64,000 nucleotides of DNA from Pigmentiphaga sp. NML030171. GTDB lineage: Bacteria; Pseudomonadota; Gammaproteobacteria; Burkholderiales; Burkholderiaceae_B. A program made the translations under genes and the position numbers. The DNA lies in the NCBI RefSeq assembly GCF_002188635.1, contig NZ_NINX01000003.1, positions 1 to 64,000 on the forward strand, in the 5' to 3' direction. Shown here one piece after another: positions 1 to 64,000 of the stretch (positions are counted from its first letter, which is position 1; every line of letters begins with the position of its first letter). The notes under the pieces were generated by a model. That model ran no database searches and was not told where the DNA came from. It was given only the letters and a program-made list of their open reading frames with translations.

Positions 1-1
1 T

Positions 2-73
2 TTTGGCATTGGGCCCTCGGCGCTGACGGAGGCCATGGGCATGCTCAACCACCATTTCGCAGCAGCCGCCTGA
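2..73 (+). CDS. 3' end of an unidentified protein cut by the window edge
   Basis: The second frame is open from the first bases to a TGA and encodes 23 residues ending ALTEAMGMLNHHFAAAA. It is too short to assign to a family. It is transcribed toward the minus-strand GntR gene, so the two are convergent. The 100 bases that follow carry no recognisable gene. Confidence 0.4.
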   Translation, partial: FGIGPSALTEAMGMLNHHFAAAA

Positions 74-172
74 TCGGCGCAGAGCGACAGCCTACCTCTG
101 ACTGCCGCCAATCTTTGCAACAGAGCCGGAGAAAGATTCTTTTCAATCATGGTGGTGGGAGTCCTGTAGCGC

Positions 173-880
173 CTAACGCTTCATCAGGCGGGAAAGAATG
201 TTGTCGAGAACGTGGTCGAGATGCTCGGCCATGGCCTCTCGTGCGCGAGCCTTGTCGCCGGTGGCCACGGCGTCCAGCAGACGGAGATGCTCGGCCACGG
301 TTTGGCGGAAATCGCCGGGAACCGGCGGCGTGGCGAACAGCATGGACCGGCGGCGCAACTGCTCGATCAGTTCGGCCATGGAACGGCTACCGCAGGCATC
401 GCAAATGGCGCGGTGCAGTTCGAGATCGAGCGCGACGCGCTGCCGGTTGTCCCGGACTTCTCCGGCCAGCAACAGCTCCAGGGCCTTGCGCAGGTCGGCG
501 ACCGTGTGGGGTTCGATCCGGCCCGCGGCGTCGCCGGCCGCCTCGACCTCCAGCAGGCGCCGGATCTTGAGCAGCTCGAGAAACTCCTCCAGCGTGATGC
601 GGCGCACTTCCAGCACGCCGTTGTTGCGCTGGATGAAACCTTCGCCTTCGAGCCGCCGCAGAGTCTCGCGCAAAGGGGTACGGGAAACCCCCAGCCGTAT
701 CGACAACTGCCGCTCGGAGATCGGCACTCCCAACGGGATCTCATGAGTCAGCAGCATCTCGTGCAACTGCGCATGGAGCCGGTCGACCAGGCCTTTGCCG
801 CCCTCCAGCAGCGGCTCGGTGCCGTCGGCGCCGTCTTCCTCCACGGGACGCACGCCGGCGCCGGAAGAAATGATTGCCAT
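173..880 (-). CDS. GntR-family transcriptional regulator, FCD subclass
   Basis: The 235-residue protein has an N-terminal winged helix at about residues 30-95, with the recognition-helix region SERQLSIRLGVSRTPLRETLRRLE. This is followed by an all-alpha FCD ligand-binding domain carrying the usual Asp/His metal positions (LDLELHRAICDACGS and VAEHLRLLDAV). FCD regulators usually sense an organic acid and repress an adjacent catabolic or uptake gene. The start lies 16 bases after the stop of the upstream binding-protein gene, with GGAG nine bases before the ATG, so the two are probably cotranscribed. Regulation of that transporter is an inference from position. Confidence 0.85.
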   Translation of the reverse strand: MAIISSGAGVRPVEEDGADGTEPLLEGGKGLVDRLHAQLHEMLLTHEIPLGVPISERQLSIRLGVSRTPLRETLRRLEGEGFIQRNNGVLEVRRITLEEFLELLKIRRLLEVEAAGDAAGRIEPHTVADLRKALELLLAGEVRDNRQRVALDLELHRAICDACGSRSMAELIEQLRRRSMLFATPPVPGDFRQTVAEHLRLLDAVATGDKARAREAMAEHLDHVLDNILSRLMKR

Positions 881-896
881 GAAGCGATGCTCCGCT

Positions 897-1913
897 TTAT
901 TGCACTGCCGACTTGCCGCCCGGCGCGAACTGCGGGTCGTACACCAGCGACACCGGCGGCGCGGCCGGCAACTCGAAGCTCTCGGTGATGGTGGCGATGT
1001 TTTTCTTCATCCGGTCGGCATCGACATAGCCGATCCCGTACTTCTGGACATTCGGCGTCTTGACCTTGTGGTCGATCAGGAACTGCAGGCGCTCGGTTTC
1101 GAGCACGGGGTCGATCAGCCGGTTGCGAGCGGCCACCGCCTTCGTCGCCGCCGCCGGGTCGGCTATGGCATCCCGCCATCCTTTCAGCGCGGCGGCGATG
1201 AACTTGCGGACCGCCTCGGGCTTGTCACGCAGCAATGCCTGGCTGGCGATGATGGAGTTGCTGTAGACATCCAGGCCGAAATCCGCATATTCCAGAATGT
1301 CAACGTTCTCGCGCTTGGCGCCGCGTCCTTTCAGGTTGAACCAGGACGTGTAGTCATTGCCGATCACCGCGTCGACCTGTCCGGTCAACAGCATGGAATC
1401 GCGCAACTGCGGCGAGATCTGCTTGTAGGTGATCTTGGACGGATCGACGCCGGCGATGCGCATCAGCGCCGGGAACAGGCGCGCCGGCCCGTCGGCGTTG
1501 CCACCGCCCACGGTCTTGCCCGCCAGATCGGCCGGCTTCTTGATGCCTGCGCTGGACAGGCTGATGATCGCCTGCGGCGCGCGCTCGTACATCACGAAAA
1601 CGACCTTGGGCGTTACCGCGGGCTGGCGGCTGGCGAATTCGACAAGCGTGGAGAAATCGGCCGAGGCCATCTGATAAGTCCCCGACGCCACGCGGGTTAC
1701 CGCATCGCCCGATCCCGAAGAAGGATCGATGGTGACATCGAGGCCTTGCTCTTTGAAGTAGCCGCGCTCGAGCGCCAGCAGATACGGTCCGGCACTCCCA
1801 TCGAGCGTGAAGTTGAAGGCGAACTTGATGCGGGTCGGCTCGGCCGCTTGTGCGGAACCCACCACGAACAAAGCGCCCACGGCGAGCAGCTTCAAACCTG
1901 AAAACAGTTTCAT
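897..1913 (-). CDS. ABC transporter substrate-binding protein, NitT/TauT (SsuA/ThiY) type
   Basis: This is a periplasmic ligand-binding protein of about 338 residues. The chosen ATG gives a signal peptide beginning MKLFSGLKLLAVGALFVVG and ending near AQA-AE; it is preceded by GGAAAGGA at good spacing, whereas an upstream in-frame ATG has neither feature. The mature part reads TRIKFAFNFTLDGSAGPYLLALERGYFKEQGLDV, the classic start of NMT1/THI5-like and SsuA-like proteins. No permease or ATPase is visible beside it, so its membrane partners lie elsewhere or outside the window. It is followed in the same direction by the GntR gene. The ligand is unknown. Confidence 0.85.
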   Translation of the reverse strand: MKLFSGLKLLAVGALFVVGSAQAAEPTRIKFAFNFTLDGSAGPYLLALERGYFKEQGLDVTIDPSSGSGDAVTRVASGTYQMASADFSTLVEFASRQPAVTPKVVFVMYERAPQAIISLSSAGIKKPADLAGKTVGGGNADGPARLFPALMRIAGVDPSKITYKQISPQLRDSMLLTGQVDAVIGNDYTSWFNLKGRGAKRENVDILEYADFGLDVYSNSIIASQALLRDKPEAVRKFIAAALKGWRDAIADPAAATKAVAARNRLIDPVLETERLQFLIDHKVKTPNVQKYGIGYVDADRMKKNIATITESFELPAAPPVSLVYDPQFAPGGKSAVQ

Positions 1914-1960
1914 CGGGATCCTTTCCGGCTGTGGATGACAGGAAAGGCGGCATGCGAACG

Positions 1961-1983
1961 TGGTGCATACATGTGGCATACCA
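1961..1983. promoter_or_regulatory. Candidate operator for the FCD-GntR regulator
   Basis: A 23-base stretch begins TGGTGCATAC and ends GGCATACCA, giving TGGT...ACCA ends and a repeated GCATAC core. TGGT-N-ACCA patterns are common for FadR/FCD-type GntR repressors. It lies 48 bases upstream of the binding-protein start. The symmetry is imperfect, so this is a suggestion only. Confidence 0.3.
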
Positions 1984-2230
1984 CCTTGATGCCACGGTTA
2001 TGCAAGTCACATGCCAGCATGGGAACCGGCGTGCGGGAATGACCTGCATCTCCAGTAAAACCGGGGCTTTCAGGGCGAAAGCAAGGACACGACGAAGCAA
2101 CGCATGCGACCGCCGCAGGAATCAGACGCCGCACCACCAAGGGGCTGGCGCCGGCCTATGTTGGTGCCGGGCGGGGCACGAGCCGACTCGGTCGAATGCG
2201 GGTTAACCCTGAATAGTGAGTCCGTTTCAA

Positions 2231-2259
2231 CTGGTCTACTATCCGTACCAGCAGACCAG
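2231..2259 (+). promoter_or_regulatory. Inverted repeat overlapping a likely promoter of the sulfatase/sugar-acid operon
   Basis: CTGGTCT at the left is matched exactly by AGACCAG at the right, separated by 15 bases. An extra TACCA between them gives three half-sites of the TGGT/ACCA kind. The sequence TACTAT inside it resembles a -10 box. It sits 34 bases before the first Bug gene of the operon. The GntR/FadR-type regulator encoded as the third gene of that operon is the natural candidate to bind here; that link is inferred. Confidence 0.4.
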
Positions 2260-2292
2260 CACCCGATCCCACCCGCAAGGACCACCCCGCTC

Positions 2293-3285
2293 ATGAGCTT
2301 CCGTCTTCCCCGCATTCCGCGCCGCCGGTCGCTGGCCGCGCTGGCCGCCGGCCTGCTGCTGGCCACGGCCGGCACCGCCGCCGCCCAGGACTATCCGCGC
2401 CAGCCCATCAAGGTGCTGGTGCCGTCGGTGCCCGGCAGCGCGCCCGACGCCTTCGCCCGTATCCTGGCGGAACCCCTGTCCAGCGGGCTGGGGCAGAAGG
2501 TCGTGGTCGAGAACAAGCCCGGGGCGGGCGGGCTGATCGCGATGGAAACGCTGGCCAAGGCGGAGCCGAACGGCTACACGCTGGCGATCGCGCACGACGG
2601 CAACATGGCGATCAACACCATCGTCTACAAGCAATTGCCCTACCGGCCCTTGCAGGATTTCACGCCGGTCTCGCTGCTGGGTTTCAACGAGTTCGTGCTG
2701 GCGGCCAACCCCGCCCTGAAGATCAAGACCTTCGCCGAATTCGTGGCCTACGCGCGCGGCAAGCAGGGCAAGGCCACGTACGGGTCGGCGGGCGTGGGTT
2801 CGCCCAACCACCTGTTCATGGAACAGCTGATGCAGGCCGCCGGTATCCCGCTTTCGCACGTGCCCTACAAGGGCGGGCCGGCCGCGATGCAGGATCTGCT
2901 GGGCGGCCAGATCGACGTGATGCTGGTCGGGCTTTCGCCCGCGCTGCCGCACATCCAGGGCGGCAAGCTGGTGGCCGTGGCGGTGCCGCAGTCCACGCGC
3001 TCGAAGATGCTGCCCGGCACGCCCACGGTGGCCGAATCCATCCCGGGTTTCGCGACGCGCACGTGGTTCGGGCTGTACGGTCCGGCGGGCCTGCCGGCGG
3101 CGGTGGTCGAGCGCCTGAACCGGGAGCTGCGCCGCGTGCTGGCCGATCCTTCGGTGAAGGACCGCATCGCCGCGCAGGGCATGGTGGCCGAGGCCGGTTC
3201 GCCCGCCACGCTGGCGGCCATGACGGAAGAAGACATCCGCCGCTACCGCCAACTGGCCGACGCGATCAAATTAGAAGCGAATTGA
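2293..3285 (+). CDS. Bug/TctC-type tripartite tricarboxylate transporter binding protein
   Basis: This periplasmic solute-binding protein has about 330 residues. It starts with a long basic n-region (RIPRRR), a hydrophobic core and a cleavage region TAAAQD. The mature sequence has the Bug hallmarks: YPRQPIKVLVPSVPGSAPD near the start, VVENKPGAGG at about residue 75, PNGYT, and a C-terminal helix ending RYRQLADAI. The first ATG with a signal peptide was chosen over an upstream in-frame ATG that would add about 60 unrelated residues. Bug proteins bind small carboxylates, aromatic acids or amides. No TctA/TctB membrane subunits are nearby. It heads the long plus-strand operon and probably delivers the operon's substrate. 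Confidence 0.88.
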   Translation: MSFRLPRIPRRRSLAALAAGLLLATAGTAAAQDYPRQPIKVLVPSVPGSAPDAFARILAEPLSSGLGQKVVVENKPGAGGLIAMETLAKAEPNGYTLAIAHDGNMAINTIVYKQLPYRPLQDFTPVSLLGFNEFVLAANPALKIKTFAEFVAYARGKQGKATYGSAGVGSPNHLFMEQLMQAAGIPLSHVPYKGGPAAMQDLLGGQIDVMLVGLSPALPHIQGGKLVAVAVPQSTRSKMLPGTPTVAESIPGFATRTWFGLYGPAGLPAAVVERLNRELRRVLADPSVKDRIAAQGMVAEAGSPATLAAMTEEDIRRYRQLADAIKLEAN

Positions 3286-3296
3286 ACCCACCCCTA

Positions 3297-3353
3297 CGCG
3301 CTTCGCGCGCCCCTCAAGGGGCGGCACTGGCGGACCGGCAAAGCCGGATCCGC
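3297..3353. repeat. Cluster of three hairpins (REP-like element or terminator)
   Basis: Just after the Bug stop lie CGCG-ctt-CGCG, then GCCCC-tcaa-GGGGC, then a longer stem GCGGACCGGC-aaa-GCCGG(a)TCCGC with one bulged base. There is no T-run, so simple intrinsic termination is not certain. From memory, very similar stem-loop strings recur between genes in Achromobacter and related genera. It may attenuate transcription between the binding protein and the downstream sulfatase, or protect the upstream mRNA. Confidence 0.5.
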
Positions 3354-3404
3354 TGTGCCCTGGATCGGACCGCGCACTTCCGCGCGGCGTCATAGAGCAT
3401 CGAA

Positions 3405-4973
3405 ATGTCTACCCTGCGGCCTAATTTTCTGATCTTCGTGACCGACCAGCAGCGCGCGGACCACCTCGGCTGCTATGGCAACACACAGGTGCGCACCCCG
3501 CACATCGACGGCATCGCCGCGCGTGGCACGGTGTTCGAGCGGTGCTACGTGGCCTCGCCGGCGTGCATGCCCAACCGCGCCGCCATCATGACCGGGCGCA
3601 TGCCTGGCGCGGCCGGGGCGCGCATGAATGGCGTGCCGCTGCCGCTGGACAGCCGCACCTTCGCCGACGCGCTGCGCGAGGCGGGCTGGCGCACGGCGCT
3701 GATCGGCAAGAGCCATTTGCAGAACATGACGGACGTCGAGCCGTCCTGGCGCAAGGGCGAGGCCGCCGACCGGCCGCAGGCACGGCGCGAGGACCGCGAT
3801 TGCGCCGCCTACGAGCAGGAGTCGGTGGTGCGCTGGCGGGACCCGGACCATGCGGTGCGGCTGCCCTACTATGGTTTCGATCACGCCGAACTGTGCCTGG
3901 AGCACGGCGACGAAGTCGGCGGCGCCTACGACCGCTGGTTGCATGCCCGCTGCCCCGAGGCCGACACGCTGCGCGGCCCGGACCACGCCCTGCCCGGCGG
4001 CAAGACGGCGGCGCCGCAGGCCTGGCGCACCGCGCTGCCCGAGGACCTGTATCCCAGCGCCTTCGTCCGGGACCGCGCCATCGACTGGCTGGAAGACCAT
4101 GCGGCACGGGGCGGCCAGCCCTTCCTGCTGGCCTGTTCCTTTCCCGACCCGCACCACCCCTTCACCCCGCCCGGCCGCTACTGGGACATGTACCGGCCCA
4201 AGGACATCGAACTACCCGCGACCTGCGGGCCGGCCACGCCGGCCGACACGCCGCTCAAGCGCGCGCTGCACGAGGAACTGGCTGCCGGGCGCCGTTCCAC
4301 GGCCGGCAGCCGGGTCATCGCCGTGACGCAGGACGAGGCCCGCGCGGCCATCGCGCTGAACTACGGCGCCATCACCTGCATCGACGACATGGTCGGCGCC
4401 ATCCTGGCCAGGCTGCAAGCCCTGGACCTGGCGCGCGACACCGTGGTGCTGTTCCTGAGCGACCACGGCGATTTCATGGGCGACCACGGCCTGCTGTTCA
4501 AGGGGCCGCTGCACTACCGCAGCGTGATCCGCATGCCGCTGATCTGGGCCGACCCCCAGGCCGGCGCGGGCGGCCGGCGCGCCGATCTCGCCAGCGCGAT
4601 CGACATCGGCCCGACCATCCTGGCGCGCGCGGGCCTGGCCGCGCCGCATGGCACGCAGGGACGCGACCTCGCCCCCGCCGCCGCGCCGGCCGCGGCGCGC
4701 GCCTCGGTCCTGGTCGAGGAAGAAGGCCACCGCCCCATGCCCGGCAGCGGCCTGCCCAAGGTTCGCACGCTGGTCACGCCGGGCTGGCGGCTGTCGGTCC
4801 ACGCCTTCGAGGAATGGGGGGAACTCTACGATCTGCGCGAAGACCCCGACGAACGCGTCAACCGCTGGGACGATCCGGCCTGCGCCGCCGTGCGGGCGGA
4901 ACTGACGCTGGAACTGGTGCGCGCCATGGCGCGCCACGCGGACGAATGCCCGCTGCCCACGCGGATGGCCTGA
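3405..4973 (+). CDS. Sulfatase, alkaline-phosphatase superfamily (type I, formylglycine dependent)
   Basis: This 522-residue enzyme of the arylsulfatase family hydrolyses sulfate monoesters. The formylglycine consensus C-x-P-x-R is present as CMPNR at residues 54-58, followed by AAIMTGR. Metal-binding positions are seen in FVTDQQRADH (D14) and in LSDHGDFMGDHG at about residue 350, with a following Lys (LLFKGP). There is no signal peptide, so the protein should be cytoplasmic and act after uptake. It follows a Bug gene and precedes a GntR regulator and sugar-acid enzymes, suggesting it desulfates an imported ester. A phosphodiesterase or phosphonate-esterase activity cannot be excluded from motifs alone. 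Confidence 0.88.
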   Translation: MSTLRPNFLIFVTDQQRADHLGCYGNTQVRTPHIDGIAARGTVFERCYVASPACMPNRAAIMTGRMPGAAGARMNGVPLPLDSRTFADALREAGWRTALIGKSHLQNMTDVEPSWRKGEAADRPQARREDRDCAAYEQESVVRWRDPDHAVRLPYYGFDHAELCLEHGDEVGGAYDRWLHARCPEADTLRGPDHALPGGKTAAPQAWRTALPEDLYPSAFVRDRAIDWLEDHAARGGQPFLLACSFPDPHHPFTPPGRYWDMYRPKDIELPATCGPATPADTPLKRALHEELAAGRRSTAGSRVIAVTQDEARAAIALNYGAITCIDDMVGAILARLQALDLARDTVVLFLSDHGDFMGDHGLLFKGPLHYRSVIRMPLIWADPQAGAGGRRADLASAIDIGPTILARAGLAAPHGTQGRDLAPAAAPAAARASVLVEEEGHRPMPGSGLPKVRTLVTPGWRLSVHAFEEWGELYDLREDPDERVNRWDDPACAAVRAELTLELVRAMARHADECPLPTRMA

Positions 4974-4983
4974 GGAGACAGGT

Positions 4984-5751
4984 ATGCTTACCGAACCAGT
5001 GGCCAAAGTGACAGGGATCACCCGTATGCAGCTTATTTCCCGTATCCCCGGCGATACCCCCAACATCACGCGCCGGACCATCCGCGACCAGATCAGCGAC
5101 AAGCTGGCCTACATGATCCATTCGGGCCTGCTGCGGCCGGGCGACGAACTGCCTTCCGAACGCGAGCTGGCGACCACGCTGGGGGTGTCCCGCGAGACGG
5201 TCCGGGCCGCCATCGGCATGTTGCAGGCATGGCGCATGCTGGAAGTCAGCCAGGGCGCCCGTACGCGCGTGCTGGGTCCGGGCACGGTGGCGGTGCAGGA
5301 CTCGGTCAGCACGCTGCGCGACCTGGGCGACCGCTCGCTGGAGGAAGTGGCCGAGGCACGCGCCGCGGTGGAGGTGCAGGTGATCCGCCTGGCGACCCGC
5401 CGCATCACCCCTGCCCAGTTGAGCCGGCTGGACCGCCTGGTGGCGGACCAGGAAACCATGATGGACGATCCCGTCCGCTTCCAGATCTCGGACCAGGAGT
5501 TCCACGAGGTGCTGTACCGCGCCTGCGGCAACGGCCTGCTGGCCGACGTCGTGTTCGACTTCTACGGCTACGCGCTGGAGCACCGGCGCCGCGCCTTGCA
5601 GCGGTCGGGCGCCATCGCGCACAGCGTGACCGACCACCGCGCCATCGTCGCCGCGCTCAAGAGCGGCGACCCGGAAACGGCAGTGGCCGCCATGCAGCGG
5701 CACCTGGACCAGGTCCATCGCACCACGCTACAGGAAATCGATCACTCATGA
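4984..5751 (+). CDS. GntR/FadR-type transcriptional regulator (FCD domain)
   Basis: The protein has 255 residues, with a winged-helix domain at about residues 28-95 (LAYMIHSGLLRPGDELPSER, then ELATTLGVSRETVRAAI) and a C-terminal FCD domain. The ATG at the listed start follows GGAGACAG at good spacing; a second ATG 42 bases in is possible but has a poorer ribosome site. It begins ten bases after the sulfatase stop, and its own stop overlaps the next start (ATGA). It is therefore embedded in the operon it probably represses, with release by a pathway intermediate. The inverted repeat before the first gene is its best candidate operator. Confidence 0.88.
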   Translation: MLTEPVAKVTGITRMQLISRIPGDTPNITRRTIRDQISDKLAYMIHSGLLRPGDELPSERELATTLGVSRETVRAAIGMLQAWRMLEVSQGARTRVLGPGTVAVQDSVSTLRDLGDRSLEEVAEARAAVEVQVIRLATRRITPAQLSRLDRLVADQETMMDDPVRFQISDQEFHEVLYRACGNGLLADVVFDFYGYALEHRRRALQRSGAIAHSVTDHRAIVAALKSGDPETAVAAMQRHLDQVHRTTLQEIDHS

Positions 5752-6668
5752 GCACTCCCGTTTCCCTGGACCCGCGCGCCGCGGGCCTGTTCGGGCCCGA
5801 CAGCCGGCTCGAACGCCTGTACACCGGCGCCACCTGGAGCGAAGGCCCGGTGTGGCTGGCGGCGCAGCGCATGATGCTATGGAGCGACATCCCCAACAAC
5901 CGCATCCTGGCCTGGGACGAGCGCGAGGGCGGACGGGTCTGGCGCGACGAGGTCGACTTCACCAATGGCCACACCGCCTCGGCCGACGGCTCGCTGCTGC
6001 ACTGCTCGCACGGCATGCGCGCCATCCTGCGCACGCGCTTCGACAGCGCCGGCCGCCCCGGCGCGCCCGAGGTGCTGGTCGATCGCTATCAGGGCCGCCG
6101 GTTGAATTCGCCCAACGACCTGGTCGAGAAGCGCGACGGCAGCATCTGGTTCACCGACCCTCCCTACGGCATCCTGTCCGACCGCGAAGGCCACCAGGCG
6201 CCGTCCGAGCTGCGCGCCAACTACGTGTTCCGCTACGACCCGGCCACCGGCGCGCTGGACGTCGCCAGCGACCTTGCCGAGGAACCCAACGGCCTGGCGT
6301 TCTCGCCCGACGAAAGCGTGCTGTACGTGACCGACACGTCGGCCGCGCTGCGCACGGACGGCAGCGGCAATCACCACATCCTGGCCTTCGACGTGATCGG
6401 CGGCCGCACGCTGGCCCGCCCCCGCGTGTTCGCGGTGGTCGAGCCCGGACTGGCCGACGGCATACGGGTGGACGAACGCGGCCGGGTCTACAGCAGCAGC
6501 GAGGACAGCGTCCAGGTCTATCACCCCGACGGCACGCGCCTGGCCCGCATCCCCGTCCCCGAGAAGGTCGGCAACCTGACCTTCGGCGGCGCCGCGCGCG
6601 ACGAACTCTACATCTGCGCGTCGACCTCGCTGTATCGCATCCGCCTGAACACGCACGGCCATTCCTGA
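5748..6668 (+). CDS. SMP-30/gluconolactonase/LRE family lactonase
   Basis: This 306-residue six-bladed beta-propeller hydrolase typically opens sugar-acid lactones. Metal ligands expected for the family are visible: Glu in ATWSEGPVW (about residue 32), Asn in RLNSPNDL, Asn in EEPNGLAFS and Asp in LADGIRVD. There is no signal peptide. The ATG overlaps the stop of the GntR gene (ATGA), implying translational coupling. With the downstream dehydratase and semialdehyde dehydrogenase it fits the lactonase step of an oxidative sugar pathway. The true lactone is unknown. Confidence 0.9.
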   Translation: MSTPVSLDPRAAGLFGPDSRLERLYTGATWSEGPVWLAAQRMMLWSDIPNNRILAWDEREGGRVWRDEVDFTNGHTASADGSLLHCSHGMRAILRTRFDSAGRPGAPEVLVDRYQGRRLNSPNDLVEKRDGSIWFTDPPYGILSDREGHQAPSELRANYVFRYDPATGALDVASDLAEEPNGLAFSPDESVLYVTDTSAALRTDGSGNHHILAFDVIGGRTLARPRVFAVVEPGLADGIRVDERGRVYSSSEDSVQVYHPDGTRLARIPVPEKVGNLTFGGAARDELYICASTSLYRIRLNTHGHS

Positions 6669-6677
6669 GAGCCCGCC

Positions 6678-7604
6678 ATGAGCCAAGACACCCTTTTGCT
6701 GGTAGAAAAATGTTCGCACTGCATCAGCTGGTACGACCCCGAGTCGGGCGAGCGGCTGCGCAGCCTGCCCCTGCCCGACTTCCCGCATGAATTCGCGATC
6801 GACTCGGCCCAGCGCTACGTCTACGTGGGGCACTATGGCGTCGAGACCTCCGGCCACGTCGGCCCGGGGGGATCCGCGATCCTGCAGATCGATATTCGTT
6901 CGGCCCAACTGGTAAGGTCTATAGACCTGTTCCCGTTCAACCGCATCCACGGCATGCAGATGGACCAGCACGACCGGCTCTACGCGCTGAGCGAGGAAAA
7001 GGCCATGCTGCTGGTGCTGGACCAGCCCGACACCGACACCGCGCCCAAGCGCGCCATGCCCTCGGGCGGCGTGAAAAGCCATCTGTTCGTGCTGACGCGC
7101 GACGGCCAGACCGCCTTCAGCATGAACCTGCTCAGCCACACGGTGACCAAGCTGCGCCCCTGGGAACCGCTGTCCCAGCCCGTGGCCTGCCATCCCGGCC
7201 TCAAGCCCGAAGGCTGCTGCCTGAGCGAGGACGAACGCACGCTGTTCGTCAGCAACCGCTGGAGCAACACGCTGTCGGCCATCGACACCCAGACCATGGA
7301 AGTGCGCCTGACGGTGCCCTCGCGCGAGGATGCGACCCGCATCTACCGCGCCGGCAACCGCCTGCTGGTGACGAACTACGGCGACCGCAGCGTCTCGGTG
7401 GTCGACCCCGTCACCCTGCAGGAAACGGGCTACGTGAAGATGGACGCGCGCGCCATCGCGCTGTCGCTCCATCCCACGCGGCCATTGGCCTACATCTCGC
7501 AGGACGACGACCGCGTCGGCGTGCTGGACCTGCAATCGCTGCGCTTCACCCGCTTCATCGCCACGCAGCGCGAACCCGACGTCTCCCGGATCGTCCGGAT
7601 CTGA
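6678..7604 (+). CDS. YncE/YVTN-like beta-propeller protein
   Basis: The protein has 308 residues with repeated blade motifs such as RTLFVSNRWSNTLSAIDT, NRLLVTNYGDRSVSVVD and PLAYISQDDDRVGVLDL. These are typical of YncE or lactonase-like seven-bladed propellers. No export signal is visible, which differs from many YncE proteins. It lies nine bases after the lactonase gene in the same operon. It could be a second lactonase, or a structural or ligand-binding component; no catalytic residues are convincing. Function unknown. Confidence 0.7.
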   Translation: MSQDTLLLVEKCSHCISWYDPESGERLRSLPLPDFPHEFAIDSAQRYVYVGHYGVETSGHVGPGGSAILQIDIRSAQLVRSIDLFPFNRIHGMQMDQHDRLYALSEEKAMLLVLDQPDTDTAPKRAMPSGGVKSHLFVLTRDGQTAFSMNLLSHTVTKLRPWEPLSQPVACHPGLKPEGCCLSEDERTLFVSNRWSNTLSAIDTQTMEVRLTVPSREDATRIYRAGNRLLVTNYGDRSVSVVDPVTLQETGYVKMDARAIALSLHPTRPLAYISQDDDRVGVLDLQSLRFTRFIATQREPDVSRIVRI

Positions 7605-7635
7605 GCCCCTTCCCCTTCTTGATGGCTGACATTCC

Positions 7636-8664
7636 ATGACTACCCCTCTTCGTCCCGTCGTCGCGCTTACCCTGGGCGATCCCGCGGGCATCGGTCCCGA
7701 ACTCGTCGCCCGGCTGCTGTCGCGGCCGGACGTCCCGCGCCAGGCCAACATCGTGCTGGTCGGCGATCCCTGGCTGTGGGAACAAGGCCAGCGTGTGGCC
7801 GGCGTACGGGTCGGGACCCGTCCGGTCGAGGACTTCGCCGAAGTCCGCGCGCGTCCGGATGCCGACGTGCCCGCCTTCCTGCCCATGAATACCGTCGACC
7901 CGGTGGACGTGATCGTGGGCAAGGCGCGGGCGGCGGGCGGCAAGTCGGTGCTGCAAGTGCTGGACCGCTGCATGACCGCGGCCATGGACGGCCAGATCGA
8001 CGCCATCTGCTTCGCGCCGCTGAACAAGCACGCGATGAAGCTGGGCGGCCTGCGCCACGAGGACGAGCTGCATCACTTCGCCGAATACCTGGGCGTGACC
8101 ACCTATTTCTGCGAGTTCAACACCATGGGTTCACTGTGGACCTCGCGCATCTCGTCGCACATTCCCATCAAGGACGTGCCGCGCTACATCGACAAGGACC
8201 GCATCAAGGACGCCACGCGCCTGATCCACCGCTCGCTGCTGGCCAACGGCGTCCAGGCCCCGCGCGTGGCGGTGGCCGCGCTCAATCCGCACGGCGGGGA
8301 CGGCGGCACCTGCGGCCGCGAAGAGGTCGAGATCATCGAACCGGCCGTGCGCGAACTGGTGGCCGAGGGCCTGCCCATCGAAGGCCCGTACCCGGCCGAC
8401 ACCATCTTCCTGAAGGCCCGCGACGGGCTGGTCGATGCCGTCGTCACCATGTACCACGACCAGGGCCAGATCGCCATCAAGCTCCTGGGATTCTCCAAGG
8501 GCGTGACCGTGCAGGGCGGACTGCCCATTCCCATCACCACGCCCGCCCACGGCACCGCCTACGACATCGCCGGCCAGGGCCGCGCCGACGACAACGCCAT
8601 CGCCAACGCCTACGCCATCGCCTGCCGCATGGGCCTGGCCCAGCGCCAGGCCGCCACCCGATAA
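7636..8664 (+). CDS. PdxA-family (4-hydroxythreonine-4-phosphate dehydrogenase-like) NAD-dependent dehydrogenase
   Basis: The protein has 342 residues. PdxA enzymes oxidise a beta-hydroxy acid and then decarboxylate it, using a divalent metal. Seen here are [12 protein letters not shown] at residues 12-23 and three metal-binding His in [11 protein letters not shown] (H175), NPHGGD (H219) and MYHDQGQ (H274). After the conserved N130-K131, the position where PdxA has the phosphate-contacting GHTE reads DELH (143-146). Phosphate recognition is therefore probably lost, as in TphB-like diol dehydrogenases of this family. No kinase gene accompanies it, unlike PdxA2 threonate clusters. It is likely a catabolic dehydrogenase of the operon, not the vitamin B6 enzyme. 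Confidence 0.85.
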
Positions 8665-8684
8665 CTTTCCTTTCGCGAACCATC

Positions 8685-9857
8685 ATGAAAATCCAATCCG
8701 TCCGCGCCCGCGTCTTCGAATGGAAGGGCAAGACCGTTCCGCCCCAGGCCAATTTCTGCTCCAACGCCATGGACGCCCTATACGACCGCGGCGACTCCAT
8801 GAAGACCTTCCGCTTCCACGGCTGGACCGTGGTCGAGATCGAGACTGACGACGGCATCGTCGGCCTGGGCAACGTCGCGCTGGCGCCGCACATCGCCAAG
8901 GCCATCATCGACCAGTACCTGGCCCCGCTGGTGATCGGCCAGGACCCCTGGGACTACGAATACCTGTGGCAGCGCATGTACCGCTCCACGCTGGCCTGGG
9001 GCCGCAAGGGCGTGGCCATGGCGGCCATCTCGGCGGTGGACCTGGCCATCTGGGACATCCTGGGCAAGTCGGTGAACAAGCCCGTGTTCAAGCTGCTGGG
9101 CGGCCGCACCAAGGAACGCATCCCCTGCTACTACTCCAAGCTGTACCGGGGCGACCTGAAGGCCATGCAGGAAGAGGCGCAGACCTTCCTGGACCAGGGC
9201 TTCACCGCGTTCAAGATGCGCTTCGGCTACGGCCCCAACCACGGCACGCGCGGCGTGGCCGAGAACCTGAAGTCGGTGCAGGCCGTGCGCGAGGTCATCG
9301 GCTACGAGTCCGACCTGATGCTGGAGTGCTACATGGGCTGGGACCTGGACTACGCGCGCCGCATGCTGCCCAAGCTGGAGAAGTTCGAGCCGCGCTGGCT
9401 GGAAGAGCCCGTCATCGCCGACGACGTGGACGGCTATGCCGAACTGTCGCGGCTGAGCGCCATTCCCATCTCGGGCGGCGAGCATGAATTCACGCTGCAC
9501 GGCTTCCGCCAGCTGCTGGACAAGAAGGCGGTGTCGGTCGTGCAGTACGACACCAACCGCGTCGGCGGCATCACCGCTGCCCACAAGATCAACGCGCTGT
9601 GCGAGGCGCATGCCATACCCGTGATCCCGCACGCCGGCCAGATGCACAACTACCACCTGACCATGAGCACGCTGGCCTCGCCCATGAGCGAGTACTTCCC
9701 GCAGTTCGACGTGGAAGTGGGCAACGAACTCTTCTACTACATCTTCAAGGGCGAACCCGTCGCCAAGGACGGCTTCCTGCAGCTGGACGACACGGTGCCG
9801 GGCCTGGGCCTGACCCTGAACACCGAGTATCTCGATCAATTCCAGATCAGCGAGTGA
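8685..9857 (+). CDS. Enolase-superfamily dehydratase (mandelate racemase/L-rhamnonate dehydratase-like)
   Basis: The protein has 390 residues. It has the N-terminal capping domain followed by a TIM barrel. The metal ligands are E214 (LMLECYM), E240 (RWLEEP) and E266 (ISGGEHEF), with candidate acid-base residues K177 (AFKMRFG) and H316 ([11 protein letters not shown]). The first ligand is Glu where related rhamnonate dehydratases have Asp. The overall pattern [16 protein letters not shown] and the C-terminal SEYFP resemble the rhamnonate dehydratase group as I remember it. The expected reaction is loss of water from an aldonate to a 2-keto-3-deoxy acid. It follows the PdxA-like gene by about 20 bases in the same operon. 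Confidence 0.87.
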
Positions 9858-9862
9858 ACATC

Positions 9863-10852
9863 ATGCGCGTCATCCAATTCATCGAGGACGGTCAGCTTTG
9901 CGTGGGCGTCGTGGCCGGCGACGACGAGATCGAAGTCAGCGGCGCCCGCGAGGGCGTGTACGGACTGGCCTTGCAGGCGGCCCGCGAGGGCGTGGCGCTG
10001 GAAGCGCTGGTCCGGCGCCTGGACTCGGGCCGCCGCGTGCGCTACCAGTCGCTGGTGGACGAGCGGCGCCTGCTGCCGCCGGTCACCCATCCCGACGCCG
10101 CCCGCATGCTGATCTCGGGCACCGGCCTGACCCACCTGGGCAGCGCCGCCTCGCGCGATGCCATGCACGCCAAGCTGCAGGAAGACACCAACCTGACCGA
10201 CTCCATGAAGATGTTCAAGCTGGGTGTCGAGGGCGGCAAGCCGGCGGCAGGCCAGGCGGGCGCGCAGCCCGAGTGGTTCTACAAGGGCGACGGCAGCCTG
10301 CTGGTGGCGCCGGAGTGCGACTTCCCCGTGCCCGGCTTCGCGCTGGACGCGGGCGAGGAGCCCGAGCTGGTGGGCGTGTACGTGATCGACGACCAGGGCG
10401 CGCCGCGCCGCATCGGCTTCGCCGTGGGCAACGAATTCTCGGACCACCTGACCGAGCGCTTCAACTATCTGTGGCTGGCGCATTCCAAGCTGCGGCCCTG
10501 CGCGTTCGGGCCCGAGCTGCTGCTGGGCGAACCGCCCGCCGACCTGCGGGGCGCCAGCCGCATCGTGCGCGGCGGCGAGGTCCTGTGGGAAAAACCCTTC
10601 GTCACCGGCGAGGCCAACATGAGCCACACCCTGGCCAACCTGGAACACCACCACTTCAAGTACCCGCAGTTCCGCCGCCCCGGCGACCTGCACGTGCACT
10701 ACTTCGGCACGGCCACGCTGAGCTTCTCCGACCAGATCCGCACCGTGGACGGCGACCGCTTCGAGATTTCGCTGGACGGCTTCGGCCGCCCCCTGCGCAA
10801 CGCCGTCCGCTTCGAGCCCGCGCCGGCCGTGGTCGGCGTCACGTCCCTGTAG
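9863..10852 (+). CDS. AraD1-type fumarylacetoacetate-hydrolase-fold protein
   Basis: The protein has 329 residues with an FAH-type C-terminal core (GFAVGNEFSDHLTERFNYLWLAHSKLRPCAFGPELLLG) and a conserved GTGLTHLGSAASRDAMHAK segment. These match the AraD1 family found next to sugar-acid dehydratases. Such proteins act on 2-keto-3-deoxy sugar acids, for example dehydrating 2-keto-3-deoxypentonate to 2-oxoglutarate semialdehyde. It starts five bases after the enolase-type dehydratase and is followed within eight bases by the aldehyde dehydrogenase. This order matches the last steps of a Weimberg-like pathway. The exact reaction is inferred. Confidence 0.8.
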   Translation: MRVIQFIEDGQLCVGVVAGDDEIEVSGAREGVYGLALQAAREGVALEALVRRLDSGRRVRYQSLVDERRLLPPVTHPDAARMLISGTGLTHLGSAASRDAMHAKLQEDTNLTDSMKMFKLGVEGGKPAAGQAGAQPEWFYKGDGSLLVAPECDFPVPGFALDAGEEPELVGVYVIDDQGAPRRIGFAVGNEFSDHLTERFNYLWLAHSKLRPCAFGPELLLGEPPADLRGASRIVRGGEVLWEKPFVTGEANMSHTLANLEHHHFKYPQFRRPGDLHVHYFGTATLSFSDQIRTVDGDRFEISLDGFGRPLRNAVRFEPAPAVVGVTSL

Positions 10853-10859
10853 AACCGAC

Positions 10860-12302
10860 ATGAACACACCGGAATACCATCTGTACATAGCCGGCGAATG
10901 GATGCCGGGCGTCTCCGCCCGCCCCAACGTCAACCCCTCGGACACCAGCGACGTGATCGGCCTGTACGCCCAGGCCGACGCCGGGCTGGCGCACCGCGCC
11001 ATCGCCGCGGCGGCGCGGGCCCGGCCGGCCTGGGCCGCGTCCACGCCCCAGCAGCGTTTCGACGTGCTGGACGCGGTCGGCGGCGAGCTGCTGGCGCGCA
11101 AGGAAGAGATCGGCCGCATGCTGTCGCGCGAGGAAGGCAAGACCCTGCCCGAGGGCATGGGTGAGGTCGCGCGCGCCGCGATGATCTTCAAGTTCTTCGC
11201 CGGCGAGGCCCTGCGCACGCCCGGCGACTTGCTGCCGTCGGTCCGCCCCAACGTCGGCGTCGAAGTGTTCCGCCAGCCCGTGGGCACGGTCGGCCTGATC
11301 ACGCCGTGGAACTTCCCCATTGCCATCCCGGCATGGAAGATCGCGCCGGCGCTGGCCTACGGCAACACCGTGGTTTTCAAGCCCGCCGAACTGGTGCCGG
11401 GTTCGGCCTGGCTGCTGGCCGAGATCCTGTCGCGCACCGCGCTGCCCAAGGGCGCGTTCAACCTCGTCATGGGCGCCGGCTCGGCCGTGGGCCAGGCATT
11501 CGTCGATTCCCCCGAGGTCCAGGCCATCAGCTTCACCGGATCGGTGGCCACCGGCCGCCGCATCATCGCCGGGGCCGCCGCGCGCGGCGCCAAGGTGCAA
11601 TGCGAGATGGGCGGCAAGAACCCGCTGGTGGTGCTGGACGACGCCAACCTGGAGCAGGCCGTGGAAACCGCGGTGCAGGGTTCGTACTTTTCCACCGGCC
11701 AGCGCTGCACGGCGTCGAGCAAGCTGATCGTGACCGAGAACATCCATGACCGCTTCGTGAAGGCGATGCAGGCACGCATGGCCACGCTGAACGTCGGCCA
11801 CGCGTTGCGGGCCGGCGTGGACATCGGCCCGGTCGTGGACGAGCGCCAGCTCGCGCAGAACCTGTCCTACCTGGACATCGCCCGGCGCGAGGGAGCGCAG
11901 GCCATCACCGGCGGCGAAACGCTGGAGCGCGACACCACGGGCTATTTCCAAGCGCCCGCGCTGGTAACAGGCACCGAGCCCGGCATGCGCATCAACCGCG
12001 AGGAAGTCTTCGGCCCCGTCGCCAGCGTGCTGCGCGCCCGCGATTACGACGAGGCCCTGCACCTGGCCAACGACAACGAGTTCGGCCTGGCGTCCGGCAT
12101 CTGCACGACCTCGTTGAAGTACGCCGCGCATTTCCGGCAGCACGCCCAGGCGGGCATGGTGATGGTGAACCTGCCCACGGCCGGCGTCGACTATCACGTG
12201 CCCTTCGGGGGGACCAAGGCTTCATCCTACGGCCCGCGCGAGCAGGGCCGCCATGCGGCCGAGTTCTACACCACGGTCAAGACCGCCTACATCGCAAGCT
12301 GA
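10860..12302 (+). CDS. Aldehyde dehydrogenase, 2-oxoglutarate semialdehyde (2,5-dioxovalerate) type
   Basis: This 480-residue NAD(P)-dependent aldehyde dehydrogenase has the full catalytic set: N151 (TPWNFP), E249 (CEMGGKN) and C283 (STGQRCTASS). Cofactor-binding motifs VVFKPAEL and SFTGSVATG are also present. The C-terminal SSYGPREQG followed by AAEFYTTVKTAY is characteristic of ketoglutarate-semialdehyde dehydrogenases. It would feed the product of the sugar-acid pathway into the TCA cycle as 2-oxoglutarate. It sits between the AraD1-type gene and the second Bug gene, with 7 and 20 base gaps. Another semialdehyde is possible. Confidence 0.9.
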   Translation: MNTPEYHLYIAGEWMPGVSARPNVNPSDTSDVIGLYAQADAGLAHRAIAAAARARPAWAASTPQQRFDVLDAVGGELLARKEEIGRMLSREEGKTLPEGMGEVARAAMIFKFFAGEALRTPGDLLPSVRPNVGVEVFRQPVGTVGLITPWNFPIAIPAWKIAPALAYGNTVVFKPAELVPGSAWLLAEILSRTALPKGAFNLVMGAGSAVGQAFVDSPEVQAISFTGSVATGRRIIAGAAARGAKVQCEMGGKNPLVVLDDANLEQAVETAVQGSYFSTGQRCTASSKLIVTENIHDRFVKAMQARMATLNVGHALRAGVDIGPVVDERQLAQNLSYLDIARREGAQAITGGETLERDTTGYFQAPALVTGTEPGMRINREEVFGPVASVLRARDYDEALHLANDNEFGLASGICTTSLKYAAHFRQHAQAGMVMVNLPTAGVDYHVPFGGTKASSYGPREQGRHAAEFYTTVKTAYIAS

Positions 12303-12322
12303 AAACCATCCAGGAGACAAAC

Positions 12323-13303
12323 ATGCACTTCCCCACCCGCCACAGGCTGGCCCTGGCCGCCGCCTGCACGCTGCTTGCCCCGCCCGCCGTCCAGGCCCAG
12401 GGCAACTTTCCCAGCCAGCCGGTCAGGATCATCGTCGGCTCGGAGGCCGGCAGCGCGCCCGACGTGCTGGCCCGCGTGCTGGGCAAGGAACTGTCCGCGG
12501 GACTGGGGCAGGCCATCATCGTCGAGAACCGCGCCGGCGCCACCGGCACCATAGGCGCCAATGCGGTGGCCTCGGCCGCGCCCGACGGCTACACGCTGCT
12601 GATGGGCACGGTGTCCAACATCGCGCTGGCCCCATCCTTCTACCCCATCAAGTACAAGCCCACCGAGAGCTTCACTCCCATCAGCATGGTCGCCTCGGTA
12701 CCGCTGGTGCTGGTGGCATCCCCGGCCACCGGCATCGCCAGCGTCGAGCAACTGCGCACCAAGCTGAAACAGGCGGCCAAGGGTTCGTACAGCTATTCCT
12801 CGCCCGGCGTGGGCGGCCCCCAGCACCTGGCCGGCGTGCTGCTGGGCAAGCAGATGGGCACGGAACTGCTGCACGTTCCCTACAAGAGCGGCGGCGCGGC
12901 GCTGACCGCGGTGGCGGGCGGCGAGACCCAGATCGGCTTCGCCGGCATCGCCGCCGCCATCGGCCTGGTGCAGGCCAAGCGCGTGACACCGCTGTTCGTG
13001 ACCGCCGGCCAGCGTTTCCCGCAATTCCCCAACGTGCCGTCGGCGCCGGAAGCCGGGCTGCCCGAGCTGGACGTGGACAACTGGCACGCGCTGTTCGCGC
13101 CGGCCGGCCTGCCCGCGCCGGTGCGCGCCACGCTGGAGGCGGCGGTGAACAAGGCCTTGCAGTCTCCCGAGGTGAAAAAGCAGTTCGAATCGCTGGGCGC
13201 CGCGCCCACGGGCAGCACCGGCAAGGAACTGGCCGAAAAAGTCACCGCGGAAACCGCGCGCTGGACGAAAATCGTCGACGACAACGGCATCAAGGCACAG
13301 TAG
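12323..13303 (+). CDS. Bug/TctC-type periplasmic binding protein
   Basis: The protein has 326 residues, with a signal peptide MHFPTRHRLALAAACTLL cleaved near VQAQ-GN. The mature part starts FPSQPVRIIVGSEAGSAPDVLARVL and continues with IVENRAGATG and PDGYTLLMG. GGAGAC precedes the ATG at good spacing. It is the second Bug protein of the same operon. The operon thus has two separate binding proteins and no membrane subunit. Each Bug is followed directly by a sulfatase, so the two pairs may handle two related sulfated substrates. Confidence 0.88.
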   Translation: MHFPTRHRLALAAACTLLAPPAVQAQGNFPSQPVRIIVGSEAGSAPDVLARVLGKELSAGLGQAIIVENRAGATGTIGANAVASAAPDGYTLLMGTVSNIALAPSFYPIKYKPTESFTPISMVASVPLVLVASPATGIASVEQLRTKLKQAAKGSYSYSSPGVGGPQHLAGVLLGKQMGTELLHVPYKSGGAALTAVAGGETQIGFAGIAAAIGLVQAKRVTPLFVTAGQRFPQFPNVPSAPEAGLPELDVDNWHALFAPAGLPAPVRATLEAAVNKALQSPEVKKQFESLGAAPTGSTGKELAEKVTAETARWTKIVDDNGIKAQ

Positions 13304-14752
13304 ATGAAACCCTCCAACCTGCTGATCATCATGGACGACGAGCACAACAAGAAGGTGCTCGGCTACAACGGCCATCCCATGGTCCGCACCCCCAACCTGG
13401 ACCGGCTGGCGGCGCGCAGCACCTCGTTCGAGGCCGCCTATTCCAGTTCGCCCATCTGCGTGCCGGCGCGGGCCGCCTTCGCCACCGGCCGCCACGTGCA
13501 CGAGACGGGCTACTGGGACAACGCCATCGCCTACGACGGCCGCGTCCCGAGCTGGGCCCACGCGCTGCGCGACGCCGGCCGGCTGGCGGTGTCCATCGGC
13601 AAGCTGCACTACACCGGCGACGACATCGACGGCGGCTTCACCGAGCAGATCATCCCCATGCACATCGAGGCCGGGGTGGGCGACCTGTACGGCCTGATAC
13701 GCGACCCGCTGCCCATCCGCCACCAGTCGGCCGACCTGGCCAAGAGCATCGGGCCCGGCGAAAGCAGCTATACCCGCTACGACCGCGACATCACCGACAA
13801 GACGGTCGAGTGGCTGCAGGCACGCGGCCGGCAGCGCCAGGACCAGCCGTGGGTGCTGTTCACCTCATACATCGCGCCCCATTCGCCGCTGATCGCGCCG
13901 CCCGAGTTCTACGCGATGTACGACCCCCAGGCCATCCCGCTGCCCAAGCGCGCATCGGGCCCGCTGCATCCCTGGATACAGGCCTGGAACGACTGCTACC
14001 GCTTCGACTCGCACTTCGAAAGCGACGAGCAGCGGCGCATCGCCATCGCTTCGTACTTCGGACTGTGCTCGTTCCTGGACCACAACGTCGGACGCATCCT
14101 GCACGCGTTGGAGACCAGCGGACTGGCCGCCGACACCCGCGTCATCTTCCTGTCCGACCATGGCGACAACCTGGGCTCGCGCTCGCTGTGGGGCAAGTCG
14201 ACCATGTACGAGGAATCCGCCGGCATCCCCATGCTGGCCAGCGGCCCCGGCTTCGAGGCCGGACGCAAGGTGCGCACGCCGGTCTCGCACGTGGACATGT
14301 ATCCCACCGTCATGCAGGCGGCCGGCCTGGCCTGCCCCGCGGGGCTGCCCGGCAAGTCGCTGCTGGAGATCGCCGCCGGGCCGGACGACGGCCAGCGCGC
14401 CATCCTGAGCGAGTACCACGCGGCCGGTTCGGTCAGCGCCGCCTACATGCTGCGCCGTGGCCACCACAAGTACATCCACTACACCGGCTACGCGCCCGAG
14501 CTGTTCGACCTGCAGCAGGACCCCGAGGAATTGCACGACCTGGCGGGCAAGCCCGAGAGCACGCCGCTGCTGGCCGGATTCGAGGCGCACCTGCGCGGCC
14601 TGCTGGATCCCGAGGCGGTGGACCGGCAGGCCAAGCGGGACCAGGCCGCGCTGATCGCCCAGCATGGCGGCGCCGAGCGCATCCTCAAGCGGGGCGGCAG
14701 CAGCTACACCCCCATCCCGGGCGAAGAGGTCAAGCTGCTCAATGAACAATGA
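13304..14752 (+). CDS. Sulfatase of the choline-sulfatase-like group
   Basis: This 482-residue type I sulfatase has a formylglycine motif CVPAR at residues 52-56, inside SSPICVPARAAFATGR. The metal-binding acidic pair is in IIMDDEHNKK (D11, D12) and the second metal site is FLSDHGDNLGSRSLWGKS. There is no signal peptide. The start codon directly follows the stop of the Bug gene with no gap. Sequence identity to the first sulfatase of the operon looks low, so this is not a recent duplication. The GEQ-poor C-terminus typical of true choline sulfatases is not evident, and the ester is unknown. Confidence 0.88.
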   Translation: MKPSNLLIIMDDEHNKKVLGYNGHPMVRTPNLDRLAARSTSFEAAYSSSPICVPARAAFATGRHVHETGYWDNAIAYDGRVPSWAHALRDAGRLAVSIGKLHYTGDDIDGGFTEQIIPMHIEAGVGDLYGLIRDPLPIRHQSADLAKSIGPGESSYTRYDRDITDKTVEWLQARGRQRQDQPWVLFTSYIAPHSPLIAPPEFYAMYDPQAIPLPKRASGPLHPWIQAWNDCYRFDSHFESDEQRRIAIASYFGLCSFLDHNVGRILHALETSGLAADTRVIFLSDHGDNLGSRSLWGKSTMYEESAGIPMLASGPGFEAGRKVRTPVSHVDMYPTVMQAAGLACPAGLPGKSLLEIAAGPDDGQRAILSEYHAAGSVSAAYMLRRGHHKYIHYTGYAPELFDLQQDPEELHDLAGKPESTPLLAGFEAHLRGLLDPEAVDRQAKRDQAALIAQHGGAERILKRGGSSYTPIPGEEVKLLNEQ

Positions 14753-15590
14753 CCCGCTCGGACGCGGCCCGCTGCTGCCCGGCCCCGGCGTGCTGGCCGG
14801 CGCCGGCGCGGCGATTCTGGTGGCGCTGGCCGTGCTGGCCTGGGTAGCCGGCGCCGACGCGCTGGCATGGCTGCAACAGTCGATGGTGGACGGCCGGCCG
14901 CACCGCATCGACATGGCCCAGGCCTGGCATGCGCGCGCGATGGTGCTGGCCTGGGCGGTCATGATCCCGCTGGGCATCCTCGCGGCGCGTTTCTTCAAGG
15001 TCATGCCACGGCAGGCGTGGCCGGCGGCGCTGGACAACAAGTGTTGGTGGCACGCGCACCTCGCGCTCCAGATCGGGGGGGTGCTGGCGACCACGGGGGC
15101 GGTGGCGCTGGTCTGGCAAACGTCGGGGTCGGACACGGGGCTGGCCCGCGTGCATCGCGCCTCGGCCTGGGCGACCTGTGCGCTGGCCGCGTTGCAGGTG
15201 CTGGGCGGCATGCTGCGCGGTTCGAAGGGAAATCCGGACGAACCGGGCGACCATTACGACATGACCGGCCGGCGCGTCGTGTTCGAGGCTGCGCACAAGC
15301 TGGCGGGCTATCTGGCGCTGGCCGTGGCGGCCGTGGCGATCGTTACCGGACTGCTGTACGTCAACGCGCCGCGCTGGATGCCGGTGCTGATCGGCGCCTG
15401 GAGCCTGGCATGGGCCGGCGCGTTCGCGTGGCTGCAATGCCGCGGCTGGTGCATCGATACCTACCAGGCGATCTGGGGCGCCGACCCGCGCCACCCCGGC
15501 AATCGCCGGCCGCCCATCGGGCCGGGCATCCGGCAACTGCGCGCTTCCGGCGTGCGCTCGAGCCAGGTCGGAACACCACCCGCCGCCTAG
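14742..15590 (+). CDS. Cytochrome b561-like transmembrane protein
   Basis: This 282-residue integral membrane protein has about six helices. Four conserved His positions fit the eukaryotic-type cytochrome b561 domain: H63 in AWHARAMVLAWAVMIPLGIL, H104/H106 in WWHAHLALQ, H138 in RVHRASAW and H185 in FEAAHKLAGYLAL. The segments AWAVMIPLGILAARFFK and LAALQVLGGMLR match the family pattern. Such proteins bind two b hemes and move electrons across a membrane. The start overlaps the end of the sulfatase gene by 11 bases. Its role in the operon is unclear; it may accept electrons from an oxidation step. The stop overlaps the convergent VOC gene stop in a shared CTAG. Confidence 0.72.
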   Translation: MNNDPLGRGPLLPGPGVLAGAGAAILVALAVLAWVAGADALAWLQQSMVDGRPHRIDMAQAWHARAMVLAWAVMIPLGILAARFFKVMPRQAWPAALDNKCWWHAHLALQIGGVLATTGAVALVWQTSGSDTGLARVHRASAWATCALAALQVLGGMLRGSKGNPDEPGDHYDMTGRRVVFEAAHKLAGYLALAVAAVAIVTGLLYVNAPRWMPVLIGAWSLAWAGAFAWLQCRGWCIDTYQAIWGADPRHPGNRRPPIGPGIRQLRASGVRSSQVGTPPAA

Positions 15591-16531
15591 GCCGCGCTCA
15601 ACGCATCTTCCAGCCTGGCCAGGTCGGCCTCGCCGGCCTGGGCGAACTCCACCAGGAAGCCATCGGGATCGACGGCCGTCAGGCTGCGCGCCGCTGGCGC
15701 GCCCGTCAGGCATCCCAGCGACCGCAGCCGCCCGGCGGCCGCGTCCAGGTCCGTGGCGCCAGCTACGTCGAAGCTGTAGTGGTGCATGCCGGCCACGTCG
15801 CCCTGGATGATCGCCAACTGATAGGCGGTCGGGTGCCCCGAGGCGCGCAGCAGGATGCCGCGTTCAGATCGCGCCACCATCTCCAGCCCCGCCACTTCGG
15901 TATAGAACGCCTCCATGGGCGCCAGCGACGTCGTCGTCAGCACGACGTGCGACAGCCGCAAGGGTTGCATGACCGCGCCGGGCACGGGCCGGCGATCTGG
16001 CTCGGCGCTCCAGCGCCGGTCGGTCGCGGGCGCCTCGCTGCCCGGCTTCCAGGTCGATGTGATCAATTCGACGTCGCCGTGCAGAACGGCGCGCCAGTCC
16101 TTGATGGTGTCGGCGTAGAACTCGTTGGTGTTGCCGTCGGGGTCCTTCAGATAGACGCTGTGGGCGATCTGGTGGTCGAGCGTGCGCGGCACCGCGATGC
16201 CGGCGGCGCGCGCGCGCTCGTAGGCGCGCACCAGCTCGGCTTCGGTGTCCATCTCCCAGGCGATGTGGTTCAGGTTGATCGCCCGCGCCGTGCCCTTGGC
16301 GATCTGCGTGTGGCCGTCGCGGCCCTGGCGGGCCTCGCTCGTGCGCTCCATCATGCCGACGTCGTGAGGCGTATGGCCGGTGCCCATGAAGGCGGCGCGC
16401 AGCCCGCTTTCGGTGAACTCCAGGTTCAGGCCGCAGACGTCGCGATAGAAGTCGATGGACCGCTGCAGATCGGCCACGACGAGGTTCACGTGCCCCAGGC
16501 GGCGGGGTTGGAAGATGGCTCCCTGGTTCAT
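15587..16531 (-). CDS. Two-domain VOC protein, extradiol-dioxygenase type
   Basis: This 314-residue protein has two vicinal-oxygen-chelate modules. Module one has H14 (RLGHVNLVV), H89 (NLNHIAWEM) and E137 (GNTNEFYA). Module two has H195 (RLSHVVLTT), H250/H251 (GMHHYSFDV) and E295 (FLVEFA). Both modules therefore keep a possible His-His-Glu metal site, whereas class I extradiol dioxygenases normally keep only the second. The reaction is probably ring cleavage of a catechol-like or hydroxypyridine-like diol. The ATG overlaps the stop of the upstream hydrolase (ATGA). It is divergent from the flavoprotein monooxygenase gene. Confidence 0.82.
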   Translation of the reverse strand: MNQGAIFQPRRLGHVNLVVADLQRSIDFYRDVCGLNLEFTESGLRAAFMGTGHTPHDVGMMERTSEARQGRDGHTQIAKGTARAINLNHIAWEMDTEAELVRAYERARAAGIAVPRTLDHQIAHSVYLKDPDGNTNEFYADTIKDWRAVLHGDVELITSTWKPGSEAPATDRRWSAEPDRRPVPGAVMQPLRLSHVVLTTTSLAPMEAFYTEVAGLEMVARSERGILLRASGHPTAYQLAIIQGDVAGMHHYSFDVAGATDLDAAAGRLRSLGCLTGAPAARSLTAVDPDGFLVEFAQAGEADLARLEDALSAA

Positions 16532-17400
16532 TGTGGTTTTCCTGTGGTGAGGGTCGAAAGTAGAAGGCCGGCCGCGCGCGACCATTCGCTGGCCGGGTCG
16601 GCGCAGGCTTCGTGCGAGGTGAAGTGGTCGCCAGGCAGCACCTGCCAGCTCACGCGGGCGCCGGGCTGCGCGGCCAGCGCGCGCGCGAACGCCTGGTTCT
16701 GTTCGCGGGTGCGCGCAAAATCGTGTTCGCCCCAGGCCAGGTGGAAGGGCACCGCGTTGCCCGCCACATGCCGCGCGGGGCTCCAGGCGTCCAGGCCGCC
16801 GCCCAGCGCTTCCCGCATCCTGCGATCGGCCTCGGCCGCGGGCCGTTGCAGGAAATCCAGGTCCAGCGGCGCGCTGGAAGGCAGGCAGGCCTTGACCACG
16901 TCGCCAGGCAGCCCGGCGTCGCGGCACAGGTCCGGACGCAAGGCCAGCACCGCCGCAAGATGCCCGCCGGCCGAATGCCCGCCTACCGCGATCCGGCCCG
17001 GGTCGCCGCCCAGCGCGGCACAGTGCTGGTAGACCCAGCGCAGCGCGGCCACGCAGTCGTCCACGATCTCGCTCATGCCCACGGACGGGGCCAGCCGGTA
17101 CGAAGCGGAGACGAACACGGCCGGCATGGCCAGCACCGGCGGCGCCAGATAGCCCATCCATTCCTTGTAGCCGTTCATCCAGGCGCCGCCATGGAAATAC
17201 AGCAGCACCGGCAGCGGACCCGGCGGCGCATCGGGCAGGTAGACGTCGACCTTCTGCCAGTAGTCGCCGCCATAGGGCTGGTCGGCCAGGACGCGATGCC
17301 GGCCCATGGCGTCGGCGGTCGCCGCCAGCGCGCGGCGGGCATAGTCGGCCGCGCCGGCGTGCAGCATGGGAGGTAATGCCGGAAGATCGTCGAATGCCAT
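16528..17400 (-). CDS. Alpha/beta hydrolase, kynurenine-formamidase/HSL-like
   Basis: The protein has 290 residues with an oxyanion motif HGGAW (70-74), nucleophile elbow GGHSAGG with S143, an Asp in AWGEHDFA and a C-terminal His in LPGDHFTSH. The ATG chosen has GGAG upstream; a longer in-frame start lies in the operator region and is unlikely. Enzymes of this group hydrolyse esters or formamides. It is the first gene of a two-gene operon with the VOC dioxygenase. A role in hydrolysing an amide or ester product of ring cleavage is inferred. Confidence 0.82.
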   Translation of the reverse strand: MAFDDLPALPPMLHAGAADYARRALAATADAMGRHRVLADQPYGGDYWQKVDVYLPDAPPGPLPVLLYFHGGAWMNGYKEWMGYLAPPVLAMPAVFVSASYRLAPSVGMSEIVDDCVAALRWVYQHCAALGGDPGRIAVGGHSAGGHLAAVLALRPDLCRDAGLPGDVVKACLPSSAPLDLDFLQRPAAEADRRMREALGGGLDAWSPARHVAGNAVPFHLAWGEHDFARTREQNQAFARALAAQPGARVSWQVLPGDHFTSHEACADPASEWSRAAGLLLSTLTTGKPQ

Positions 17401-17460
17401 GGATGCTCCGCAGACAGGCCGGACGATGCCGGCCGCGATGGGGACAAGGTAGCTCACGCA

Positions 17461-17566
17461 GCTTATATATGCAACTACATTTAAATTGAAGATTACTTCT
17501 ACACCAAATCTACTTGGTGTTTATCCTAGTCATAAAATCATTTAAATGTAATTGCATATATAAAGC
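17461..17566. promoter_or_regulatory. Large nested inverted repeat in a divergent promoter
   Basis: The left arm (17461-17486) begins GCTTATATATGCAACTACAT. Its reverse complement recurs at 17540-17566 with one substitution and one extra A. Each arm contains a 12-base near-palindrome, ATGCAACTACAT on the left and ATGTAATTGCAT on the right. A second perfect repeat, ACACCAA/TTGGTGT, lies at 17501-17507 and 17514-17520, almost concentric with the outer one. The tract is very AT-rich compared with its surroundings and separates the hydrolase and monooxygenase genes. Two mirror-image MarR-type operators controlling both promoters is the likely reading. Exact -10/-35 boxes are not assigned. Confidence 0.75.
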
Positions 17567-17621
17567 AAAGAGTCTAACTTAGCCGACATGGCGAGAACCG
17601 CTCGCCCCCAGGAGTCAGCAG

Positions 17622-18740
17622 ATGGCAAGGCGTCACGCAGAAATCTCCGGAGCCGGCTTCGCCGGCCTGACCGCGGCGGCCGCGCTGGCGCAGCGCGGCT
17701 GGTCGGTCCGCGTGCATGAACGGGCGGGCAGCCTGCGCACCGCCGGCGCCGGCATCTTCATCTTCGAGAACGGCCTGAAGGTGCTGCGCGCCATCGGCGC
17801 CTACGACGAAGCCGTGGCGGGCGGGCACCAGGCGCCGGCGCGCGAGACCCGCGACGCCCGGGGCAGGCTGCTGGCGCGTCTGAACACCAGCCAGGACGGC
17901 AGGGTCTACACCGTGGTGCGGCAGCAGTTGCTGGAAGCGGTGGCCCAGGCGGCGCGGCGCGCCGGCGCCGAGATCGTCATGAATTCCGAGGTGATGTCGG
18001 CCACGCCGCGCGGCGAACTGACGCTGGCCAGCGGCGAGCGCGCCACCGCCGACCTCATCGTGGCGGCCGATGGCGTGAATTCGCGCATCCGCGATGCGCT
18101 GGGCCTGCTCAAGTCGCGCGTCACCATGGGCGACGGCGCGATCCGCGTGCTGATGCCCCGGCGCGGCGACGCCGTCGATTCCGCCGACGAGATCGTCGAG
18201 CACTGGTCCGGCAAGCGCCGGCTGCTGTACGTGCCCTGCGGCAAGCCATGGCTGTACCTGGCGTTGACGACGCTGCTGGACGACACCGCCGGCCAAGCCC
18301 TGCCGCTGGATGCGCGCACCTGGGGCGCCTCGTTCCCCCACCTGCGGCCCTTGCTCGAACGCATCGGCACGCTGGGACGCTGGGATCCGTTCGAGACCAT
18401 CCACCTGCGCACGTGGTCGTCGGGCCGGGTGGCGGTGGTGGGCGACGCCGCCCATGCGCAGGCCCCCAACCTGGGCCAGGGCGGCGGCTGCGCCATGATG
18501 AACGCGCTGGGCCTGGCCGTGGCGGTGGACCAGGACCCCGACCTGGGCAGCGCGCTGCGGCGCTGGGAGGCGCGCGAACGGCCGCTGACCGAACACACGC
18601 AGCGCGTCTCGCGCCTCTACGGCGCGGTGGGCAGGTGGCCGGAACGGCTGCGGTCGTTCACGTTCAACCTGGCCGGCCGCTCGCACTGGCTGCTGGAGCA
18701 GCGCATGCGCACCGCCCACCACTCCCCCACCGGAACCTGA
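17622..18740 (+). CDS. FAD-dependent aromatic monooxygenase resembling pyridine-ring-opening MHPCO
   Basis: The protein has 372 residues. It has the class A flavoprotein monooxygenase motifs: ISGAGFAGLTAA (GxGxxG at 10-15), VAADGVNSRIRD near residue 150, and VVGDAAHAQAPNLGQGGGC near residue 275. From memory, the whole chain runs parallel to 2-methyl-3-hydroxypyridine-5-carboxylate oxygenase: AEISGAGFAGLTAA..GW.VRVHE near the start, AGAGIFIFENGLKVL, and the end of the FAD domain with CAMMNALGLA. MHPCO both hydroxylates and opens the pyridine ring. A salicylate or 3-hydroxybenzoate hydroxylase role is the alternative. It is followed by an aromatic-acid transporter gene. Confidence 0.78.
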   Translation: MARRHAEISGAGFAGLTAAAALAQRGWSVRVHERAGSLRTAGAGIFIFENGLKVLRAIGAYDEAVAGGHQAPARETRDARGRLLARLNTSQDGRVYTVVRQQLLEAVAQAARRAGAEIVMNSEVMSATPRGELTLASGERATADLIVAADGVNSRIRDALGLLKSRVTMGDGAIRVLMPRRGDAVDSADEIVEHWSGKRRLLYVPCGKPWLYLALTTLLDDTAGQALPLDARTWGASFPHLRPLLERIGTLGRWDPFETIHLRTWSSGRVAVVGDAAHAQAPNLGQGGGCAMMNALGLAVAVDQDPDLGSALRRWEARERPLTEHTQRVSRLYGAVGRWPERLRSFTFNLAGRSHWLLEQRMRTAHHSPTGT

Positions 18741-18800
18741 GACCCGGCCCCGCGCCGCCTGCCTTCCTGCCATTCACGATCAACCCGACGGGGGATACTC

Positions 18801-20204
18801 ATGGGTGTTTCCGATCTTTCCCTGGGCGCCGAGGCCGACGGCCGGCGCGCGCCGCTCCTGACCAGCGGCACCATCATCGCGCGCATCGAACGCCTGACCG
18901 CGAGCGGCATGCAGATACGCGCCCGGCTGCTGGTGGGCATGGCCACCTTCTTCGACGGCTTCGACGCCATCGCGATCGCCACCACGCTGCCGCTGCTGAT
19001 CAGGCAATGGGGCCTGAGTTCCACGCAGATCGGCCTGCTGATCGCGGCGGCGGCGGTCGGCCAACTGATCGGCACCTTCCTCTTTCCCCTGTACGCACAG
19101 CGCCACGGCCGGGTGCGCGCCATCGCCTACAGCTCGGGCATCATCGGCATCACCAGCATCGCCTGCGGCTTCGCGCCTTCGTTCGAGATCTTCCTGCTGC
19201 TGCGGGTGATACAAGGCATAGGCCTGGGCGGCGAACTGCCGGTGGCCGCCACCTACATCAACGAGATCACGCGCGCCGGCAACCGCGGCCGCTTCGTCTT
19301 GCTGTACGAGATCATCTACCCCATCGGCCTGCTGGCCTCGGCCGCCCTGGGCGCTTGGCTGGTGCCGCGCCACGGCTGGGAGATCATGTACTACCTCGGC
19401 GGCGTGCCTGTCGTCCTGATGTTCCTGCTGCCGCGCGTGATTCCCGAGTCGCCCCGCTGGCTGGCCGAGAAGGGCCGGCTGGCCGATGCCGATACCGCGC
19501 TGGCGCGCTTCGAGTCCAGCGCGCGCGTGGCGTTGGCCGAGCCGCAGGACGCGCACCGCTACGACGCCATGCTCGCGTCGCATCCCCGCCGCACGGTGCG
19601 CGACCTGTTCAGCCGGGCCTACCTGAGCCGCAACGTCGTCGTGGCGCTGCTATGGTCCTCGTGCGGCTTCATCCAGTATGGCCTGTCGACCTGGCTGCCC
19701 ACCATCTACCAGACGGTGTACAAGGTGCCGCTGCAACAGGCGTTGAACCTGTCGCTGGGCGCATCCGCACTGGGCGTGGCGGGCTCTTTGGTGGCGGCGC
19801 TGACCGTGGACAGGTTCGGCCGCAAGCCCGTCATCGTCGCCGCCTTCCTGCTGTGCGCCATCACGCTGGGCCTGGCCGGCGCGCTGTCCGGGCAGAGCAT
19901 CTATGTCGTGGCGACGCTGTGCTCGCTGGCCTGGGGCTTCCTGGCCTGCGGCTTCATCATTTCCTACGTCTACACGCCCGAGATGTATCCCACCAGCATC
20001 CGCGCGCTGGGATGCGGACTGGGCGGGACCTGGGTGAAGCTCTCGGCCATGATCGCGCCCATGATCGTGGCCGCGCTGATGGCCAAGGGCAGCATGGACC
20101 TGGCGTTCTACGTGCTGGGCGCGGTGCCGCTGCTGACGGCGCTGGCGGTGGCCTGGCTGGGTATCGAGACGCGCGGCAAGGTGCTCGAGCAGTTGCACGC
20201 CTGA
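18801..20204 (+). CDS. MFS transporter, aromatic acid:H+ symporter (AAHS/PcaK-like)
   Basis: The protein has 467 residues and about twelve helices. It shows MATFFDGFDAIAIATTLPLL in helix 1 (the DGxD signature of AAHS carriers), RVIQGIGLGGELPVAATYINE in helix 4-5, IPESPRWLAEKGR before the central loop and VYTPEMYPTSIRALGCGLGG in the second half. It imports a negatively charged aromatic or heteroaromatic acid with protons across the inner membrane. It lies 60 bases after the monooxygenase gene in the same direction, so it probably takes up that enzyme's substrate. GGGGGA precedes the ATG. Confidence 0.9.
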   Translation: MGVSDLSLGAEADGRRAPLLTSGTIIARIERLTASGMQIRARLLVGMATFFDGFDAIAIATTLPLLIRQWGLSSTQIGLLIAAAAVGQLIGTFLFPLYAQRHGRVRAIAYSSGIIGITSIACGFAPSFEIFLLLRVIQGIGLGGELPVAATYINEITRAGNRGRFVLLYEIIYPIGLLASAALGAWLVPRHGWEIMYYLGGVPVVLMFLLPRVIPESPRWLAEKGRLADADTALARFESSARVALAEPQDAHRYDAMLASHPRRTVRDLFSRAYLSRNVVVALLWSSCGFIQYGLSTWLPTIYQTVYKVPLQQALNLSLGASALGVAGSLVAALTVDRFGRKPVIVAAFLLCAITLGLAGALSGQSIYVVATLCSLAWGFLACGFIISYVYTPEMYPTSIRALGCGLGGTWVKLSAMIAPMIVAALMAKGSMDLAFYVLGAVPLLTALAVAWLGIETRGKVLEQLHA

Positions 20205-20215
20205 CGGCGGTCAGG
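20200..20215. terminator. Small hairpin spanning two convergent stop codons
   Basis: CCTGAC-ggcg-GTCAGG is a perfect six-pair stem. It contains the TGA of the MFS gene on one strand and the TGA of the MarR gene on the other. There is no T-run, so termination efficiency is doubtful. Confidence 0.3.
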
Positions 20216-20705
20216 CCTGCTCGCCGTCGTCCTGCTCCAGCTTCTGCACCTGCTCGAACAACCGGCCCAGCAAGCCATGCAGCTGCCGCTGCTCGGCCGG
20301 GTCCAGCACCGAGGTCGTGGCTTCGACGATCTTGCGCGCCTGCGGATCGAGCGCGTCATACACCGCCACGCCCACCGCCGTGAGCTTGACCTCGACCACC
20401 CGGCCGCTGGCGGCGCTGCGGCTGCGCGAGGCGAAGCCGCGCTGCTGGAGCTGGTCGACGATGCGGCTGACCACCGATTGCTCGATGACGGTGCCCTTGC
20501 AGATCTCGCTGATCGAGGCCACGTCCACCCAGCGCAGGAACTGCATCACGCGGAATTGCTGGATGGTCAGGTCGGTGGGCCGCAGGGCCTTCATCAGGCG
20601 CGCGTTCAGCCCGTTCATGAGCCGGCTCAGGGCGTGCGGCAGGTAGCCTTCGGCCTGGGCCGGCGTGGCGAGCGGCGAACGGGACGAAGGGGAGGACTGG
20701 TTCAT
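20211..20705 (-). CDS. MarR-family transcriptional repressor
   Basis: The protein has 164 residues with a central winged helix (VASISEICKGTVIEQSVVSRIVDQLQQRGFASR), the wing sequence SRSAASGRVVEVKLTAVG, and flanking helices for dimerisation. MarR repressors respond to aromatic carboxylates and often sit near transport and hydroxylase genes. It is convergent with the MFS gene and near the twin palindromes of the divergent promoter, its probable targets. ATTATATAAGC occurs 25 bases upstream of its start and resembles the outer end of those palindromes, hinting at autoregulation. Confidence 0.88.
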   Translation of the reverse strand: MNQSSPSSRSPLATPAQAEGYLPHALSRLMNGLNARLMKALRPTDLTIQQFRVMQFLRWVDVASISEICKGTVIEQSVVSRIVDQLQQRGFASRSRSAASGRVVEVKLTAVGVAVYDALDPQARKIVEATTSVLDPAEQRQLHGLLGRLFEQVQKLEQDDGEQA

Positions 20706-20767
20706 GGTGGCTCGGGCCCGGAAGCGGCTGATTATATAAGCGCCCCCCGCGCCACGGAACCCTGGGG

Positions 20768-21649
20768 TCAGGTGCCGCGCCCGATCATCTCCAGCGTCGC
20801 GCGCGTAAGCGGGCTGTCCGCCTTCGCCAGCTCGCACAACAGGTTGAAGTGGTTGCAGTGGGCCGCCTCCACCCGCGTGACCTCCACCCCGGCTTCGCGG
20901 CACGCGTCCTCGTAGGCGGCGGTCTGGTGCTTGAAGCCGTCGGTCTCCAGCCCGCCCACCGCGGTGACCACCGGCAGCCCGCGGCGCGGCAGCGAGAACA
21001 TCGGGCTCAGGCGCTCGGCCTGGTCGGGATACAGCCGCAGCCATTCATTGACGTTGATGTCGCACAGCGGCCGCAGGTCGAACAGGCCGCTCAGCGCCAG
21101 CACGCCCTTGATCACGTCGTCGGGCACGCGGTATTTGTCCTGCCAGCCGGTGGCGGCCAGCATGCCGGCCAGGTGCCCGCCCGCCGAGCTGCCGCCCACG
21201 TAAATGCGATCGCGGTCCAGTCCGTAGCGGTCGGCATGATGGTAGATCCAGGCCACGGCCGAACGCACCTCGCGCACCGTCTCGGCCAGCGTGCCCTCGG
21301 GCAGCAGCGTGTATTCGACCGGCACCACGGCCACGCCGGCAGCGTTGAACACGGGCGCCATGATGGGTGCGTCTTCCTTGGTCTGCGAACGCCAGTAGCC
21401 GCCATGGATGAACACGAACACGGGCGCCGGCCGGTGCGCCGCAGCCGGCAGGAAGATGTCCAGGCGTTCGGCCGCGCCCATGCCGTAGTGCAGGTCGCAT
21501 ACCGCGGCGCAGCGGTCGCGTGCCGCCTCGGCCAGCTCGGCGTACTCGCGCACGCAGGCGTCGAAGTCGGGCACCGAGGCGCGGGCGTTGTACTGCACGG
21601 CGCGCTGCGCCAGGTCGGCGAACAGCAGGTCAGGCTTCCTGGGAGTCAT
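20768..21649 (-). CDS. Alpha/beta hydrolase, arylformamidase-like
   Basis: The protein has 293 residues. HGGYW (82-86) forms the oxyanion site, and the nucleophile S155 is in VGGSSAGGHL. An acidic residue is available in VGGLETDGF, and the catalytic His is in AAHCNHFNLL. The family includes kynurenine formamidases and esterases. The start lies inside the 3' end of the upstream GntR gene (20-base overlap), so translation is coupled. In context it may deformylate or hydrolyse an amide product. It is distinct in sequence from the other formamidase-like hydrolase beside the VOC gene. Confidence 0.82.
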   Translation of the reverse strand: MTPRKPDLLFADLAQRAVQYNARASVPDFDACVREYAELAEAARDRCAAVCDLHYGMGAAERLDIFLPAAAHRPAPVFVFIHGGYWRSQTKEDAPIMAPVFNAAGVAVVPVEYTLLPEGTLAETVREVRSAVAWIYHHADRYGLDRDRIYVGGSSAGGHLAGMLAATGWQDKYRVPDDVIKGVLALSGLFDLRPLCDINVNEWLRLYPDQAERLSPMFSLPRRGLPVVTAVGGLETDGFKHQTAAYEDACREAGVEVTRVEAAHCNHFNLLCELAKADSPLTRATLEMIGRGT

Positions 21650-22409
21650 GCGAGGCGATGTCCTTGAAGGGAGTGAAGCGTTCGATCAGCGCCACCGTCT
21701 TGCGGTAGTGCTCGGCCAGCAGCGCGACGGCGCGCTTGCTGTCGCGCGCCAGCGCGGCATCCATCAGGTCCTGGTGCTCGCGGCCGACGTCGCGGCCCAC
21801 GTCGCCCCATCCGGAGCGGCCGCGCAGCGTGGGGCGCCGGTAGCGTTCGGTTTGCGTGTACATCTGCAGCGACAGCTCCATCAACCAGCGCGAGCCACAG
21901 GCCGCGATCAGCGCGCGGTGGAAATCCAGGTGGCGCTGTTCCAGCATCTCGCTGGCCTCGTCGTCGGGCGCCGGCATGTCGTGGACCCGCCGGGCAGCCA
22001 GATTGAGCGCGTGGTAGGCCGCCACCAGGCGGGTTTCCCAGACATCGTCGCCGTTCTTGAGCGACCGGCGCATGGCCTCGCAGTCGATCAGGATGCGGGT
22101 CTCGGCTGCGTCCCACATTTCCTCGCGCGAGAACGGGGCGACCCGGAAGCCGCGCGAGGCGGTCGATACGACCATGCGTTCGCTCTGCAGGCGGTTCAGC
22201 GCCTCGCGGATGGGCGAGAAGCTGATGCCGTAGCGCTGTTTCAGGAACTCCAGGCGCAGGGATTGCCCAGGCTCGATGTCCCCCGAGATGAGATCGCGCC
22301 GCAGCGAGCGGTAGACCTGTTCGGCCAGGGTAATCTCCTCGACCTCGCCGTCCGGCGCATCGTAAGGCACGCCGGACTCCTGTCGGGCTGCCTTCACTCG
22401 TGGTTTCAA
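21630..22409 (-). CDS. GntR-family regulator (FCD domain) with a probable TTG start
   Basis: The protein has 259 residues. The winged helix covers about residues 25-90 (EQVYRSLRRDLISGDIEPGQ, then FLKQRYGISFSPIREALNRLQ). The FCD domain has the usual Asp and His ligands (RHLDFHRALIAACGSRWLME). No ATG fits the N-terminus. A TTG at the listed start is preceded by AGGAGA with a six-base spacer, which decides the start. A TTG six codons earlier is possible but would place the AGGAGA inside the coding region. It lies at the downstream end of the maleate isomerase/Liv transporter operon and probably controls it. Confidence 0.85.
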   Translation of the reverse strand: MKPRVKAARQESGVPYDAPDGEVEEITLAEQVYRSLRRDLISGDIEPGQSLRLEFLKQRYGISFSPIREALNRLQSERMVVSTASRGFRVAPFSREEMWDAAETRILIDCEAMRRSLKNGDDVWETRLVAAYHALNLAARRVHDMPAPDDEASEMLEQRHLDFHRALIAACGSRWLMELSLQMYTQTERYRRPTLRGRSGWGDVGRDVGREHQDLMDAALARDSKRAVALLAEHYRKTVALIERFTPFKDIASHDSQEA

Positions 22410-22430
22410 CTCGCTTCTCCTGGGCAAGGC

Positions 22431-22449
22431 CCGCCCCGCGCGGGGGCGG
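22431..22449 (-). terminator. GC-rich hairpin between maleate isomerase and GntR genes
   Basis: CCGCCCC and GGGGCGG form a seven-pair stem with a five-base loop, starting six bases past the isomerase stop and ending just before the GntR ribosome site. It lacks a T-run. It could reduce read-through into the regulator gene. Confidence 0.4.
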
Positions 22450-22454
22450 CGGAT

Positions 22455-23231
22455 TCAGAACTTCCCAGATAATAATTCGCCGCAGCCGGGCACGCTCGTG
22501 GACAGTCCCAGTTTGCGCATCATCTGCCACGAAGTGGCCACCGCCGCCGAGACCGTGGGGATGCCCGATTCGTCCTGCACCTTCTGGATCGAGGGCAGCG
22601 ATTGCATCTGCACGCAGGCCGACAGCACCAGGGCGTCGATGTTGCCCCGGTCCAGGCGCTTGTAGATCTCGACCAGGCGCGCCGGGTCCTGGGCCGCCAC
22701 CTGCAGGTTGTCCGGGATCTCCAGCGCGACGTAGTCCTTGACCTCGATGCCCTCGCTTTCGATGTATTCCACGACCAGCTTCGTGAGCGGCTTCATGTAG
22801 GGGCAGACCACCGATACGCGTTTCGCGCCCATGGCGTGCAGGCCGTCGACCAGCGCGCCGGCGCTGGTCACCACCGGCGCCGGCGCGCCGTTCTCTTCGG
22901 TGCGGCGGGTCAGGCGCTCCTCGGACACGCGGTGGTACCCCTTGCCCATGCTCATGATGGCCACCAGGCAGGCGTAGCCCAGCACGTCCACGCGCGCGTC
23001 CGACAGCTCGATCGCGCAGCGGTCGCTGTCGTGGTCCATGGCCTCCAGCTCTTCCTTGGTCACCTTCTTCATGCGCATGCGGCTGGAATGGAAGGTGAAG
23101 CGTTCGGGCGCCACGGCTTCGCGGGCGCGGAACATGGCGGGAATCTCGGTTTCCATCGTGGTGTTGGACGACGGAACGATCTGGCCGATCTTGATGGGCG
23201 CGCCGGCGGCGCGGGTCGGAATGGCGGTCAT
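22455..23231 (-). CDS. Maleate cis-trans isomerase-like protein (Asp/Glu racemase superfamily)
   Basis: The protein has 258 residues. The N-terminal IGQIVPSSNTTMETEIPAM and the segment FTFHSSRMRMKKVTKEELEAM match maleate isomerases of nicotinate degradation (NicE) as I recall them. The two catalytic cysteines are C88 (LGYACLVAIM) and C206 (LVLSACVQMQS), 118 residues apart, the same spacing as in known maleate isomerases. It converts maleate to fumarate without cofactor. It is next to a nitrilase and downstream of a Liv transporter. With a gentisate-dioxygenase remnant and an FAH hydrolase at the head of the operon, isomerisation of a maleyl compound is plausible. Confidence 0.88.
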   Translation of the reverse strand: MTAIPTRAAGAPIKIGQIVPSSNTTMETEIPAMFRAREAVAPERFTFHSSRMRMKKVTKEELEAMDHDSDRCAIELSDARVDVLGYACLVAIMSMGKGYHRVSEERLTRRTEENGAPAPVVTSAGALVDGLHAMGAKRVSVVCPYMKPLTKLVVEYIESEGIEVKDYVALEIPDNLQVAAQDPARLVEIYKRLDRGNIDALVLSACVQMQSLPSIQKVQDESGIPTVSAAVATSWQMMRKLGLSTSVPGCGELLSGKF

Positions 23232-23235
23232 TGGG

Positions 23236-24264
23236 TCAGGCCTCGGGGGAAGTCGGGGATGGCGGCGCGGCGTCGACGGACTGGTCCGGCAGCGGATCGG
23301 GATCGTCCAGGAACTGCGCGGGCTGCTGGGTGCGCCGGTTCACGCGCAGGTCGAATACGTCGAAACGGTTGTAGTGGCCGATGATGTCGTGCATCTGGCG
23401 CGGCTGGATGCAGCGCGACAGGTCCACGTCGGCGTAGACGATGCCTTCGCGGTCGATCAGCGGTTCGCCGATGACGCGGCCGTCCGGGCCCAGGATGCCG
23501 GAGAACGCGCTGTTCGAGCGGCGCAGGAGGTCGCGCGTGTGCGGATGGGAGGCCGCCATGGCCTCGACGATCTCTTCCGAGATGGTGGAGCACGACACCA
23601 CCGTGTAGACCTTGCCTTCGAAGCTGTGGGCGGCCGCGCGCACGCGTATGGCCTCGGCCATGTCGTAGTCGGCCGGCGCCACCGGCAGCGAGATGTAGCT
23701 GGCCACGTGCACCAGTTCGCCTTGCGCCAGCAGCGAGAAACGCGCCAGCGTGTTGGTGTTCTCGCCGCAGGCCAGCGCGCCCAGCCGGCCGATGGCCGTG
23801 TCGTGCACGCGCAGGGAGGAGCCGTCGCCATTGGCCCAGGTCAGCTTCTCGGCCCAGGTCGGCACCAGCTTGCGGTGGCGGCCCAGCAGCTTGCCGTCGG
23901 GGCCGATGGTGACCAGCGTGTTGTAGATCGTGCCCAGGCCGTGCGCGGCCCGCTCGTTCACGCCCACCACCACGTGCACCTTGCATGCCTGCGCGGCGGC
24001 GGCGATGCGCCGGATCTCGGGACCGGGGATCTCGATGGCGCTGCGGCACAGCTTCTCGAACCACGGGCTGCCCTCGATGGGCGTCATGATCCAGTTCCAG
24101 TATGGATAGCCTGCCACGAACACCTCGGGAAAGGCCACCAGCGAGGCGCCGTTGCCGGCGGCCTCCTCGATCAGCGCGCACACCTTTTCCACGGTGGCGT
24201 CGGTGTCCAGGAAGACCGGAGCGGCCTGCACGGCCGCGGCCTTGAAACGGGGGAGATTCAACAT
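23236..24264 (-). CDS. Nitrilase (carbon-nitrogen hydrolase superfamily)
   Basis: The protein has 342 residues. The catalytic triad is visible as E47 (VAFPEVFVAGYP), K132 (RHRKLVPTWAEK) and C166 (GALACGENTNTLARF). The CGEN context, and LVPTWAEKLTWANGDG after the Lys, are typical of aliphatic/aryl nitrilases rather than of amidases. A proline-rich tail of about 25 residues follows the core. It is four bases upstream of the maleate isomerase gene and 20 bases downstream of livF. A substrate bearing a nitrile or amide that enters through the Liv transporter is likely. Confidence 0.88.
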   Translation of the reverse strand: MLNLPRFKAAAVQAAPVFLDTDATVEKVCALIEEAAGNGASLVAFPEVFVAGYPYWNWIMTPIEGSPWFEKLCRSAIEIPGPEIRRIAAAAQACKVHVVVGVNERAAHGLGTIYNTLVTIGPDGKLLGRHRKLVPTWAEKLTWANGDGSSLRVHDTAIGRLGALACGENTNTLARFSLLAQGELVHVASYISLPVAPADYDMAEAIRVRAAAHSFEGKVYTVVSCSTISEEIVEAMAASHPHTRDLLRRSNSAFSGILGPDGRVIGEPLIDREGIVYADVDLSRCIQPRQMHDIIGHYNRFDVFDLRVNRRTQQPAQFLDDPDPLPDQSVDAAPPSPTSPEA

Positions 24265-24284
24265 GATGTTCCTTGCGTCCTCGA

Positions 24285-24976
<692 letters not shown>

Positions 24977-24983
<7 letters not shown>

Positions 24984-25744
24984 GCCGCGTCTCCCAGATA
25001 GGCGCTGCGCACCTCGGGATGCTGGCGCACCTCGTCGCAGTTGCCGGTGAATATGAGCTTGCCGTAGACCAGCACGCTGATGCGGTCGGCCAGGGCGAAC
25101 ACCGCGTCCATGTCGTGCTCCACCAGCAGGATGCCATAACGCTCGCGCATGCCGGCCAGCAGCCGCGTCATCCGCGCCGATTCCTCGGGCCCCATGCCGG
25201 CCATGGGCTCGTCCAGCAGCAGCAGGCGCGGCTCGCGCGCCAGCGCCACCGCCAGTTCCAGCTGGCGCCGCTCGCCATGGGCCATGTCGGCCGCCGGCAC
25301 GTCGGCACGGTCGGCCAGCCCCACCCGCTCCAGCCACGATTGCGCGCGCTCGGCCAGCCTGGCATCGCGCCGGGGATCGGACCAGATCGAAAAGATCGTG
25401 CGCGGCCCCACGGTCAGCGACAGCATGACGTTCTCGATGGCCGTGTACTCCAGGCACAGCTGGGTGATCTGGAACGACCGCCCCAGGCCGCGCCGTGCCC
25501 GCTCGTAGGCCGGCATCGCCGTCACGTCGCGCCCGGCAAGGTGGATTCGGCCCGCATCGGGCCGGATCTCGCCGCAGATCTGCGTGATCAGCGTGGATTT
25601 GCCCGCGCCGTTGGGACCGATCAGCGCGTGGATCTCGCCCGCGCGCACGGTCAGGTCCACGTTCTGCGTGGCCGCCACCGCGCCGAAGGACTTGCGCAGG
25701 CCGCGCACGTCCAGCAGGACTTCTTCCATGACCGCGCTATCCAT
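24977..25744 (-). CDS. livG: Branched-chain-type ABC transporter ATPase (LivG)
   Basis: The protein has 255 residues: Walker A GPNGAGKST near residue 43, the LivG-specific region GLGRSFQITQLCLEYTAIENVMLSL, signature region MAHGERRQLELAVALA and Walker B LLLLDEPMAGMGPEE. The ABC signature LSxGQ is degenerate here, reading AHGERRQ, which is tolerated in LivG proteins. It overlaps the livM stop by eight bases. A second in-frame ATG five codons in is an alternative start. Confidence 0.9.
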
Positions 25745-26762
25745 GGCGCTTCCCTAGCCAGTGGCCGAAGAGCCCATGCTTGCCGGCCAGCACCACCAGC
25801 ACCAGGATGGGTCCCATGATGAACATCCAGTGCTCGGTCCAGGCGGACAGCGCCTGCTCCAGGCCCAGGAACACGCCGGCGCCCGCGATAGGCCCCAGCA
25901 GCGTGCCCACGCCGCCCAGGATGACGATGGCCATCAATTCGCCCGACTTGGTCCACGCCGCCATGTCGGGCGTGACCAGCTCGGCGTAGTTGGCCCACAG
26001 GATGCCGGCCATACCGGTGCCCACGGCCGAGATCACGAAGGCGCTGAGCCGGTACGGCATGGGCGCCACGCCCAGGTTGACCGCGCGCCGCTCGCTCTGG
26101 CGCAGCGCCTGCAGCACCATGCCGTAGCGCGAGTTGACCAGCTTCACGCAGAAGACGGTCCACAGCGCCAGCACGGCCAGGCTGAAGTAATAGAAGCTGA
26201 CCGGGTCCGCCAGGTCGATGCCCGGCAGCCGGCTGCGCTGCGACATCATCAGGCCGTCGTCGCCGCCGTACACCTGCAGCGACACCAGGATGAAATACAC
26301 AATCTGCCCGAAGGCCAGCGTGATCATGATGAACTGCACCCCGCTGGTCCGCAGCGCCAGGTAGCCCACCACCCAGCCCAGCAGCGCGCAGCATGCCAGC
26401 GCGATGGGCCAGACGACCAGCGCCTGCGTGCTGCCGGCCCAGCCGAACAGCGGCCCGGCCTCTACCGCATGGAAGGTGATGATGGCCACCACGTAGCCGC
26501 CCAGGCCGAAGAACATGGCGTGGCCGAAACTGATCAGCGCGCCGTAGCCCAGCACCAGGTCCAGGCTGACCGCCGCCAGCCCGTAGATGACGAAACGCGT
26601 CATCGCGTTGATCAGATAGGGCGTATCGGTGGCGTGCGAAGCCACCGGCACGAGGGCCAGCAGCAACAGGCCCACCCAGCCGAACACGGCCCGGCGATTC
26701 CATTGCGTGAACAGGCCCGCCGTGCCGCGCCCGGGTACCGCGATTCCACTCATCCGGATCAT
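25737..26762 (-). CDS. livM: Branched-chain-type ABC transporter permease (LivM)
   Basis: The protein has 341 residues with about ten hydrophobic segments. The conserved blocks are LDLVLGYGALISFGHAMFFGLGGY near residue 65 and the later GVAPMPYRLSAFVISAVGTGMAG and AIVILGGVGTLLGPIAGAGVF, all typical of LivM. The ATG overlaps the livH stop (ATGA). A second ATG three codons later is possible. It forms the channel with LivH. Confidence 0.9.
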   Translation of the reverse strand: MIRMSGIAVPGRGTAGLFTQWNRRAVFGWVGLLLLALVPVASHATDTPYLINAMTRFVIYGLAAVSLDLVLGYGALISFGHAMFFGLGGYVVAIITFHAVEAGPLFGWAGSTQALVVWPIALACCALLGWVVGYLALRTSGVQFIMITLAFGQIVYFILVSLQVYGGDDGLMMSQRSRLPGIDLADPVSFYYFSLAVLALWTVFCVKLVNSRYGMVLQALRQSERRAVNLGVAPMPYRLSAFVISAVGTGMAGILWANYAELVTPDMAAWTKSGELMAIVILGGVGTLLGPIAGAGVFLGLEQALSAWTEHWMFIMGPILVLVVLAGKHGLFGHWLGKRHG

Positions 26763-27664
26763 CCCAGGAGTCCCTTCGGTCGGAAGATAAGCACCAGCGC
26801 CATCAGCACGTAGACACTGGCCGACACCAGCCCGGCCGCCAGCATGTCGGCCACCTCGGGCGACAGCATCGCGCCCAGCAGTTGCGGGAAATAGGCGCGG
26901 CCCAGGCTGTCCACCATGCCGACCAGCAGCGCACCGGCCATCGCCCCGCGCACCGATCCCACGCCACCGATCACGATGACCACGAAGGTGGTGATCAGCA
27001 CGCGCTCGCCCATGCCGATTTCCACCGCCAGCAGCGGCGCCGCCATCACCCCGGCCAGGCCGCACAACAGCGCACCCAGCCCGAATACCACGCTGTAGAG
27101 CTTCTGGATGTCGATGCCCAGCGCGTCCACCATCTCGCGGTCGTCGGCTCCGGCGCGCACCAGCATGCCCACGCGCGTCCGGTTGATCAGGAACCACAGC
27201 CCCAGCGCCACCAGCGCGCCCACCACGATGAAGGCCAGGCGCATCAGCGGGTAGCGGAAGCCCGGCGCCAGCGGCACCGTGCCGTCCAGGAAGGCGGGGA
27301 TCTCGACCATGGGCGGCTGGCGCCCGAAGATCATGCTGACCGCCTCGTTGGTGAACAGGATCAGCCCGAAGGTCGCCAGCACCTGGTACAGGTGGTCGCG
27401 TTTGTACAGGCGCCGGATCACCGCGAACTCCACCAGCAGCCCGTACAGCGCGGCGCCGGCCAGGGCGGCCACCACGCCGGCGGCGAACGAGTTGGTGTGC
27501 CCGAGCGCGAACGCGCCGCAATAGGCTCCGACCATGTAGAACGACCCGTGGGTCAGGTTGATGACCCCCATGATGCCGAAGATCAGGGTCAGGCCCGACG
27601 CCAGCATGAAGAGCATGGCGCCGAACTGCAGGCCGTTCAACAGTTGTTCGAAGAGCAGGGCCAT
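26759..27664 (-). CDS. livH: Branched-chain-type ABC transporter permease (LivH)
   Basis: The protein has 301 residues with multiple helices. Seen are FMLASGLTLIFGIMGVINLTHGSFYMVGAY near the N-terminus, LATFGLILFTNEAVSMIFG in the middle and TTFVVIVIGGVGSVRGAMAGALLVG near the C-terminus, the standard LivH blocks. The chosen ATG lies two bases after the binding-protein stop. A GTG fifteen bases upstream would overlap that gene and is less likely. Confidence 0.9.
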   Translation of the reverse strand: MALLFEQLLNGLQFGAMLFMLASGLTLIFGIMGVINLTHGSFYMVGAYCGAFALGHTNSFAAGVVAALAGAALYGLLVEFAVIRRLYKRDHLYQVLATFGLILFTNEAVSMIFGRQPPMVEIPAFLDGTVPLAPGFRYPLMRLAFIVVGALVALGLWFLINRTRVGMLVRAGADDREMVDALGIDIQKLYSVVFGLGALLCGLAGVMAAPLLAVEIGMGERVLITTFVVIVIGGVGSVRGAMAGALLVGMVDSLGRAYFPQLLGAMLSPEVADMLAAGLVSASVYVLMALVLIFRPKGLLG

Positions 27665-27666
27665 GG

Positions 27667-28833
27667 TCAGAGCTTGCACTGGCCGGCGTAGGCGTCCTGG
27701 TCGTCGCTGACTACCTTGCGCACGACCTTCGGCACCAACTCGTTGCCGCTGCGTTCGATCCGCATCAAGTAGTAGTCCTGGATGGGATGCTGGTTGTGGT
27801 TGAAGCGGAACTTGCCCCGCAGCGTCGGGAAGTCGCCCTTGAGCAGCGCGGCGCGGAAGGCATCGCCCTTGGAAAGGTCGCCGTTGACCGCCTTGAGCGC
27901 CGAGCCGATCAGCAGCGCCGTGTCATAGGCCTGCATGCCGTAGTCGGTAGGCTTGCGGCCGTAGGTCTCGGTAAAGGCTTTCACGAAGGCGCGGCTTTGC
28001 GGATTGTCCATCTCGGTCGACCACATCCCCACGGTATAGAAGCCTTCGGCCGAGGCGCCCGAGGCCGCCAGCATGCGGCCATCCATCGAGAAGGCCGGCA
28101 TCAGCATCGGCACGGTCTTGTTCAGGCCCGAGTTGGCGTATTGCTTGGCGAAATTGATGCCCGCGCCGCCCGGGTGGAACTGGTAGACCGCATCCGGCGC
28201 CAGCGACCGCACGCGCGCCATTTCCACCGAGAAGTCCGACTGGTCGAGCTTGGTATAGATCTCGGCCACCACTTCGCCCTTGTAGGTGCGCTTGAAACCG
28301 GCCAGCGCGTCGCGGCCCGCCTGGTAGTTGGGCGCCAGCAGCACCACGCGCTTGTAGCCCAGCTCGTTCGCGGCATGGCCACCCGCCGAGTGATAGGCAT
28401 CGTTCTGGTACGAGGCGACAAAATAGTTCTTGTCGCACTTCTCGCCGGCAAAGGTCGAAGGGCCGGGGTTCAGGCTCACGTAATAGGCGCCGTCGCGCAG
28501 CACGCCCGGCGCCACGGCCGCCAGCACATTCGAGAAATTCACGCCGGTGAACAGCTTGATGCCCGATTGCAGCATGCGGTCCGCGGCCTGCTTGGCATTG
28601 GCCGGCTTCAAGGCGTCGTCCTCGACCACCAGCTCCACCGGCACGCCGCCCAGCTTGCCACCGCCCTGCTTGATCGCCAGGTTGAAGCCATCGCGCTCGT
28701 CCTCGCCGATGTAGCCGGCGGGCGTCGACAGCGTGGTGATGAAGCCGATCTTCACCGGCGCCTGGGCTTGCGCCGCGCCGGCACCCGCGAGAAGGAGCGC
28801 GCACAGTCCGCCCCGGATCATGTTCCTGACCAT
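27667..28833 (-). CDS. Periplasmic binding protein of a Liv-type ABC transporter
   Basis: The protein has 388 residues with a signal peptide (MIRGGLCALLLAGAGAAQAQ) and the type I periplasmic-binding fold. PVKIGFITTLSTPAGYIGEDERDGFNLA starts the mature chain, and KQAADRMLQSGIKLFTGVNFSNV and GYKRVVLLAPNYQAGRDALAGFKR follow. Related proteins in aromatic catabolic clusters bind aromatic or dicarboxylic acids. It is followed by livH, livM, livG and livF, so the transporter is complete. Confidence 0.9.
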   Translation of the reverse strand: MVRNMIRGGLCALLLAGAGAAQAQAPVKIGFITTLSTPAGYIGEDERDGFNLAIKQGGGKLGGVPVELVVEDDALKPANAKQAADRMLQSGIKLFTGVNFSNVLAAVAPGVLRDGAYYVSLNPGPSTFAGEKCDKNYFVASYQNDAYHSAGGHAANELGYKRVVLLAPNYQAGRDALAGFKRTYKGEVVAEIYTKLDQSDFSVEMARVRSLAPDAVYQFHPGGAGINFAKQYANSGLNKTVPMLMPAFSMDGRMLAASGASAEGFYTVGMWSTEMDNPQSRAFVKAFTETYGRKPTDYGMQAYDTALLIGSALKAVNGDLSKGDAFRAALLKGDFPTLRGKFRFNHNQHPIQDYYLMRIERSGNELVPKVVRKVVSDDQDAYAGQCKL

Positions 28834-28897
28834 TGTTGTTCCCTATGGATGTACTGCAACAGCTGGAATGAACCCGCGCGGGCGCGGGGCTTGGACC

Positions 28898-29809
28898 CTA
28901 GACGGCCACCACCGGATGGCGCAGCGAGCCGATCTTCTCGACGTGGGCCTCGACCACGTCGCCCGGCCACAGCCACTCCTGCGGCGTGCGGCCGGCGCCC
29001 ACGCCCTCGGGCGTGCCGGTGGCGATGATGTCGCCCGCCTCCATGGTCATGGCGGCGCTGATGTCGGCGATCAGGTGCGGCACCTTGAACAGCATGTGGC
29101 GGGTGTTCGAGCTTTGCTTGGTCACGCCGTTGACGGTCAGCGACAGGTCCAGCACGTGCGGATCGGGGATCTCGTCGGCGGTCACGATGCAGGGGCCGAA
29201 GGGACCGTAGGTGTCCTGGCCCTTGGAATAGATCCACTGCCCGGCGCGGCGGCAGTCGCGCGCGCTGATGTCGATCATCACGCTGTAGCCGAACACGTAG
29301 TCCAGCGCGTCGGCCTCGGCCACTCGGTGCGTGCGCCGCCCCATGATCACCGCTAGCTCCACCTCCCAATCGAGCTGCTGGGTGATGTTGCCGTTGTGCT
29401 CGATGGCTTCGCCCGGACCGATCACGCTGGTGGGCGGCTTCGAGAAGATGACCGGCTTGGTGGGCAGGTCCTTCGAGGTGTCCAGCGTGCGGCTGGACTC
29501 TTCCACGTGCTCGACATAGTTCAGACCGATGCCGAAGATGTTCTTGCGCGGCCGCGGGATGGGCGCCAGCAGGCGGGCGTTCCCGGCCGGGATCGCCGTG
29601 CCCACCGGCCACTTGCCTTCGTGGGCCTTCAACAGCTCGGTGGCCGACCGTACCGCGTCCGGACCGAGGTCGATGAAGGCCAGCATGTCGTCGGGCAGCG
29701 GCACGCCGGCCACGGCCCCCAGACGGGCCAGGTCCACCACGCGGTCGTCCACCACCGCCCCCAGGCGGGCTTGTTCGGCAACGGTGGTGCGGTAGGTCAC
29801 AAGACGCAT
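28898..29809 (-). CDS. Fumarylacetoacetate hydrolase-family protein
   Basis: The protein has 303 residues. The FAH core is present: IFGIGLNYVEHVEE near residue 92, KPPTSVIGPGEAIEHN, and metal ligands E149 and E151 in LDWEVELAVIMG. A closing TGTPEGVGAGRTPQEWLWPGDVVE follows. The chosen ATG has GGAGAAC upstream. Following a gentisate dioxygenase remnant, it is well placed to be the fumarylpyruvate hydrolase that splits fumarylpyruvate to fumarate and pyruvate. Other beta-diketone acid hydrolases or hydratases of the family remain possible. Confidence 0.87.
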   Translation of the reverse strand: MRLVTYRTTVAEQARLGAVVDDRVVDLARLGAVAGVPLPDDMLAFIDLGPDAVRSATELLKAHEGKWPVGTAIPAGNARLLAPIPRPRKNIFGIGLNYVEHVEESSRTLDTSKDLPTKPVIFSKPPTSVIGPGEAIEHNGNITQQLDWEVELAVIMGRRTHRVAEADALDYVFGYSVMIDISARDCRRAGQWIYSKGQDTYGPFGPCIVTADEIPDPHVLDLSLTVNGVTKQSSNTRHMLFKVPHLIADISAAMTMEAGDIIATGTPEGVGAGRTPQEWLWPGDVVEAHVEKIGSLRHPVVAV

Positions 29810-29898
29810 TTCTGTTCTCCATAGGGTCGCGCGAGGCGACAAGAATCCCGCCGCGGGCCGGACCCGCGGTGTATGACAAGCATCGAATCAGGTGGGGA

Positions 29899-30501
29899 CT
29901 AGCCGATCAGCGGTTGGTGGCCATCGTTTTCCGCCAGCGCTTCCTCGCGGTAGAGCTTGAGCGCATGCATGACCGGCAGGTCGTTGAAGCAGAACAGGCA
30001 GGCGTCGTCGCTGTCCGACGCGTTGGCGTGCTCGTGGAAAGCCCAGGACGGCACGCAGAAAATGTCGCGCTCCTGCCAGTCGTAGCGGCGGCCGTTGATG
30101 ATGGAATAGCCCTTGCCCTTGGCCACCTGGTAGAGGAAGCTGCCCGTGTGCCGGTGGGCCTTGGTCTTTTCGCCGGGCCGCAGCATCTGCATGCTGGCGC
30201 CCATGGTCGCCATGACCGGACCACCGGTGGCGGGGTTGGTGTAGTTCATCAGCACGCCGTCGTACGGGCTGCCGTCGGTGGTCGCGGCGTAGCGCCGCAA
30301 GGCCTCGTAAGTCGGTTCCCACTCGTACTTGAACAGCGGCGAATACGGCTTGTTCCAGGTCTCGCCATAGGGCCGCAGCGCCACGCCGCCCCAGGCGGCG
30401 GTGGAATCGTCCACCGGGTGGGTCACGGCCTGATTCAGGTCCGGGTGCACGGCGTAGAAGCCGGCTTCCAGCGCGTTGACCAGCGGAATATCCAGCCCGT
30501 C
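29899..30501 (-). pseudogene. 5'-truncated gentisate 1,2-dioxygenase (C-terminal half only)
   Basis: About 200 residues are homologous to the second half of gentisate 1,2-dioxygenase. They start exactly at DGLDIPLVNALEAGFYAVHP, which in full-length enzymes follows the first cupin domain. YTNPATGGPVMATMGA, the second cupin (LRPGEKTKAHRHTGSFLYQV and VPSWAFHEHAN) and a terminal FNDLPVMHALKLYREE are intact. The N-terminal cupin, which holds the catalytic iron in characterised enzymes, is missing. Upstream of base 30501 the frame continues only into unrelated sequence. The copy probably cannot act as a normal dioxygenase, and its promoter is gone too. It would have been the first gene of the minus-strand Liv operon. 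Confidence 0.8.
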
Positions 30502-30502
30502 C

Positions 30503-30715
30503 CTGGAGCGCCTGGTCGCGGGCGATGCCGAGGCGCTGCTCCGGCATGCCGAAGAACACGTCCACGAAGCGGGTAACGGCGCGGAAGAGATCCGCACCTG
30601 GCTGGTCGCGGACGGCGCCGCCGGCGCGCCCTTCCGGCCGCTCTATTACAAGGCCGTCGCCGGCTGGTACACGGGCATAGGGCTGGGCACCTGGGACATG
30701 GATGCCGCGCGATGA
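30503..30715 (+). pseudogene. 3' remnant of an unidentified gene
   Basis: About 70 residues run from SLERLVAGDAEALLRHAEEHV to PLYYKAVAGWYTGIGLGTWDMDAAR and then stop. They begin at the point where gentisate-dioxygenase homology ends on the other strand. The stop overlaps the next hydrolase start (ATGA), so this looks like the true 3' end of an operonic gene that has lost its 5' part. The AWYTG-like segment faintly recalls small subunits of membrane sugar/alcohol dehydrogenases, but I do not trust that assignment. Confidence 0.5.
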
Positions 30716-31488
30716 CCTCTTCCGGCCTTTCCTGGCAGCTTGCCGGCGCCGCCGACGGCCCGGCCGTGGTGCTCCTGCATCCCATCGCAACGAACCGCAG
30801 CCTGTGGGATCCGCTGCTGCCCGTCTGGGCACGCCACTTCCGCCTGATATGCGTGGACCTTCCCGGACATGGCCATAGCCCGCTGCGGCAGAACTGGCGG
30901 CTCGACGACGCCGTGCATGATCTCGCCCGCATCCTGGACCAGGCCGGTGCCGCATCGGCCGCCATCGTGGGTACCTCGCTGGGCGGCATGGTGGCTCAGG
31001 CATTCGCCCTGGCGTACCCGGCACGATGCTCCGCCCTCGTCCTGGCCCATTGCGGCGCGTACACCGCCCCCTCGGTGGCAAGGGTGTGGGAGCAACGCCT
31101 GGCTGCCCTGCGCACGGACGGATTCGACGCGCATGTGGAAGCCACGCTGGGCCGCTGGTTCACGCGCGACTTTCTCCTGGGCTCGCCGTTGACGGCAGAC
31201 TGGCTGCGCGCCTTGATGCACCGCACGCCCATCCAGGGCTACGTGGATGCCGTGGGTGCCATCCAGCGGCTGGACCATCGGGAACGCCTGCGGGAACTGG
31301 CCCGGCCGACGCTGGTCGTGGCCGGTCGCAACGATTCGGCCATCCCGCCGGAGATCGCCGCGGAGCTGGCCGGCGCCATACGGGGGGCGACGCTGGAACT
31401 CTGCGACGCGGCCCACATGGCCTGCGTGGAGCAACCTACATGGTTCACCGAAACGGTCGGCCGGTTCGTCCTTCGGCATGGCCGCTGA
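30712..31488 (+). CDS. Alpha/beta hydrolase, 3-oxoadipate enol-lactonase-like
   Basis: The protein has 258 residues. The oxyanion region is LLHPIATNRSLWDP, the nucleophile is S89 in IVGTSLGGMVAQ, the acid is in VAGRNDSAIPP and the His is in CDAAHMACVEQP. The arrangement resembles PcaD-type enol-lactonases and related lid-domain hydrolases. The start overlaps the stop of a broken upstream gene, so it may have lost its native promoter. It precedes an AraC regulator in the same orientation. The substrate is unknown. Confidence 0.82.
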   Translation: MTSSGLSWQLAGAADGPAVVLLHPIATNRSLWDPLLPVWARHFRLICVDLPGHGHSPLRQNWRLDDAVHDLARILDQAGAASAAIVGTSLGGMVAQAFALAYPARCSALVLAHCGAYTAPSVARVWEQRLAALRTDGFDAHVEATLGRWFTRDFLLGSPLTADWLRALMHRTPIQGYVDAVGAIQRLDHRERLRELARPTLVVAGRNDSAIPPEIAAELAGAIRGATLELCDAAHMACVEQPTWFTETVGRFVLRHGR

Positions 31489-31596
31489 CGCGGCAACCCT
31501 TGCGGGCAAAGTCCGATTGACTTGCCAGCCCTCGAACCGGGAAACTTTGCGAAGACGGATTCGGTTCGACCGATCTGCGCTGGAGACAGACATCCC

Positions 31597-32562
31597 ATGA
31601 CGACCATCCGACAGTTCACCATCCACGGCGAGAACCCGGGCGCAGGCTCGGCGATCTTCCGCAGGGAAATGCAGGATGCCTTCGCGGTCGGCCTATCCGT
31701 GCAGGGCAACCAGGAACATCCGTTCAGCACCCAGGTCAAGGGCTACAGCGGCGAGCGGCTGCGCTTTGCCGCGCTGCGTTTTTCGCCCCACACGACCTGT
31801 TCGCCCCGCGCGACCGGCCTGCGCTCGCGCCTGCTCGTATCGCTGCACCGTGAAGGCGTCGCCCTCGTGCACCAGGAAGGCCGTGAAACCCGCATCGAAC
31901 CCGATGACCTGTTCATCATCGATCCTTCGCGGCCGTTCTTCATCGAAGCCGGCAACGTCCTCGCCCACTCGCTGTACATCGAACACAGCGCGCTGCGCGC
32001 GATCGTGCCCGAAATCGAACTGCACACCGCCCGGCAGGTACGGACCACCTACGGCGCGGGCGCGGTGCTGCGCCACACCATCGACCAGCTCCTGGCCCAG
32101 ACCGACCGGCTCTCCGACCTCGAGGCCGACCGCCTCGCCGACGCCCTGCCCTTCCTGATAGCGGCCAGTCTCGCGGGAACCAGTCCCGATACGCGTCCGC
32201 CGCCCTCGCGCCTGCGGGCCCTGCACAAGCAGCGCATCATGGGCTACGTGAAAGACAACCTGCGCAACCACGAGATCGACGCCGCCCATATCGCCGCCGC
32301 CATCAACCTGTCGACCCGGTACATCTACGAGCTGTTCGAGGACGAAGATGTCCCCCTGATGAAGTGGATCTGGCAGACGCGGCTGGAACGCTGCCGCGCC
32401 GACCTGGCCAGCGCCGCGATGCGGTCGAGATCGATAGGCGAGATCGCCTTCTACTGGGGTTTCAACGACATCACCCATTTCAGCCGGGCATTCCGGCAAC
32501 GCTACGGGGTATCGCCGCGCGCGTTCAGGAAGACAGCCCTGTCGCAGGCCGCGGCGCACTGA
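31597..32562 (+). CDS. AraC-family transcriptional activator
   Basis: The protein has 321 residues. An N-terminal AraC-binding-like cupin domain (ALRFSPHTTCSPRATGLR, LLVSLHREGVALVHQEG) is followed by two helix-turn-helix motifs near residues 225-315 (HIAAAINLSTRYIYELFEDE and GEIAFYWGFNDITHFSRAFRQRYG). GGAGACAG precedes the ATG. It converges on the minus-strand Rieske dioxygenase operon, and activators of this type often control aromatic dioxygenases, so it is the likely regulator. Confidence 0.88.
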   Translation: MTTIRQFTIHGENPGAGSAIFRREMQDAFAVGLSVQGNQEHPFSTQVKGYSGERLRFAALRFSPHTTCSPRATGLRSRLLVSLHREGVALVHQEGRETRIEPDDLFIIDPSRPFFIEAGNVLAHSLYIEHSALRAIVPEIELHTARQVRTTYGAGAVLRHTIDQLLAQTDRLSDLEADRLADALPFLIAASLAGTSPDTRPPPSRLRALHKQRIMGYVKDNLRNHEIDAAHIAAAINLSTRYIYELFEDEDVPLMKWIWQTRLERCRADLASAAMRSRSIGEIAFYWGFNDITHFSRAFRQRYGVSPRAFRKTALSQAAAH

Positions 32563-32571
32563 TCTCCTCCC

Positions 32572-33762
32572 CTAACGTTCGAATATCTGCTCGGGTGTCC
32601 TGTGCAGGCGTTCCGTGGTCCCGTCGAGCTTGACCAGATAGTTGTCGCATATCCAGCTGAATGTCGTCGCCGTCGCATAGGTCGGATGGCAGGCCAGCAC
32701 GGTCCTTGGACGCAAGGTCATGGATTCGTCATGGCGCATCAGCGGCCGCTCCACCATGTCGTAGCCCTGGCCATGGCAATGCAGCCGTTTCTCCTCGGGC
32801 CGGCCGTTCGCACGCATGAAGGCGTTGTAGTCCTCCCATAACGCACGTCCCGAACATCCAGGGACGAGGCGATCGGTGGTGAACTTCCGGGCCTCGAGCA
32901 CGAAGCCGAACTCGTCGCGCATGTCGTCCGACGCCTTTCCGAGCACCACGGTACGCCCCAGCTCGGTGAAATAGCCACCCGGGCCGCTGCTTTCTATCAG
33001 CAGTGAAAAGTAATCGCCTTGCTGGATGACCCGGTTCTGGAAATAGCGATTGCCGAACATGGCCGCCGTGCCTACCGGAGCGGAAGCGCACAGGTAAAGC
33101 CCCTGTTCGCTTCCCGCCTTGCGGCACTCGTACTCGGCCAATGCAGCAAGTTCGTTGTCGCGGATGCCGGGGCGTATCGCGTCCAGCACCGCCTGCCAGG
33201 CGCGATCCTGCATTGCCGCCGCCGCGAACATCCGGTCTATCTCGGCATCGGACTTCTCGACCTTGATCCGATCGACCATTTCGCTCGCGTCGAGCCACTG
33301 CGTCCCTGCCGGAACGCCGCGCCTGACGGCATCCAGAAATGCCGACGAGATGATGCTGGCTCCAACCACGCCGATCCGGCCCTGCGCATAGGGCGCGAGT
33401 GCCTCGATGGCAAGCTGCGCGTCGTAGGCCACGGTATATCCGATCGGCAGGTAGCTGGGCGTCCCGAGGTAGCGCCCCACCCCCCGTCTCGCCGGCGACG
33501 GCCGGGACCGGAAATCCTGCACCATCCCGAAGGTCCCCTGCCCAATGACCGTCATCGGCGCATCACGGGGAAACAGTACCGTCACGGGATATCCGTTGGT
33601 GGCGGGAATATCGGTGAAATACTTGATGTATCCCCCCATGAAGTCATTGCTGCCCTGCATGAGCAGCACATCGATCTTCTCCTCTTGCATGCGCAGGCGG
33701 ACGGCGGCCCACCGGCGCTCGAGCTCATCGTCGGAAATCGGGTTCAAGAGCCTTTCGTTCAT
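32572..33762 (-). CDS. M24 (creatinase/aminopeptidase P-like) family protein with altered metal site
   Basis: The protein has 396 residues with an N-terminal creatinase domain and a C-terminal pita-bread domain. In metal-dependent members the ligands are two Asp, a His and two Glu. Here the first two positions read LLIESSGPGGYFTELGRTVVLG, with Glu in place of both Asp. The later HCHGQGYDMVERPLMRH keeps a His and a Glu. Creatinase itself works without metal, so a C-N or C-O hydrolase that does not cleave peptides is plausible. The ATG overlaps the stop of the dehydrogenase gene (ATGA). It is the last gene of the Rieske dioxygenase operon. Confidence 0.83.
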   Translation of the reverse strand: MNERLLNPISDDELERRWAAVRLRMQEEKIDVLLMQGSNDFMGGYIKYFTDIPATNGYPVTVLFPRDAPMTVIGQGTFGMVQDFRSRPSPARRGVGRYLGTPSYLPIGYTVAYDAQLAIEALAPYAQGRIGVVGASIISSAFLDAVRRGVPAGTQWLDASEMVDRIKVEKSDAEIDRMFAAAAMQDRAWQAVLDAIRPGIRDNELAALAEYECRKAGSEQGLYLCASAPVGTAAMFGNRYFQNRVIQQGDYFSLLIESSGPGGYFTELGRTVVLGKASDDMRDEFGFVLEARKFTTDRLVPGCSGRALWEDYNAFMRANGRPEEKRLHCHGQGYDMVERPLMRHDESMTLRPRTVLACHPTYATATTFSWICDNYLVKLDGTTERLHRTPEQIFER

Positions 33763-34745
33763 GGATGTCTCACAAGATTGATCATGTCGGTGGTTGCGCC
33801 GCGTTGGTAGAGGCGGATGTTCTCTACCAGGATGGGCAGCGCGGCGTCCGCATAGCCGTTGAACATTCCCGCGGCATGCGGTGCGATGACGACGTTGTCC
33901 AGCTGCCAGAACGGGTGCCCGGGCGGAAGCGGCTCCGTCACGAAAGTATCGAGATAGGCGCCTGCTATCCGTCCCTGTTGCAGGGCAGCCAGCAGCGCGG
34001 CCTCGTGGACCACGCTTCCCCGCGCCAGGTTGATCAGAAATGCCGTTCGCTTCATGCGCTCGATAAACGCGCCGTCCACCAGGTTCCGCGTCTCGTGCGT
34101 GGACGGCACAAGCAGCAGCACGAAGTCCGCTCGCGCCACCGCATCCCCGGCTTGTTTCCTGGAATACATGTGGTCGAACCCGGGTACCGGACGCGGTGCA
34201 GCGCTGATTCCCAGCACGGTCATGCCCAATGCCTTGCAGATAGGAGCGAGATAGGCGGCTATCGACCCGCTGCCGACGATGGCGAGCGTAGATCCCGACA
34301 GGGTCTGCGACGCGAACCGATCCCAGCGCTGCTGTCCCTGGTTGCGCAATAGCCTGGGCACCGACCTTGCCAGGCACAGCATGGCTGACAGCGCCGCCTC
34401 GGCCATGGGCGGACCGTGTATTCCCCTCATGTTGGAAATGATGACCTCGGGGCCGAGCGATGGCTGGTCGACGATGCCGTCCACGCCCGTCCCCAGCGCC
34501 TGGATCCACTTCAACCGCCGGCCCGCCGCGATCAGCCGGTCGTTCAACGCAGGGCCGAACGCCATCAGCACCTCCGCGTCCGGAATCAGGCGTCCCGCCT
34601 CCTCGGCCTCGCCGGCGAACGACAGGCGGATACCCGGCAAGGCTTCACGCAATCCCTGCTCGTAGCGCCGGATCTGCCGCTCCGGCAGCTTGGCGAAAAA
34701 CAGATAGGACGGACCTTCGCCTTGCACCTTCTGGTCTGCTCGCAT
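33759..34745 (-). CDS. D-2-hydroxyacid dehydrogenase family protein
   Basis: The protein has 328 residues. It has a Rossmann motif VGSGSIAAYLAPICKALGMTV, with GSGS in place of the usual GxGxxG. The catalytic Arg is in LINLARGSVVHE, the Glu in DTFVTEPLPPGHPFW and the His in APHAAGMF. It would reduce or oxidise a 2-keto/2-hydroxy acid with NAD(P). It lies between the Rieske beta-subunit gene and the M24 gene, seven bases after the former. In this position it may act as the dihydrodiol- or hydroxyacid-processing enzyme. Confidence 0.85.
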   Translation of the reverse strand: MRADQKVQGEGPSYLFFAKLPERQIRRYEQGLREALPGIRLSFAGEAEEAGRLIPDAEVLMAFGPALNDRLIAAGRRLKWIQALGTGVDGIVDQPSLGPEVIISNMRGIHGPPMAEAALSAMLCLARSVPRLLRNQGQQRWDRFASQTLSGSTLAIVGSGSIAAYLAPICKALGMTVLGISAAPRPVPGFDHMYSRKQAGDAVARADFVLLLVPSTHETRNLVDGAFIERMKRTAFLINLARGSVVHEAALLAALQQGRIAGAYLDTFVTEPLPPGHPFWQLDNVVIAPHAAGMFNGYADAALPILVENIRLYQRGATTDMINLVRHP

Positions 34746-34752
34746 GCCGTCC

Positions 34753-35247
34753 TCAGAAACAATAGATGTCGATGAAGGTCGGGATATAGTCGTTCTTGAG
34801 TTCGATGCGCTTCCTGCTGATGAGCCAGCTTTCCTCCTGCCGGCCGAATTCCGTCAGCGACGTACCGAAGAACGTATAGGTCTTGCGCTGCCTGACGTTG
34901 AACATCTGGGTGCTCCACGTCGTCCAGATCCGGATGCCATCGTCCTCCTGGCCTTCTTCAAGGTGGAAGTTGCACAACATATGCGTCGTCCGAGGCGCCG
35001 GCGTCGATGCCGCGGACCGTCCCGACATGATCCTCAGCACTCGGTCCTCCAAGCCCGCGCGGTTCGCATAGTAGATGTGCGAGAGCTCCGTATTCGGGTC
35101 CTGCGTCAGGGTTTCGTCGCTGCGCCTGGCGGGTACCCAGTATTCGCAGTCCGGCGCATACATCGACAGCCATCCCTTCCAATCCTGGCTGTCGAGCAGC
35201 CATGCTTCGCGCAGCAGCAGCTCTTTCGCCGTCTCCAGCTTATTCAT
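34753..35247 (-). CDS. Aromatic-ring-hydroxylating dioxygenase, beta subunit
   Basis: The 164-residue, NTF2-like fold protein contains KELLLREAWLLDSQDWKGWLSMYAPDCEYWVPAR and the conserved Tyr/Arg region DRVLRIMSGRS...TTHMLCNFHLE. This is typical of the small subunit of Rieske dioxygenases. It has no catalytic metal and stabilises the alpha hexamer. It overlaps the alpha-subunit gene by eight bases. No ferredoxin or reductase gene is in this operon. Confidence 0.87.
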   Translation of the reverse strand: MNKLETAKELLLREAWLLDSQDWKGWLSMYAPDCEYWVPARRSDETLTQDPNTELSHIYYANRAGLEDRVLRIMSGRSAASTPAPRTTHMLCNFHLEEGQEDDGIRIWTTWSTQMFNVRQRKTYTFFGTSLTEFGRQEESWLISRKRIELKNDYIPTFIDIYCF

Positions 35248-36604
35248 AGGGACGTTCTCCTTTCACGCCGGCCAGCAGCAATCGCTGCCACTCCCTGTAT
35301 GGCCCCTGGAAGGCAACCTCGCTGTAGGTGTCGTAGCGCCCGAGCGCACTCGATACCGGCTGGATGCCCAGGGTCGATACCACTTCGTCCGCGTGGCTCT
35401 GCTGGAAGCCCATCCCCCGTGAAGTCCCCTGGAGATAATCCAGCGGCATTGCCGACAGGCCACGCTGGCAGTCTTCGTACAGCACGGCATCATCGGGCGT
35501 GGCCATGCCTCCCGGATTGAAGAAATCTTCGTACTGGCGTAGCCGCCATGCCCGCTGGGCGGTAGGCTCTCCCACCGGTGCGATGCAGTACGCGCGCATT
35601 TCGGTCAGGTTCACCGCCAGCGGACGGAAGATCCTCAGCATGGGCGATATGGCATCGGCAATCTGCATGTTGGGGAAGATGCCCACGTTCCGCCCCTTGA
35701 GCATCCAATCGGCCCTGGTATTGCCGACGCGGCTGCGGATCTCGTCAATGGCCGGGTAGATGGGGCGCTTGTCCGGCTCCGGCTGCTCCAGCCACACCGC
35801 GGAATGGCCATGGTCGAAATTGATCGCTCCCGCCGGAAGCCCATCGCGGCGCGACCAGTCGAATGAGCGGGAATCGACATTGCCCATGCCTTTGCGGCGG
35901 CGGGCCTGAACATCGAGAAACGACGCGTGCGCTTCCGACAGATGGTAGGGGTCGACGCCATTGTCCAGCTGCAGCTTCCAATTTCCCTCGTAGGTATACA
36001 AGGTCCGGCCCGGCACGAGCTCTACCCCGTGGGGGCTCTGGTCCACGATGAGATCGATCAGCGTCGCCGCCGAGCCGAGGAACGCGGCCAGCTCGGGAAC
36101 ATCGCGGTTGAGGGACCCGAACAGGAATCCCCGGTAGTTCCCCAGGTGCGCGATGGGAATCAGATGGTGGTCGTCTTTCAGGAAAGCTTCCGAATAGCCG
36201 GCCGAGGCGCCGTACTTGAGCAATGTGTTCTTGCCCGCCGAGTCGAACACCCAGCCGTGGTAGGGACACACGTGCGCGCGGGCTCGTCCCTGCTCGCGGC
36301 TGCAAAGCAAGGCGCCCTTGTGCCGGCAGGCGTTCACGAAGGCACCGAGCCGGCCCTCGCCGTCGCGGCTGACCAGGATTGGCGTCGAGCCGATCTGGGT
36401 GGTGATGAAATCGTGCGGTTGGTGCAGTTGAGACTCATGGCCGAGGAAGCACCATGTTCGCTCGAAGATGTAGCGCTGCTCCAGTTCGAATATCTGGGGG
36501 TCGACGAACGCCGCCCGGTGCACCCGGAAGATTCCCTGCGGGAGCCTGTCATCCACGCAGGCGGCGAGCCGCGAGGCAAGAGAGTCCAGGTCGGTGCGCA
36601 TCAT
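35240..36604 (-). CDS. Aromatic-ring-hydroxylating dioxygenase, alpha subunit (Rieske)
   Basis: The protein has 454 residues. The Rieske cluster ligands are C93-R-H95 and C113-P-Y-H116. The mononuclear iron site has D218, H221 and H226 in LDNGVDPYHLSEAH, and an Asp in PDDAVLYEDCQRG. The enzyme inserts both atoms of O2 into an aromatic ring to give a cis-dihydrodiol. The ATG overlaps the stop of the Bug gene (ATGA); the tandem ATGATG makes the next codon an equal candidate. The large-subunit class resembles benzoate/anthranilate/salicylate-type oxygenases, and the substrate is unknown. Confidence 0.9.
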   Translation of the reverse strand: MMRTDLDSLASRLAACVDDRLPQGIFRVHRAAFVDPQIFELEQRYIFERTWCFLGHESQLHQPHDFITTQIGSTPILVSRDGEGRLGAFVNACRHKGALLCSREQGRARAHVCPYHGWVFDSAGKNTLLKYGASAGYSEAFLKDDHHLIPIAHLGNYRGFLFGSLNRDVPELAAFLGSAATLIDLIVDQSPHGVELVPGRTLYTYEGNWKLQLDNGVDPYHLSEAHASFLDVQARRRKGMGNVDSRSFDWSRRDGLPAGAINFDHGHSAVWLEQPEPDKRPIYPAIDEIRSRVGNTRADWMLKGRNVGIFPNMQIADAISPMLRIFRPLAVNLTEMRAYCIAPVGEPTAQRAWRLRQYEDFFNPGGMATPDDAVLYEDCQRGLSAMPLDYLQGTSRGMGFQQSHADEVVSTLGIQPVSSALGRYDTYSEVAFQGPYREWQRLLLAGVKGERPYE

Positions 36605-37554
36605 TCGACCTGCTCCAGCTTCGCCGCCTTGCGCACGGCAGTCCATTTTTCGATATTTGACTGTATCCGGGCCCGCAGCACCTGGGGTTCCTCGGGCCAG
36701 GGCTGTACCCACCTCGCCTTGAGCGTGGTTCTCACCTCCTCATCGGCCAAGGCTTTGCGAACCTCCGCCGAGATGCGTTCGGATACCCCACGCGGCATGT
36801 TGGCCGGCGCGAAGAGCGCCATCCAGTACTCGGCCTGCAACTCCGGAAAGCCCAGTTCCGCGAAAGTCGGAACATCCGGAAACTCGGACAACCGCTCCGG
36901 TGACGTGACGGCCAACGGACGCAGCAGGCCGGACTGGATCGCTCCGAAGGCCGGACCGACGTCCGAGAAGGTCATCAACACCTCCTTGGAGGCAACCGCC
37001 TGGACCGACTCGTTCGCGCCTCGGAACGGAACGAACGTGATGTCCAGATTGACGCGTTGTGCAAGCGCGGCGGTTTGCAGCTCGAACGCATAGCCCGACC
37101 CGGCCGAACTCGCCTGGCGGGGGTTCGCGCGGATGTATTTCACGAGTTCGTCGAGCGAGCGCGCGGGCGTCGCCGAGTTCACGACCAGCAGCATCGGGAA
37201 TGTCCCGATCAGGGAAACCGGCGTGAAATCGTCCACCGAATAGGGCAGTTTCTTTTTCATCACGACGTTGCCGACCATTACCCCGCTCGGCGCCATCAGC
37301 AAGGTATGGCCGTCGGCCTGCGCCTTGGCGACCAGGTCCGCGGCGATGATGCCCGACGCCCCGGTCTTGTTCTCGATGACGACCTGCTGCCCAAGACCGT
37401 CGCTGAGCTTGGGCGCCATCGAGCGCATGACGATATCCGTGCCGCCGCCGGCGGCCTGGCCGATGATCACCTTGATGGGACGGCTGGGATAGGACTGCGC
37501 ATGGCCGGCGAGCGGCAGGTGTAGCGCAAGAAGCAGGAAGAGTGTCGCCTTCAT
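36601..37554 (-). CDS. Bug/TctC-type periplasmic binding protein
   Basis: The protein has 317 residues, with a signal peptide MKATLFLLLALHLPLAGHAQ. The mature chain starts YPSRPIKVIIGQAAGGGTDIVMRSM and contains VVIENKTGASG and ADGHTLLMAPSG. It is the first gene of the Rieske dioxygenase operon, with translationally coupled downstream genes, so it probably captures the aromatic substrate. No transporter membrane genes are nearby. Base composition of this operon is lower in GC in places than its surroundings. Confidence 0.88.
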   Translation of the reverse strand: MKATLFLLLALHLPLAGHAQSYPSRPIKVIIGQAAGGGTDIVMRSMAPKLSDGLGQQVVIENKTGASGIIAADLVAKAQADGHTLLMAPSGVMVGNVVMKKKLPYSVDDFTPVSLIGTFPMLLVVNSATPARSLDELVKYIRANPRQASSAGSGYAFELQTAALAQRVNLDITFVPFRGANESVQAVASKEVLMTFSDVGPAFGAIQSGLLRPLAVTSPERLSEFPDVPTFAELGFPELQAEYWMALFAPANMPRGVSERISAEVRKALADEEVRTTLKARWVQPWPEEPQVLRARIQSNIEKWTAVRKAAKLEQVE

Positions 37555-37862
37555 TTTGTTGACCCGTGTTGGTTATGGTGGTCTGCCGCCATGCGAAGCG
37601 GTGTCTCCAACAAAGTGACGCATGAGCGAGGAAGGTTTTTGCATGCGCTCCACATGGCCGTCAACGTGAGGGCCGAGCCAGCGCGGGGCTGTCCAAGACG
37701 CAGTGCGCGGGCAGTCAAGTGCGGGCGCCGGCGCCGCCCCATGTCGTCCGTTTATGCCCCATGCGCAAAACGACTTGCCGGGCCCGCGGCGGACTGCGAA
37801 AGTCCCGCCAACGACTTGCCGGGCCCCCCAGGAAGACCACGGTTCAAGCAAAGGAGACATCC
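37555..37862. other. 308-base divergent intergenic region
   Basis: The region separates the minus-strand Rieske operon from the plus-strand sulfatase/catechol dioxygenase operon, so it must hold two promoters. I could not assign convincing -10/-35 boxes. A 17-base direct repeat lies in its right half, listed separately. No gene is supported. Confidence 0.45.
37769..37826. repeat. Two direct copies of a 17-base sequence
   Basis: AACGACTTGCCGGGCCC occurs at 37769-37785 and again at 37810-37826, with a period of 41 bases. The second copy ends 36 bases before the next start codon. An operator pair for a tandem-binding regulator or a leftover of a small duplication are both possible. Confidence 0.55.
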
Positions 37863-38837
37863 ATGACCTTCACGTTCGGGAAACTGGCGCTGGCCGCCAC
37901 GCTCGGCCTGGCCGCCATCGGCGCGCAGGCCGAGACCTGGCCGGCCCGCCCGGTGCGCATCATCGTGCCGTACAACGCCGGCACGCCGCCCGACATCAGC
38001 AGCCGCATCATCGCGCAGAAGCTGACCGTCAAGCTGGGCCAGACCTTCTACGTGGACAACAAGCCCGGCGCCTCGGGCAGCCTGGCCGCGGGCGACCTGG
38101 ACCGCTATCCGGCCGACGGCTATACCGCGATGACGCTGCTCACGCCGGTGGTGGTCGGCCCGGCGCTGTTGTCGTCGTTCAAGAAGGACTTCGCCCGCGA
38201 CTACGCGCCCGTCGGGCAGTACGACTGGACCTACAGCGTGCTGGTCGTCAGCCCGTCCCTGCCCGTGCACGACGTGAAGGGGCTGATCGAACTGCTGCGC
38301 GCCAAGCCCGATACCTACAGTTTCCCCTCGGGCGGCTACGGCACGCCGGCGCACCTGGCGGGCGAACTGTTCAAGCAGCGCTACGGCGTCACGGCCACCC
38401 ACGTGCCCTACAACCAGTTCACGGCCGGGCTGGCCGACCTGGTGGCGGGCAGGGTGAACTTCATGTTCCTGACCAGCACGGTGGCGACGGCGCAGGTCCA
38501 GGGCGGCAAGGTCAAGGCGCTGGCCATCGCCTCGCGCGACAGCCGGCTGCCCGGGCTGCCCGACGTGCCGACCATGGAGGAACAAGGCTTCAAGGGCTTC
38601 GACGTGCGCAACTGGGACGGCTTCGTCATGCGCAAGGAAACGCCCAAGGACGCGGTGGCCGGGTTCACGCGGGCGCTGAACCAGATCCTGGCCGATCCCG
38701 AGACGCGCAAGGCGCTGGCCGACGCGGGCGCCGACCCCGTCGCGAACACAACGGCGGAACAGTTCGGCGCGCTGATCGCCAGCGAACAGGCCCGGCTGAC
38801 GGACCTGGTGCGCCAGACCGCCATCAAGATCGACTGA
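37863..38837 (+). CDS. Bug/TctC-type periplasmic binding protein
   Basis: The protein has 324 residues, with a short signal peptide MTFTFGKLALAATLGLAA cleaved after AQA. The mature part starts TWPARPVRIIVPYNAGTPPDISSRII and contains FYVDNKPGASGSLAAGDL and ADGYTAMTLL. AAGGAGACA is placed eight bases before the ATG, ruling out longer in-frame starts. It is the first gene of the operon with the sulfatase/PMH-like gene, the ferredoxin and the catechol dioxygenase. Confidence 0.88.
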   Translation: MTFTFGKLALAATLGLAAIGAQAETWPARPVRIIVPYNAGTPPDISSRIIAQKLTVKLGQTFYVDNKPGASGSLAAGDLDRYPADGYTAMTLLTPVVVGPALLSSFKKDFARDYAPVGQYDWTYSVLVVSPSLPVHDVKGLIELLRAKPDTYSFPSGGYGTPAHLAGELFKQRYGVTATHVPYNQFTAGLADLVAGRVNFMFLTSTVATAQVQGGKVKALAIASRDSRLPGLPDVPTMEEQGFKGFDVRNWDGFVMRKETPKDAVAGFTRALNQILADPETRKALADAGADPVANTTAEQFGALIASEQARLTDLVRQTAIKID

Positions 38838-38871
38838 TTTCCGAACGACCGACTTTCTTGCGGACACCAGG

Positions 38872-40425
38872 ATGCGCAACGTCCTCTTCATCATGTGCGA
38901 CCAACTGCGGGCGGACTACCTGTCCTGCTACGGCAGCTCCTGGCTGCGCACGCCCAACATGGATGCCCTGGCGGCGCGCGGCGTGGCCTTCACCCAGGCC
39001 TACGTGCAGTCGGGCGTGTGCGGACCGTCGCGCATGTCGTTCTATACCGGTCGCTATCCGTCCTCCCACGGCGCGACCTGGAACTTCATCCCCATGCCCA
39101 TGAGCGAGCTGACGGTGGGCGACTACCTGTCGCAGGCCGGACGCGCGCTCCACCTGGCGGGCAAGACCCATTTCGAACCTTCGGCCGAGGCGATGGCTGC
39201 CTGGCGCGGCGGCGCCTCCGATCGGTCCGCCGCCAGCCTGCTGCAAGGCGGCTTCGAGGTGGTCTGCCGGCACGAGGGCGACCTGCCCACCGGCAAGGAA
39301 GACTACCGGCGCTACCTGGAGTCGGCCGGCTACGCGGGCGACGACCCCTGGCTGCAGCATGCCAATTCCGGCCGCCATCCGGACGGCTCCGTCGCCAGCG
39401 GCTGGCAGATGCGCCATGCACACCTGGCCGCCCACGTGGCCGAGCCGCACTCGGAAACCGCCTACGTCTCGAACGCCGCCATCGATTTCATCCGCCGCCA
39501 TCGCGACGAACCGTGGTCGCTGCACCTGTCGTACATCAAGCCCCACTGGCCCTACATCGCGCCGGCGCCCTACCACGACATGTATCGCCGCGCCGAGCAG
39601 GCGCCCATCCGGCGCAACCGCGCCTCCGAAGCCGCCGAGCATCCGGTGCTGGCCGCCTACCGCTCGCATGACGAATGCCGCAGCTTCGACCGGGAGGACG
39701 TGGCACGCCACGTGCGTCCGGCCTACATGGGCCTGATCCGGCAGATCGACGACCACCTGGGCCGCGTGCTGGAAGTCCTGGAGCAGACAGGGCAGGCGGA
39801 CCGGACGCTGATCGTCTTCACCTCGGACCACGGCGATTTCCTGGGCGACTACGGCTTCGGCGAGAAGGAGCTGTTCCACGACGTGGTCCAGCGCGTACCG
39901 CTGATCGTGGTCGATCCGTCGCCCGCCGCCGATGCCACGCGCGGCACGCACGACGGCCGCTTCGCCGCCGCGGTGGACGTGGTGCCCACCATCCTGGACG
40001 CGCTCGACCTGCCCGCGCAGGCCCACCGGGTGGAAGGCCGCTCGCTGCTGCCGCTGGTACGTGGCGAAGCGGCGGACGACTGGCGCGACTGTGTCTTCAG
40101 CGAACTGGACTACGCCACGCGTCGCGCCCGCCATGTCCTGGGCCGGCCGCGCGACGCCGACTGCCGGGGCTGGATGGTGCGCACCGCCGACTGGAAGCTG
40201 GTGGCCTGGAACGGCTATCGCCCGCAGCTCTTCCACCTGGCCGAGGACCCGGACGAATTCCACGACCTGGGCGCGGACCCCGCGTTCGAACCGGTGCGGC
40301 AATCGATGTCCGCGCGGCTGCTGGCGCATCAGTTGACGCTCAAGCGCCGCATCGCCGTCGACCTCGACCGCATCGAGGCCATGACCGACAACCTGCCGCC
40401 GGGCATACACATCGGCCAGTGGTAA
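38872..40425 (+). CDS. Phosphonate monoester hydrolase/phosphodiesterase-like member of the sulfatase family
   Basis: The protein has 517 residues. The formylglycine motif is CGPSR at 50-54 in QSGVCGPSRMSFYTGR. The metal sites are FIMCDQLRADYL (D10) and IVFTSDHGDFLGDYGFGEKEL. Regions such as HLSYIKPHWPYIAPAPYHDMY, YMGLIRQIDDHLGRVLEVL and the C-terminal QLFHLAEDPDEFHDLGADPAF run closely parallel to rhizobial phosphonate monoester hydrolases as I remember them. These are promiscuous toward phosphonates, phosphodiesters and sulfate esters. There is no signal peptide. It lies between a Bug gene and a XylT/XylE pair, suggesting release of a catechol from an ester. Confidence 0.82.
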   Translation: MRNVLFIMCDQLRADYLSCYGSSWLRTPNMDALAARGVAFTQAYVQSGVCGPSRMSFYTGRYPSSHGATWNFIPMPMSELTVGDYLSQAGRALHLAGKTHFEPSAEAMAAWRGGASDRSAASLLQGGFEVVCRHEGDLPTGKEDYRRYLESAGYAGDDPWLQHANSGRHPDGSVASGWQMRHAHLAAHVAEPHSETAYVSNAAIDFIRRHRDEPWSLHLSYIKPHWPYIAPAPYHDMYRRAEQAPIRRNRASEAAEHPVLAAYRSHDECRSFDREDVARHVRPAYMGLIRQIDDHLGRVLEVLEQTGQADRTLIVFTSDHGDFLGDYGFGEKELFHDVVQRVPLIVVDPSPAADATRGTHDGRFAAAVDVVPTILDALDLPAQAHRVEGRSLLPLVRGEAADDWRDCVFSELDYATRRARHVLGRPRDADCRGWMVRTADWKLVAWNGYRPQLFHLAEDPDEFHDLGADPAFEPVRQSMSARLLAHQLTLKRRIAVDLDRIEAMTDNLPPGIHIGQW

Positions 40426-40446
40426 ACCTCTCGCGCAAGGAATCCC

Positions 40447-40845
40447 ATGCATCCGGCCAAGCAGGACCACGAAACGCGGATCGACAGCGCCGCCCCGGCC
40501 GGGCAGCGCTTCGAGGTCCATATCCTGGATACGGGCGAACGCTATACCTGCAGCGGCTCGCAGACGCTGCTGGCCGGCATGGAGGCGCTCGGCCGCAAGG
40601 GCATTCCGGTCGGCTGCCGCGGCGGCGGGTGCGGCGTATGCAAGAGCCGGATCGTACGCGGCGACTACCACGCCGCGAAGATGAGCCGCGCCTGCGTCAG
40701 CGCCGACGAGCAGGCGGCCGGCGTGGTGCTGGCCTGCCGTGTCGTGCCGCGCAGCGACATCGAGATCGAAGCGCTGGACCGGATGCGGCGCTGCGTGACC
40801 CGTCATTTGGCGCCGGCGGCCCGGCCGCCTGCACACCTTACCTAG
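40447..40845 (+). CDS. XylT/DmpQ-like [2Fe-2S] ferredoxin
   Basis: This 132-residue plant-type ferredoxin has cluster ligands C57, C62, C65 and C97. The loop IPVGCRGGGCGVCKSRIVRGDY and the region KMSRACVSADEQAAGVVLACRVVP are characteristic of XylT, NahT and DmpQ. Those ferredoxins reduce and reactivate the oxidised iron of catechol 2,3-dioxygenase. The next gene is exactly such a dioxygenase, 22 bases downstream. An N-terminal extension of about 20 residues is unlike XylT. Confidence 0.9.
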   Translation: MHPAKQDHETRIDSAAPAGQRFEVHILDTGERYTCSGSQTLLAGMEALGRKGIPVGCRGGGCGVCKSRIVRGDYHAAKMSRACVSADEQAAGVVLACRVVPRSDIEIEALDRMRRCVTRHLAPAARPPAHLT

Positions 40846-40867
40846 CAACGACAGCAAGGAGACCATC

Positions 40868-41812
40868 ATGGCGATCACAGGAGTGATGCGGCCGGGACAC
40901 GTTTGCATACGGGTTCTGGAGATCGAGCCGGCGGTGCGGCACTACGTCGATACCATCGGGCTCAGGGAAGTCATGCGCGACACCGCCGCCGACGGCAGCG
41001 CGCGGGTGTTCCTGAAAGCCTGGGACGAAGCCGACCACCACAGCGTGGTGCTGCGCGAGGCCGATGAAGCCGGCATGGATTACATGGGCTGGAAAGTGGA
41101 CTCGGATGCCACGCTGGACAAGCTGTCGGCCGATGTCGAGGCCAGCGGCCTGGCGACCGCGATGAGCTGGGTGAAGGAAGGCGAGCATCCGATGACGGGA
41201 CGGCGTTTCCGCTTCACCGTCCCGACGGGCCACGTGATGGAACTGTATGCACACCGCGAGACGCCCGGGTGCGCGGTAGGCTACCTGAATCCCGACCCGT
41301 GGCCGGACGACATGCACGGCATGGGCGCGCGCCGCTTCGACCACTGTCTGCTGTACGGGGACGACCTGGCCGGCACGTTCAAGCTGTTCACCGAGGTCCT
41401 GGGCTTCAGCCTGACCGAGGCGGTCGTGGCCGGGCCGGACGAGCAGATGATAGGCGCCTTCCTGAGCTGCGCGACCAAGGCCCACGACGTGGCCTTCATC
41501 CAGCAGCCGGTCAAGAACAAGCTGCATCACGTGTCGTTCCTGCTGGACAACTGGGGCGAAGTGCTCAAGGCAGCCGACATCATCTCCAAGCGGCGCGTAT
41601 CGCTGGACATCGGGCCGACGCGCCATGGCATCACGCGCGGCGAAACGGTGTACTTCTTCGATCCGAGCGGCAACCGCAACGAGGTGTTCGCCGGCGGCTA
41701 TACCTGGTACCCGGACAAGCCGGTGATCAAGTGGACGGCCGAGGAGCTGGGCACGGGCATCTTCTATCACGACCGCAAGCTGAACGAGAAATTCCTGAGC
41801 GTGTTTACCTGA
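40868..41812 (+). CDS. xylE: Catechol 2,3-dioxygenase, XylE/DmpB type
   Basis: The protein has 314 residues, close to the 307 of XylE. Strong agreement along the chain includes VMRPGHVCIRVLEI, LREADEAGMDYMGWKV, RRFDHCLLYGDDL, CATKAHDVAFI, LHHVSFLLDNWGEVLKAAD, DIGPTRHGITRGETVYFFDPSGNRNEVF and IFYHDRKLNEKFL. The iron ligands are H159, H220 or H221, and E272. It cleaves catechols at the meta position to 2-hydroxymuconic semialdehydes. Its partner ferredoxin is upstream. The following meta-pathway enzymes are not in the same operon. Confidence 0.95.
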   Translation: MAITGVMRPGHVCIRVLEIEPAVRHYVDTIGLREVMRDTAADGSARVFLKAWDEADHHSVVLREADEAGMDYMGWKVDSDATLDKLSADVEASGLATAMSWVKEGEHPMTGRRFRFTVPTGHVMELYAHRETPGCAVGYLNPDPWPDDMHGMGARRFDHCLLYGDDLAGTFKLFTEVLGFSLTEAVVAGPDEQMIGAFLSCATKAHDVAFIQQPVKNKLHHVSFLLDNWGEVLKAADIISKRRVSLDIGPTRHGITRGETVYFFDPSGNRNEVFAGGYTWYPDKPVIKWTAEELGTGIFYHDRKLNEKFLSVFT

Positions 41813-41874
41813 GTCGCGCGGGCGCGTATCCTCGCCCTCCTGACTGTATCTGGCGCCTGCCCCGCGAGACGATC

Positions 41875-41973
41875 ATGAACCTGGATTCCGCCCCCGTCGC
41901 CGCGCCGTCCGCGCTCCCGCATGACTGCTGGGACCAGGCGGGCGGCGCCCGGCCGACGCCGCGTCCGGCCTGA
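41875..41973 (+). CDS. Possible 32-residue leader ORF before the LysR gene
   Basis: An ATG-started frame encodes MNLDSAPVAAPSALPHDCWD plus twelve more residues and stops two bases before the LysR start. The close spacing suggests translational coupling, and its Pro/Ala-rich content resembles chance high-GC coding. There is no good ribosome site. It could be a leader peptide or nothing. Confidence 0.2.
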   Translation: MNLDSAPVAAPSALPHDCWDQAGGARPTPRPA

Positions 41974-41975
41974 GC

Positions 41976-42884
41976 ATGCAGCTCCACCAGCTCCGGGCCT
42001 TCGTGGCGGTGGCCGAGGCGGGCAGCATCAGCGCCGCCGCCAAGCTGCTGGACCTGACGCAGCCCGCCATCACGCGCGCGCTGCAGCAACTGGAGTTGTC
42101 GGTGGGCGCCACGCTGCTGACGCGCTCGGCGCACGGCATCGAACTGACCCCCTACGGGCAGGCCCTGCTGGAACACGCCCGCTTCATCGTGCGCGCCGCG
42201 GCCGACGCGCACACCCACATCCGGCAACTGGCCGGCGACCTGTCGGGCAAGCTGTCCATCGCTTCGTCGGCGGCGCCGTTCGCGCTGGTGGTACCGCGGG
42301 CGATCGAGATCATGCGGCTGCGCTTTCCCGACGTCTACATCCATCTCCAGGAAGCCACCTACCCCACGGTCATGGACCTGTTCCGCGAAAAGGGCCTGGA
42401 CTTCGCCATCGGCCCGCTGCCCGCGGGCGGCCCCGGCGAAGGCTATCGGCACGATCCGCTGTTCACGCTGGACCTGGTGGTGGCGGTGCGGCAGGGCCAC
42501 CCCAAGGCGCGGGCGAGGTCGCTGCGGGCGCTGGCCGACGTGCCCTGGCTGGTCACCGGTCCCGCCGACGGACCGGGCATGGTCATCCAGCGGTCGTTCG
42601 TCGACACCGGCCTGCCGCCGCCCCAGTGCGTCATGCATTGCGAATCCGTGGGCGGCGCCATCCAGATCATCGAGCACGGCAACATCGCCAGCTTCGTTCC
42701 GCGCTACCTGGCCGAGGAAGCCCGGGCCGCGGGCCGGCTGGCCATCGTGCCGGTGGCCGAGACGCTGCCCTCGCTGACCATCTCCGCGTTCATGCCGGCG
42801 CAGAAGATCCTGAGCCCGGCGGGGCAGGCGCTGTATTCGGCCATCCACGGCATCAGCCGCAACTTGCGGCCCCAGGACGCCTGA
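41976..42884 (+). CDS. LysR-family transcriptional regulator
   Basis: The protein has 302 residues with an N-terminal helix-turn-helix (MQLHQLRAFVAVAEAGSISA, then AAKLLDLTQPAITRALQQLE) and a periplasmic-binding-type effector domain. It lies between the catechol dioxygenase operon and the TauD-type dioxygenase operon, in the same direction as both. The T-N11-A motif right after its stop makes the downstream operon the more likely target. The effector is unknown. Confidence 0.88.
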   Translation: MQLHQLRAFVAVAEAGSISAAAKLLDLTQPAITRALQQLELSVGATLLTRSAHGIELTPYGQALLEHARFIVRAAADAHTHIRQLAGDLSGKLSIASSAAPFALVVPRAIEIMRLRFPDVYIHLQEATYPTVMDLFREKGLDFAIGPLPAGGPGEGYRHDPLFTLDLVVAVRQGHPKARARSLRALADVPWLVTGPADGPGMVIQRSFVDTGLPPPQCVMHCESVGGAIQIIEHGNIASFVPRYLAEEARAAGRLAIVPVAETLPSLTISAFMPAQKILSPAGQALYSAIHGISRNLRPQDA

Positions 42885-42890
42885 CTCCCG

Positions 42891-42913
42891 GTTGTTTCCG
42901 TTCAGGAAATAAC
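42891..42913 (+). promoter_or_regulatory. LysR-type box upstream of the TauD-type dioxygenase gene
   Basis: GTTGTTTCC and GGAAATAAC are inverted with one mismatch around GTTCA. The central 15 bases TTTCC-GTTCA-GGAAA are a perfect palindrome containing T-N11-A, the LysR consensus. It lies 80 bases before the dioxygenase start and just after the LysR gene. A weak terminator for the LysR gene is the alternative. Confidence 0.5.
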
Positions 42914-42992
42914 AAGTTTGCGCCCGGCGGGATGTCCAAACCGGCCGCCGATGCCTACCATTTCGCCATCGATCAGCCAGACAGGACTCAAG

Positions 42993-43910
42993 ATGACGGA
43001 TATCGTCCCCACCGGAAAGATACTCGGGGCCACGGTGCGCGGCCTGGACCTTGCCCGGCCGCTTTCGGAGCAGGATTTCGCCGCGCTGCTGGCGGCGCTG
43101 GGCGCGCACGGCGTCCTGCGCTTCCCGGCGCAATCGATCTCGCCGGCGCAGCTGCGGGATTTCTCGGCCCGCTTCGGCGGCCTGCAGCGGACCGTATCGG
43201 ACGCCAACGAACCCGGCATTCCCGAGGTCAGCATTCTTTCCAATATCGTGGAGAACGGCCGGCTGATCGGCATCGCCGACGCCGGCCAGGACTGGCACAC
43301 CGACATGTCCTACAACCCGACGGTAGGTTTCGTGAACGTGCTGCATGCCCTGAAGGTGCCGCGCCGCGACGGCCGCGCGCTGGGATCGACCAGCTTCGCC
43401 AACATGCATGCCGCCTACGAGGACCTGCCCGCCGACGTCAAACGCGAGCTTGAACACGCCACCGCCCTCCACGACTTCAACAAGTTCTGGGAGAACATGC
43501 GGGCGCGGCCCGGCAGCGAACGGCCGCCGCTCACGCCCGAGCAGCGCGCCAAGCGGCCCCCGTCGACGCATCCGGTGTTCCTGACACACCCCATCACCGG
43601 CCGCAAGGTGCTGTACTGCAATCCCGGCTATGCCATCCGGATCAACGAACTCGATGCGCGCCGCAGCGACGAGATGCTGGAATTCCTGTTCGCGCACCAG
43701 CTCCAGCCCAAGTACCAGTACACCCACGAATGGACCGAGGGCGACGTGCTGATGTGGGACCACATCGGCACGCTGCACAACGCCTGGCCCGACTACCTGC
43801 CCCACGAGCACCGGCTGATCAAGCGCTGCCAGGTCATGGCCGACCGCATTTTCGATCCGTCCTTCCTGCCGGCCGCGATCCGCCCCGCGCGCGCCGCGGC
43901 CGCGCACTGA
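42993..43910 (+). CDS. TauD/TfdA-family 2-oxoglutarate-dependent dioxygenase
   Basis: The protein has 305 residues. The iron triad is H102 and D104 (DWHTDMSY) and H261 (HIGTLHNAWPDY). R273 or R277 (HRLIKRCQV) can bind the 2-oxoglutarate carboxylate. Members hydroxylate sulfonates, sulfate esters, chlorophenoxyacetates or amino acids, releasing sulfite, aldehyde or similar. Two upstream in-frame starts would run into the operator; the chosen ATG gives the normal N-terminus. It heads an operon with an FMN hydroxyacid dehydrogenase, an FAH hydrolase and a SnoaL-like protein. Confidence 0.88.
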   Translation: MTDIVPTGKILGATVRGLDLARPLSEQDFAALLAALGAHGVLRFPAQSISPAQLRDFSARFGGLQRTVSDANEPGIPEVSILSNIVENGRLIGIADAGQDWHTDMSYNPTVGFVNVLHALKVPRRDGRALGSTSFANMHAAYEDLPADVKRELEHATALHDFNKFWENMRARPGSERPPLTPEQRAKRPPSTHPVFLTHPITGRKVLYCNPGYAIRINELDARRSDEMLEFLFAHQLQPKYQYTHEWTEGDVLMWDHIGTLHNAWPDYLPHEHRLIKRCQVMADRIFDPSFLPAAIRPARAAAAH

Positions 43911-43917
43911 GCGCGCC

Positions 43918-45117
43918 ATGGGTCTGTTCGATCGCGGCATCGGCCGCGCCCAGTCCATCGATGACCTGCGGGCGGCGGCGCGTCGCCGCCTGCCCAGGCT
44001 GGTGTTCGACTTCTTCGACGGCGGCGCCGAGAGCGAGGCCACGCTGGCCGACAACCGCCAGGCCTTCGAGCGCGTGCGCCTGTTGCCGCGCGCCCTGGTG
44101 GACGTCTCCCAGGTTTCCACCCGCTGCACCGTGCTGGGCGCGCCGGCCGACTACCCGCTGGCCATCGCGCCCACAGGCGGAGTCGGCTACGGCCGCCACG
44201 GCGGCGACCTGGCCATCGCCAAGGCCGCCGCGCGGCACGGCATCCCCTATACGCTGTCGACCAGCGCCACGGCGTCGATCGAGGAAGTCGCGCGCGAGGC
44301 GCCCGGCCGCCTGTGGTTCCAGGCCTACGTGCTGAAGAACCAGGACTTCTTCCACGGCCTGATCGAACGCGCGCGGGCGGCCGACTACGAAGCCCTGGTC
44401 ATCACCGTCGACCTGCCGGTGGGCGGCAAGCGCGAGCGCGACGTGCGCAACGGTTTCCGCACCCCCTTCCGGCTCACGTATCGCAGCTTCGGCGACGTGG
44501 CGGCGCATCCCCGCTGGGCGCTGGCGCTGCTGCGCCACGGCATGCCGGTGAACAAGAACCTGATCGGCCTGCAGCGCGACGTGACCTCCGTGGCGGGACT
44601 GGCCTCGGCGGTGGGACGCAACTACGATCCCTCGTTCGACTGGGACCGCCTGGCCCGGGTGCGCGACCGTTGGCCGCGCAAGCTGATCGTCAAGGGCGTC
44701 CTGCGGCCGGACGACGCCGAGCGGCTGGTCCGGCTGGGCGCCGACGCCGTGGTGGTGTCCAATCATGGCGGACGCCAGCTCGACGGCGCCTGCGCGACGC
44801 TGGACGCGCTGCCCGGCGTGGTGGACGCGGTGGCCGGCCGCATCCCGGTCTGGCTGGACGGCGGCGTGCGGCGCGGCGTGGATATCCTGAAGGCCCGCGC
44901 GCTGGGCGCCGAAGGCGTGCTGGTCGGGCGCGCGACGCTGTACGGCGCGGTGGCGGGCGGCGAGCCCGGCGCGCACCGGGCACTACAGATACTGACCGAG
45001 GAACTGGTGCGCGCGATGAAACTGTGCGGCGCGCCCGGCATCGGGGACATCGACGAAACCCTCCTGGCGCGGCCACCGCGCCGGGCAACCCACGAAGGAC
45101 GGACATGCGCTGGCTGA
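43918..45117 (+). CDS. FMN-dependent alpha-hydroxyacid dehydrogenase (lactate/mandelate dehydrogenase-like)
   Basis: The protein has 399 residues. FMN-binding and catalytic motifs are present: FDFFDGGAESEATLADN, PLAIAPTGGVGYGRHGGDLAIAKAAA, RLWFQAYVLK, VKGVLRPDDAERLVRLGADAVVVSNHGGRQLDG with catalytic H283, and VWLDGGVRRGVDILKARALGA. It oxidises an (S)-2-hydroxyacid to a keto acid. A Tyr often seen after WFQ is replaced by Ala (WFQAYV), which may alter substrate choice. It starts seven bases after the TauD-type gene. Confidence 0.9.
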   Translation: MGLFDRGIGRAQSIDDLRAAARRRLPRLVFDFFDGGAESEATLADNRQAFERVRLLPRALVDVSQVSTRCTVLGAPADYPLAIAPTGGVGYGRHGGDLAIAKAAARHGIPYTLSTSATASIEEVAREAPGRLWFQAYVLKNQDFFHGLIERARAADYEALVITVDLPVGGKRERDVRNGFRTPFRLTYRSFGDVAAHPRWALALLRHGMPVNKNLIGLQRDVTSVAGLASAVGRNYDPSFDWDRLARVRDRWPRKLIVKGVLRPDDAERLVRLGADAVVVSNHGGRQLDGACATLDALPGVVDAVAGRIPVWLDGGVRRGVDILKARALGAEGVLVGRATLYGAVAGGEPGAHRALQILTEELVRAMKLCGAPGIGDIDETLLARPPRRATHEGRTCAG

Positions 45118-45881
45118 GATACACGGATTCGACGGGCACCCACTATGGACTGATCGAGGGCGAACGCATACGCCGGGTCGAGGGCTCGCCCTTCGACGGC
45201 CATGTGCCGACGGACGACTGGACCAGCCTGGACCAGGTGCGCCTGGAGGTGCCGGTGATCCCGCGCACCTTCTATTGCGCCGGCCTGAACTACGCCGAGC
45301 ACGCCATCGAGGCGGCGCGCAAGCGCGGCCAGGAGCCGCAGTTGCCCACGCAGGCCGACATCGGCTATCGGGCCAACAACGCCCTGGTGCCGCACGGCCA
45401 CGACGTGGTGATGCCGCCCGACGCCCGCACCATCCACTACGAGGGCGAATTGGTGGTGGTCATCGGCAAGCAGGCGCGCCACCTGACGCCCGACAACGCA
45501 CTGGACTGCGTGCTGGGCTACACCATCGGCAACGACGTCAGCGAACGCAACTGGCAGCGGTCGGACCGTACTTTCTGGCGCGCCAAGAACTCGGACACCT
45601 TCAAGCCCATGGGTCCTTGGATAGACACCGAATTCGATCCGTCCCGGGCCCGCACCCAGGTGCGCGTGAACGGCCGGACCACCATCGACTTCGCCACCGC
45701 GGCGATGATCTTCGACGTGCCCACCTTCCTGTGCGCCATGACGAAATACCTGACCCTGCATCCCGGCGACGTGGTGTGGATGGGCACCGACGGCCAGTCG
45801 CCCGACCTGCATGCCGGCGACGTGGTGGAGATCGAGATCACCGGGCTGGGCACGCTGCGCAACACGTTCGTGCGGGGATGA
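45105..45881 (+). CDS. Fumarylacetoacetate hydrolase-family protein
   Basis: The protein has 258 residues. The core motif TFYCAGLNYAEHAIEA is followed by metal ligands E113 and E115 (IHYEGELVVVIGK), then LGYTIGNDVSERNWQRSDRTFWRAK and GDVVWMGTDGQSPDLHAGDVVEIEI. It lacks the large N-terminal domain of true fumarylacetoacetase. The start overlaps the end of the hydroxyacid dehydrogenase gene by 13 bases. It may hydrolyse or hydrate a keto acid produced in this operon or by the upstream catechol meta-cleavage. Confidence 0.87.
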   Translation: MRWLRYTDSTGTHYGLIEGERIRRVEGSPFDGHVPTDDWTSLDQVRLEVPVIPRTFYCAGLNYAEHAIEAARKRGQEPQLPTQADIGYRANNALVPHGHDVVMPPDARTIHYEGELVVVIGKQARHLTPDNALDCVLGYTIGNDVSERNWQRSDRTFWRAKNSDTFKPMGPWIDTEFDPSRARTQVRVNGRTTIDFATAAMIFDVPTFLCAMTKYLTLHPGDVVWMGTDGQSPDLHAGDVVEIEITGLGTLRNTFVRG

Positions 45882-45885
45882 GGCC

Positions 45886-46314
45886 ATGACCGACCTGGAA
45901 CGCTGGGCCGCCGTGACCGGCTGCCAACAGGCCATCCATGGCTTCTACCTGGCGCTGGATGGCGGCGACTTCGACGCGGTCGCCGGCTGCATGGCCGGAC
46001 AAGGCGTCTGGCATCGCCAGGGCCGAATGCTGCAAGGCCCGGCCGAGGTGCGAGCGGCGCTGGCCGACCGGCCCGCCGGACGCACCACGGCCCACCTGGT
46101 GCAGAACCTCGTGATCGACCTGGATGGTCCGGACCGGGCCACGGCGCGGTACATGACGCTGGTCTATCGCGTCGATGCGACGGCCCCGCATGCCGGACCG
46201 GTTCCGCTGCCGCCGCCCCTGTCCATTTCCCTGCACCGCGAGCGTCTGTCCCGCGCACCGGACGGGCGCTGGCTGGTGGAAGAGAAGCAGGGCCAGCGCC
46301 GATTCGGGGGCTGA
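45886..46314 (+). CDS. SnoaL/NTF2-like protein
   Basis: This small 142-residue protein has the NTF2-like pattern: QQAIHGFYLALDGGDFDAVAGCMAGQGVWHRQGRML near the start and DGRWLVEEKQGQRRF at the end. Such folds act as small isomerases, cyclases or dioxygenase beta subunits. It is last in the TauD-type operon, four bases after the FAH gene. It ends one base before the convergent Bug gene. No catalytic residues can be named. Confidence 0.75.
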   Translation: MTDLERWAAVTGCQQAIHGFYLALDGGDFDAVAGCMAGQGVWHRQGRMLQGPAEVRAALADRPAGRTTAHLVQNLVIDLDGPDRATARYMTLVYRVDATAPHAGPVPLPPPLSISLHRERLSRAPDGRWLVEEKQGQRRFGG

Positions 46315-47313
46315 TTACTGCAGCGTGTTCTTGGCCTGTTGCAGCAGGGATTTGTACTGGGTGGTGTCGCGCACCAGCAGGTCGCGCAGCTCGGCCGGCG
46401 TAGTGGTCTTCACCTCCATGCCCTGCGCCGCCAGCGTCTCGACGATCTTCGGCGACTTGCCGGCCTTGGCCAGCGCGGCATTCAGCCGGTCGACCACCGG
46501 CGCGGGCGTGCCGGCCGGCGCCAGCACGGCCTGCCAGGTCTCGGCCTGGAAGCCCTTGACGCCGCTTTCGTCGACCGTGGGCACGTCCGGCGTGGCGGGC
46601 GAGCGCTTGATGCCGGTGGTCGCGATTAGTACCAGCCGGCCGTCGGCCACGTGCTCCATGTTGCCCACCAGCGAGCTGAACATCACGTCCACTCGCCCGG
46701 ACAGCAGGTCCGCCATGGCCGGCCCCGTTCCCTTGTAGGGAACGTGCACCATCTTGACGCCGGCCGCCTTGGCGAAGGCCTCGCCCGCCAGGTGTTGCGC
46801 CGAACCGTTGCCCGACGAGGCGAAGTTCACCTTGCCCGGGTTGGCCTTGGCGTAGGCGATGAAATCCTTGACCGTGCGGATCTTCAGCCCGGGCGTCACC
46901 AGGATGCCCAGCGACTGCACGGTGGCCTGGCCGATGGGCTGGAAATCGGCCACGGGATCGTAGGTCTTGGCGTCGTGCAGCAGCGGCGTGATCACGAAGG
47001 CGTTGGTACCGAACAGCAGCGTATAGCCATCGGCCGGCGAACGCCTGACGGACTCGGTCCCCACCAGGGTGCCCCCGCCCGCGCGGTTCTCCAGCACCAC
47101 GGTCTGCCCCAGGCTTTCGGACATCTCCTGGGCGAACATCCGTCCGACGATGTCCGTCGCGCCGCCCGGCGCGTAGGCCACGACCAGGCGCAGCGGATGC
47201 GACGGGAAGCCCTGCGCGCCGGCCGGCGCGGCGGCCCAGGAACCGGCGGCGGCGAGCACGAGCGCCAGCGCGGTCAGCCGGCGGCGGGCGGGGGACGATG
47301 AGGATCGAGTCAT
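46315..47313 (-). CDS. Bug/TctC-type periplasmic binding protein
   Basis: The protein has 332 residues with a signal peptide rich in Ala (SPARRRLTALALVLAAAGSW) cleaved after AGAQ. The mature chain starts FPSHPLRLVVAYAPGGATDIVGRMFA and includes VVLENRAGGGTLVG and ADGYTLLFG. It is transcribed away from a LysR gene that probably regulates it. It is convergent with, and directly adjacent to, the SnoaL-like gene with no room for a terminator. Confidence 0.88.
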   Translation of the reverse strand: MTRSSSSPARRRLTALALVLAAAGSWAAAPAGAQGFPSHPLRLVVAYAPGGATDIVGRMFAQEMSESLGQTVVLENRAGGGTLVGTESVRRSPADGYTLLFGTNAFVITPLLHDAKTYDPVADFQPIGQATVQSLGILVTPGLKIRTVKDFIAYAKANPGKVNFASSGNGSAQHLAGEAFAKAAGVKMVHVPYKGTGPAMADLLSGRVDVMFSSLVGNMEHVADGRLVLIATTGIKRSPATPDVPTVDESGVKGFQAETWQAVLAPAGTPAPVVDRLNAALAKAGKSPKIVETLAAQGMEVKTTTPAELRDLLVRDTTQYKSLLQQAKNTLQ

Positions 47314-47402
47314 GGGAAGTCTCCGGATTTTCGTATCGAATGCGAAACAATGGATGAGGGCATTATTCGTTCGCCCCGCCAGCTCAACAAGGCGGCGGTG
47401 CT

Positions 47403-47415
47403 AAATTTGAAATTT
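47403..47415. promoter_or_regulatory. AT-rich palindrome in the Bug/LysR divergent promoter
   Basis: AAATTT-G-AAATTT lies 30 bases before the LysR start in an otherwise GC-rich region. It fits a LysR-type autoregulatory site for the divergent pair. The evidence is the symmetry and position only. Confidence 0.4.
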
Positions 47416-47444
47416 CCTAAGAAGAAACCGGCAAGGACAAGCAC

Positions 47445-48365
47445 GTGGACCAGCTCAGTTGCCTGCGCATGTTCCTGGAGGTGGCCCGGCGCAACAGCTT
47501 CGCCGGCGCCGCGCAACACTTCGGCGTATCGCGCGCCACCTGCACCAAGCAGGTGGCCTGGCTGGAGCGTTCCCTGGGCGTCAAGCTGCTGAACCGCACG
47601 ACCAAGCAACTGGGGCTGACGCCGGCCGGCCTGCAAGTGCTGGAGAACGGTACCGAGCTGCTGCAGCGCTACGACGACCTGCGCGAATCCGTGCACGACC
47701 TGTCGCGCGACGTGGCCGGCGTGGTGCGGGTGGGCGTGCCGCCCGCCTTCGGCACGCAGCGCCTCTTGCCGGTGATCGGCGAATTCCACGAGCGCTATCC
47801 CGACGTCCAGATCGCGCTCAGCCTGCTGACGGTGCGCAAACAGGAAACCTTCGTCGAGCAAGGCCTGGACGTCGGCATCATCATCGTTCCCGTGCTCAAG
47901 GACGCGAGCTTCATCGCCATCCCGCTGGCAGAAGCGCGCCAGGCGCTGGTCGCCTCGCCGGCCTACCTGGCCAAGGTCCCGCCCGTCACCCATCCCCGCG
48001 ATCTCCAGCACTGCAAGTGCCTGGTCAACTGGAACAAGTCACCCACCGCCACCTGGAACTTCACCGGTCCCGAGGGGCCGGTATCCGTCCGGGTCCAGGG
48101 GCCGCTGCGCTCGGACTTCGGCGATGCCCTGAAGGAAGCCGCGCTGGCCGGCATGGGCATCTCCATGCACCCCTACTACATGATCGCCGACGAGATCGCG
48201 CGCGGCGAGCTACGGGTCGTGCTGCCCGACTACGTGCCCTCGGGACTGGACGTCTACGCCATCTACTCGTCGCGCAAGAACCTGCCCATGCGGGTGCAGG
48301 TTTTCCTGGAATTCCTGAAGGAATGGGCCCGCACGCCCAAGTCCTGGAGCAAGGGCATGGAATGA
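47445..48365 (+). CDS. LysR-family transcriptional regulator with GTG start
   Basis: The protein has 306 residues. The N-terminus MDQLSCLRMFLEVARRNSFA is the classic start of a CrgA-type LysR regulator, but the first codon is GTG, preceded by AAGGAC. The helix-turn-helix lies in GAAQHFGVSRATCTKQVAWLE. The C-terminal VYAIYSSRKNLPMRVQVFLEFLKEW is typical of that subgroup. It is divergent from a Bug gene, its probable target. Confidence 0.88.
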   Translation: MDQLSCLRMFLEVARRNSFAGAAQHFGVSRATCTKQVAWLERSLGVKLLNRTTKQLGLTPAGLQVLENGTELLQRYDDLRESVHDLSRDVAGVVRVGVPPAFGTQRLLPVIGEFHERYPDVQIALSLLTVRKQETFVEQGLDVGIIIVPVLKDASFIAIPLAEARQALVASPAYLAKVPPVTHPRDLQHCKCLVNWNKSPTATWNFTGPEGPVSVRVQGPLRSDFGDALKEAALAGMGISMHPYYMIADEIARGELRVVLPDYVPSGLDVYAIYSSRKNLPMRVQVFLEFLKEWARTPKSWSKGME

Positions 48366-48372
48366 CGCCCTC

Positions 48373-48421
48373 TTGACATTCCGGCCGCATGCGCGCGTAA
48401 TACATAGCTAGCTATGTATTA
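48373..48421 (+). promoter_or_regulatory. Strong promoter with a perfect 24-base palindromic operator
   Basis: A consensus -35 box TTGACA stands at 48373-48378. From 48398 to 48421 runs a perfect palindrome whose left half is TAATACATAGCT and right half its exact reverse complement. The likely -10 (TAATAC) lies within it at 19-base spacing. The site is 12 bases before the first gene of the FMN-reductase/luciferase-like operon. It would be fully blocked by a dimeric repressor. The MarR protein encoded at the far end of the operon is the candidate. Confidence 0.75.
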
Positions 48422-48433
48422 ACGGAGACAGGC

Positions 48434-49036
48434 ATGAACACCTCCCCGCCCCGCGTGGTGGCACTGGGCGGCACCACCCGCCCCGACTCGTCCACCGAGC
48501 GTGCGTTGCGACACGCGCTGGACGCCGTGGCCGCCACCGGCGCGCAGGTCGTCCTGTTGGCCGGCGACGACCTGGTCCTGCCCATGTACGCTCCCCACGA
48601 ACCGGGACGAACCCCGGCGGCGCTGCGCCTGGTGGCCGAGCTGCGCCGGGCCGACGGCGTCATCATCGCCTCGCCCGGCTACCACGGCAGCCTGTCGGGC
48701 CTGGTCAAGAACGCGCTGGACTACACCGAGGACCTGCGCACCGACGCCCGGCCCTACCTGAGCGGCCGGGCGGTGGGCTGCATCGCCAACGCCGCCGGCT
48801 GGCAGGCCGCGGTGACCACGCTGGGGGCGCTGCGCGACATCGTGCATGCGCTGCGCGGCTGGCCCACGCCCCTGGGCGTGTGCATAGGCGGCACCGAGCC
48901 GGCGTTCGCGCCCGACGGCCGCTGCATCGACGCGCGCGTGGACGAACAACTGCGCACGCTGGGCCGCGAGGTGTCCGACTTCGCCCACCGCATGCGCGAA
49001 CCCCAGGCCGGCGCCGCCATGCGCGCCGCCGCCTGA
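48434..49036 (+). CDS. NADPH-dependent FMN reductase
   Basis: The flavodoxin-fold protein has 200 residues. VVALGGTTRPDSSTERALRHAL holds the FMN phosphate loop, and ADGVIIASPGYHGSLSGLVKNALDY is the signature of the NADPH-dependent FMN reductase family. GGAGACA precedes the ATG. It would supply reduced FMN to the luciferase-like monooxygenase two genes downstream. It is the first gene after the palindromic promoter. Confidence 0.9.
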   Translation: MNTSPPRVVALGGTTRPDSSTERALRHALDAVAATGAQVVLLAGDDLVLPMYAPHEPGRTPAALRLVAELRRADGVIIASPGYHGSLSGLVKNALDYTEDLRTDARPYLSGRAVGCIANAAGWQAAVTTLGALRDIVHALRGWPTPLGVCIGGTEPAFAPDGRCIDARVDEQLRTLGREVSDFAHRMREPQAGAAMRAAA

Positions 49037-49067
49037 TGCGGCGCCCCTTTTCCACCTAGGAGACATC

Positions 49068-49859
49068 ATGACCGCCATGGATGCGTCCACCCTGCGCATA
49101 CGCGATACCGCGCTGAGCGTCGCGCGCGCCGGCCAAGGCCAGCCGCTCTTGTTCCTGCACGGCCCCGGCGGGCTGGCCGAATCGCAGGCCTGGCTGCCGG
49201 CGCTGGCCGAACATTACGACTGCCACGCCCCCGAGCACCCCGGCTACGGGGGCAGCGCCGTACCCGCCTGGCTGGACAACGTCCGCGACCTGGCCAATTT
49301 CTACCTGGACTACCTGGACCAGCAGAAGCTGCGCGGCGTGCACCTGGTGGGCTACGACCTGGGCGGCTGGATCGCGGCCGAGCTGGCGGTGCGTAACAGC
49401 CACGCGCTGGCTTCGCTCACCCTGATCTCGGCCCAGGGCATCCACGTACCCGACGTGCCCACCACCGACGTCTTCCTGCGCACCGACGATGATCTCGTGC
49501 GCGACACCTACCACGACCCCGCCCGGGCCGCGCGCGTGCTGGAACGCGCGCTTACCGAGGAAGAGCTGGACGTGGCCGTGCGCAACAAGGAAGTCACCGC
49601 GCGCCTGACCTGGCAGCCGCGCGGCCACGATCCCGACCTGGCCAAGTGGCTGCACCGCATCGCCGTGCCCACGCTGGTGGTGTGGGGCGCCAACGACCGC
49701 ATCCTGCCCGCCGAGTATGGCCGCGCGTGGCGCGACCGCATCGCCCGCGCCACGCTGGCCGAGATGGGTGACTGCGGCCACGCGCCCCACCTGGAGCGCA
49801 CGGCCGAGACCGTGGCCGCGCTGACACGATTCACCGCCTCGACCGGGAGCCCCGCATGA
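49068..49859 (+). CDS. Alpha/beta hydrolase with Asp in the nucleophile position
   Basis: The protein has 263 residues. It has LFLHGPGGLAESQAWLPAL (oxyanion HGPGG), then the nucleophile elbow LVGYDLGGWIAAE, where the residue usually Ser is D97. A later Asp is in VVWGANDRILPAEYG and the His in MGDCGHAPHLER. Asp nucleophiles occur in epoxide hydrolases and haloalkane dehalogenases, so an ester-intermediate hydrolysis of an epoxide or halide is possible; a catalytically altered Ser hydrolase is the alternative. GGAGACATC precedes the ATG. Its stop overlaps the next start (ATGA). Confidence 0.83.
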   Translation: MTAMDASTLRIRDTALSVARAGQGQPLLFLHGPGGLAESQAWLPALAEHYDCHAPEHPGYGGSAVPAWLDNVRDLANFYLDYLDQQKLRGVHLVGYDLGGWIAAELAVRNSHALASLTLISAQGIHVPDVPTTDVFLRTDDDLVRDTYHDPARAARVLERALTEEELDVAVRNKEVTARLTWQPRGHDPDLAKWLHRIAVPTLVVWGANDRILPAEYGRAWRDRIARATLAEMGDCGHAPHLERTAETVAALTRFTASTGSPA

Positions 49860-50992
49860 AGTTCTTCAATTTCCACCTGATGCCCTATCGCCATGCGGAC
49901 CTGGAAGCGATCCAGAAGAACGGTTCGGCGTGGGTGACCTTCTCCAATCGCCACTACGATCCCCGGCTGGGCGCCGAGCTGTACCACGAATACCTGGACC
50001 AGATGGAGTACGCCGACCAGCTGGGCTTCGACGGCGTCTGCCTGAACGAGCACCACCAGACGGCCTACGGCCTGATGCCCATTCCCGGCGTGCTGGCCGG
50101 CGCCCTGGCGCGCAGCGTCAAGCGCGCGCGCATCGCCGTGCTGGGCCGCGCGCTGCCGCTCCTGAACAACCCGCTGATGGTGGCCGAAGAATTCGCCATG
50201 CTGGACAACCTGACGCGCGGCCGCTTCATCGCCGGCTTCGTGCGCGGCATCGGCGCCGAATACCACGCCATGGGCATCAATCCGGCCGAATCGCAGGCGC
50301 GCTTCGCCGAGGCCCACGACCTGATCGTCCGCGCGTGGACCCAGCCCGGCCCCTTCTCGTACACCGGCAAGCACTACCAGTTCCAGTACGTGAATCCCTG
50401 GCCCCGGCCCTACCAGGACCCGCACCCGCCCATCTGGGTGCCTTCGCAGGGCTCCAGCAGCACCATCCGCTGGGCGGCGGGGCTGCGCTACACCTACTGC
50501 CAGACCCTGAGCCCCATCGCCACGGTGAAGAAATTCTTCGACATGTACCGCGAGGAAGCGCGCAAGGCCGGCTACGAAGCGGGCCGCGACCAGCTTGCCT
50601 GGTCCAACTGCATCTACGTGGCCGAGACCGACGAGCGCGCCATGGCCGAGGCCAGGCCGCACCTGGAGGCCCTGATGACCCGCCTCTTGAAGATGCCCAT
50701 GGAGATGCTGCTGCCGCCGGGCTACACCAACATCGAGGCGATGAAGCGCATCAAGTCCACGCGCGCGGTCGGCGCCAAGCCTCAGTCGGTGGAAGACCTG
50801 GTGAAATCCGGGCTGGTCATCATCGGCAGCCCTGCCACCGTGCGCGAGAAACTGGCCGAGTACGAAGAGCTGGCGGGCTTCGGCACCACGCTGACCAAGA
50901 CCCAGTTCGGCACCATGCCCGATAGCATGGTCCGCGCCAACATGCAGGCCATCGCGCAGGAAATCATCCCGCACTTCAAAGACGCCGCCTGA
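49856..50992 (+). CDS. LLM-class flavin-dependent monooxygenase (bacterial luciferase-like)
   Basis: The protein has 378 residues with a TIM barrel of the luciferase family: MEYADQLGFDGVCLNEHHQTAYGLMPIPGVLAGALA near residue 50, PLMVAEEFAMLDNLTRGRFIAGFVRG near residue 105, and HPPIWVPSQGSSSTIRWAA. The LNEHHQ pattern is typical of the group. It needs reduced flavin from a partner, provided by the FMN reductase in the same operon. Translational overlap with the hydrolase indicates close cooperation. The substrate is unknown. Confidence 0.9.
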   Translation: MKFFNFHLMPYRHADLEAIQKNGSAWVTFSNRHYDPRLGAELYHEYLDQMEYADQLGFDGVCLNEHHQTAYGLMPIPGVLAGALARSVKRARIAVLGRALPLLNNPLMVAEEFAMLDNLTRGRFIAGFVRGIGAEYHAMGINPAESQARFAEAHDLIVRAWTQPGPFSYTGKHYQFQYVNPWPRPYQDPHPPIWVPSQGSSSTIRWAAGLRYTYCQTLSPIATVKKFFDMYREEARKAGYEAGRDQLAWSNCIYVAETDERAMAEARPHLEALMTRLLKMPMEMLLPPGYTNIEAMKRIKSTRAVGAKPQSVEDLVKSGLVIIGSPATVREKLAEYEELAGFGTTLTKTQFGTMPDSMVRANMQAIAQEIIPHFKDAA

Positions 50993-51018
50993 TCGGCCAA
51001 CAAGGAGGAGACAGATAC

Positions 51019-52005
51019 ATGGCTTACACGCTATCGCGCACCCTCGCGCCCTGGCTTGCCCTGGCGGGCATCCTGCTCGCCCCCGCCGCCGTGGCCGACA
51101 CCGCGGCCGGCTACCCCGAGCGGCCGGTCAAGCTGGCGCTGCCCTTCCCGCCCGGCGGCTCGGCCGACACCATCACGCGCAGCATGGCCGAACGGCTCCA
51201 GGCCCAGTTGCACCAGCCCTTCCTGATCGAGAACCGGCCCGGCGCGGCCGGCAACGTCGCCACCCGCTACATCGCCAAGGCGCCGGCGGACGGCTACAAC
51301 CTGCTGGTGGGCGTGACCGGCGCCATGGCCATCAATCCCAATCTCTACACGCTGGACTACGATCCCGCCAAGGACTTCGTGGCCGTCTCGATGGTGGCGC
51401 GCGCGCCGGTCGTCGTCGTGGCCGATCCGCAGGCCGGCATCGGCAGCATCAAACAACTGATCGAACAGGCCAAGGCCAGGCCCGGCATGCTGACCTACGC
51501 CACCAACGGCGTGGGCACCAGCCACCACCTGGCGGCCGAACTGTTCCGCCAGGCCGCCGGCCTGGACATGCGCAACGTGCCGTACAAGGGCACGCCCGAG
51601 GCCCTGCAGGACATCATCGGCGGGCGCGTGCCGCTGGGCTTCATGGACCTGACCGCCTCCATCCCGCTGATCGCCTCGGGCAAGCTGAAGGCACTGGCCA
51701 CCACCGGCACCAGGCGCTCGCCCGCGCTGCCGGATGTCCCCACAGTGGCCGAGGCCGGCGTGCCCGGCTTCGCGGCCGACACCTGGGTAGGCATCTTCGC
51801 GCCCAAGGGCACGCCCCAGGCCATCGTGGAAAAACTCAGCGCGGAGATGAAGACCGCGCTGGCGCTGCCCGAGCTGCGTGCCCGCGCGCAGACGCAGGGC
51901 CTGGAAGTGGCAGGCAGCACGCCGGCGGAACTGCAGCGCTTCCTGCAGGAAGAATCGGCGAAGTGGAAACGGGTGGTGAGCGAGGCGGGAATCAAGCTGC
52001 AATAA
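51019..52005 (+). CDS. Bug/TctC-type periplasmic binding protein
   Basis: The protein has 328 residues; the signal peptide (SRTLAPWLALAGILLAPAA) is cleaved near AVADTA. The mature chain starts YPERPVKLALPFPPGGSADTITRSMA and contains FLIENRPGAAGN and ADGYNLLVGVTG. AAGGAGGAGA lies ten bases before the ATG. It is the last gene of the FMN-reductase/luciferase-like operon and probably binds that operon's substrate. Confidence 0.88.
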   Translation: MAYTLSRTLAPWLALAGILLAPAAVADTAAGYPERPVKLALPFPPGGSADTITRSMAERLQAQLHQPFLIENRPGAAGNVATRYIAKAPADGYNLLVGVTGAMAINPNLYTLDYDPAKDFVAVSMVARAPVVVVADPQAGIGSIKQLIEQAKARPGMLTYATNGVGTSHHLAAELFRQAAGLDMRNVPYKGTPEALQDIIGGRVPLGFMDLTASIPLIASGKLKALATTGTRRSPALPDVPTVAEAGVPGFAADTWVGIFAPKGTPQAIVEKLSAEMKTALALPELRARAQTQGLEVAGSTPAELQRFLQEESAKWKRVVSEAGIKLQ

Positions 52006-52022
52006 CGCGCTGCGCTTGCGAG

Positions 52023-52040
52023 GGGCGGCGCCGGCCGCCC
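52023..52040. terminator. Bidirectional hairpin between convergent Bug and MarR genes
   Basis: GGGCGGC-gccg-GCCGCCC forms a seven-pair perfect stem, followed on the plus strand by TACTTTT. It lies in the 34-base gap between the two stop codons and touches the MarR stop. A terminator for the luciferase-like operon is likely. Confidence 0.55.
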
Positions 52041-52471
52041 TACTTTTCCTCTTCCAGGTTCTCGATCATCTTCGCGCCTATCCGCAGGAACTCCGCCACC
52101 TCGTCCGGCGTCAGGTCCTCGCACGCATCCTTGTAGACCTCCATCGCCGAGTCGGTCATCAGGGTCAGCATTTCCTTGCCCCGCTCCGTCAACGACACCA
52201 GCCGGCGGCGCGCGTCCTGCTCGTCCGATACGCGCGCGATCAGGCCGTTCTTCTCCATGCGGGTCAGCGTGGCAGCCATGGAGGGCTGCTCGACGCCGAC
52301 CATGCGCGCCAGTTCCATCTGCGTCGAGACCTGCACGTCGCGCAGGCAGCGCAGCACCGGGAACTGCCCGGGCATCACGCCGTGCGGGCCGGTCAGTTGC
52401 GCCAGGCGCCAGACCACGCGCCGGTTCAACGTGCCGACGACGAAACCGAGGCTTTGCGTGCGTATGTTCAT
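52040..52471 (-). CDS. MarR-family transcriptional repressor
   Basis: The protein has 143 residues with a winged helix in TQMELARMVGVEQPSMAATLTRMEKNGLIARVSDEQDARRRLVSLTERG. The wing DEQDARRR and the preceding recognition helix are canonical for MarR. It is convergent with the luciferase-like operon and lies downstream of the minus-strand Rieske oxygenase gene. The perfect palindrome before the FMN reductase gene has the size expected for a MarR dimer site. Confidence 0.9.
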   Translation of the reverse strand: MNIRTQSLGFVVGTLNRRVVWRLAQLTGPHGVMPGQFPVLRCLRDVQVSTQMELARMVGVEQPSMAATLTRMEKNGLIARVSDEQDARRRLVSLTERGKEMLTLMTDSAMEVYKDACEDLTPDEVAEFLRIGAKMIENLEEEK

Positions 52472-52530
52472 AAGCGGGGAAAGGGGCGGCGGAGCGGGAA
52501 AGTTAGCACAAGTCCGCGCCCTTCCTTCCC

Positions 52531-53562
52531 CTAGCGGGCGCCGCCCGCCTCCTCCTCCAGCAACTGCCTGACCACCCGCCTGGCCCGCACCGCCGCCGTG
52601 TCGATGGGCAGCAGGATGGGCTTCAGGCTCATCAGGTCGGCCGTGCCCATGGCCTGCTGGACCGCCTCCAGCATGGGCTTGTCCTGCTCGCCGAAGCCCA
52701 CCTGCTGCCAGTGCGCGATGGCCTGGTCCATCTCTTCGTCGGCCACGCGGAAGTTGCGACTGTGGGCAAAGAAGTAGTGCGTGGACGTTTCGGTCTCCGG
52801 CGTCACGATGTGGGCGGTGAAGCTCTGCCCTCCTTCGTCCCTGGGCCGCCCGGCGGGCGTGACGCCCGTGTCCAGGCGCAGCAGGCAGGGCGGGTCCCAG
52901 CGCATGTCCAGCCATTGGTCCACCGGCGAGCGGCCATCGTAGCCGGGCAGGCGCTTGGCGAACATGGGCGAGGCCTCGCCGTCGGGGCACCACAGGTTGC
53001 TGTGCACGGTGCGCCCGTCCTGCCGGACCTCGTGCCGGCCCTTCAGAATGGCCTCGCTGGAATGGAAGTTGGCATGCACGAACTGGGTGTGGCTCAGGTC
53101 GAGCAGGTTGTCGGTCTCCAGGAGGTAGTTGGCCTGCACGTGCAGGTAGCCGTCCACCCGGCGCCGCGCCGGATCGTCCAGGAAGGAGAAGTCCGGAATG
53201 ATGGACGGGTCGGCCAGCGACGGCTCGCCCAGCCACACCCATAGCAGCGTGTATTTCTCGACGGCGGGAAAGGCCCGCACCTCGGCCGCCTGGGGAATCC
53301 TGCCGTCGCCGTGCGGATTGCCCACGCATTTGCCGCCACCGTCGAACCGCAGTCCGTGATAGCCGCATTCGACGACGTCGCCGTCCACACGGCCCCGGCT
53401 CAATGGCGCGAAGCGATGGGGGCACCGGTCATGCAGGGCGGCCGGGCGGCCGTCCTGCCTTCGATAGAACACCAGCGGCGTATCGGCGATGCGCCGGGCC
53501 AGCATGCGGCCCTCGATCTCGCTCGACCATCCCGCCATGTACCAGGTATTGCGCAAGAACAT
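52531..53562 (-). CDS. Rieske non-heme iron oxygenase (vanillate demethylase/phenoxybenzoate-type)
   Basis: The protein has 343 residues. The Rieske ligands are C47-P-H49 and C66-G-Y-H69. The mononuclear iron site is D155, H158 and H163 in DNLLDLSHTQFVHANF. The start MFLRNTWYMAGWSSEI is typical of VanA/PobA-like monooxygenases that O-demethylate methoxybenzoates or hydroxylate aromatics. The reductase gene normally paired with such oxygenases is absent. It is 13 bases downstream of a Bug gene. Confidence 0.88.
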   Translation of the reverse strand: MFLRNTWYMAGWSSEIEGRMLARRIADTPLVFYRRQDGRPAALHDRCPHRFAPLSRGRVDGDVVECGYHGLRFDGGGKCVGNPHGDGRIPQAAEVRAFPAVEKYTLLWVWLGEPSLADPSIIPDFSFLDDPARRRVDGYLHVQANYLLETDNLLDLSHTQFVHANFHSSEAILKGRHEVRQDGRTVHSNLWCPDGEASPMFAKRLPGYDGRSPVDQWLDMRWDPPCLLRLDTGVTPAGRPRDEGGQSFTAHIVTPETETSTHYFFAHSRNFRVADEEMDQAIAHWQQVGFGEQDKPMLEAVQQAMGTADLMSLKPILLPIDTAAVRARRVVRQLLEEEAGGAR

Positions 53563-53575
53563 GCACGGCTCCGTG

Positions 53576-54553
53576 TCAATCGACCTTGATGCCCAATTGC
53601 CTGACGATCGTCCCGTATTCCTCGTACTGCGAGGTGAAGAAGCGCAGGAAGGCCGTCCGGTCCAGCCCGCCGGGCTCGACCCCCAGCTGGGCGATGCGCC
53701 GCCGGGTGTCGGGATCGGCCAGCGTGGCCTGGGCCGCGGCGGCCAGCTTGTCCACCGCCGGCCCGGGCGTGGCGGCCGGCGCGAACAGGCCGAACCATTG
53801 CGTCATCTGCACCGGCGCGTAGCCCGCTTCGATGGTGGTGGGCAGCTCGGCCAGGAAGTCCGTCCGCTTCTTCGCCGTCACAGCCAGTGCCTTGAGCTTG
53901 CCCGAGCGGATATAGGTAATGGTCGACGCGATGGGCAAGATCGAGAAATCGAGACGGCCGGCGACCAGGTCGTTGACGATGGCGGGCTCGCTCTTGTAGG
54001 CGATCTCGGTTACCGGCAGCGAGGCCGCGTGCCCGAAGAGCTGCGACACGATGTTGGTCGTCGCCCCCGTTCCCAGCGACCCGAAGTTGATCGGCCGCCC
54101 GGTCTCCGCCGCGGCCGCGGTGAAGTCGCGCAGGTTGCCGGCCGGGGTCTCGGCCGACACCAGGAAGACGCTGGGCGAGGACGCCACGTAGGCCACTGCC
54201 GCGAAATCCTTCCTGGCATCGTAGGGAACGCTGGCATACACGTGCGGGTTGATGGCCATCACGCCCGAGCTGCCCAGCATGACCGTATACCCGTCGGCCG
54301 CTGCCTGTGCCGTGGCCCGCGCCGCGATGAATCCGCTGGCGCCCACCCGGTTCTCGACGATGACGCTTTGCCCCAGGCGCGCGGCCATGCCCTGCGCCAG
54401 GATCCGGCCCAGCAGGTCGGCCTGGCTGCCCGGCGCATTGGCCACGTAGATCGATACCGGCCGCGACGGAAATTCGTCGGCGCGCACCGGGCCGGACAGC
54501 GCGCTCGAACAGGCGGCCGCGCACGCCGCATACACCATGCTTCGTCTCCACAT
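53576..54553 (-). CDS. Bug/TctC-type periplasmic binding protein
   Basis: The protein has 325 residues; the signal peptide MWRRSMVYAACAAACSSALS is cleaved after VRA. The mature chain begins DEFPSRPVSIYVANAPGSQADLLGRIL and contains VIVENRVGASGFI and ADGYTVMLGSSG. It forms an operon with the Rieske oxygenase downstream and is divergent from a LysR gene. Its product probably captures the oxygenase substrate. Confidence 0.88.
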   Translation of the reverse strand: MWRRSMVYAACAAACSSALSGPVRADEFPSRPVSIYVANAPGSQADLLGRILAQGMAARLGQSVIVENRVGASGFIAARATAQAAADGYTVMLGSSGVMAINPHVYASVPYDARKDFAAVAYVASSPSVFLVSAETPAGNLRDFTAAAAETGRPINFGSLGTGATTNIVSQLFGHAASLPVTEIAYKSEPAIVNDLVAGRLDFSILPIASTITYIRSGKLKALAVTAKKRTDFLAELPTTIEAGYAPVQMTQWFGLFAPAATPGPAVDKLAAAAQATLADPDTRRRIAQLGVEPGGLDRTAFLRFFTSQYEEYGTIVRQLGIKVD

Positions 54554-54595
54554 GTCTCCAACCCCTTCTTGTCGGCTTCTATCGGGTGAGAAAAC

Positions 54596-54632
54596 ATGCT
54601 ATTGATACGGCCAGAATTGCTCAAACAAATTC
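54596..54632 (-). promoter_or_regulatory. LysR box and promoter of the Bug/Rieske operon
   Basis: GAATT (54614-54618) and AATTC (54628-54632) are inverted with nine bases between and include T-N11-A. On the minus strand TTGAGC (54619-54624) and TAGCAT (54596-54601) are separated by 17 bases and look like -35 and -10 boxes. The LysR box thus overlaps the -35 region, as expected for an activator. This placement argues that the LysR coding region starts downstream of it. Confidence 0.5.
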
Positions 54633-54637
54633 TCATC

Positions 54638-55576
54638 ATGGCCACTATTGATGATGTAGATGTTCTGGCGGGCCGGCTGGACTTGAACCTGCTGCGGGTC
54701 TTCATGGCCGTGATGCAGGAACGCAGCATCACCCTGGCCGGATCGCGGCTGGGCCTGACCCAATCGGCCACCAGCGCGGCCGTCAATCGCCTGCGCCAGC
54801 AGTTGAACGACCAGTTGTTCGTGCGCACGCGCCAGGGCATGGAGCCGACCAGCCTGGCCATCGCGCTGGCCACGCCGGTAGGCAACGCGCTGGGATTGAT
54901 CCGCGATGCGCTGGAGGAATCGCGCGGCTTCGATGCGCGGACGACCATGCGGGAGTTCCGGCTGTTGATGACGGACGTGGGCGAACTGATGTTCATGCCG
55001 CGGCTGACGGCCTGGGTGCACGAACATGCCCCTGGCGTGCGCCTGAGCTGCCGGCAGGCGCCGCGCGACCGGTACGGCGCCGAACTCGAGACCGGCGGCG
55101 CCGACCTGGCCCTGGGCATGCTGCCGCTGGGCGAACGGGACTTCGTGCAGCAGCGGCTCAAGGACGAGACCCTGGTCTGCCTGGCCTGCGCCGGCAACCC
55201 GGTCGCGCGCAAGCGGCTGACGCTGGAGGCCTTCCTGTCGCTGCCGCACGTGGTGATCCGCGCGCCGGCGATGGGCGACCGGTTCGTCGTCAAGGCCCTG
55301 GGCGAGCATGCCGGCCGGCGCAAGGTCGTGGCCGAGGTCCAGCACTATCTGTCGGTGCCCATGATCCTGCGCGACAGCCCTTTCCTGGCGGTGGTGTCGA
55401 CCTCGGTGGCGGCGGAACTGGCCGGGCCCAACCGGCTGGCGGCCCTGCCGCTGCCCTTCAAGCTGGAGCCGCTGGCGATCCGGCAGTTCTGGCACAAGCG
55501 CTGGAACAACGACCCGGGCCACCGCTGGCTGAGGAACGGCATCGTATCCCTGTTCGGCAGGGCGACGCGACGCTAG
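54638..55576 (+). CDS. LysR-family transcriptional regulator
   Basis: The protein has 312 residues from the chosen ATG. LDLNLLRVFMAVMQERSITL starts the helix-turn-helix and LGLTQSATSAAVNRLRQQ contains the recognition helix; a NodD/NahR-like effector domain follows. An ATG 42 bases upstream has a better ribosome site (GGTGAG) but overlaps the divergent promoter, so I prefer the later one with moderate trust. It is divergent from the Bug/Rieske operon, its probable target. Its TAG stop overlaps that of the next LysR gene in CTAG. Confidence 0.87.
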   Translation: MATIDDVDVLAGRLDLNLLRVFMAVMQERSITLAGSRLGLTQSATSAAVNRLRQQLNDQLFVRTRQGMEPTSLAIALATPVGNALGLIRDALEESRGFDARTTMREFRLLMTDVGELMFMPRLTAWVHEHAPGVRLSCRQAPRDRYGAELETGGADLALGMLPLGERDFVQQRLKDETLVCLACAGNPVARKRLTLEAFLSLPHVVIRAPAMGDRFVVKALGEHAGRRKVVAEVQHYLSVPMILRDSPFLAVVSTSVAAELAGPNRLAALPLPFKLEPLAIRQFWHKRWNNDPGHRWLRNGIVSLFGRATRR

Positions 55577-56529
55577 CCCGTGCCTTTCCGGCCGCGCTTG
55601 CCTTCCTTGTTTCCAAACAGTTCGACCAGGCTCTCGCGCAGCCAGGTCAGCGCGGGATCCGCGTGATAGCGGTGGTGCCAGTACATGTTCAGGTCGAACA
55701 CCGGAAACTTCACCGGGGATTCGCAGATTTCGAGGTTGGATTCCCGCACGGCCAGCCGGCCGAAGTTGCTGGGCACGGGCGCGATCAGGTTGGTGTCGGC
55801 CACGATGGGAAGCACCGACAGGAAGCTGCGCACGCGCAGCGCGATCTCGGCGCGCACCGCGCGGCTGAGCAGCACGCCCTCGACCGCCGCCAGGTGATGC
55901 GTCGCCGGCGGGGCGGCAAGGATGTGGCGCGAGTTGCGCAGCTGGCCCAGCGTCAGGGGCTTTCCCTGCGTGGCGCGGTCTTTGCGCCGCACATAGACGA
56001 AGTGCTCGGGAAACAGTGTCTGCTGGTGTATCTGCTTGCCCAGGCCGGGAATGAAACCCATGGCCATGTCGATGTCGCCCGAGGCCAGGCCCTCGCCCAG
56101 CTCCCGCAAGTCCGCCGAGAGGCTTTCCACCGTGATGCCGGGCGCGTGCTCGCCCAGGTAGGCCAGCAGCTTGGGCAGGAAGTAGCGCTCGCCGGCATCG
56201 CTCATGGCGATGCGGAACGAGCGGTGGGCATCCTGGGGCTTGAACTCCGTTCGTTCTATGGTGGTCCGCACGGTTTGCAATGCGGACGTGACGGGTATCG
56301 CCAGCTGTTCGGCAAAGGGCGTCGGTACGACGCCCCGCTGCATGCGCACGAACAGCGGATCGCCGTAGGTCTCGCGCAGCTTGGCCAGCCCGTAGCTGAC
56401 CGCCGGCTGCGACAGGCCCAGACGTTGCCCGCAGGCGGTCAGGTTGCGCGTCTGGTAGATGGTATCGAACAGCTCAAGCAGGTTGAGGTCGATCTGCCTG
56501 GTCAGGGGCCGGGCCGGCATTCTTTCCAT
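55573..56529 (-). CDS. LysR-family transcriptional regulator whose 5' end overlaps a divergent Bug gene
   Basis: The protein has 318 residues from the chosen ATG. LTRQIDLNLLELFDTIYQTRNLTACGQRLGLSQPAVSYGLAKLRETYGDPLFVR is a complete LysR DNA-binding domain of the NodD/NahR subgroup. The frame is open for another 67 codons upstream, but those residues are antisense to the Bug gene and unlike LysR. Another ATG three codons downstream is equally possible. Its first 70 bases overlap the longest reading of the plus-strand Bug gene, so the usual intergenic promoter is missing. Confidence 0.83.
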   Translation of the reverse strand: MERMPARPLTRQIDLNLLELFDTIYQTRNLTACGQRLGLSQPAVSYGLAKLRETYGDPLFVRMQRGVVPTPFAEQLAIPVTSALQTVRTTIERTEFKPQDAHRSFRIAMSDAGERYFLPKLLAYLGEHAPGITVESLSADLRELGEGLASGDIDMAMGFIPGLGKQIHQQTLFPEHFVYVRRKDRATQGKPLTLGQLRNSRHILAAPPATHHLAAVEGVLLSRAVRAEIALRVRSFLSVLPIVADTNLIAPVPSNFGRLAVRESNLEICESPVKFPVFDLNMYWHHRYHADPALTWLRESLVELFGNKEGKRGRKGTG

Positions 56530-57460
56530 GGCCGCCACGGCGGCGAACGCGCAGTCCTTTCCCACGAAGCCCGTCCGCATCCTCACCCCCTCTTCCGTGG
56601 GCAGCGGCCCCGACGTCGCGCTGCGAGCCATCGCCGAGCAGCTCGGCAAGAAATGGGGACAACCCGTGCTCGTCGACAACCGCCCGGGCGGCAACGGCTT
56701 CGTCGCCACCGGCCTGTTCAAGCAGGCCAAGCCCGACGGCTACGAACTGATCGCGCCGGACAGCAGCCACATCGCGACGCATCCGCACACCTTCCGCAAG
56801 CTGCCCTACGACCCGCGAAAGGACTTCGAACCGATACGGCCGATCCTGAATACCGCGTTCTTCGTCGTGGTCGGCGCGAACAGCCCCTACAAGACGCTGG
56901 GGGACATCATCCGGGCCGCCAGGGAGCAACCCGGCCGGGTGACCTATGGATCGTGGTTCGTGGGCAGTCCCGGACACCTGGGCGGACTGCGGCTGCAATC
57001 GCTGAAAGGCATCGAGATGCTGCACGTGCCGTTCAAGGACATGGGCCAGTTGATGGCCGCCGTCGCCGCCGGGGAAGTCGGGTGGACGCTGGGCAGCGAC
57101 GCCAGCGCTGGACCGTTGGAGAAGGCGGGCAAGCTGCGCTATCTCGCGATCGCCGCGCCCACGCGCTCGCCCATCCATCCGCAGGTGCCTTCGGTGGACG
57201 AAAGCCCGGACACGAAGGGGTACGACGTGCAGGCCTGGGTCGGCCTGTTCGCGCCGCCCGGCACGCCCGAGGCGATCAAGCAGCGCATCAGCGACGACGT
57301 CGCCGCCGTCCTGAAGTCGCCGCAGATCGTCGAACGCTACCGGCTGCTGGGCTACGAGAACCCGGACCTCGATCCCGGGCAGTTCGCCGCCCGCATCCAG
57401 CGCGACACGGACGCCAGGGGCGCCGTCATCAAGCAGGCCGGCCTGCGGCTGGACGACTGA
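56459..57460 (+). CDS. Bug/TctC-type protein with a defective 5' end
   Basis: The mature part is complete: QSFPTKPVRILTPSSVGSGPDV, VLVDNRPGGNGFVATGLF, PDGYELIAPDSSH and a normal C-terminus. The signal peptide is not. Only its last residues (MAATAANA) remain, preceded by SNSSSRLRSICLVRGRAGIL, which is antisense to the LysR gene. A TAG stands directly before the first ATG and no ribosome site is visible at it or at the ATG at 56528. The gene has probably lost its promoter and export signal by deletion and may not give an exported product. It is followed by an SDR gene. Confidence 0.7.
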   Translation: MVSNSSSRLRSICLVRGRAGILSMAATAANAQSFPTKPVRILTPSSVGSGPDVALRAIAEQLGKKWGQPVLVDNRPGGNGFVATGLFKQAKPDGYELIAPDSSHIATHPHTFRKLPYDPRKDFEPIRPILNTAFFVVVGANSPYKTLGDIIRAAREQPGRVTYGSWFVGSPGHLGGLRLQSLKGIEMLHVPFKDMGQLMAAVAAGEVGWTLGSDASAGPLEKAGKLRYLAIAAPTRSPIHPQVPSVDESPDTKGYDVQAWVGLFAPPGTPEAIKQRISDDVAAVLKSPQIVERYRLLGYENPDLDPGQFAARIQRDTDARGAVIKQAGLRLDD

Positions 57461-57492
57461 CCGCCACGCGCAACCAGAAGAGGAAGCTTTTC

Positions 57493-58263
57493 ATGCAATC
57501 GAAGCCAAGGCCGGGAACGATGGATCGATACCGGGTGCAAGGCCAGCTTGCCGTCGTGACCGGCAGCGCCCACGGCATCGGCCTCGCATGCGCCGGACTG
57601 CTGCGCGAAGCGGGAGCCCGAGTGGTGATCGTCGACCGCGACGGCCCCGCCGCCCGGGCCGCCGCGCAGGCGCTGGGCGACGGCGACGCCCGGGAACTGG
57701 ATGTCCAGGATGCGGGCGGTATCGGCCCCGTGTTCGCTTCCATCCGCGCGCATCACGGCCCCATCGGCATCCTGATCAACAACGCCGGCATCTCGATCCG
57801 CAAGGGCGCCCTGGAACTGGAGCTGGAGATGTGGAGGCAGGTCCTGGACGTCAACGTGACCGGCGCCTTCCTGTGCGCGCGGGAAGCGGTGCGCAACATG
57901 GGCGCGGCGGGTGGCTGCATCGTCAACACCGCATCCATCATGGGGCTGTCCGGCGGAAGCCTGTATCCCAACGCGGCCTACCATACCGCCAAGGGCGCGG
58001 TGGTCAACATGACGCGGTCGCTGGCGATCGAGTGGGCGCCGCGCCGGATTCGGGTCAACGCCGTGGCGCCGACCTGGACCCGCACCTCGTTCATCGGCGA
58101 ACTCTCGGCCGACGTCCGTACGCGCATCGATGCCCTGACTCCGCTGGGAAGGCTGGCCGAACCCGAGGACGTGGCCGAGGCCATGCTGTTCCTGGCCAGC
58201 CCCGCCGCCTCGATGATCACGGGGCACATCCTTCCGGTGGACGGCGGCTACCTCGCCCAGTAG
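57493..58263 (+). CDS. Short-chain dehydrogenase/reductase (FabG-like)
   Basis: The protein has 256 residues. The cofactor motif is VVTGSAHGIGLACAG with the following Asp in VVIVDRDG, suggesting NAD preference. NNAGIS, catalytic Ser in NTASIMG, Tyr and Lys in AAYHTAKGA and a C-terminal PVDGGYLAQ complete the classical SDR pattern. GAGGAAG precedes the ATG. It probably oxidises a hydroxy compound brought in by the adjacent Bug protein, or did before that gene was damaged. Confidence 0.9.
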   Translation: MQSKPRPGTMDRYRVQGQLAVVTGSAHGIGLACAGLLREAGARVVIVDRDGPAARAAAQALGDGDARELDVQDAGGIGPVFASIRAHHGPIGILINNAGISIRKGALELELEMWRQVLDVNVTGAFLCAREAVRNMGAAGGCIVNTASIMGLSGGSLYPNAAYHTAKGAVVNMTRSLAIEWAPRRIRVNAVAPTWTRTSFIGELSADVRTRIDALTPLGRLAEPEDVAEAMLFLASPAASMITGHILPVDGGYLAQ

Positions 58264-58272
58264 ATTCCGTCC

Positions 58273-59118
58273 ATGCCTCCCGTTGCCATTGCCTGCGCCA
58301 TCCTCGCCCCGCTGATCTGGGGCGCCCAACTCGTCGTCATCAAGATCGGCCTCGCGGCGTTCCCGCCGCTGTTCTTCGTGTCGCTGCGCTTCGCCATCCT
58401 CTCGGCCATCCTGCTTCCCTTCGTGCCCCGGCCACGGCGCGACCAGGTGTGGCCTGTCATCCTGATCTCCATCTTCATGGGCGGCCTGAACTTCTCGCTG
58501 ATCTTCATGGGACTGGGGCAAGGTCAGGCCAGCCTGGCCGGCGTGGCCATCCAGCTGGCGACGCCGTTCACGGTGCTGCTGGCCTGGCCGCTGCTGGGCG
58601 AACGTCCGCCGCTGCGCGTCCTGCTGGGCGTGGCCATCGCGTTCGGGGGCGTGGCCCTGGCCACCGTCGATCCCGGCGCGCAGGTCGCGCTGCTGCCCAC
58701 GCTCATGTTCGTCGGCGCGGCCTTCGGCCTGGCCATGGGCGGCGTGCTGACGAAGCGCTACGGCCCCTTCGATCCGTTCATGCTGGTCGCCTGGATGTCC
58801 ACCCTCGCACTGCCGCAGATTTTCGTCATGTCGCTGGCGATGGAAACCGGCCAGATCGACGCGCTGCGATCCGCCCCCGGCTCGGCCTGGCTGGCGCTGG
58901 CCTACACCGTGCTCCTGGGAGGCATCGCCGGCTTCGGACTCTGGTTCTGGCTGATCGGCCGCTATTCGATGGCGCGGGTCGCGCCGTATGGCCTGCTGCA
59001 GACGGCATTCGCCGTCATCACCGCCACCCTCTTCCTGGACGAACCGCTGACCGTCACGCTGGTGGGCGGCATGTTCCTCTGCATCGCGGGGGTGGCCATC
59101 ACGCAGCGCCGCACCTGA
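58273..59118 (+). CDS. EamA/DMT-family transporter
   Basis: The protein has 281 residues with about ten helices in two EamA repeats. PLIWGAQLVVIKIGLAAFPPLFFVSLRFAI is the first, and SLAGVAIQLATPFTVLLAWPLLGERPPLRVLLGVAIAFGGVAL ends that repeat. PYGLLQTAFAVITATLFLDEPLTVTLVGGMFLCIAGV ends the second. Members export metabolites or amino acids. It starts nine bases after the SDR gene and may share its transcript. Confidence 0.88.
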   Translation: MPPVAIACAILAPLIWGAQLVVIKIGLAAFPPLFFVSLRFAILSAILLPFVPRPRRDQVWPVILISIFMGGLNFSLIFMGLGQGQASLAGVAIQLATPFTVLLAWPLLGERPPLRVLLGVAIAFGGVALATVDPGAQVALLPTLMFVGAAFGLAMGGVLTKRYGPFDPFMLVAWMSTLALPQIFVMSLAMETGQIDALRSAPGSAWLALAYTVLLGGIAGFGLWFWLIGRYSMARVAPYGLLQTAFAVITATLFLDEPLTVTLVGGMFLCIAGVAITQRRT

Positions 59119-59122
59119 CCGC

Positions 59123-59776
59123 TCAGCCAGCCAGGTGCGCCATCACCAGCGAACGCAGCACCGGCAGCCGCCCCGAGAAGAAATGGTCGGCGCCCGGCAC
59201 CACGACCACCGGCTGCATGCGAGGCCGCGCCCAGTCGAATACCAGCGGCAAAGGAACACGGTCGTCCAGTTCGCCGTGGACCACCATCGCATCCGGAACG
59301 TCCGCGGGCGGATCGTAGCGGCGCCTTCCCGGGATGTCGCCAGCCGGCATCCCGGCCAGGCACACGCGCCAGGCCGGATCGCCGCGATCGGCCAAGGCCC
59401 GCGCCACCCGGGCCTGCACGAACGCGCCGAAGGAAAACCCGACCAGCGCCAGCCGCGTGCCGGGACGAGCGTCGCGCAGCGCGTGGCATAGCGCCAGCAC
59501 GTCGTCGGTCTCGCCCTCGCCTTCGCCATGCGGACCGGTACTGTGTCCCACGCCACGGAAATTGGGCCGGGCGACCAGCCAGCCCGCGTCGCACAGCGCC
59601 CGCGCCAGGAACTGGGGAATCTTGTGCCGGGCGTTCCCGCCCTGCAGCGGATGAGGATGAGTGACAACCGCGAGACCGGTCACGGCGCCGCCGGGCAGGT
59701 CGAACACGACCTCCAGGTCTCCCGCCGGACCGTCCAGCAACGCGCTGCCGCTCTGGGTCAGATCGAGTGGTTTCAT
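59123..59776 (-). CDS. Alpha/beta hydrolase of the COG2945-like group
   Basis: The protein has 217 residues. AVVTHPHPLQGGNARHKIPQFLARAL and VARPNFRGVGHSTGPHGEGEGETDD are typical of this widespread group. The nucleophile is S115 in LVGFSFGAF, the acid is in VHGELDDRVPL and the His in VPGADHFFSG. No ribosome site distinguishes this ATG from one four codons upstream. It is divergent from comM and convergent with the DMT gene. The physiological substrate is unknown. Confidence 0.83.
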   Translation of the reverse strand: MKPLDLTQSGSALLDGPAGDLEVVFDLPGGAVTGLAVVTHPHPLQGGNARHKIPQFLARALCDAGWLVARPNFRGVGHSTGPHGEGEGETDDVLALCHALRDARPGTRLALVGFSFGAFVQARVARALADRGDPAWRVCLAGMPAGDIPGRRRYDPPADVPDAMVVHGELDDRVPLPLVFDWARPRMQPVVVVPGADHFFSGRLPVLRSLVMAHLAG

Positions 59777-59892
59777 GGTGGGAATCATACGCGGTCATGG
59801 CGGGTGGCTTCGCTGGGACACCTTTGTCCCGCCCGGCCGCCGGGCGCGCCGCGTTTGGACGGATACTGCGGCTTTCCTTTCCCCCTGCCGCC

Positions 59893-61428
59893 ATGACTCT
59901 TGCCGTCCTTGCCAGCTGCGCCCTGACCGGCATCGACGCGCCGCCGGTGCGCGTCGAGGTCCACCTGGCGCCGGGCCTGCCTTCCTTCACCATGGTCGGC
60001 CTGGCCGATACCGAGGTGCGCGAAAGCCGCGAGCGCGTGCGTGCCGCGCTGCTCAGTTCCGGCTTCGACTTCCCGGCGGGCCGGCTGACCGTCAACCTGG
60101 CGCCCGCCGACCTGCCCAAGGAATCCGGGCGCTTCGACCTGCCCATCGCGGTGGGCGTGCTGCTGGCATCCGGGCAGATCGCCATGCCCTCGCTGGCCGG
60201 CCGCGTTCGCGCGCGGGACGCCGTCCCGCCGCTGGCCCGGCTGGTGCTGGCCGGCGAACTGTCGCTGACCGGCGCGCTGGTGCCCGTCGCGGGTGCCCTG
60301 GCCATTGCCCTGTCGTTGTCGCGGCGCCAGCCGGGCGCCGAACTGCTGCTGCCCGCCGGCAGCGCCGGACAGGCGGCGCGGGTGCCGGGACTGCGGGTCT
60401 ACGGCGCCGCCACGCTGCGCGATGTCGTGGCGCACCTGGAGGAAAAACAGGTGCTGGCCGCCACGGCCGGCCACGCCGATGCCGCCGCCGGCCTGCCGCC
60501 CTGCCTGTCCGACGTCAAGGGCCAGTACGGCGCACGCCGGGCCCTGGAGGTCGCGGCGGCCGGCGGCCACAACCTGCTGATGCTGGGGCCGCCGGGTTCG
60601 GGCAAGAGCATGCTCGCGCAGCGCCTGCCCGGCCTGCTCCCTCCGCTGCGGCATGACGATGCGCTGGAAGCCGCCGCCATCGCCAGTCTTGCGCCCGGCC
60701 CCTCGCCCCCCTTCGGCCTGCGGCCGTTCCGCGCGCCGCACCATTCGGTATCGGGTGCCGCGCTGGTGGGCGGAGGCACTCGGCCCCGGCCCGGGGAAAT
60801 CACCTTCGCCCACCTGGGCGTGCTGTTCCTGGACGAGCTGCCCGAGTTCGGCCGGCACGTGCTCGATACCCTGCGCGAACCGCTGGAAACCGGCCGCGTC
60901 TCCATCGCACGCGCCCAGCACCGCACCGACTATCCGGCGCGCTTCCAGCTGGTGGCCGCGATGAACCCCTGCCGGTGCGGCTGGCACGGCAGCAACGTGA
61001 AAGCCTGCGCCTGCACGCCCGACCAGGTGGCCGCCTACCGGGCACGGCTGTCCGGCCCGCTGCTCGATCGCATCGATCTCCAGGTCGAGGTCCCCGCCGC
61101 CGGCGACGACTGGGCCGACCTGCCTCCCGGCGAACCCACCGCCGCCGTGCGCCAGCGAGTCGAGACCGCCCTGGACCTGCAGCATCGCCGCCAGGGTTGT
61201 GCCAACGCGGCGCTCGCACCGGGGCAGGTCGACGCCTACTGCCGTCCCGATGCCGCCGCCCGGGCCTTGTGGAAACAGGCCATGAAGCAGTTCGCGTGGT
61301 CGGCGCGCACGGCGCACCGGGTATTGAAGGTGGCGCGGACGGTGGCAGACCTGGCGGGCGCGGCCGAGATCGGCAGCCCGCACATGGCCGAGGCGGTGCA
61401 GTTCCGACGGCCATTGAGGGAACGATAG
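59893..61428 (+). CDS. comM: YifB/ComM-family AAA+ ATPase (Mg-chelatase-like)
   Basis: The protein has 511 residues. An N-terminal Lon-protease-like fold domain (LTGIDAPPVRVEVHLAPGLPSFTMVGLADTEVRESRERVRAAL) is followed by an AAA+ domain with Walker A GPPGSGKSM near residue 233 and Walker B GVLFLDELPEF. A C-terminal Mg-chelatase helical region includes SARTAHRVLKVARTVADL. ComM is a hexameric helicase that drives branch migration during natural transformation. The protein starts with the conserved MTLAVLASCAL. It is a housekeeping gene and marks the edge of the accessory region. Confidence 0.93.
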   Translation: MTLAVLASCALTGIDAPPVRVEVHLAPGLPSFTMVGLADTEVRESRERVRAALLSSGFDFPAGRLTVNLAPADLPKESGRFDLPIAVGVLLASGQIAMPSLAGRVRARDAVPPLARLVLAGELSLTGALVPVAGALAIALSLSRRQPGAELLLPAGSAGQAARVPGLRVYGAATLRDVVAHLEEKQVLAATAGHADAAAGLPPCLSDVKGQYGARRALEVAAAGGHNLLMLGPPGSGKSMLAQRLPGLLPPLRHDDALEAAAIASLAPGPSPPFGLRPFRAPHHSVSGAALVGGGTRPRPGEITFAHLGVLFLDELPEFGRHVLDTLREPLETGRVSIARAQHRTDYPARFQLVAAMNPCRCGWHGSNVKACACTPDQVAAYRARLSGPLLDRIDLQVEVPAAGDDWADLPPGEPTAAVRQRVETALDLQHRRQGCANAALAPGQVDAYCRPDAAARALWKQAMKQFAWSARTAHRVLKVARTVADLAGAAEIGSPHMAEAVQFRRPLRER

Positions 61429-61598
61429 GCACGGCCACGCCGGGTCCATCAACAATCGACCATTCCGTATCGACCATCCTCCTCGATGGCCCCTACAATC
61501 ACGGTCGCTCAAACATGCGCCCGGGTTGCTCATCCCCCTATGACCGCCTGTCCTTCTGCCCGACGAGATCCGATACGCCCCACCCCGACCGGTGCGGC

Positions 61599-62726
61599 AT
61601 GAGCGTTGAATTCGTCATCGGAGTGCTGAATACCTCCATGTCGGCGATCTTCGGCGCAAGCTTGCTGGCCCTTTGGTACTACCAGCGCGAACTGGGCTAT
61701 ATCGCCATCCTCGTGGGCTCGTACGCGGTAAGAATCCTGTCCTTCGGCAGCCTGTATGCCGCCTTCGCGCTGGACATGCTGGCACTGCGCATGGCGGCCA
61801 ATACGCTGATCCTGATAGCAACGATGCTGCTGTCCATCGCGATTTCCAAGCGGCTGCGGATCCGGCCGCACTACGGCAGCCTGACGGCCATGACGGCGAT
61901 ATCGCTGGTGGGCGGAGGCTTCTTTCTGCTGGTACAGGACAACCTGCCGATGCGGGCCGCCATCATCAACCTGGGGCTGGCCTCGATCTGCTTCGTGATG
62001 CTGGCCGACCTGGCCACGCGCCGCCAGCGGACACCGGTCGAACAACTGCTGTTCGCCCAGATCGTCATCGCGCTCCTGAGCTTCGCCGTACGGCCCCTGA
62101 CCTTCCTGATTCCCTGGATCGACCCCGCGCAGTCCGAAGCCGTCTACTGGATCGTGGTGTCGATCTCCGACACGCTGATCTGCTCGACACTGGCGGCAGC
62201 CATCTTCGCGGTCATCGCCGTCGACGTGATGGACCGGTTCAAGGCCGAAGCCCAGATCGACATGCTGTCCGGCCTGTTCAACCGCCGAGGCTTCGAAGCG
62301 CGCGCGCAGCCCGTGCTGGCCCGGCAGACCGGCACCGCGCCCGCCGCGCTCATCCTGACCGACCTGGATCACTTCAAGTCCATCAACGACCGCTTCGGGC
62401 ACCTGGACGGCGACAAGGTCATCCGGACCTTCTCCGACATCCTGAAGGACAAGGCGCCGCGCGACGCCGTCGTGGGACGCATAGGCGGCGAGGAATTCGC
62501 GGTCCTGCTGCCGCCGGGACTGGCCGCTGCGGCCCACGCCATGGCCGATACCGCCCGGTCCGCGTTCAAGGCCGCGGCACCTGGCATCTTCGCGCACGCC
62601 TGCCACCCCACCGCGAGCTTCGGGATCGCCGTCGCTCGTGCGGGCGACAACCTCCTGGCCCTGATGGAGCGTGCCGACCGCTCCCTGTACCAGGCGAAGA
62701 ACGACGGGCGGGACTGCATTCGATAG
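61599..62726 (+). CDS. Membrane-bound GGDEF diguanylate cyclase
   Basis: The protein has 375 residues. About six hydrophobic helices occupy residues 1-210. They are followed by a GGDEF domain with DMLSGLFNRRGFEARA, LTDLDHFKSINDRFGHLDGD and the active site RIGGEEFAVL, so it should make c-di-GMP. The residue at the Asp position of the RxxD inhibitory site is Ala, so product feedback through that site is unlikely. It is convergent with a second GGDEF gene 14 bases away. The N-terminal sensor domain is not recognised. Confidence 0.88.
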   Translation: MSVEFVIGVLNTSMSAIFGASLLALWYYQRELGYIAILVGSYAVRILSFGSLYAAFALDMLALRMAANTLILIATMLLSIAISKRLRIRPHYGSLTAMTAISLVGGGFFLLVQDNLPMRAAIINLGLASICFVMLADLATRRQRTPVEQLLFAQIVIALLSFAVRPLTFLIPWIDPAQSEAVYWIVVSISDTLICSTLAAAIFAVIAVDVMDRFKAEAQIDMLSGLFNRRGFEARAQPVLARQTGTAPAALILTDLDHFKSINDRFGHLDGDKVIRTFSDILKDKAPRDAVVGRIGGEEFAVLLPPGLAAAAHAMADTARSAFKAAAPGIFAHACHPTASFGIAVARAGDNLLALMERADRSLYQAKNDGRDCIR

Positions 62727-62740
62727 GCGCGGCGCCTTCG

Positions 62741-64000
62741 CTATGCAAGCGTCGCTCGTTCGCCCCGAAGAGTTCCGGACGCGGCTATTGACCTGACGGC
62801 AGTCCGGGTTCGATTACGCCCCGCGCTCTTGGCTTCGTAAAGCAGCTTGTCGGCCCGTTCATAGAGCTTCACGAAGCCTTCATCGTCCAAGGCCCTCGCC
62901 ACGCCCATGCTGGCGGTAACGGGTCGTCCGAGCCCCGGAACCCTATCGGCAACGATTGCGGGGATCGCCTGTCGCCGCCGCTCGGCCTCGATACCGGCAT
63001 CCTCGCCACGCAGGAAAAGCACGAACTCTTCGCCGCCAAGGCGATAGGCCACAACGTCCGGACCGGCCTCGATGGCGCTGGCCACGGCCTTGAGCACCGC
63101 GTCTCCGACCGCATGCCCGTTCAAGTCATTGATCGCCTTGAAATGATCGAGATCGATGACGGCCAGCGTGTCGAAGCCTTCGACTCGAAGCCGCGCGAAC
63201 TGTCTTTCGATCGCCCGCCGGTTGAACAATCCCGTCAAGGGGTCGGTTTCGGAAAGCCGTTCAAGCAGATAGGCTTCGGTGCGCGCACGATCCCGCTCTC
63301 GCTTCATCGTCATGAAGCGGTCCGCCACGCCAAGCGTCGTGAAGAGGACTTCACACAGGCAACCCGCGTAGAACATGAGCATGGCGTCAGCGCTGTGGAA
63401 CCAGGGCGTCACCCCCGTCACCAGGCGGGTCAGCCCGACGAACACCATGGGCGTGTATCCGACTGTCTGGAACTTCGCGGCACGGCTTCCACGGCGCAGC
63501 GCGTCGATCATCGACAGGATGAAAACGATAAGGATCGGCGCGAACGCCGCCGTGTAGGCACTCGATTGCACGGGCCGCGCAACGAACGGGAACGCCGCGT
63601 GCAATGCACTCAGGAATATTGCCCACACCGCGCAATACGGCAGCATGCGCCGAAGAACGGGATGCATCAGTCCGGACTCGATGAAGCTGTAGGTGAACAT
63701 CGTGCCGGAAGCGACGGTTGCTCCGAAGATCACCGTCGTCATCCAGCTCAGCGTCATCGCGGGCGGATCGAACAGCACGACCGAGATGTTCGACGAGACC
63801 AGCAGGGTCATCAGCAGCGACAGCGTGAGCGCCGAATGCCAGAGCACGAACGGTTTGCGCAGTACCTGATAGAACGCCGCATTGAAGATCAGCGGCATGA
63901 CGAGCATGCCCGCAAGCGCGGAAACGATGACCAGGAGCCGCGAGGCACCGGCGCCGTCGCCCGCGGCATCCTCGGACGCCAGATAGGCTTTCTCCAGCGT
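62741..64000 (-). CDS. Membrane-bound GGDEF diguanylate cyclase, cut by the window end
   Basis: About 419 residues are visible. The frame stays open through the window edge, reading TLEKAYLASEDAAG before a first helix RLLVIVSALAGMLVMPLIF, so the true start lies beyond. About seven helices, as in 7TM-DISM sensor proteins, precede a GGDEF domain with DPLTGLFNRRAIERQF, VIDLDHFKAINDLNGHAVGD and active site RLGGEEFVLF. No RxxD inhibitory site is seen. If it belongs to the 7TM-DISM group, an extracytoplasmic sensor domain should be encoded outside the window. Confidence 0.88.
   Translation of the reverse strand, partial: TLEKAYLASEDAAGDGAGASRLLVIVSALAGMLVMPLIFNAAFYQVLRKPFVLWHSALTLSLLMTLLVSSNISVVLFDPPAMTLSWMTTVIFGATVASGTMFTYSFIESGLMHPVLRRMLPYCAVWAIFLSALHAAFPFVARPVQSSAYTAAFAPILIVFILSMIDALRRGSRAAKFQTVGYTPMVFVGLTRLVTGVTPWFHSADAMLMFYAGCLCEVLFTTLGVADRFMTMKRERDRARTEAYLLERLSETDPLTGLFNRRAIERQFARLRVEGFDTLAVIDLDHFKAINDLNGHAVGDAVLKAVASAIEAGPDVVAYRLGGEEFVLFLRGEDAGIEAERRRQAIPAIVADRVPGLGRPVTASMGVARALDDEGFVKLYERADKLLYEAKSAGRNRTRTAVRSIAASGTLRGERATLA

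Follow-up and report, generated by a model that had tools for sequence, protein, structure and literature searches.

The window, a 64,000-nucleotide stretch of Pigmentiphaga sp. NML030171 DNA (contig NZ_NINX01000003.1, positions 1 to 64,000), carries one compact unit of twelve plus-strand genes at 2293-15590, preceded by an operator-like inverted repeat:

2231..2259, plus strand: operator-like inverted repeat 5' of Bug 1, where the operon's own GntR regulator probably binds.
2293..3285, plus strand: Bug 1 (TctC family), periplasmic solute-binding protein; PF03401 227 bits (cut-off 27), signal-like N-terminus.
3405..4973, plus strand: sulfatase 1 (S1 type, CMPNR motif) without signal peptide; PF00884 139 bits, nearest solved chain 4upi, clade with a Polaromonas copy at 100/100.
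4984..5751, plus strand: GntR/FCD transcription regulator; PF00392 and PF07729, with 65% identity to its counterpart in the G480 ascorbate-type cluster.
5748..6668, plus strand: SMP-30/gluconolactonase-family lactonase; PF08450 137.5 bits.
6678..7604, plus strand: YncE-like beta-propeller, type A, proposed 2,3-diketogulonate rearranging enzyme; PF21783 29.1 bits (cut-off 27.1).
7636..8664, plus strand: PdxA-family protein, proposed 2-carboxy-L-lyxonate decarboxylase; PF04166 289 bits, TIGR00557 262 bits (below its cut-off of 290).
8685..9857, plus strand: enolase-superfamily dehydratase of the rhamnonate/lyxonate type (RhamD-type); top solved chains 3stp, 3ssz and 3sqs, E to 1.9e-190.
9863..10852, plus strand: AraD1, 2-keto-3-deoxypentonate dehydratase; NF040903 504 bits (cut-off 340).
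10860..12302, plus strand: aldehyde dehydrogenase, probably for 2-oxoglutarate semialdehyde; PF00171, top NCBIfam NF042993 497 bits (below its cut-off of 770).
12323..13303, plus strand: Bug 2 (TctC family); PF03401 176 bits, with 62-63% identical copies 5' of sulfatase-2 orthologues in G428 and G586.
13304..14752, plus strand: sulfatase 2 (S1 type, CVPAR motif) without signal peptide; PF00884 149 bits, nearest solved chains choline-sulfatases, TIGR03417 300 bits (below its cut-off of 433).
14742..15590, plus strand: cytochrome b561-like membrane protein, proposed for the ascorbate oxidation step; named by PGAP in homologues, six invariant histidines, Pfam sub-threshold.

From 5' to 3', the intergenic gaps measure 119, 10, -4, 9, 31, 20, 5, 7, 20, 0 and -11 bases, a range of -11 to +31 with the single exception of the 119 between Bug 1 and sulfatase 1. 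The preliminary description had proposed a compact, one-strand, twelve-gene operon with overlaps or short gaps, and the coordinates, spacing and conserved order confirm it: the search for this gene order in other genomes, which that description had suggested, found it unchanged in P. kullae, P. humi and two further assemblies. A contig scan with a close-relative query returned five loci, of which L009, L010, L011 and L013 were taken as the same records as G407, G401, G400 and G404 and counted once. The propeller is present in 6 of 11 Pigmentiphaga genomes, and in each of these (6/6) the b561-like gene and the two sulfatase genes adjoin it. Since the flanking genes on both sides are common to P. 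kullae (L010) and differ in P. humi (L011) and L013, the unit ends at the limits originally drawn, plus the operator-like site. We found no convincing terminator inside the operon (the two strands of 1900-15750 gave 7 terminator-like matches where chance would give 5.7), no Rfam match in the window and no promoter in a sigma-70 scan.

The inverted repeat at 2231-2259 is kept in all six Pigmentiphaga loci, including three (L011, L013, L048) whose farther-upstream DNA is unlike that of the window. Its 21-base core recurs with 3 mismatches 7 bases 5' of the gntR start in the G480 cluster (none in 200 shuffles), which has no sulfatase within its 11.9 kb, and the operator-like pattern matches once in the window and never in 100 shuffles. 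The repeat is thus a probable operator of the operon's own GntR protein, which would control all twelve genes from this site; its effector we can only infer.

Taken as a set, the b561-like protein, SMP-30 lactonase, YncE-like propeller, PdxA-like protein, RhamD-type dehydratase, AraD1 and semialdehyde dehydrogenase fit the L-ascorbate catabolic pathway reportedly described for Ralstonia eutropha H16 by Stack et al. in 2020 (JACS), and we read the first four as the front end of that route, not as a generic sugar-acid set. The ascorbate route is established for homologous gene sets. The preliminary description had predicted oxidation of a sulfated sugar acid or lactone to 2-oxoglutarate; the tail ending in 2-oxoglutarate stands, but it was the only part recognised, and the ascorbate front end was missed. 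With that front end present, the substrate class narrows to sulfated ascorbate or a near relative. A generic Weimberg route for a sulfated aldonate was rejected as the main reading, as it leaves the b561-like protein, the propeller and the PdxA-like protein unexplained. We therefore read the locus as an L-ascorbate (vitamin C) catabolic operon with a Bug+sulfatase pair added at each end for use of sulfated ascorbate, a reading that we believe and doubt in about equal measure.

The lactonase belongs to the family that a Stack-type pathway calls for (PF08450), with E32, N181 and D237, putative metal residues, invariant in 23 rows. In ascorbate-type clusters the propeller lies directly 3' of this gene. 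The PdxA-like protein keeps H175, H219 and H274 in all 24 rows, and because neither the gene list nor family profile searches found a kinase gene in the operon, it is unlikely to take a phosphorylated tetronate; its family is the one predicted for a decarboxylase working without a kinase. A threonate/erythronate route through PdxA2 was rejected for the operon on the lack of a DUF1537-type kinase. A terephthalate-type PdxA (TphB) was also considered; its chain 4aty matches far more weakly than PdxA chains (1.8e-29 vs 2e-54). The dehydratase has E214, E240, E266, D289 and H316 invariant in 25 rows, AraD1 scores above its profile cut-off and matches no solved structure, and the semialdehyde dehydrogenase falls below the NF042993 cut-off. 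By family, these three would supply the lyxonate dehydratase, keto-deoxypentonate dehydratase and semialdehyde dehydrogenase of the pathway, with their substrates predicted. The excerpted text of PMC11066805 gives the chemistry from 2,3-diketogulonate through 2-carboxypentonates to L-lyxonate, and that of PMC10444878 reports a SAR202 strain whose growth is enhanced by ascorbate and which has a nearly complete COG4948-dependent route; both papers cite Stack et al. 2020.

The b561-like protein has four hydrophobic stretches and six histidines (H54, H63, H106, H138, H171, H185) invariant in 15 rows. Its name comes from the PGAP annotation of homologues at 44-49% identity, and Pfam Cytochrom_B561 gives a sub-threshold 9.6 bits against a cut-off of 23, so that the assignment, weak by Pfam, is a putative one. 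Structure predictions from shallow 4-row alignments were unusable, with mean pLDDT of 45 for this protein and 32 for a second model.

The operon has no amidohydrolase, and no orthologue of one was found in the genome (best match 27-30% and partial). A Stack-type pathway is said to include such an enzyme, a 2-carboxylyxonolactone lactonase, and this unaccounted step counts against our best explanation. So do propeller homologues of 46-51% identity that occur with few or no other core genes, in Streptomyces (L022), Cupriavidus (L017) and G314 (L046). The operon might instead degrade a different enediol lactone or aldonolactone, such as erythorbate or L-lyxono/L-xylonolactone, a reading we consider improbable. 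It would fit the division of the propellers into two types, of which the window's type A lacks an adjoining amidohydrolase and type B usually has one, but both types surround a single lyxD in some clusters (L044/L045, L055, L056, L064), and the b561-like gene, which an ascorbate-like reductant would call for, occurs in 10 of the 19 type A loci scanned as well as in L097.

What sets the operon apart is its two Bug+sulfatase pairs. Bug 1 has an N-terminal hydrophobic stretch and Bug 2 a weaker one, and both match PF03401 as TctC-type binding proteins. There is no TctA or TctB gene at 2293-15590; five TctA genes lie elsewhere in the genome. The preliminary description implied that the Bug-sulfatase pairing is peculiar to this operon, which was overstated: a third pair lies in the same window at 37719-40425, among 18 further homologues of sulfatases 1 and 2 examined in one related family, 10 have a Bug match within about 160 bases, and tripartite tricarboxylate carrier parts adjoin S1 sulfatases in Chelativorans (whole TctABC) and Rhodobacteraceae bacterium M382 (TctA and TctC). 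Unlike the operon, these last two loci carry membrane carrier genes, and their annotated stretch holds no ascorbate genes.

The same description held that both sulfatases lack signal peptides and look cytosolic, and indeed neither has an N-terminal hydrophobic stretch. Each carries the C-x-P-x-R motif of S1 formylglycine sulfatases (CMPNR and CVPAR), and in sulfatase 2 D12, C52, P54, R56, K100, H102, H193, D285, H286 and K298 are invariant in 24 rows (a partial L035 row left out), presumably as metal and catalytic residues. Three observations count against our best explanation. Solved enzymes are all distant from the two proteins (best E 2.8e-47 for sulfatase 1 and 1.3e-60 for sulfatase 2); no sequence feature names their substrate; and formylglycine formation in the cytosol is unexplained, since the genome's single true FGE starts with a hydrophobic N-terminus of the membrane type bearing an arginine pair, the other FGE-domain match is EgtB-like and no anaerobic maturase (anSME) match was found in the genome. 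Against the choline-sulfatase profile TIGR03417 (cut-off 433), sulfatase 2 scores 300 bits and sulfatase 1 scores 205. We see little chance that the two are phosphonate- or phosphodiester-hydrolase-like members acting on ascorbate phosphate or another ester instead of a sulfate. PehA and phosphonate monoester hydrolases (PMH) are among the more distant matches of both, and the sulfatase metal site ends in D-H, as it does at the same position in PMH enzymes; yet choline-sulfatase 6fny has the same D-H pair in the alignment, sulfatase 2 matches choline-sulfatases best, and the PehA profile gives the two proteins 167 and 168 bits, far short of its cut-off of 900.

Ascorbate-type clusters are also found in Variovorax, Paraburkholderia and Sphingomonas, among other taxa, and most of them lack sulfatases. 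Outside Pigmentiphaga, a sulfatase was found in 2 of 20 type A propeller loci, in the DNA examined and with several loci ending at contig ends, and this scarcity counts against our best explanation. Both pairs recur, reordered, in a plasmid ascorbate-type cluster of Polaromonas sp. P1-6 (pdxA, lyxD, bug1, sulf1, DHDPS, bug2, sulf2, b561, lactonase, propeller). Pair 2 is found in two more genomes, between lyxD/DHDPS and aldh/b561 in G428 and directly 5' of b561 and lactonase in G586. Ascorbate-context copies form one branch in each tree (9 of 25 rows for sulfatase 2, support 100/97; 7 of 17 for sulfatase 1, support 100/100). The three non-Pigmentiphaga sulfatase-2 copies group together and thus may trace to one acquisition; a Fisher test of close (2/2) against distant (0/12) sulfatase-2 homologues gives p 0.011, on which we do not lean because the copies are related.

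The core may be an ascorbate operon whose sulfatases act on other small acids in sulfated form, for instance L-threonate, lyxonate or related aldonates, the desulfated products entering this or a neighbouring route; this is possible, if on balance unlikely. The sister of the sulfatase-2 clade, in G532, lies 3' of its own Bug gene and 5' of an L-threonate operon (LtnD 477 bits and OtnK 639, each against a cut-off of 350). It is the closest non-ascorbate relative of sulfatase 2 (62%), and its Bug is 50% identical to Bug 2, whereas threonate dehydrogenase and oxo-tetronate kinase take the place of the ascorbate genes. L-threonate is an ascorbate breakdown product in plants according to the excerpted text of PMC11066805, and this sister clade counts for our main reading too. 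In Sulfitobacter, a 49% homologue is found close to a 3-oxo-tetronate kinase and an aldolase, with an intervening IS6 element, and Bug+sulfatase pairs adjoin many different genes. Against this, the orthologues of 67-72% identity in Polaromonas, G428 and G586 all have b561 and lactonase genes in their clusters, and outside Pigmentiphaga the single sulfatase-1 homologue that falls into the window's clade, the Polaromonas copy, is also in an ascorbate-type cluster. It is very unlikely that the pairs are hitch-hikers whose sole role is to recover sulfur from mixed esters. With about 20 sulfatase genes and at least 150 Bug genes in the genome, such neighbours can arise by chance, but pair 1 (Bug 1 and sulfatase 1) sits between the operator-like site and gntR, the pairs recur in rearranged clusters, and the Bug adjacency in 10 of 18 homologues has P about 2e-5 given an assumed chance expectation of 13%.

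Gene content, order, compact spacing, conservation, the operator-like site, the predicted catalytic residues and the clades can be read from the DNA. For the sulfated-ascorbate reading, we infer the ester, most likely ascorbate 2-sulfate, its uptake by the two Bug proteins, its desulfation and any split of labour between the two sulfatases. The Bug proteins would capture the ester in the periplasm and pass it to a TctAB carrier encoded elsewhere, and sulfatase 1, sulfatase 2 or both would remove the sulfate in the cytosol. The b561-like membrane protein would oxidise ascorbate to dehydroascorbate, the lactonase would open this to 2,3-diketo-L-gulonate, the propeller would rearrange the latter to a 2-carboxy-L-lyxonate species, and the PdxA-like protein would decarboxylate that to L-lyxonate, which the dehydratase, AraD1 and semialdehyde dehydrogenase would take to 2-oxoglutarate. 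Rather tentatively, we extend this to a dedicated vitamin C sulfate pathway, with Bug capture, desulfation in the cytosol by one or both S1 sulfatases, evolved for this purpose, and the ascorbate route, all under one GntR operator; a sister sulfatase branch would serve sulfated L-threonate, in a small sulfatase lineage specialised on vitamin C carbon.

The R. eutropha H16 pathway reportedly shares the SMP-30 lactonase, PdxA-family, lyxonate-type dehydratase, 2-keto-3-deoxypentonate dehydratase and semialdehyde dehydrogenase proteins and, putatively, the b561-type protein and the propeller. The Pigmentiphaga operon differs in lacking the amidohydrolase, in a propeller of possibly separate type, in its two Bug+sulfatase pairs and in the operator-like site 5' of Bug 1 with the GntR gene. 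It also has AraD1, whereas most ascorbate-type clusters seen have a DHDPS-type protein instead. The L-lyxonate pathway of Pseudomonas aeruginosa, reportedly described by Ghasempur et al. in 2014, and Weimberg-type routes likewise lead through a dehydratase, a second dehydratase and a semialdehyde dehydrogenase to 2-oxoglutarate, but in Pigmentiphaga these steps only close a longer route. Choline sulfate use combines an importer with the cytosolic choline-sulfatase BetC, which resembles the import and cytosolic S1 desulfation proposed here, and the solved structures closest to sulfatase 2 are choline-sulfatases; in contrast, sulfatase 2 scores below the choline-sulfatase cut-off, uptake would be of the Bug type and the operon has no betaine genes.

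Ascorbic acid 2-sulfate is known from fish and brine shrimp. It has also been measured, as a metabolite of vitamin C, in a large human cohort, according to the excerpted text of PMC11322087. Among the titles and abstract openings listed in the literature searches, none described bacterial use of it. The operon suggests feeding on sulfated vitamin C or a close relative. If this is true, a specific clade of sulfatases, the uptake proteins and an operator become testable, the ascorbate route would seem to exist in two forms, one of them lacking the amidohydrolase, the sulfatase might serve as an enzyme for an ascorbate sulfate assay, and a function could be given to a handful of the numerous orphan Bug and sulfatase genes found in Burkholderiales.

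Gene calls in the window reproduced the twelve genes of the preliminary description, with their coordinates and strand:

2293-15590, plus strand: operon of, in order, Bug 1 (Bug, a TctC-type periplasmic binding protein), sulfatase 1, a GntR regulator, an SMP-30 lactonase, a propeller protein, a PdxA-like protein, a dehydratase (lyxD), AraD1, an aldehyde dehydrogenase (aldh), Bug 2, sulfatase 2 and a b561-like protein

From the first gene to the last, the intergenic gaps measure 119, 10, -4, 9, 31, 20, 5, 7, 20, 0 and -11 bases. Profile searches upheld the family assignments for eleven of the twelve genes; the b561-like gene scores below the Pfam cut-off, and its name comes from the PGAP annotation of homologues and from conserved histidines. 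As described earlier, the sulfatases lack signal peptides: both begin at the catalytic domain, with no hydrophobic stretch at the N-terminus. No carrier genes of the TctA/TctB type were found inside the operon. P. kullae, P. humi and two further assemblies share this gene order, and the propeller of the window matches that of P. kullae and those of two related assemblies at 97-98% identity. The flanking genes on both sides are common to the window and P. kullae and are different in P. humi and in a further fetched locus, L013. The propeller is present in 6 of 11 Pigmentiphaga genomes, and both sulfatases and the b561-like gene share its locus in all six.

The preliminary description had keyed its pathway, oxidation of an imported sulfated sugar acid or lactone to 2-oxoglutarate, on the dehydratase, AraD1 and the semialdehyde dehydrogenase. 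This tail stands, but the front genes are more telling and point to an L-ascorbate route. Such a route has reportedly been described in Ralstonia eutropha (Stack et al., JACS 2020). It is said to open with a cytochrome b561-family oxidation and ring opening by a gluconolactonase-family enzyme, to continue with a WD40-like protein that catalyses a benzilic-acid rearrangement and with an amidohydrolase lactonase, and to end with a PdxA-family decarboxylase that yields L-lyxonate for the known lyxonate pathway. The presumed active-site residues are invariant in the lactonase (23 rows), the PdxA-like protein (24 rows) and the dehydratase (25 rows). Among ascorbate-type clusters outside Pigmentiphaga the dehydratase is 65-86% identical; its nearest solved chains, 3stp, 3ssz and 3sqs, are named merely putative dehydratases. 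We hold with high confidence that the operon is real, conserved and serves the ascorbate route. Two papers that cite Stack et al. touch on this route: one covers the conversion of 2,3-diketogulonate to 2-carboxypentonates and L-lyxonate (PMC11066805), and the other reports that ascorbate enhanced the growth of a marine isolate with a nearly complete COG4948-dependent route in its genome (PMC10444878).

The propellers form two groups, type A being 56-100% identical to the window protein and type B 43-51%; the Pigmentiphaga operon carries type A. An Amidohydro_2 gene accompanies type B in 10 of 11 betaproteobacterial loci (the exception is the Cupriavidus locus L017) and is missing beside type B in two alphaproteobacterial loci (L019 and L024). 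Among the 19 type A loci scanned outside Pigmentiphaga, 15 have type A alone and four have both types. In these four (L044/L045, L055, L056 and L064), type A comes after the lactonase if the locus yielded one, and an amidohydrolase accompanies type B. No amidohydrolase adjoins the propeller in any of the 15 type-A-alone loci, some loci ending at contig ends; one of the 15, L066, has a 30% amidohydrolase match elsewhere in the locus. Type A sits directly behind the lactonase in every locus where both were found, and L064 and L066 gave no lactonase match. An orthologue of the amidohydrolase, the 2-carboxylyxonolactone lactonase of the reported route, was not found in the source genome, where the best hits are partial matches of 27-30%. 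With no amidohydrolase orthologue found, the Pigmentiphaga operon thus departs from the reported R. eutropha route by one defining enzyme. This leaves three possibilities: the lactonase carries out both openings, type A yields an open-chain product, or hydrolysis is spontaneous.

Similar clusters occur on two Variovorax plasmids and in Paraburkholderia graminis, Sphingomonas parapaucimobilis, Ruegeria pomeroyi and Phaeobacter. Overlapping genome samples were searched at three ranks: the propeller turned up in 16 of 299 genomes from one family within the same order, in 5 of 399 from the order itself and in 7 of 398 from the phylum. At most of the propeller loci fetched from these samples other core genes adjoin. 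A 48% homologue in Streptomyces (L022) has no other core gene beside it, and those in Cupriavidus (L017) and genome G314 (L046) have just one or two. In Cupriavidus sp. P-10 (L017, 6679-9930), the lactonase and a 51% propeller homologue are separated by a cytochrome c gene, whose product is perhaps an alternative electron acceptor in the first oxidation step.

Few type A loci outside Pigmentiphaga carry a sulfatase gene: 2 of 20 do (the 19 scanned, with an extension of the G428 locus, plus L097), and some of the 20 end at contig ends. The cluster on a Polaromonas sp. P1-6 plasmid reads pdxA, lyxD, bug1, sulf1, DHDPS, bug2, sulf2, b561, lactonase, propeller. Frames are broken in this copy in pdxA, DHDPS, Bug 2, sulfatase 2, b561, lactonase and propeller, reflecting either decay or sequencing errors, and IS elements flank the cluster. 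Genome G428 has bug, pdxA, lyxD, DHDPS, bug2, sulf2, aldh, b561, ABC-transporter-like genes (identified by eye), lactonase and propeller, and a 7.7-kb contig of G586, a fragmented genome outside the 16 with the propeller, holds bug2, sulf2, b561 and lactonase. A search of 299 genomes gave 22 sulfatase-2 matches in 18 genomes, and the surroundings were read for 14 of them (G428 and 13 others), the remaining eight being 46-51% identical. Two of the 14 (70-72% identity) are ascorbate-linked; a single 63% match is from G532; and the other 11 (49-54%) have no lactonase, propeller, PdxA or b561 homologue nearby. All seven sulfatase-1 matches (47-54% identical) were fetched, and none lies in an ascorbate-type cluster. 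In each sulfatase tree the ascorbate-context rows form one branch, comprising 9 of 25 rows for sulfatase 2 (support 100/97) and 7 of 17 for sulfatase 1 (support 100/100), counts inflated by six Pigmentiphaga near-copies per tree. Outside Pigmentiphaga, the support amounts to three genomes that cluster together in the case of sulfatase 2 and to a single genome in the case of sulfatase 1. The Bug and sulfatase pairs belong to the ascorbate operon.

Two palindromes lie upstream of Bug 1:

2200-2209: GGGTTAACCC, about 20 bases upstream of the operator-like site, conserved in five of six aligned Pigmentiphaga upstream regions
2231-2259: CTGGTCTACTATCCGTACCAGCAGACCAG, the operator-like site

The latter persists at each of the six Pigmentiphaga loci, slightly altered in P. 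humi, although in three of them the sequence farther upstream differs. Genome G480 has a gntR-lactonase-propeller-pdxA-lyxD cluster with a 65% identical regulator; here the window's 21-base core recurs with 3 mismatches 7 bases ahead of the gntR start, as good a match arising in none of 200 shuffles. No sulfatase was found in the 11.9 kb of this cluster. At up to 3 mismatches, a combined core matches only the Pigmentiphaga and G480 sites in 1,368,611 bases from 97 partly overlapping fetched loci; it was derived from these sites, so that exact matches there arise by construction. Allowing 4 mismatches adds a match in locus L012, about 310 bases ahead of where the match to its GntR gene begins, and one inside the propeller gene in six loci; being coding sequence, the latter spot lends no support. 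Since the operator-like site is upstream of Bug 1, pair 1 (Bug 1 and sulfatase 1) lies between the putative operator and the regulator gene. Judged by this position, pair 1 would be read together with the ascorbate genes.

Cytoplasmic desulfation fed by Bug proteins had been put forward as a route not known as described. The pairing of a Bug with a cytosolic-looking sulfatase proved to be recurrent and common; none of the papers listed in a literature search describes it in its title or the start of its abstract. A Bug match lies within about 160 bases of 6 of 7 sulfatase-1 homologues and, with G532 left out, of 4 among 11 further homologues of sulfatase 2, with P about 2e-5 under an assumed background of 13%. 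In Chelativorans an entire TctABC carrier adjoins such a sulfatase, as do TctA and TctC in Rhodobacteraceae bacterium M382, where a plasmid (L041) groups two sulfatases, TctA, TctC, a MarR regulator and a gene for the sulfatase-maturing, formylglycine-generating enzyme (FGE). The source genome has at least 150 Bug genes (150 of 357 candidates scored) against 5 TctA genes, so several Bugs would need to use the same carrier. It also holds about 20 sulfatase genes and one true FGE (L014 at G000:C22 and L015 at G000:C55 were inspected), which has an arginine-pair, hydrophobic N-terminus and whose gene adjoins that of a sulfatase with a lipoprotein-like N-terminus; an anaerobic maturase gave no match in this genome. 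Genome G459 (L095) has two sulfatases, one of them a sulfatase-1 homologue, with a Bug match beside each. Nearby are a lactonase-like gene and an aldehyde dehydrogenase that shares 67% identity with the one in the window, and the locus is possibly another sulfated sugar-acid operon. The window holds a third pair at 37719-40425:

37719-38837: TctC-type Bug
38872-40425: sulfatase

A ferredoxin and an extradiol-dioxygenase-like gene follow, and a Rieske oxygenase lies nearby on the other strand; this pair may be a variant of the module for aryl sulfates.

Residues near the sulfatase-2 catalytic motifs differ between the ascorbate clade and its relatives and are not a safe guide to the ligand; T104 of the clade, two residues past H102, is R in 11 of 15 more distant relatives. 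In G532, the sister of this clade has a Bug gene before it and L-threonate genes after it, with L-threonate dehydrogenase and 3-oxo-tetronate kinase at 477 and 639 bits (cut-off 350 for both) and a decarboxylase at 223 bits, just below its cut-off of 250. This neighbourhood is also evidence for a rival reading in which the sulfatase substrate is a sulfated C4 acid. According to PMC11066805, ascorbate breakdown in plants gives L-threonate. Because the sister adjoins L-threonate genes and L-threonate derives from ascorbate, the data suggest a small sulfatase lineage linked to vitamin C carbon. The best single reading, to which we give roughly even chances, is that the pairs serve a sulfated ascorbate.
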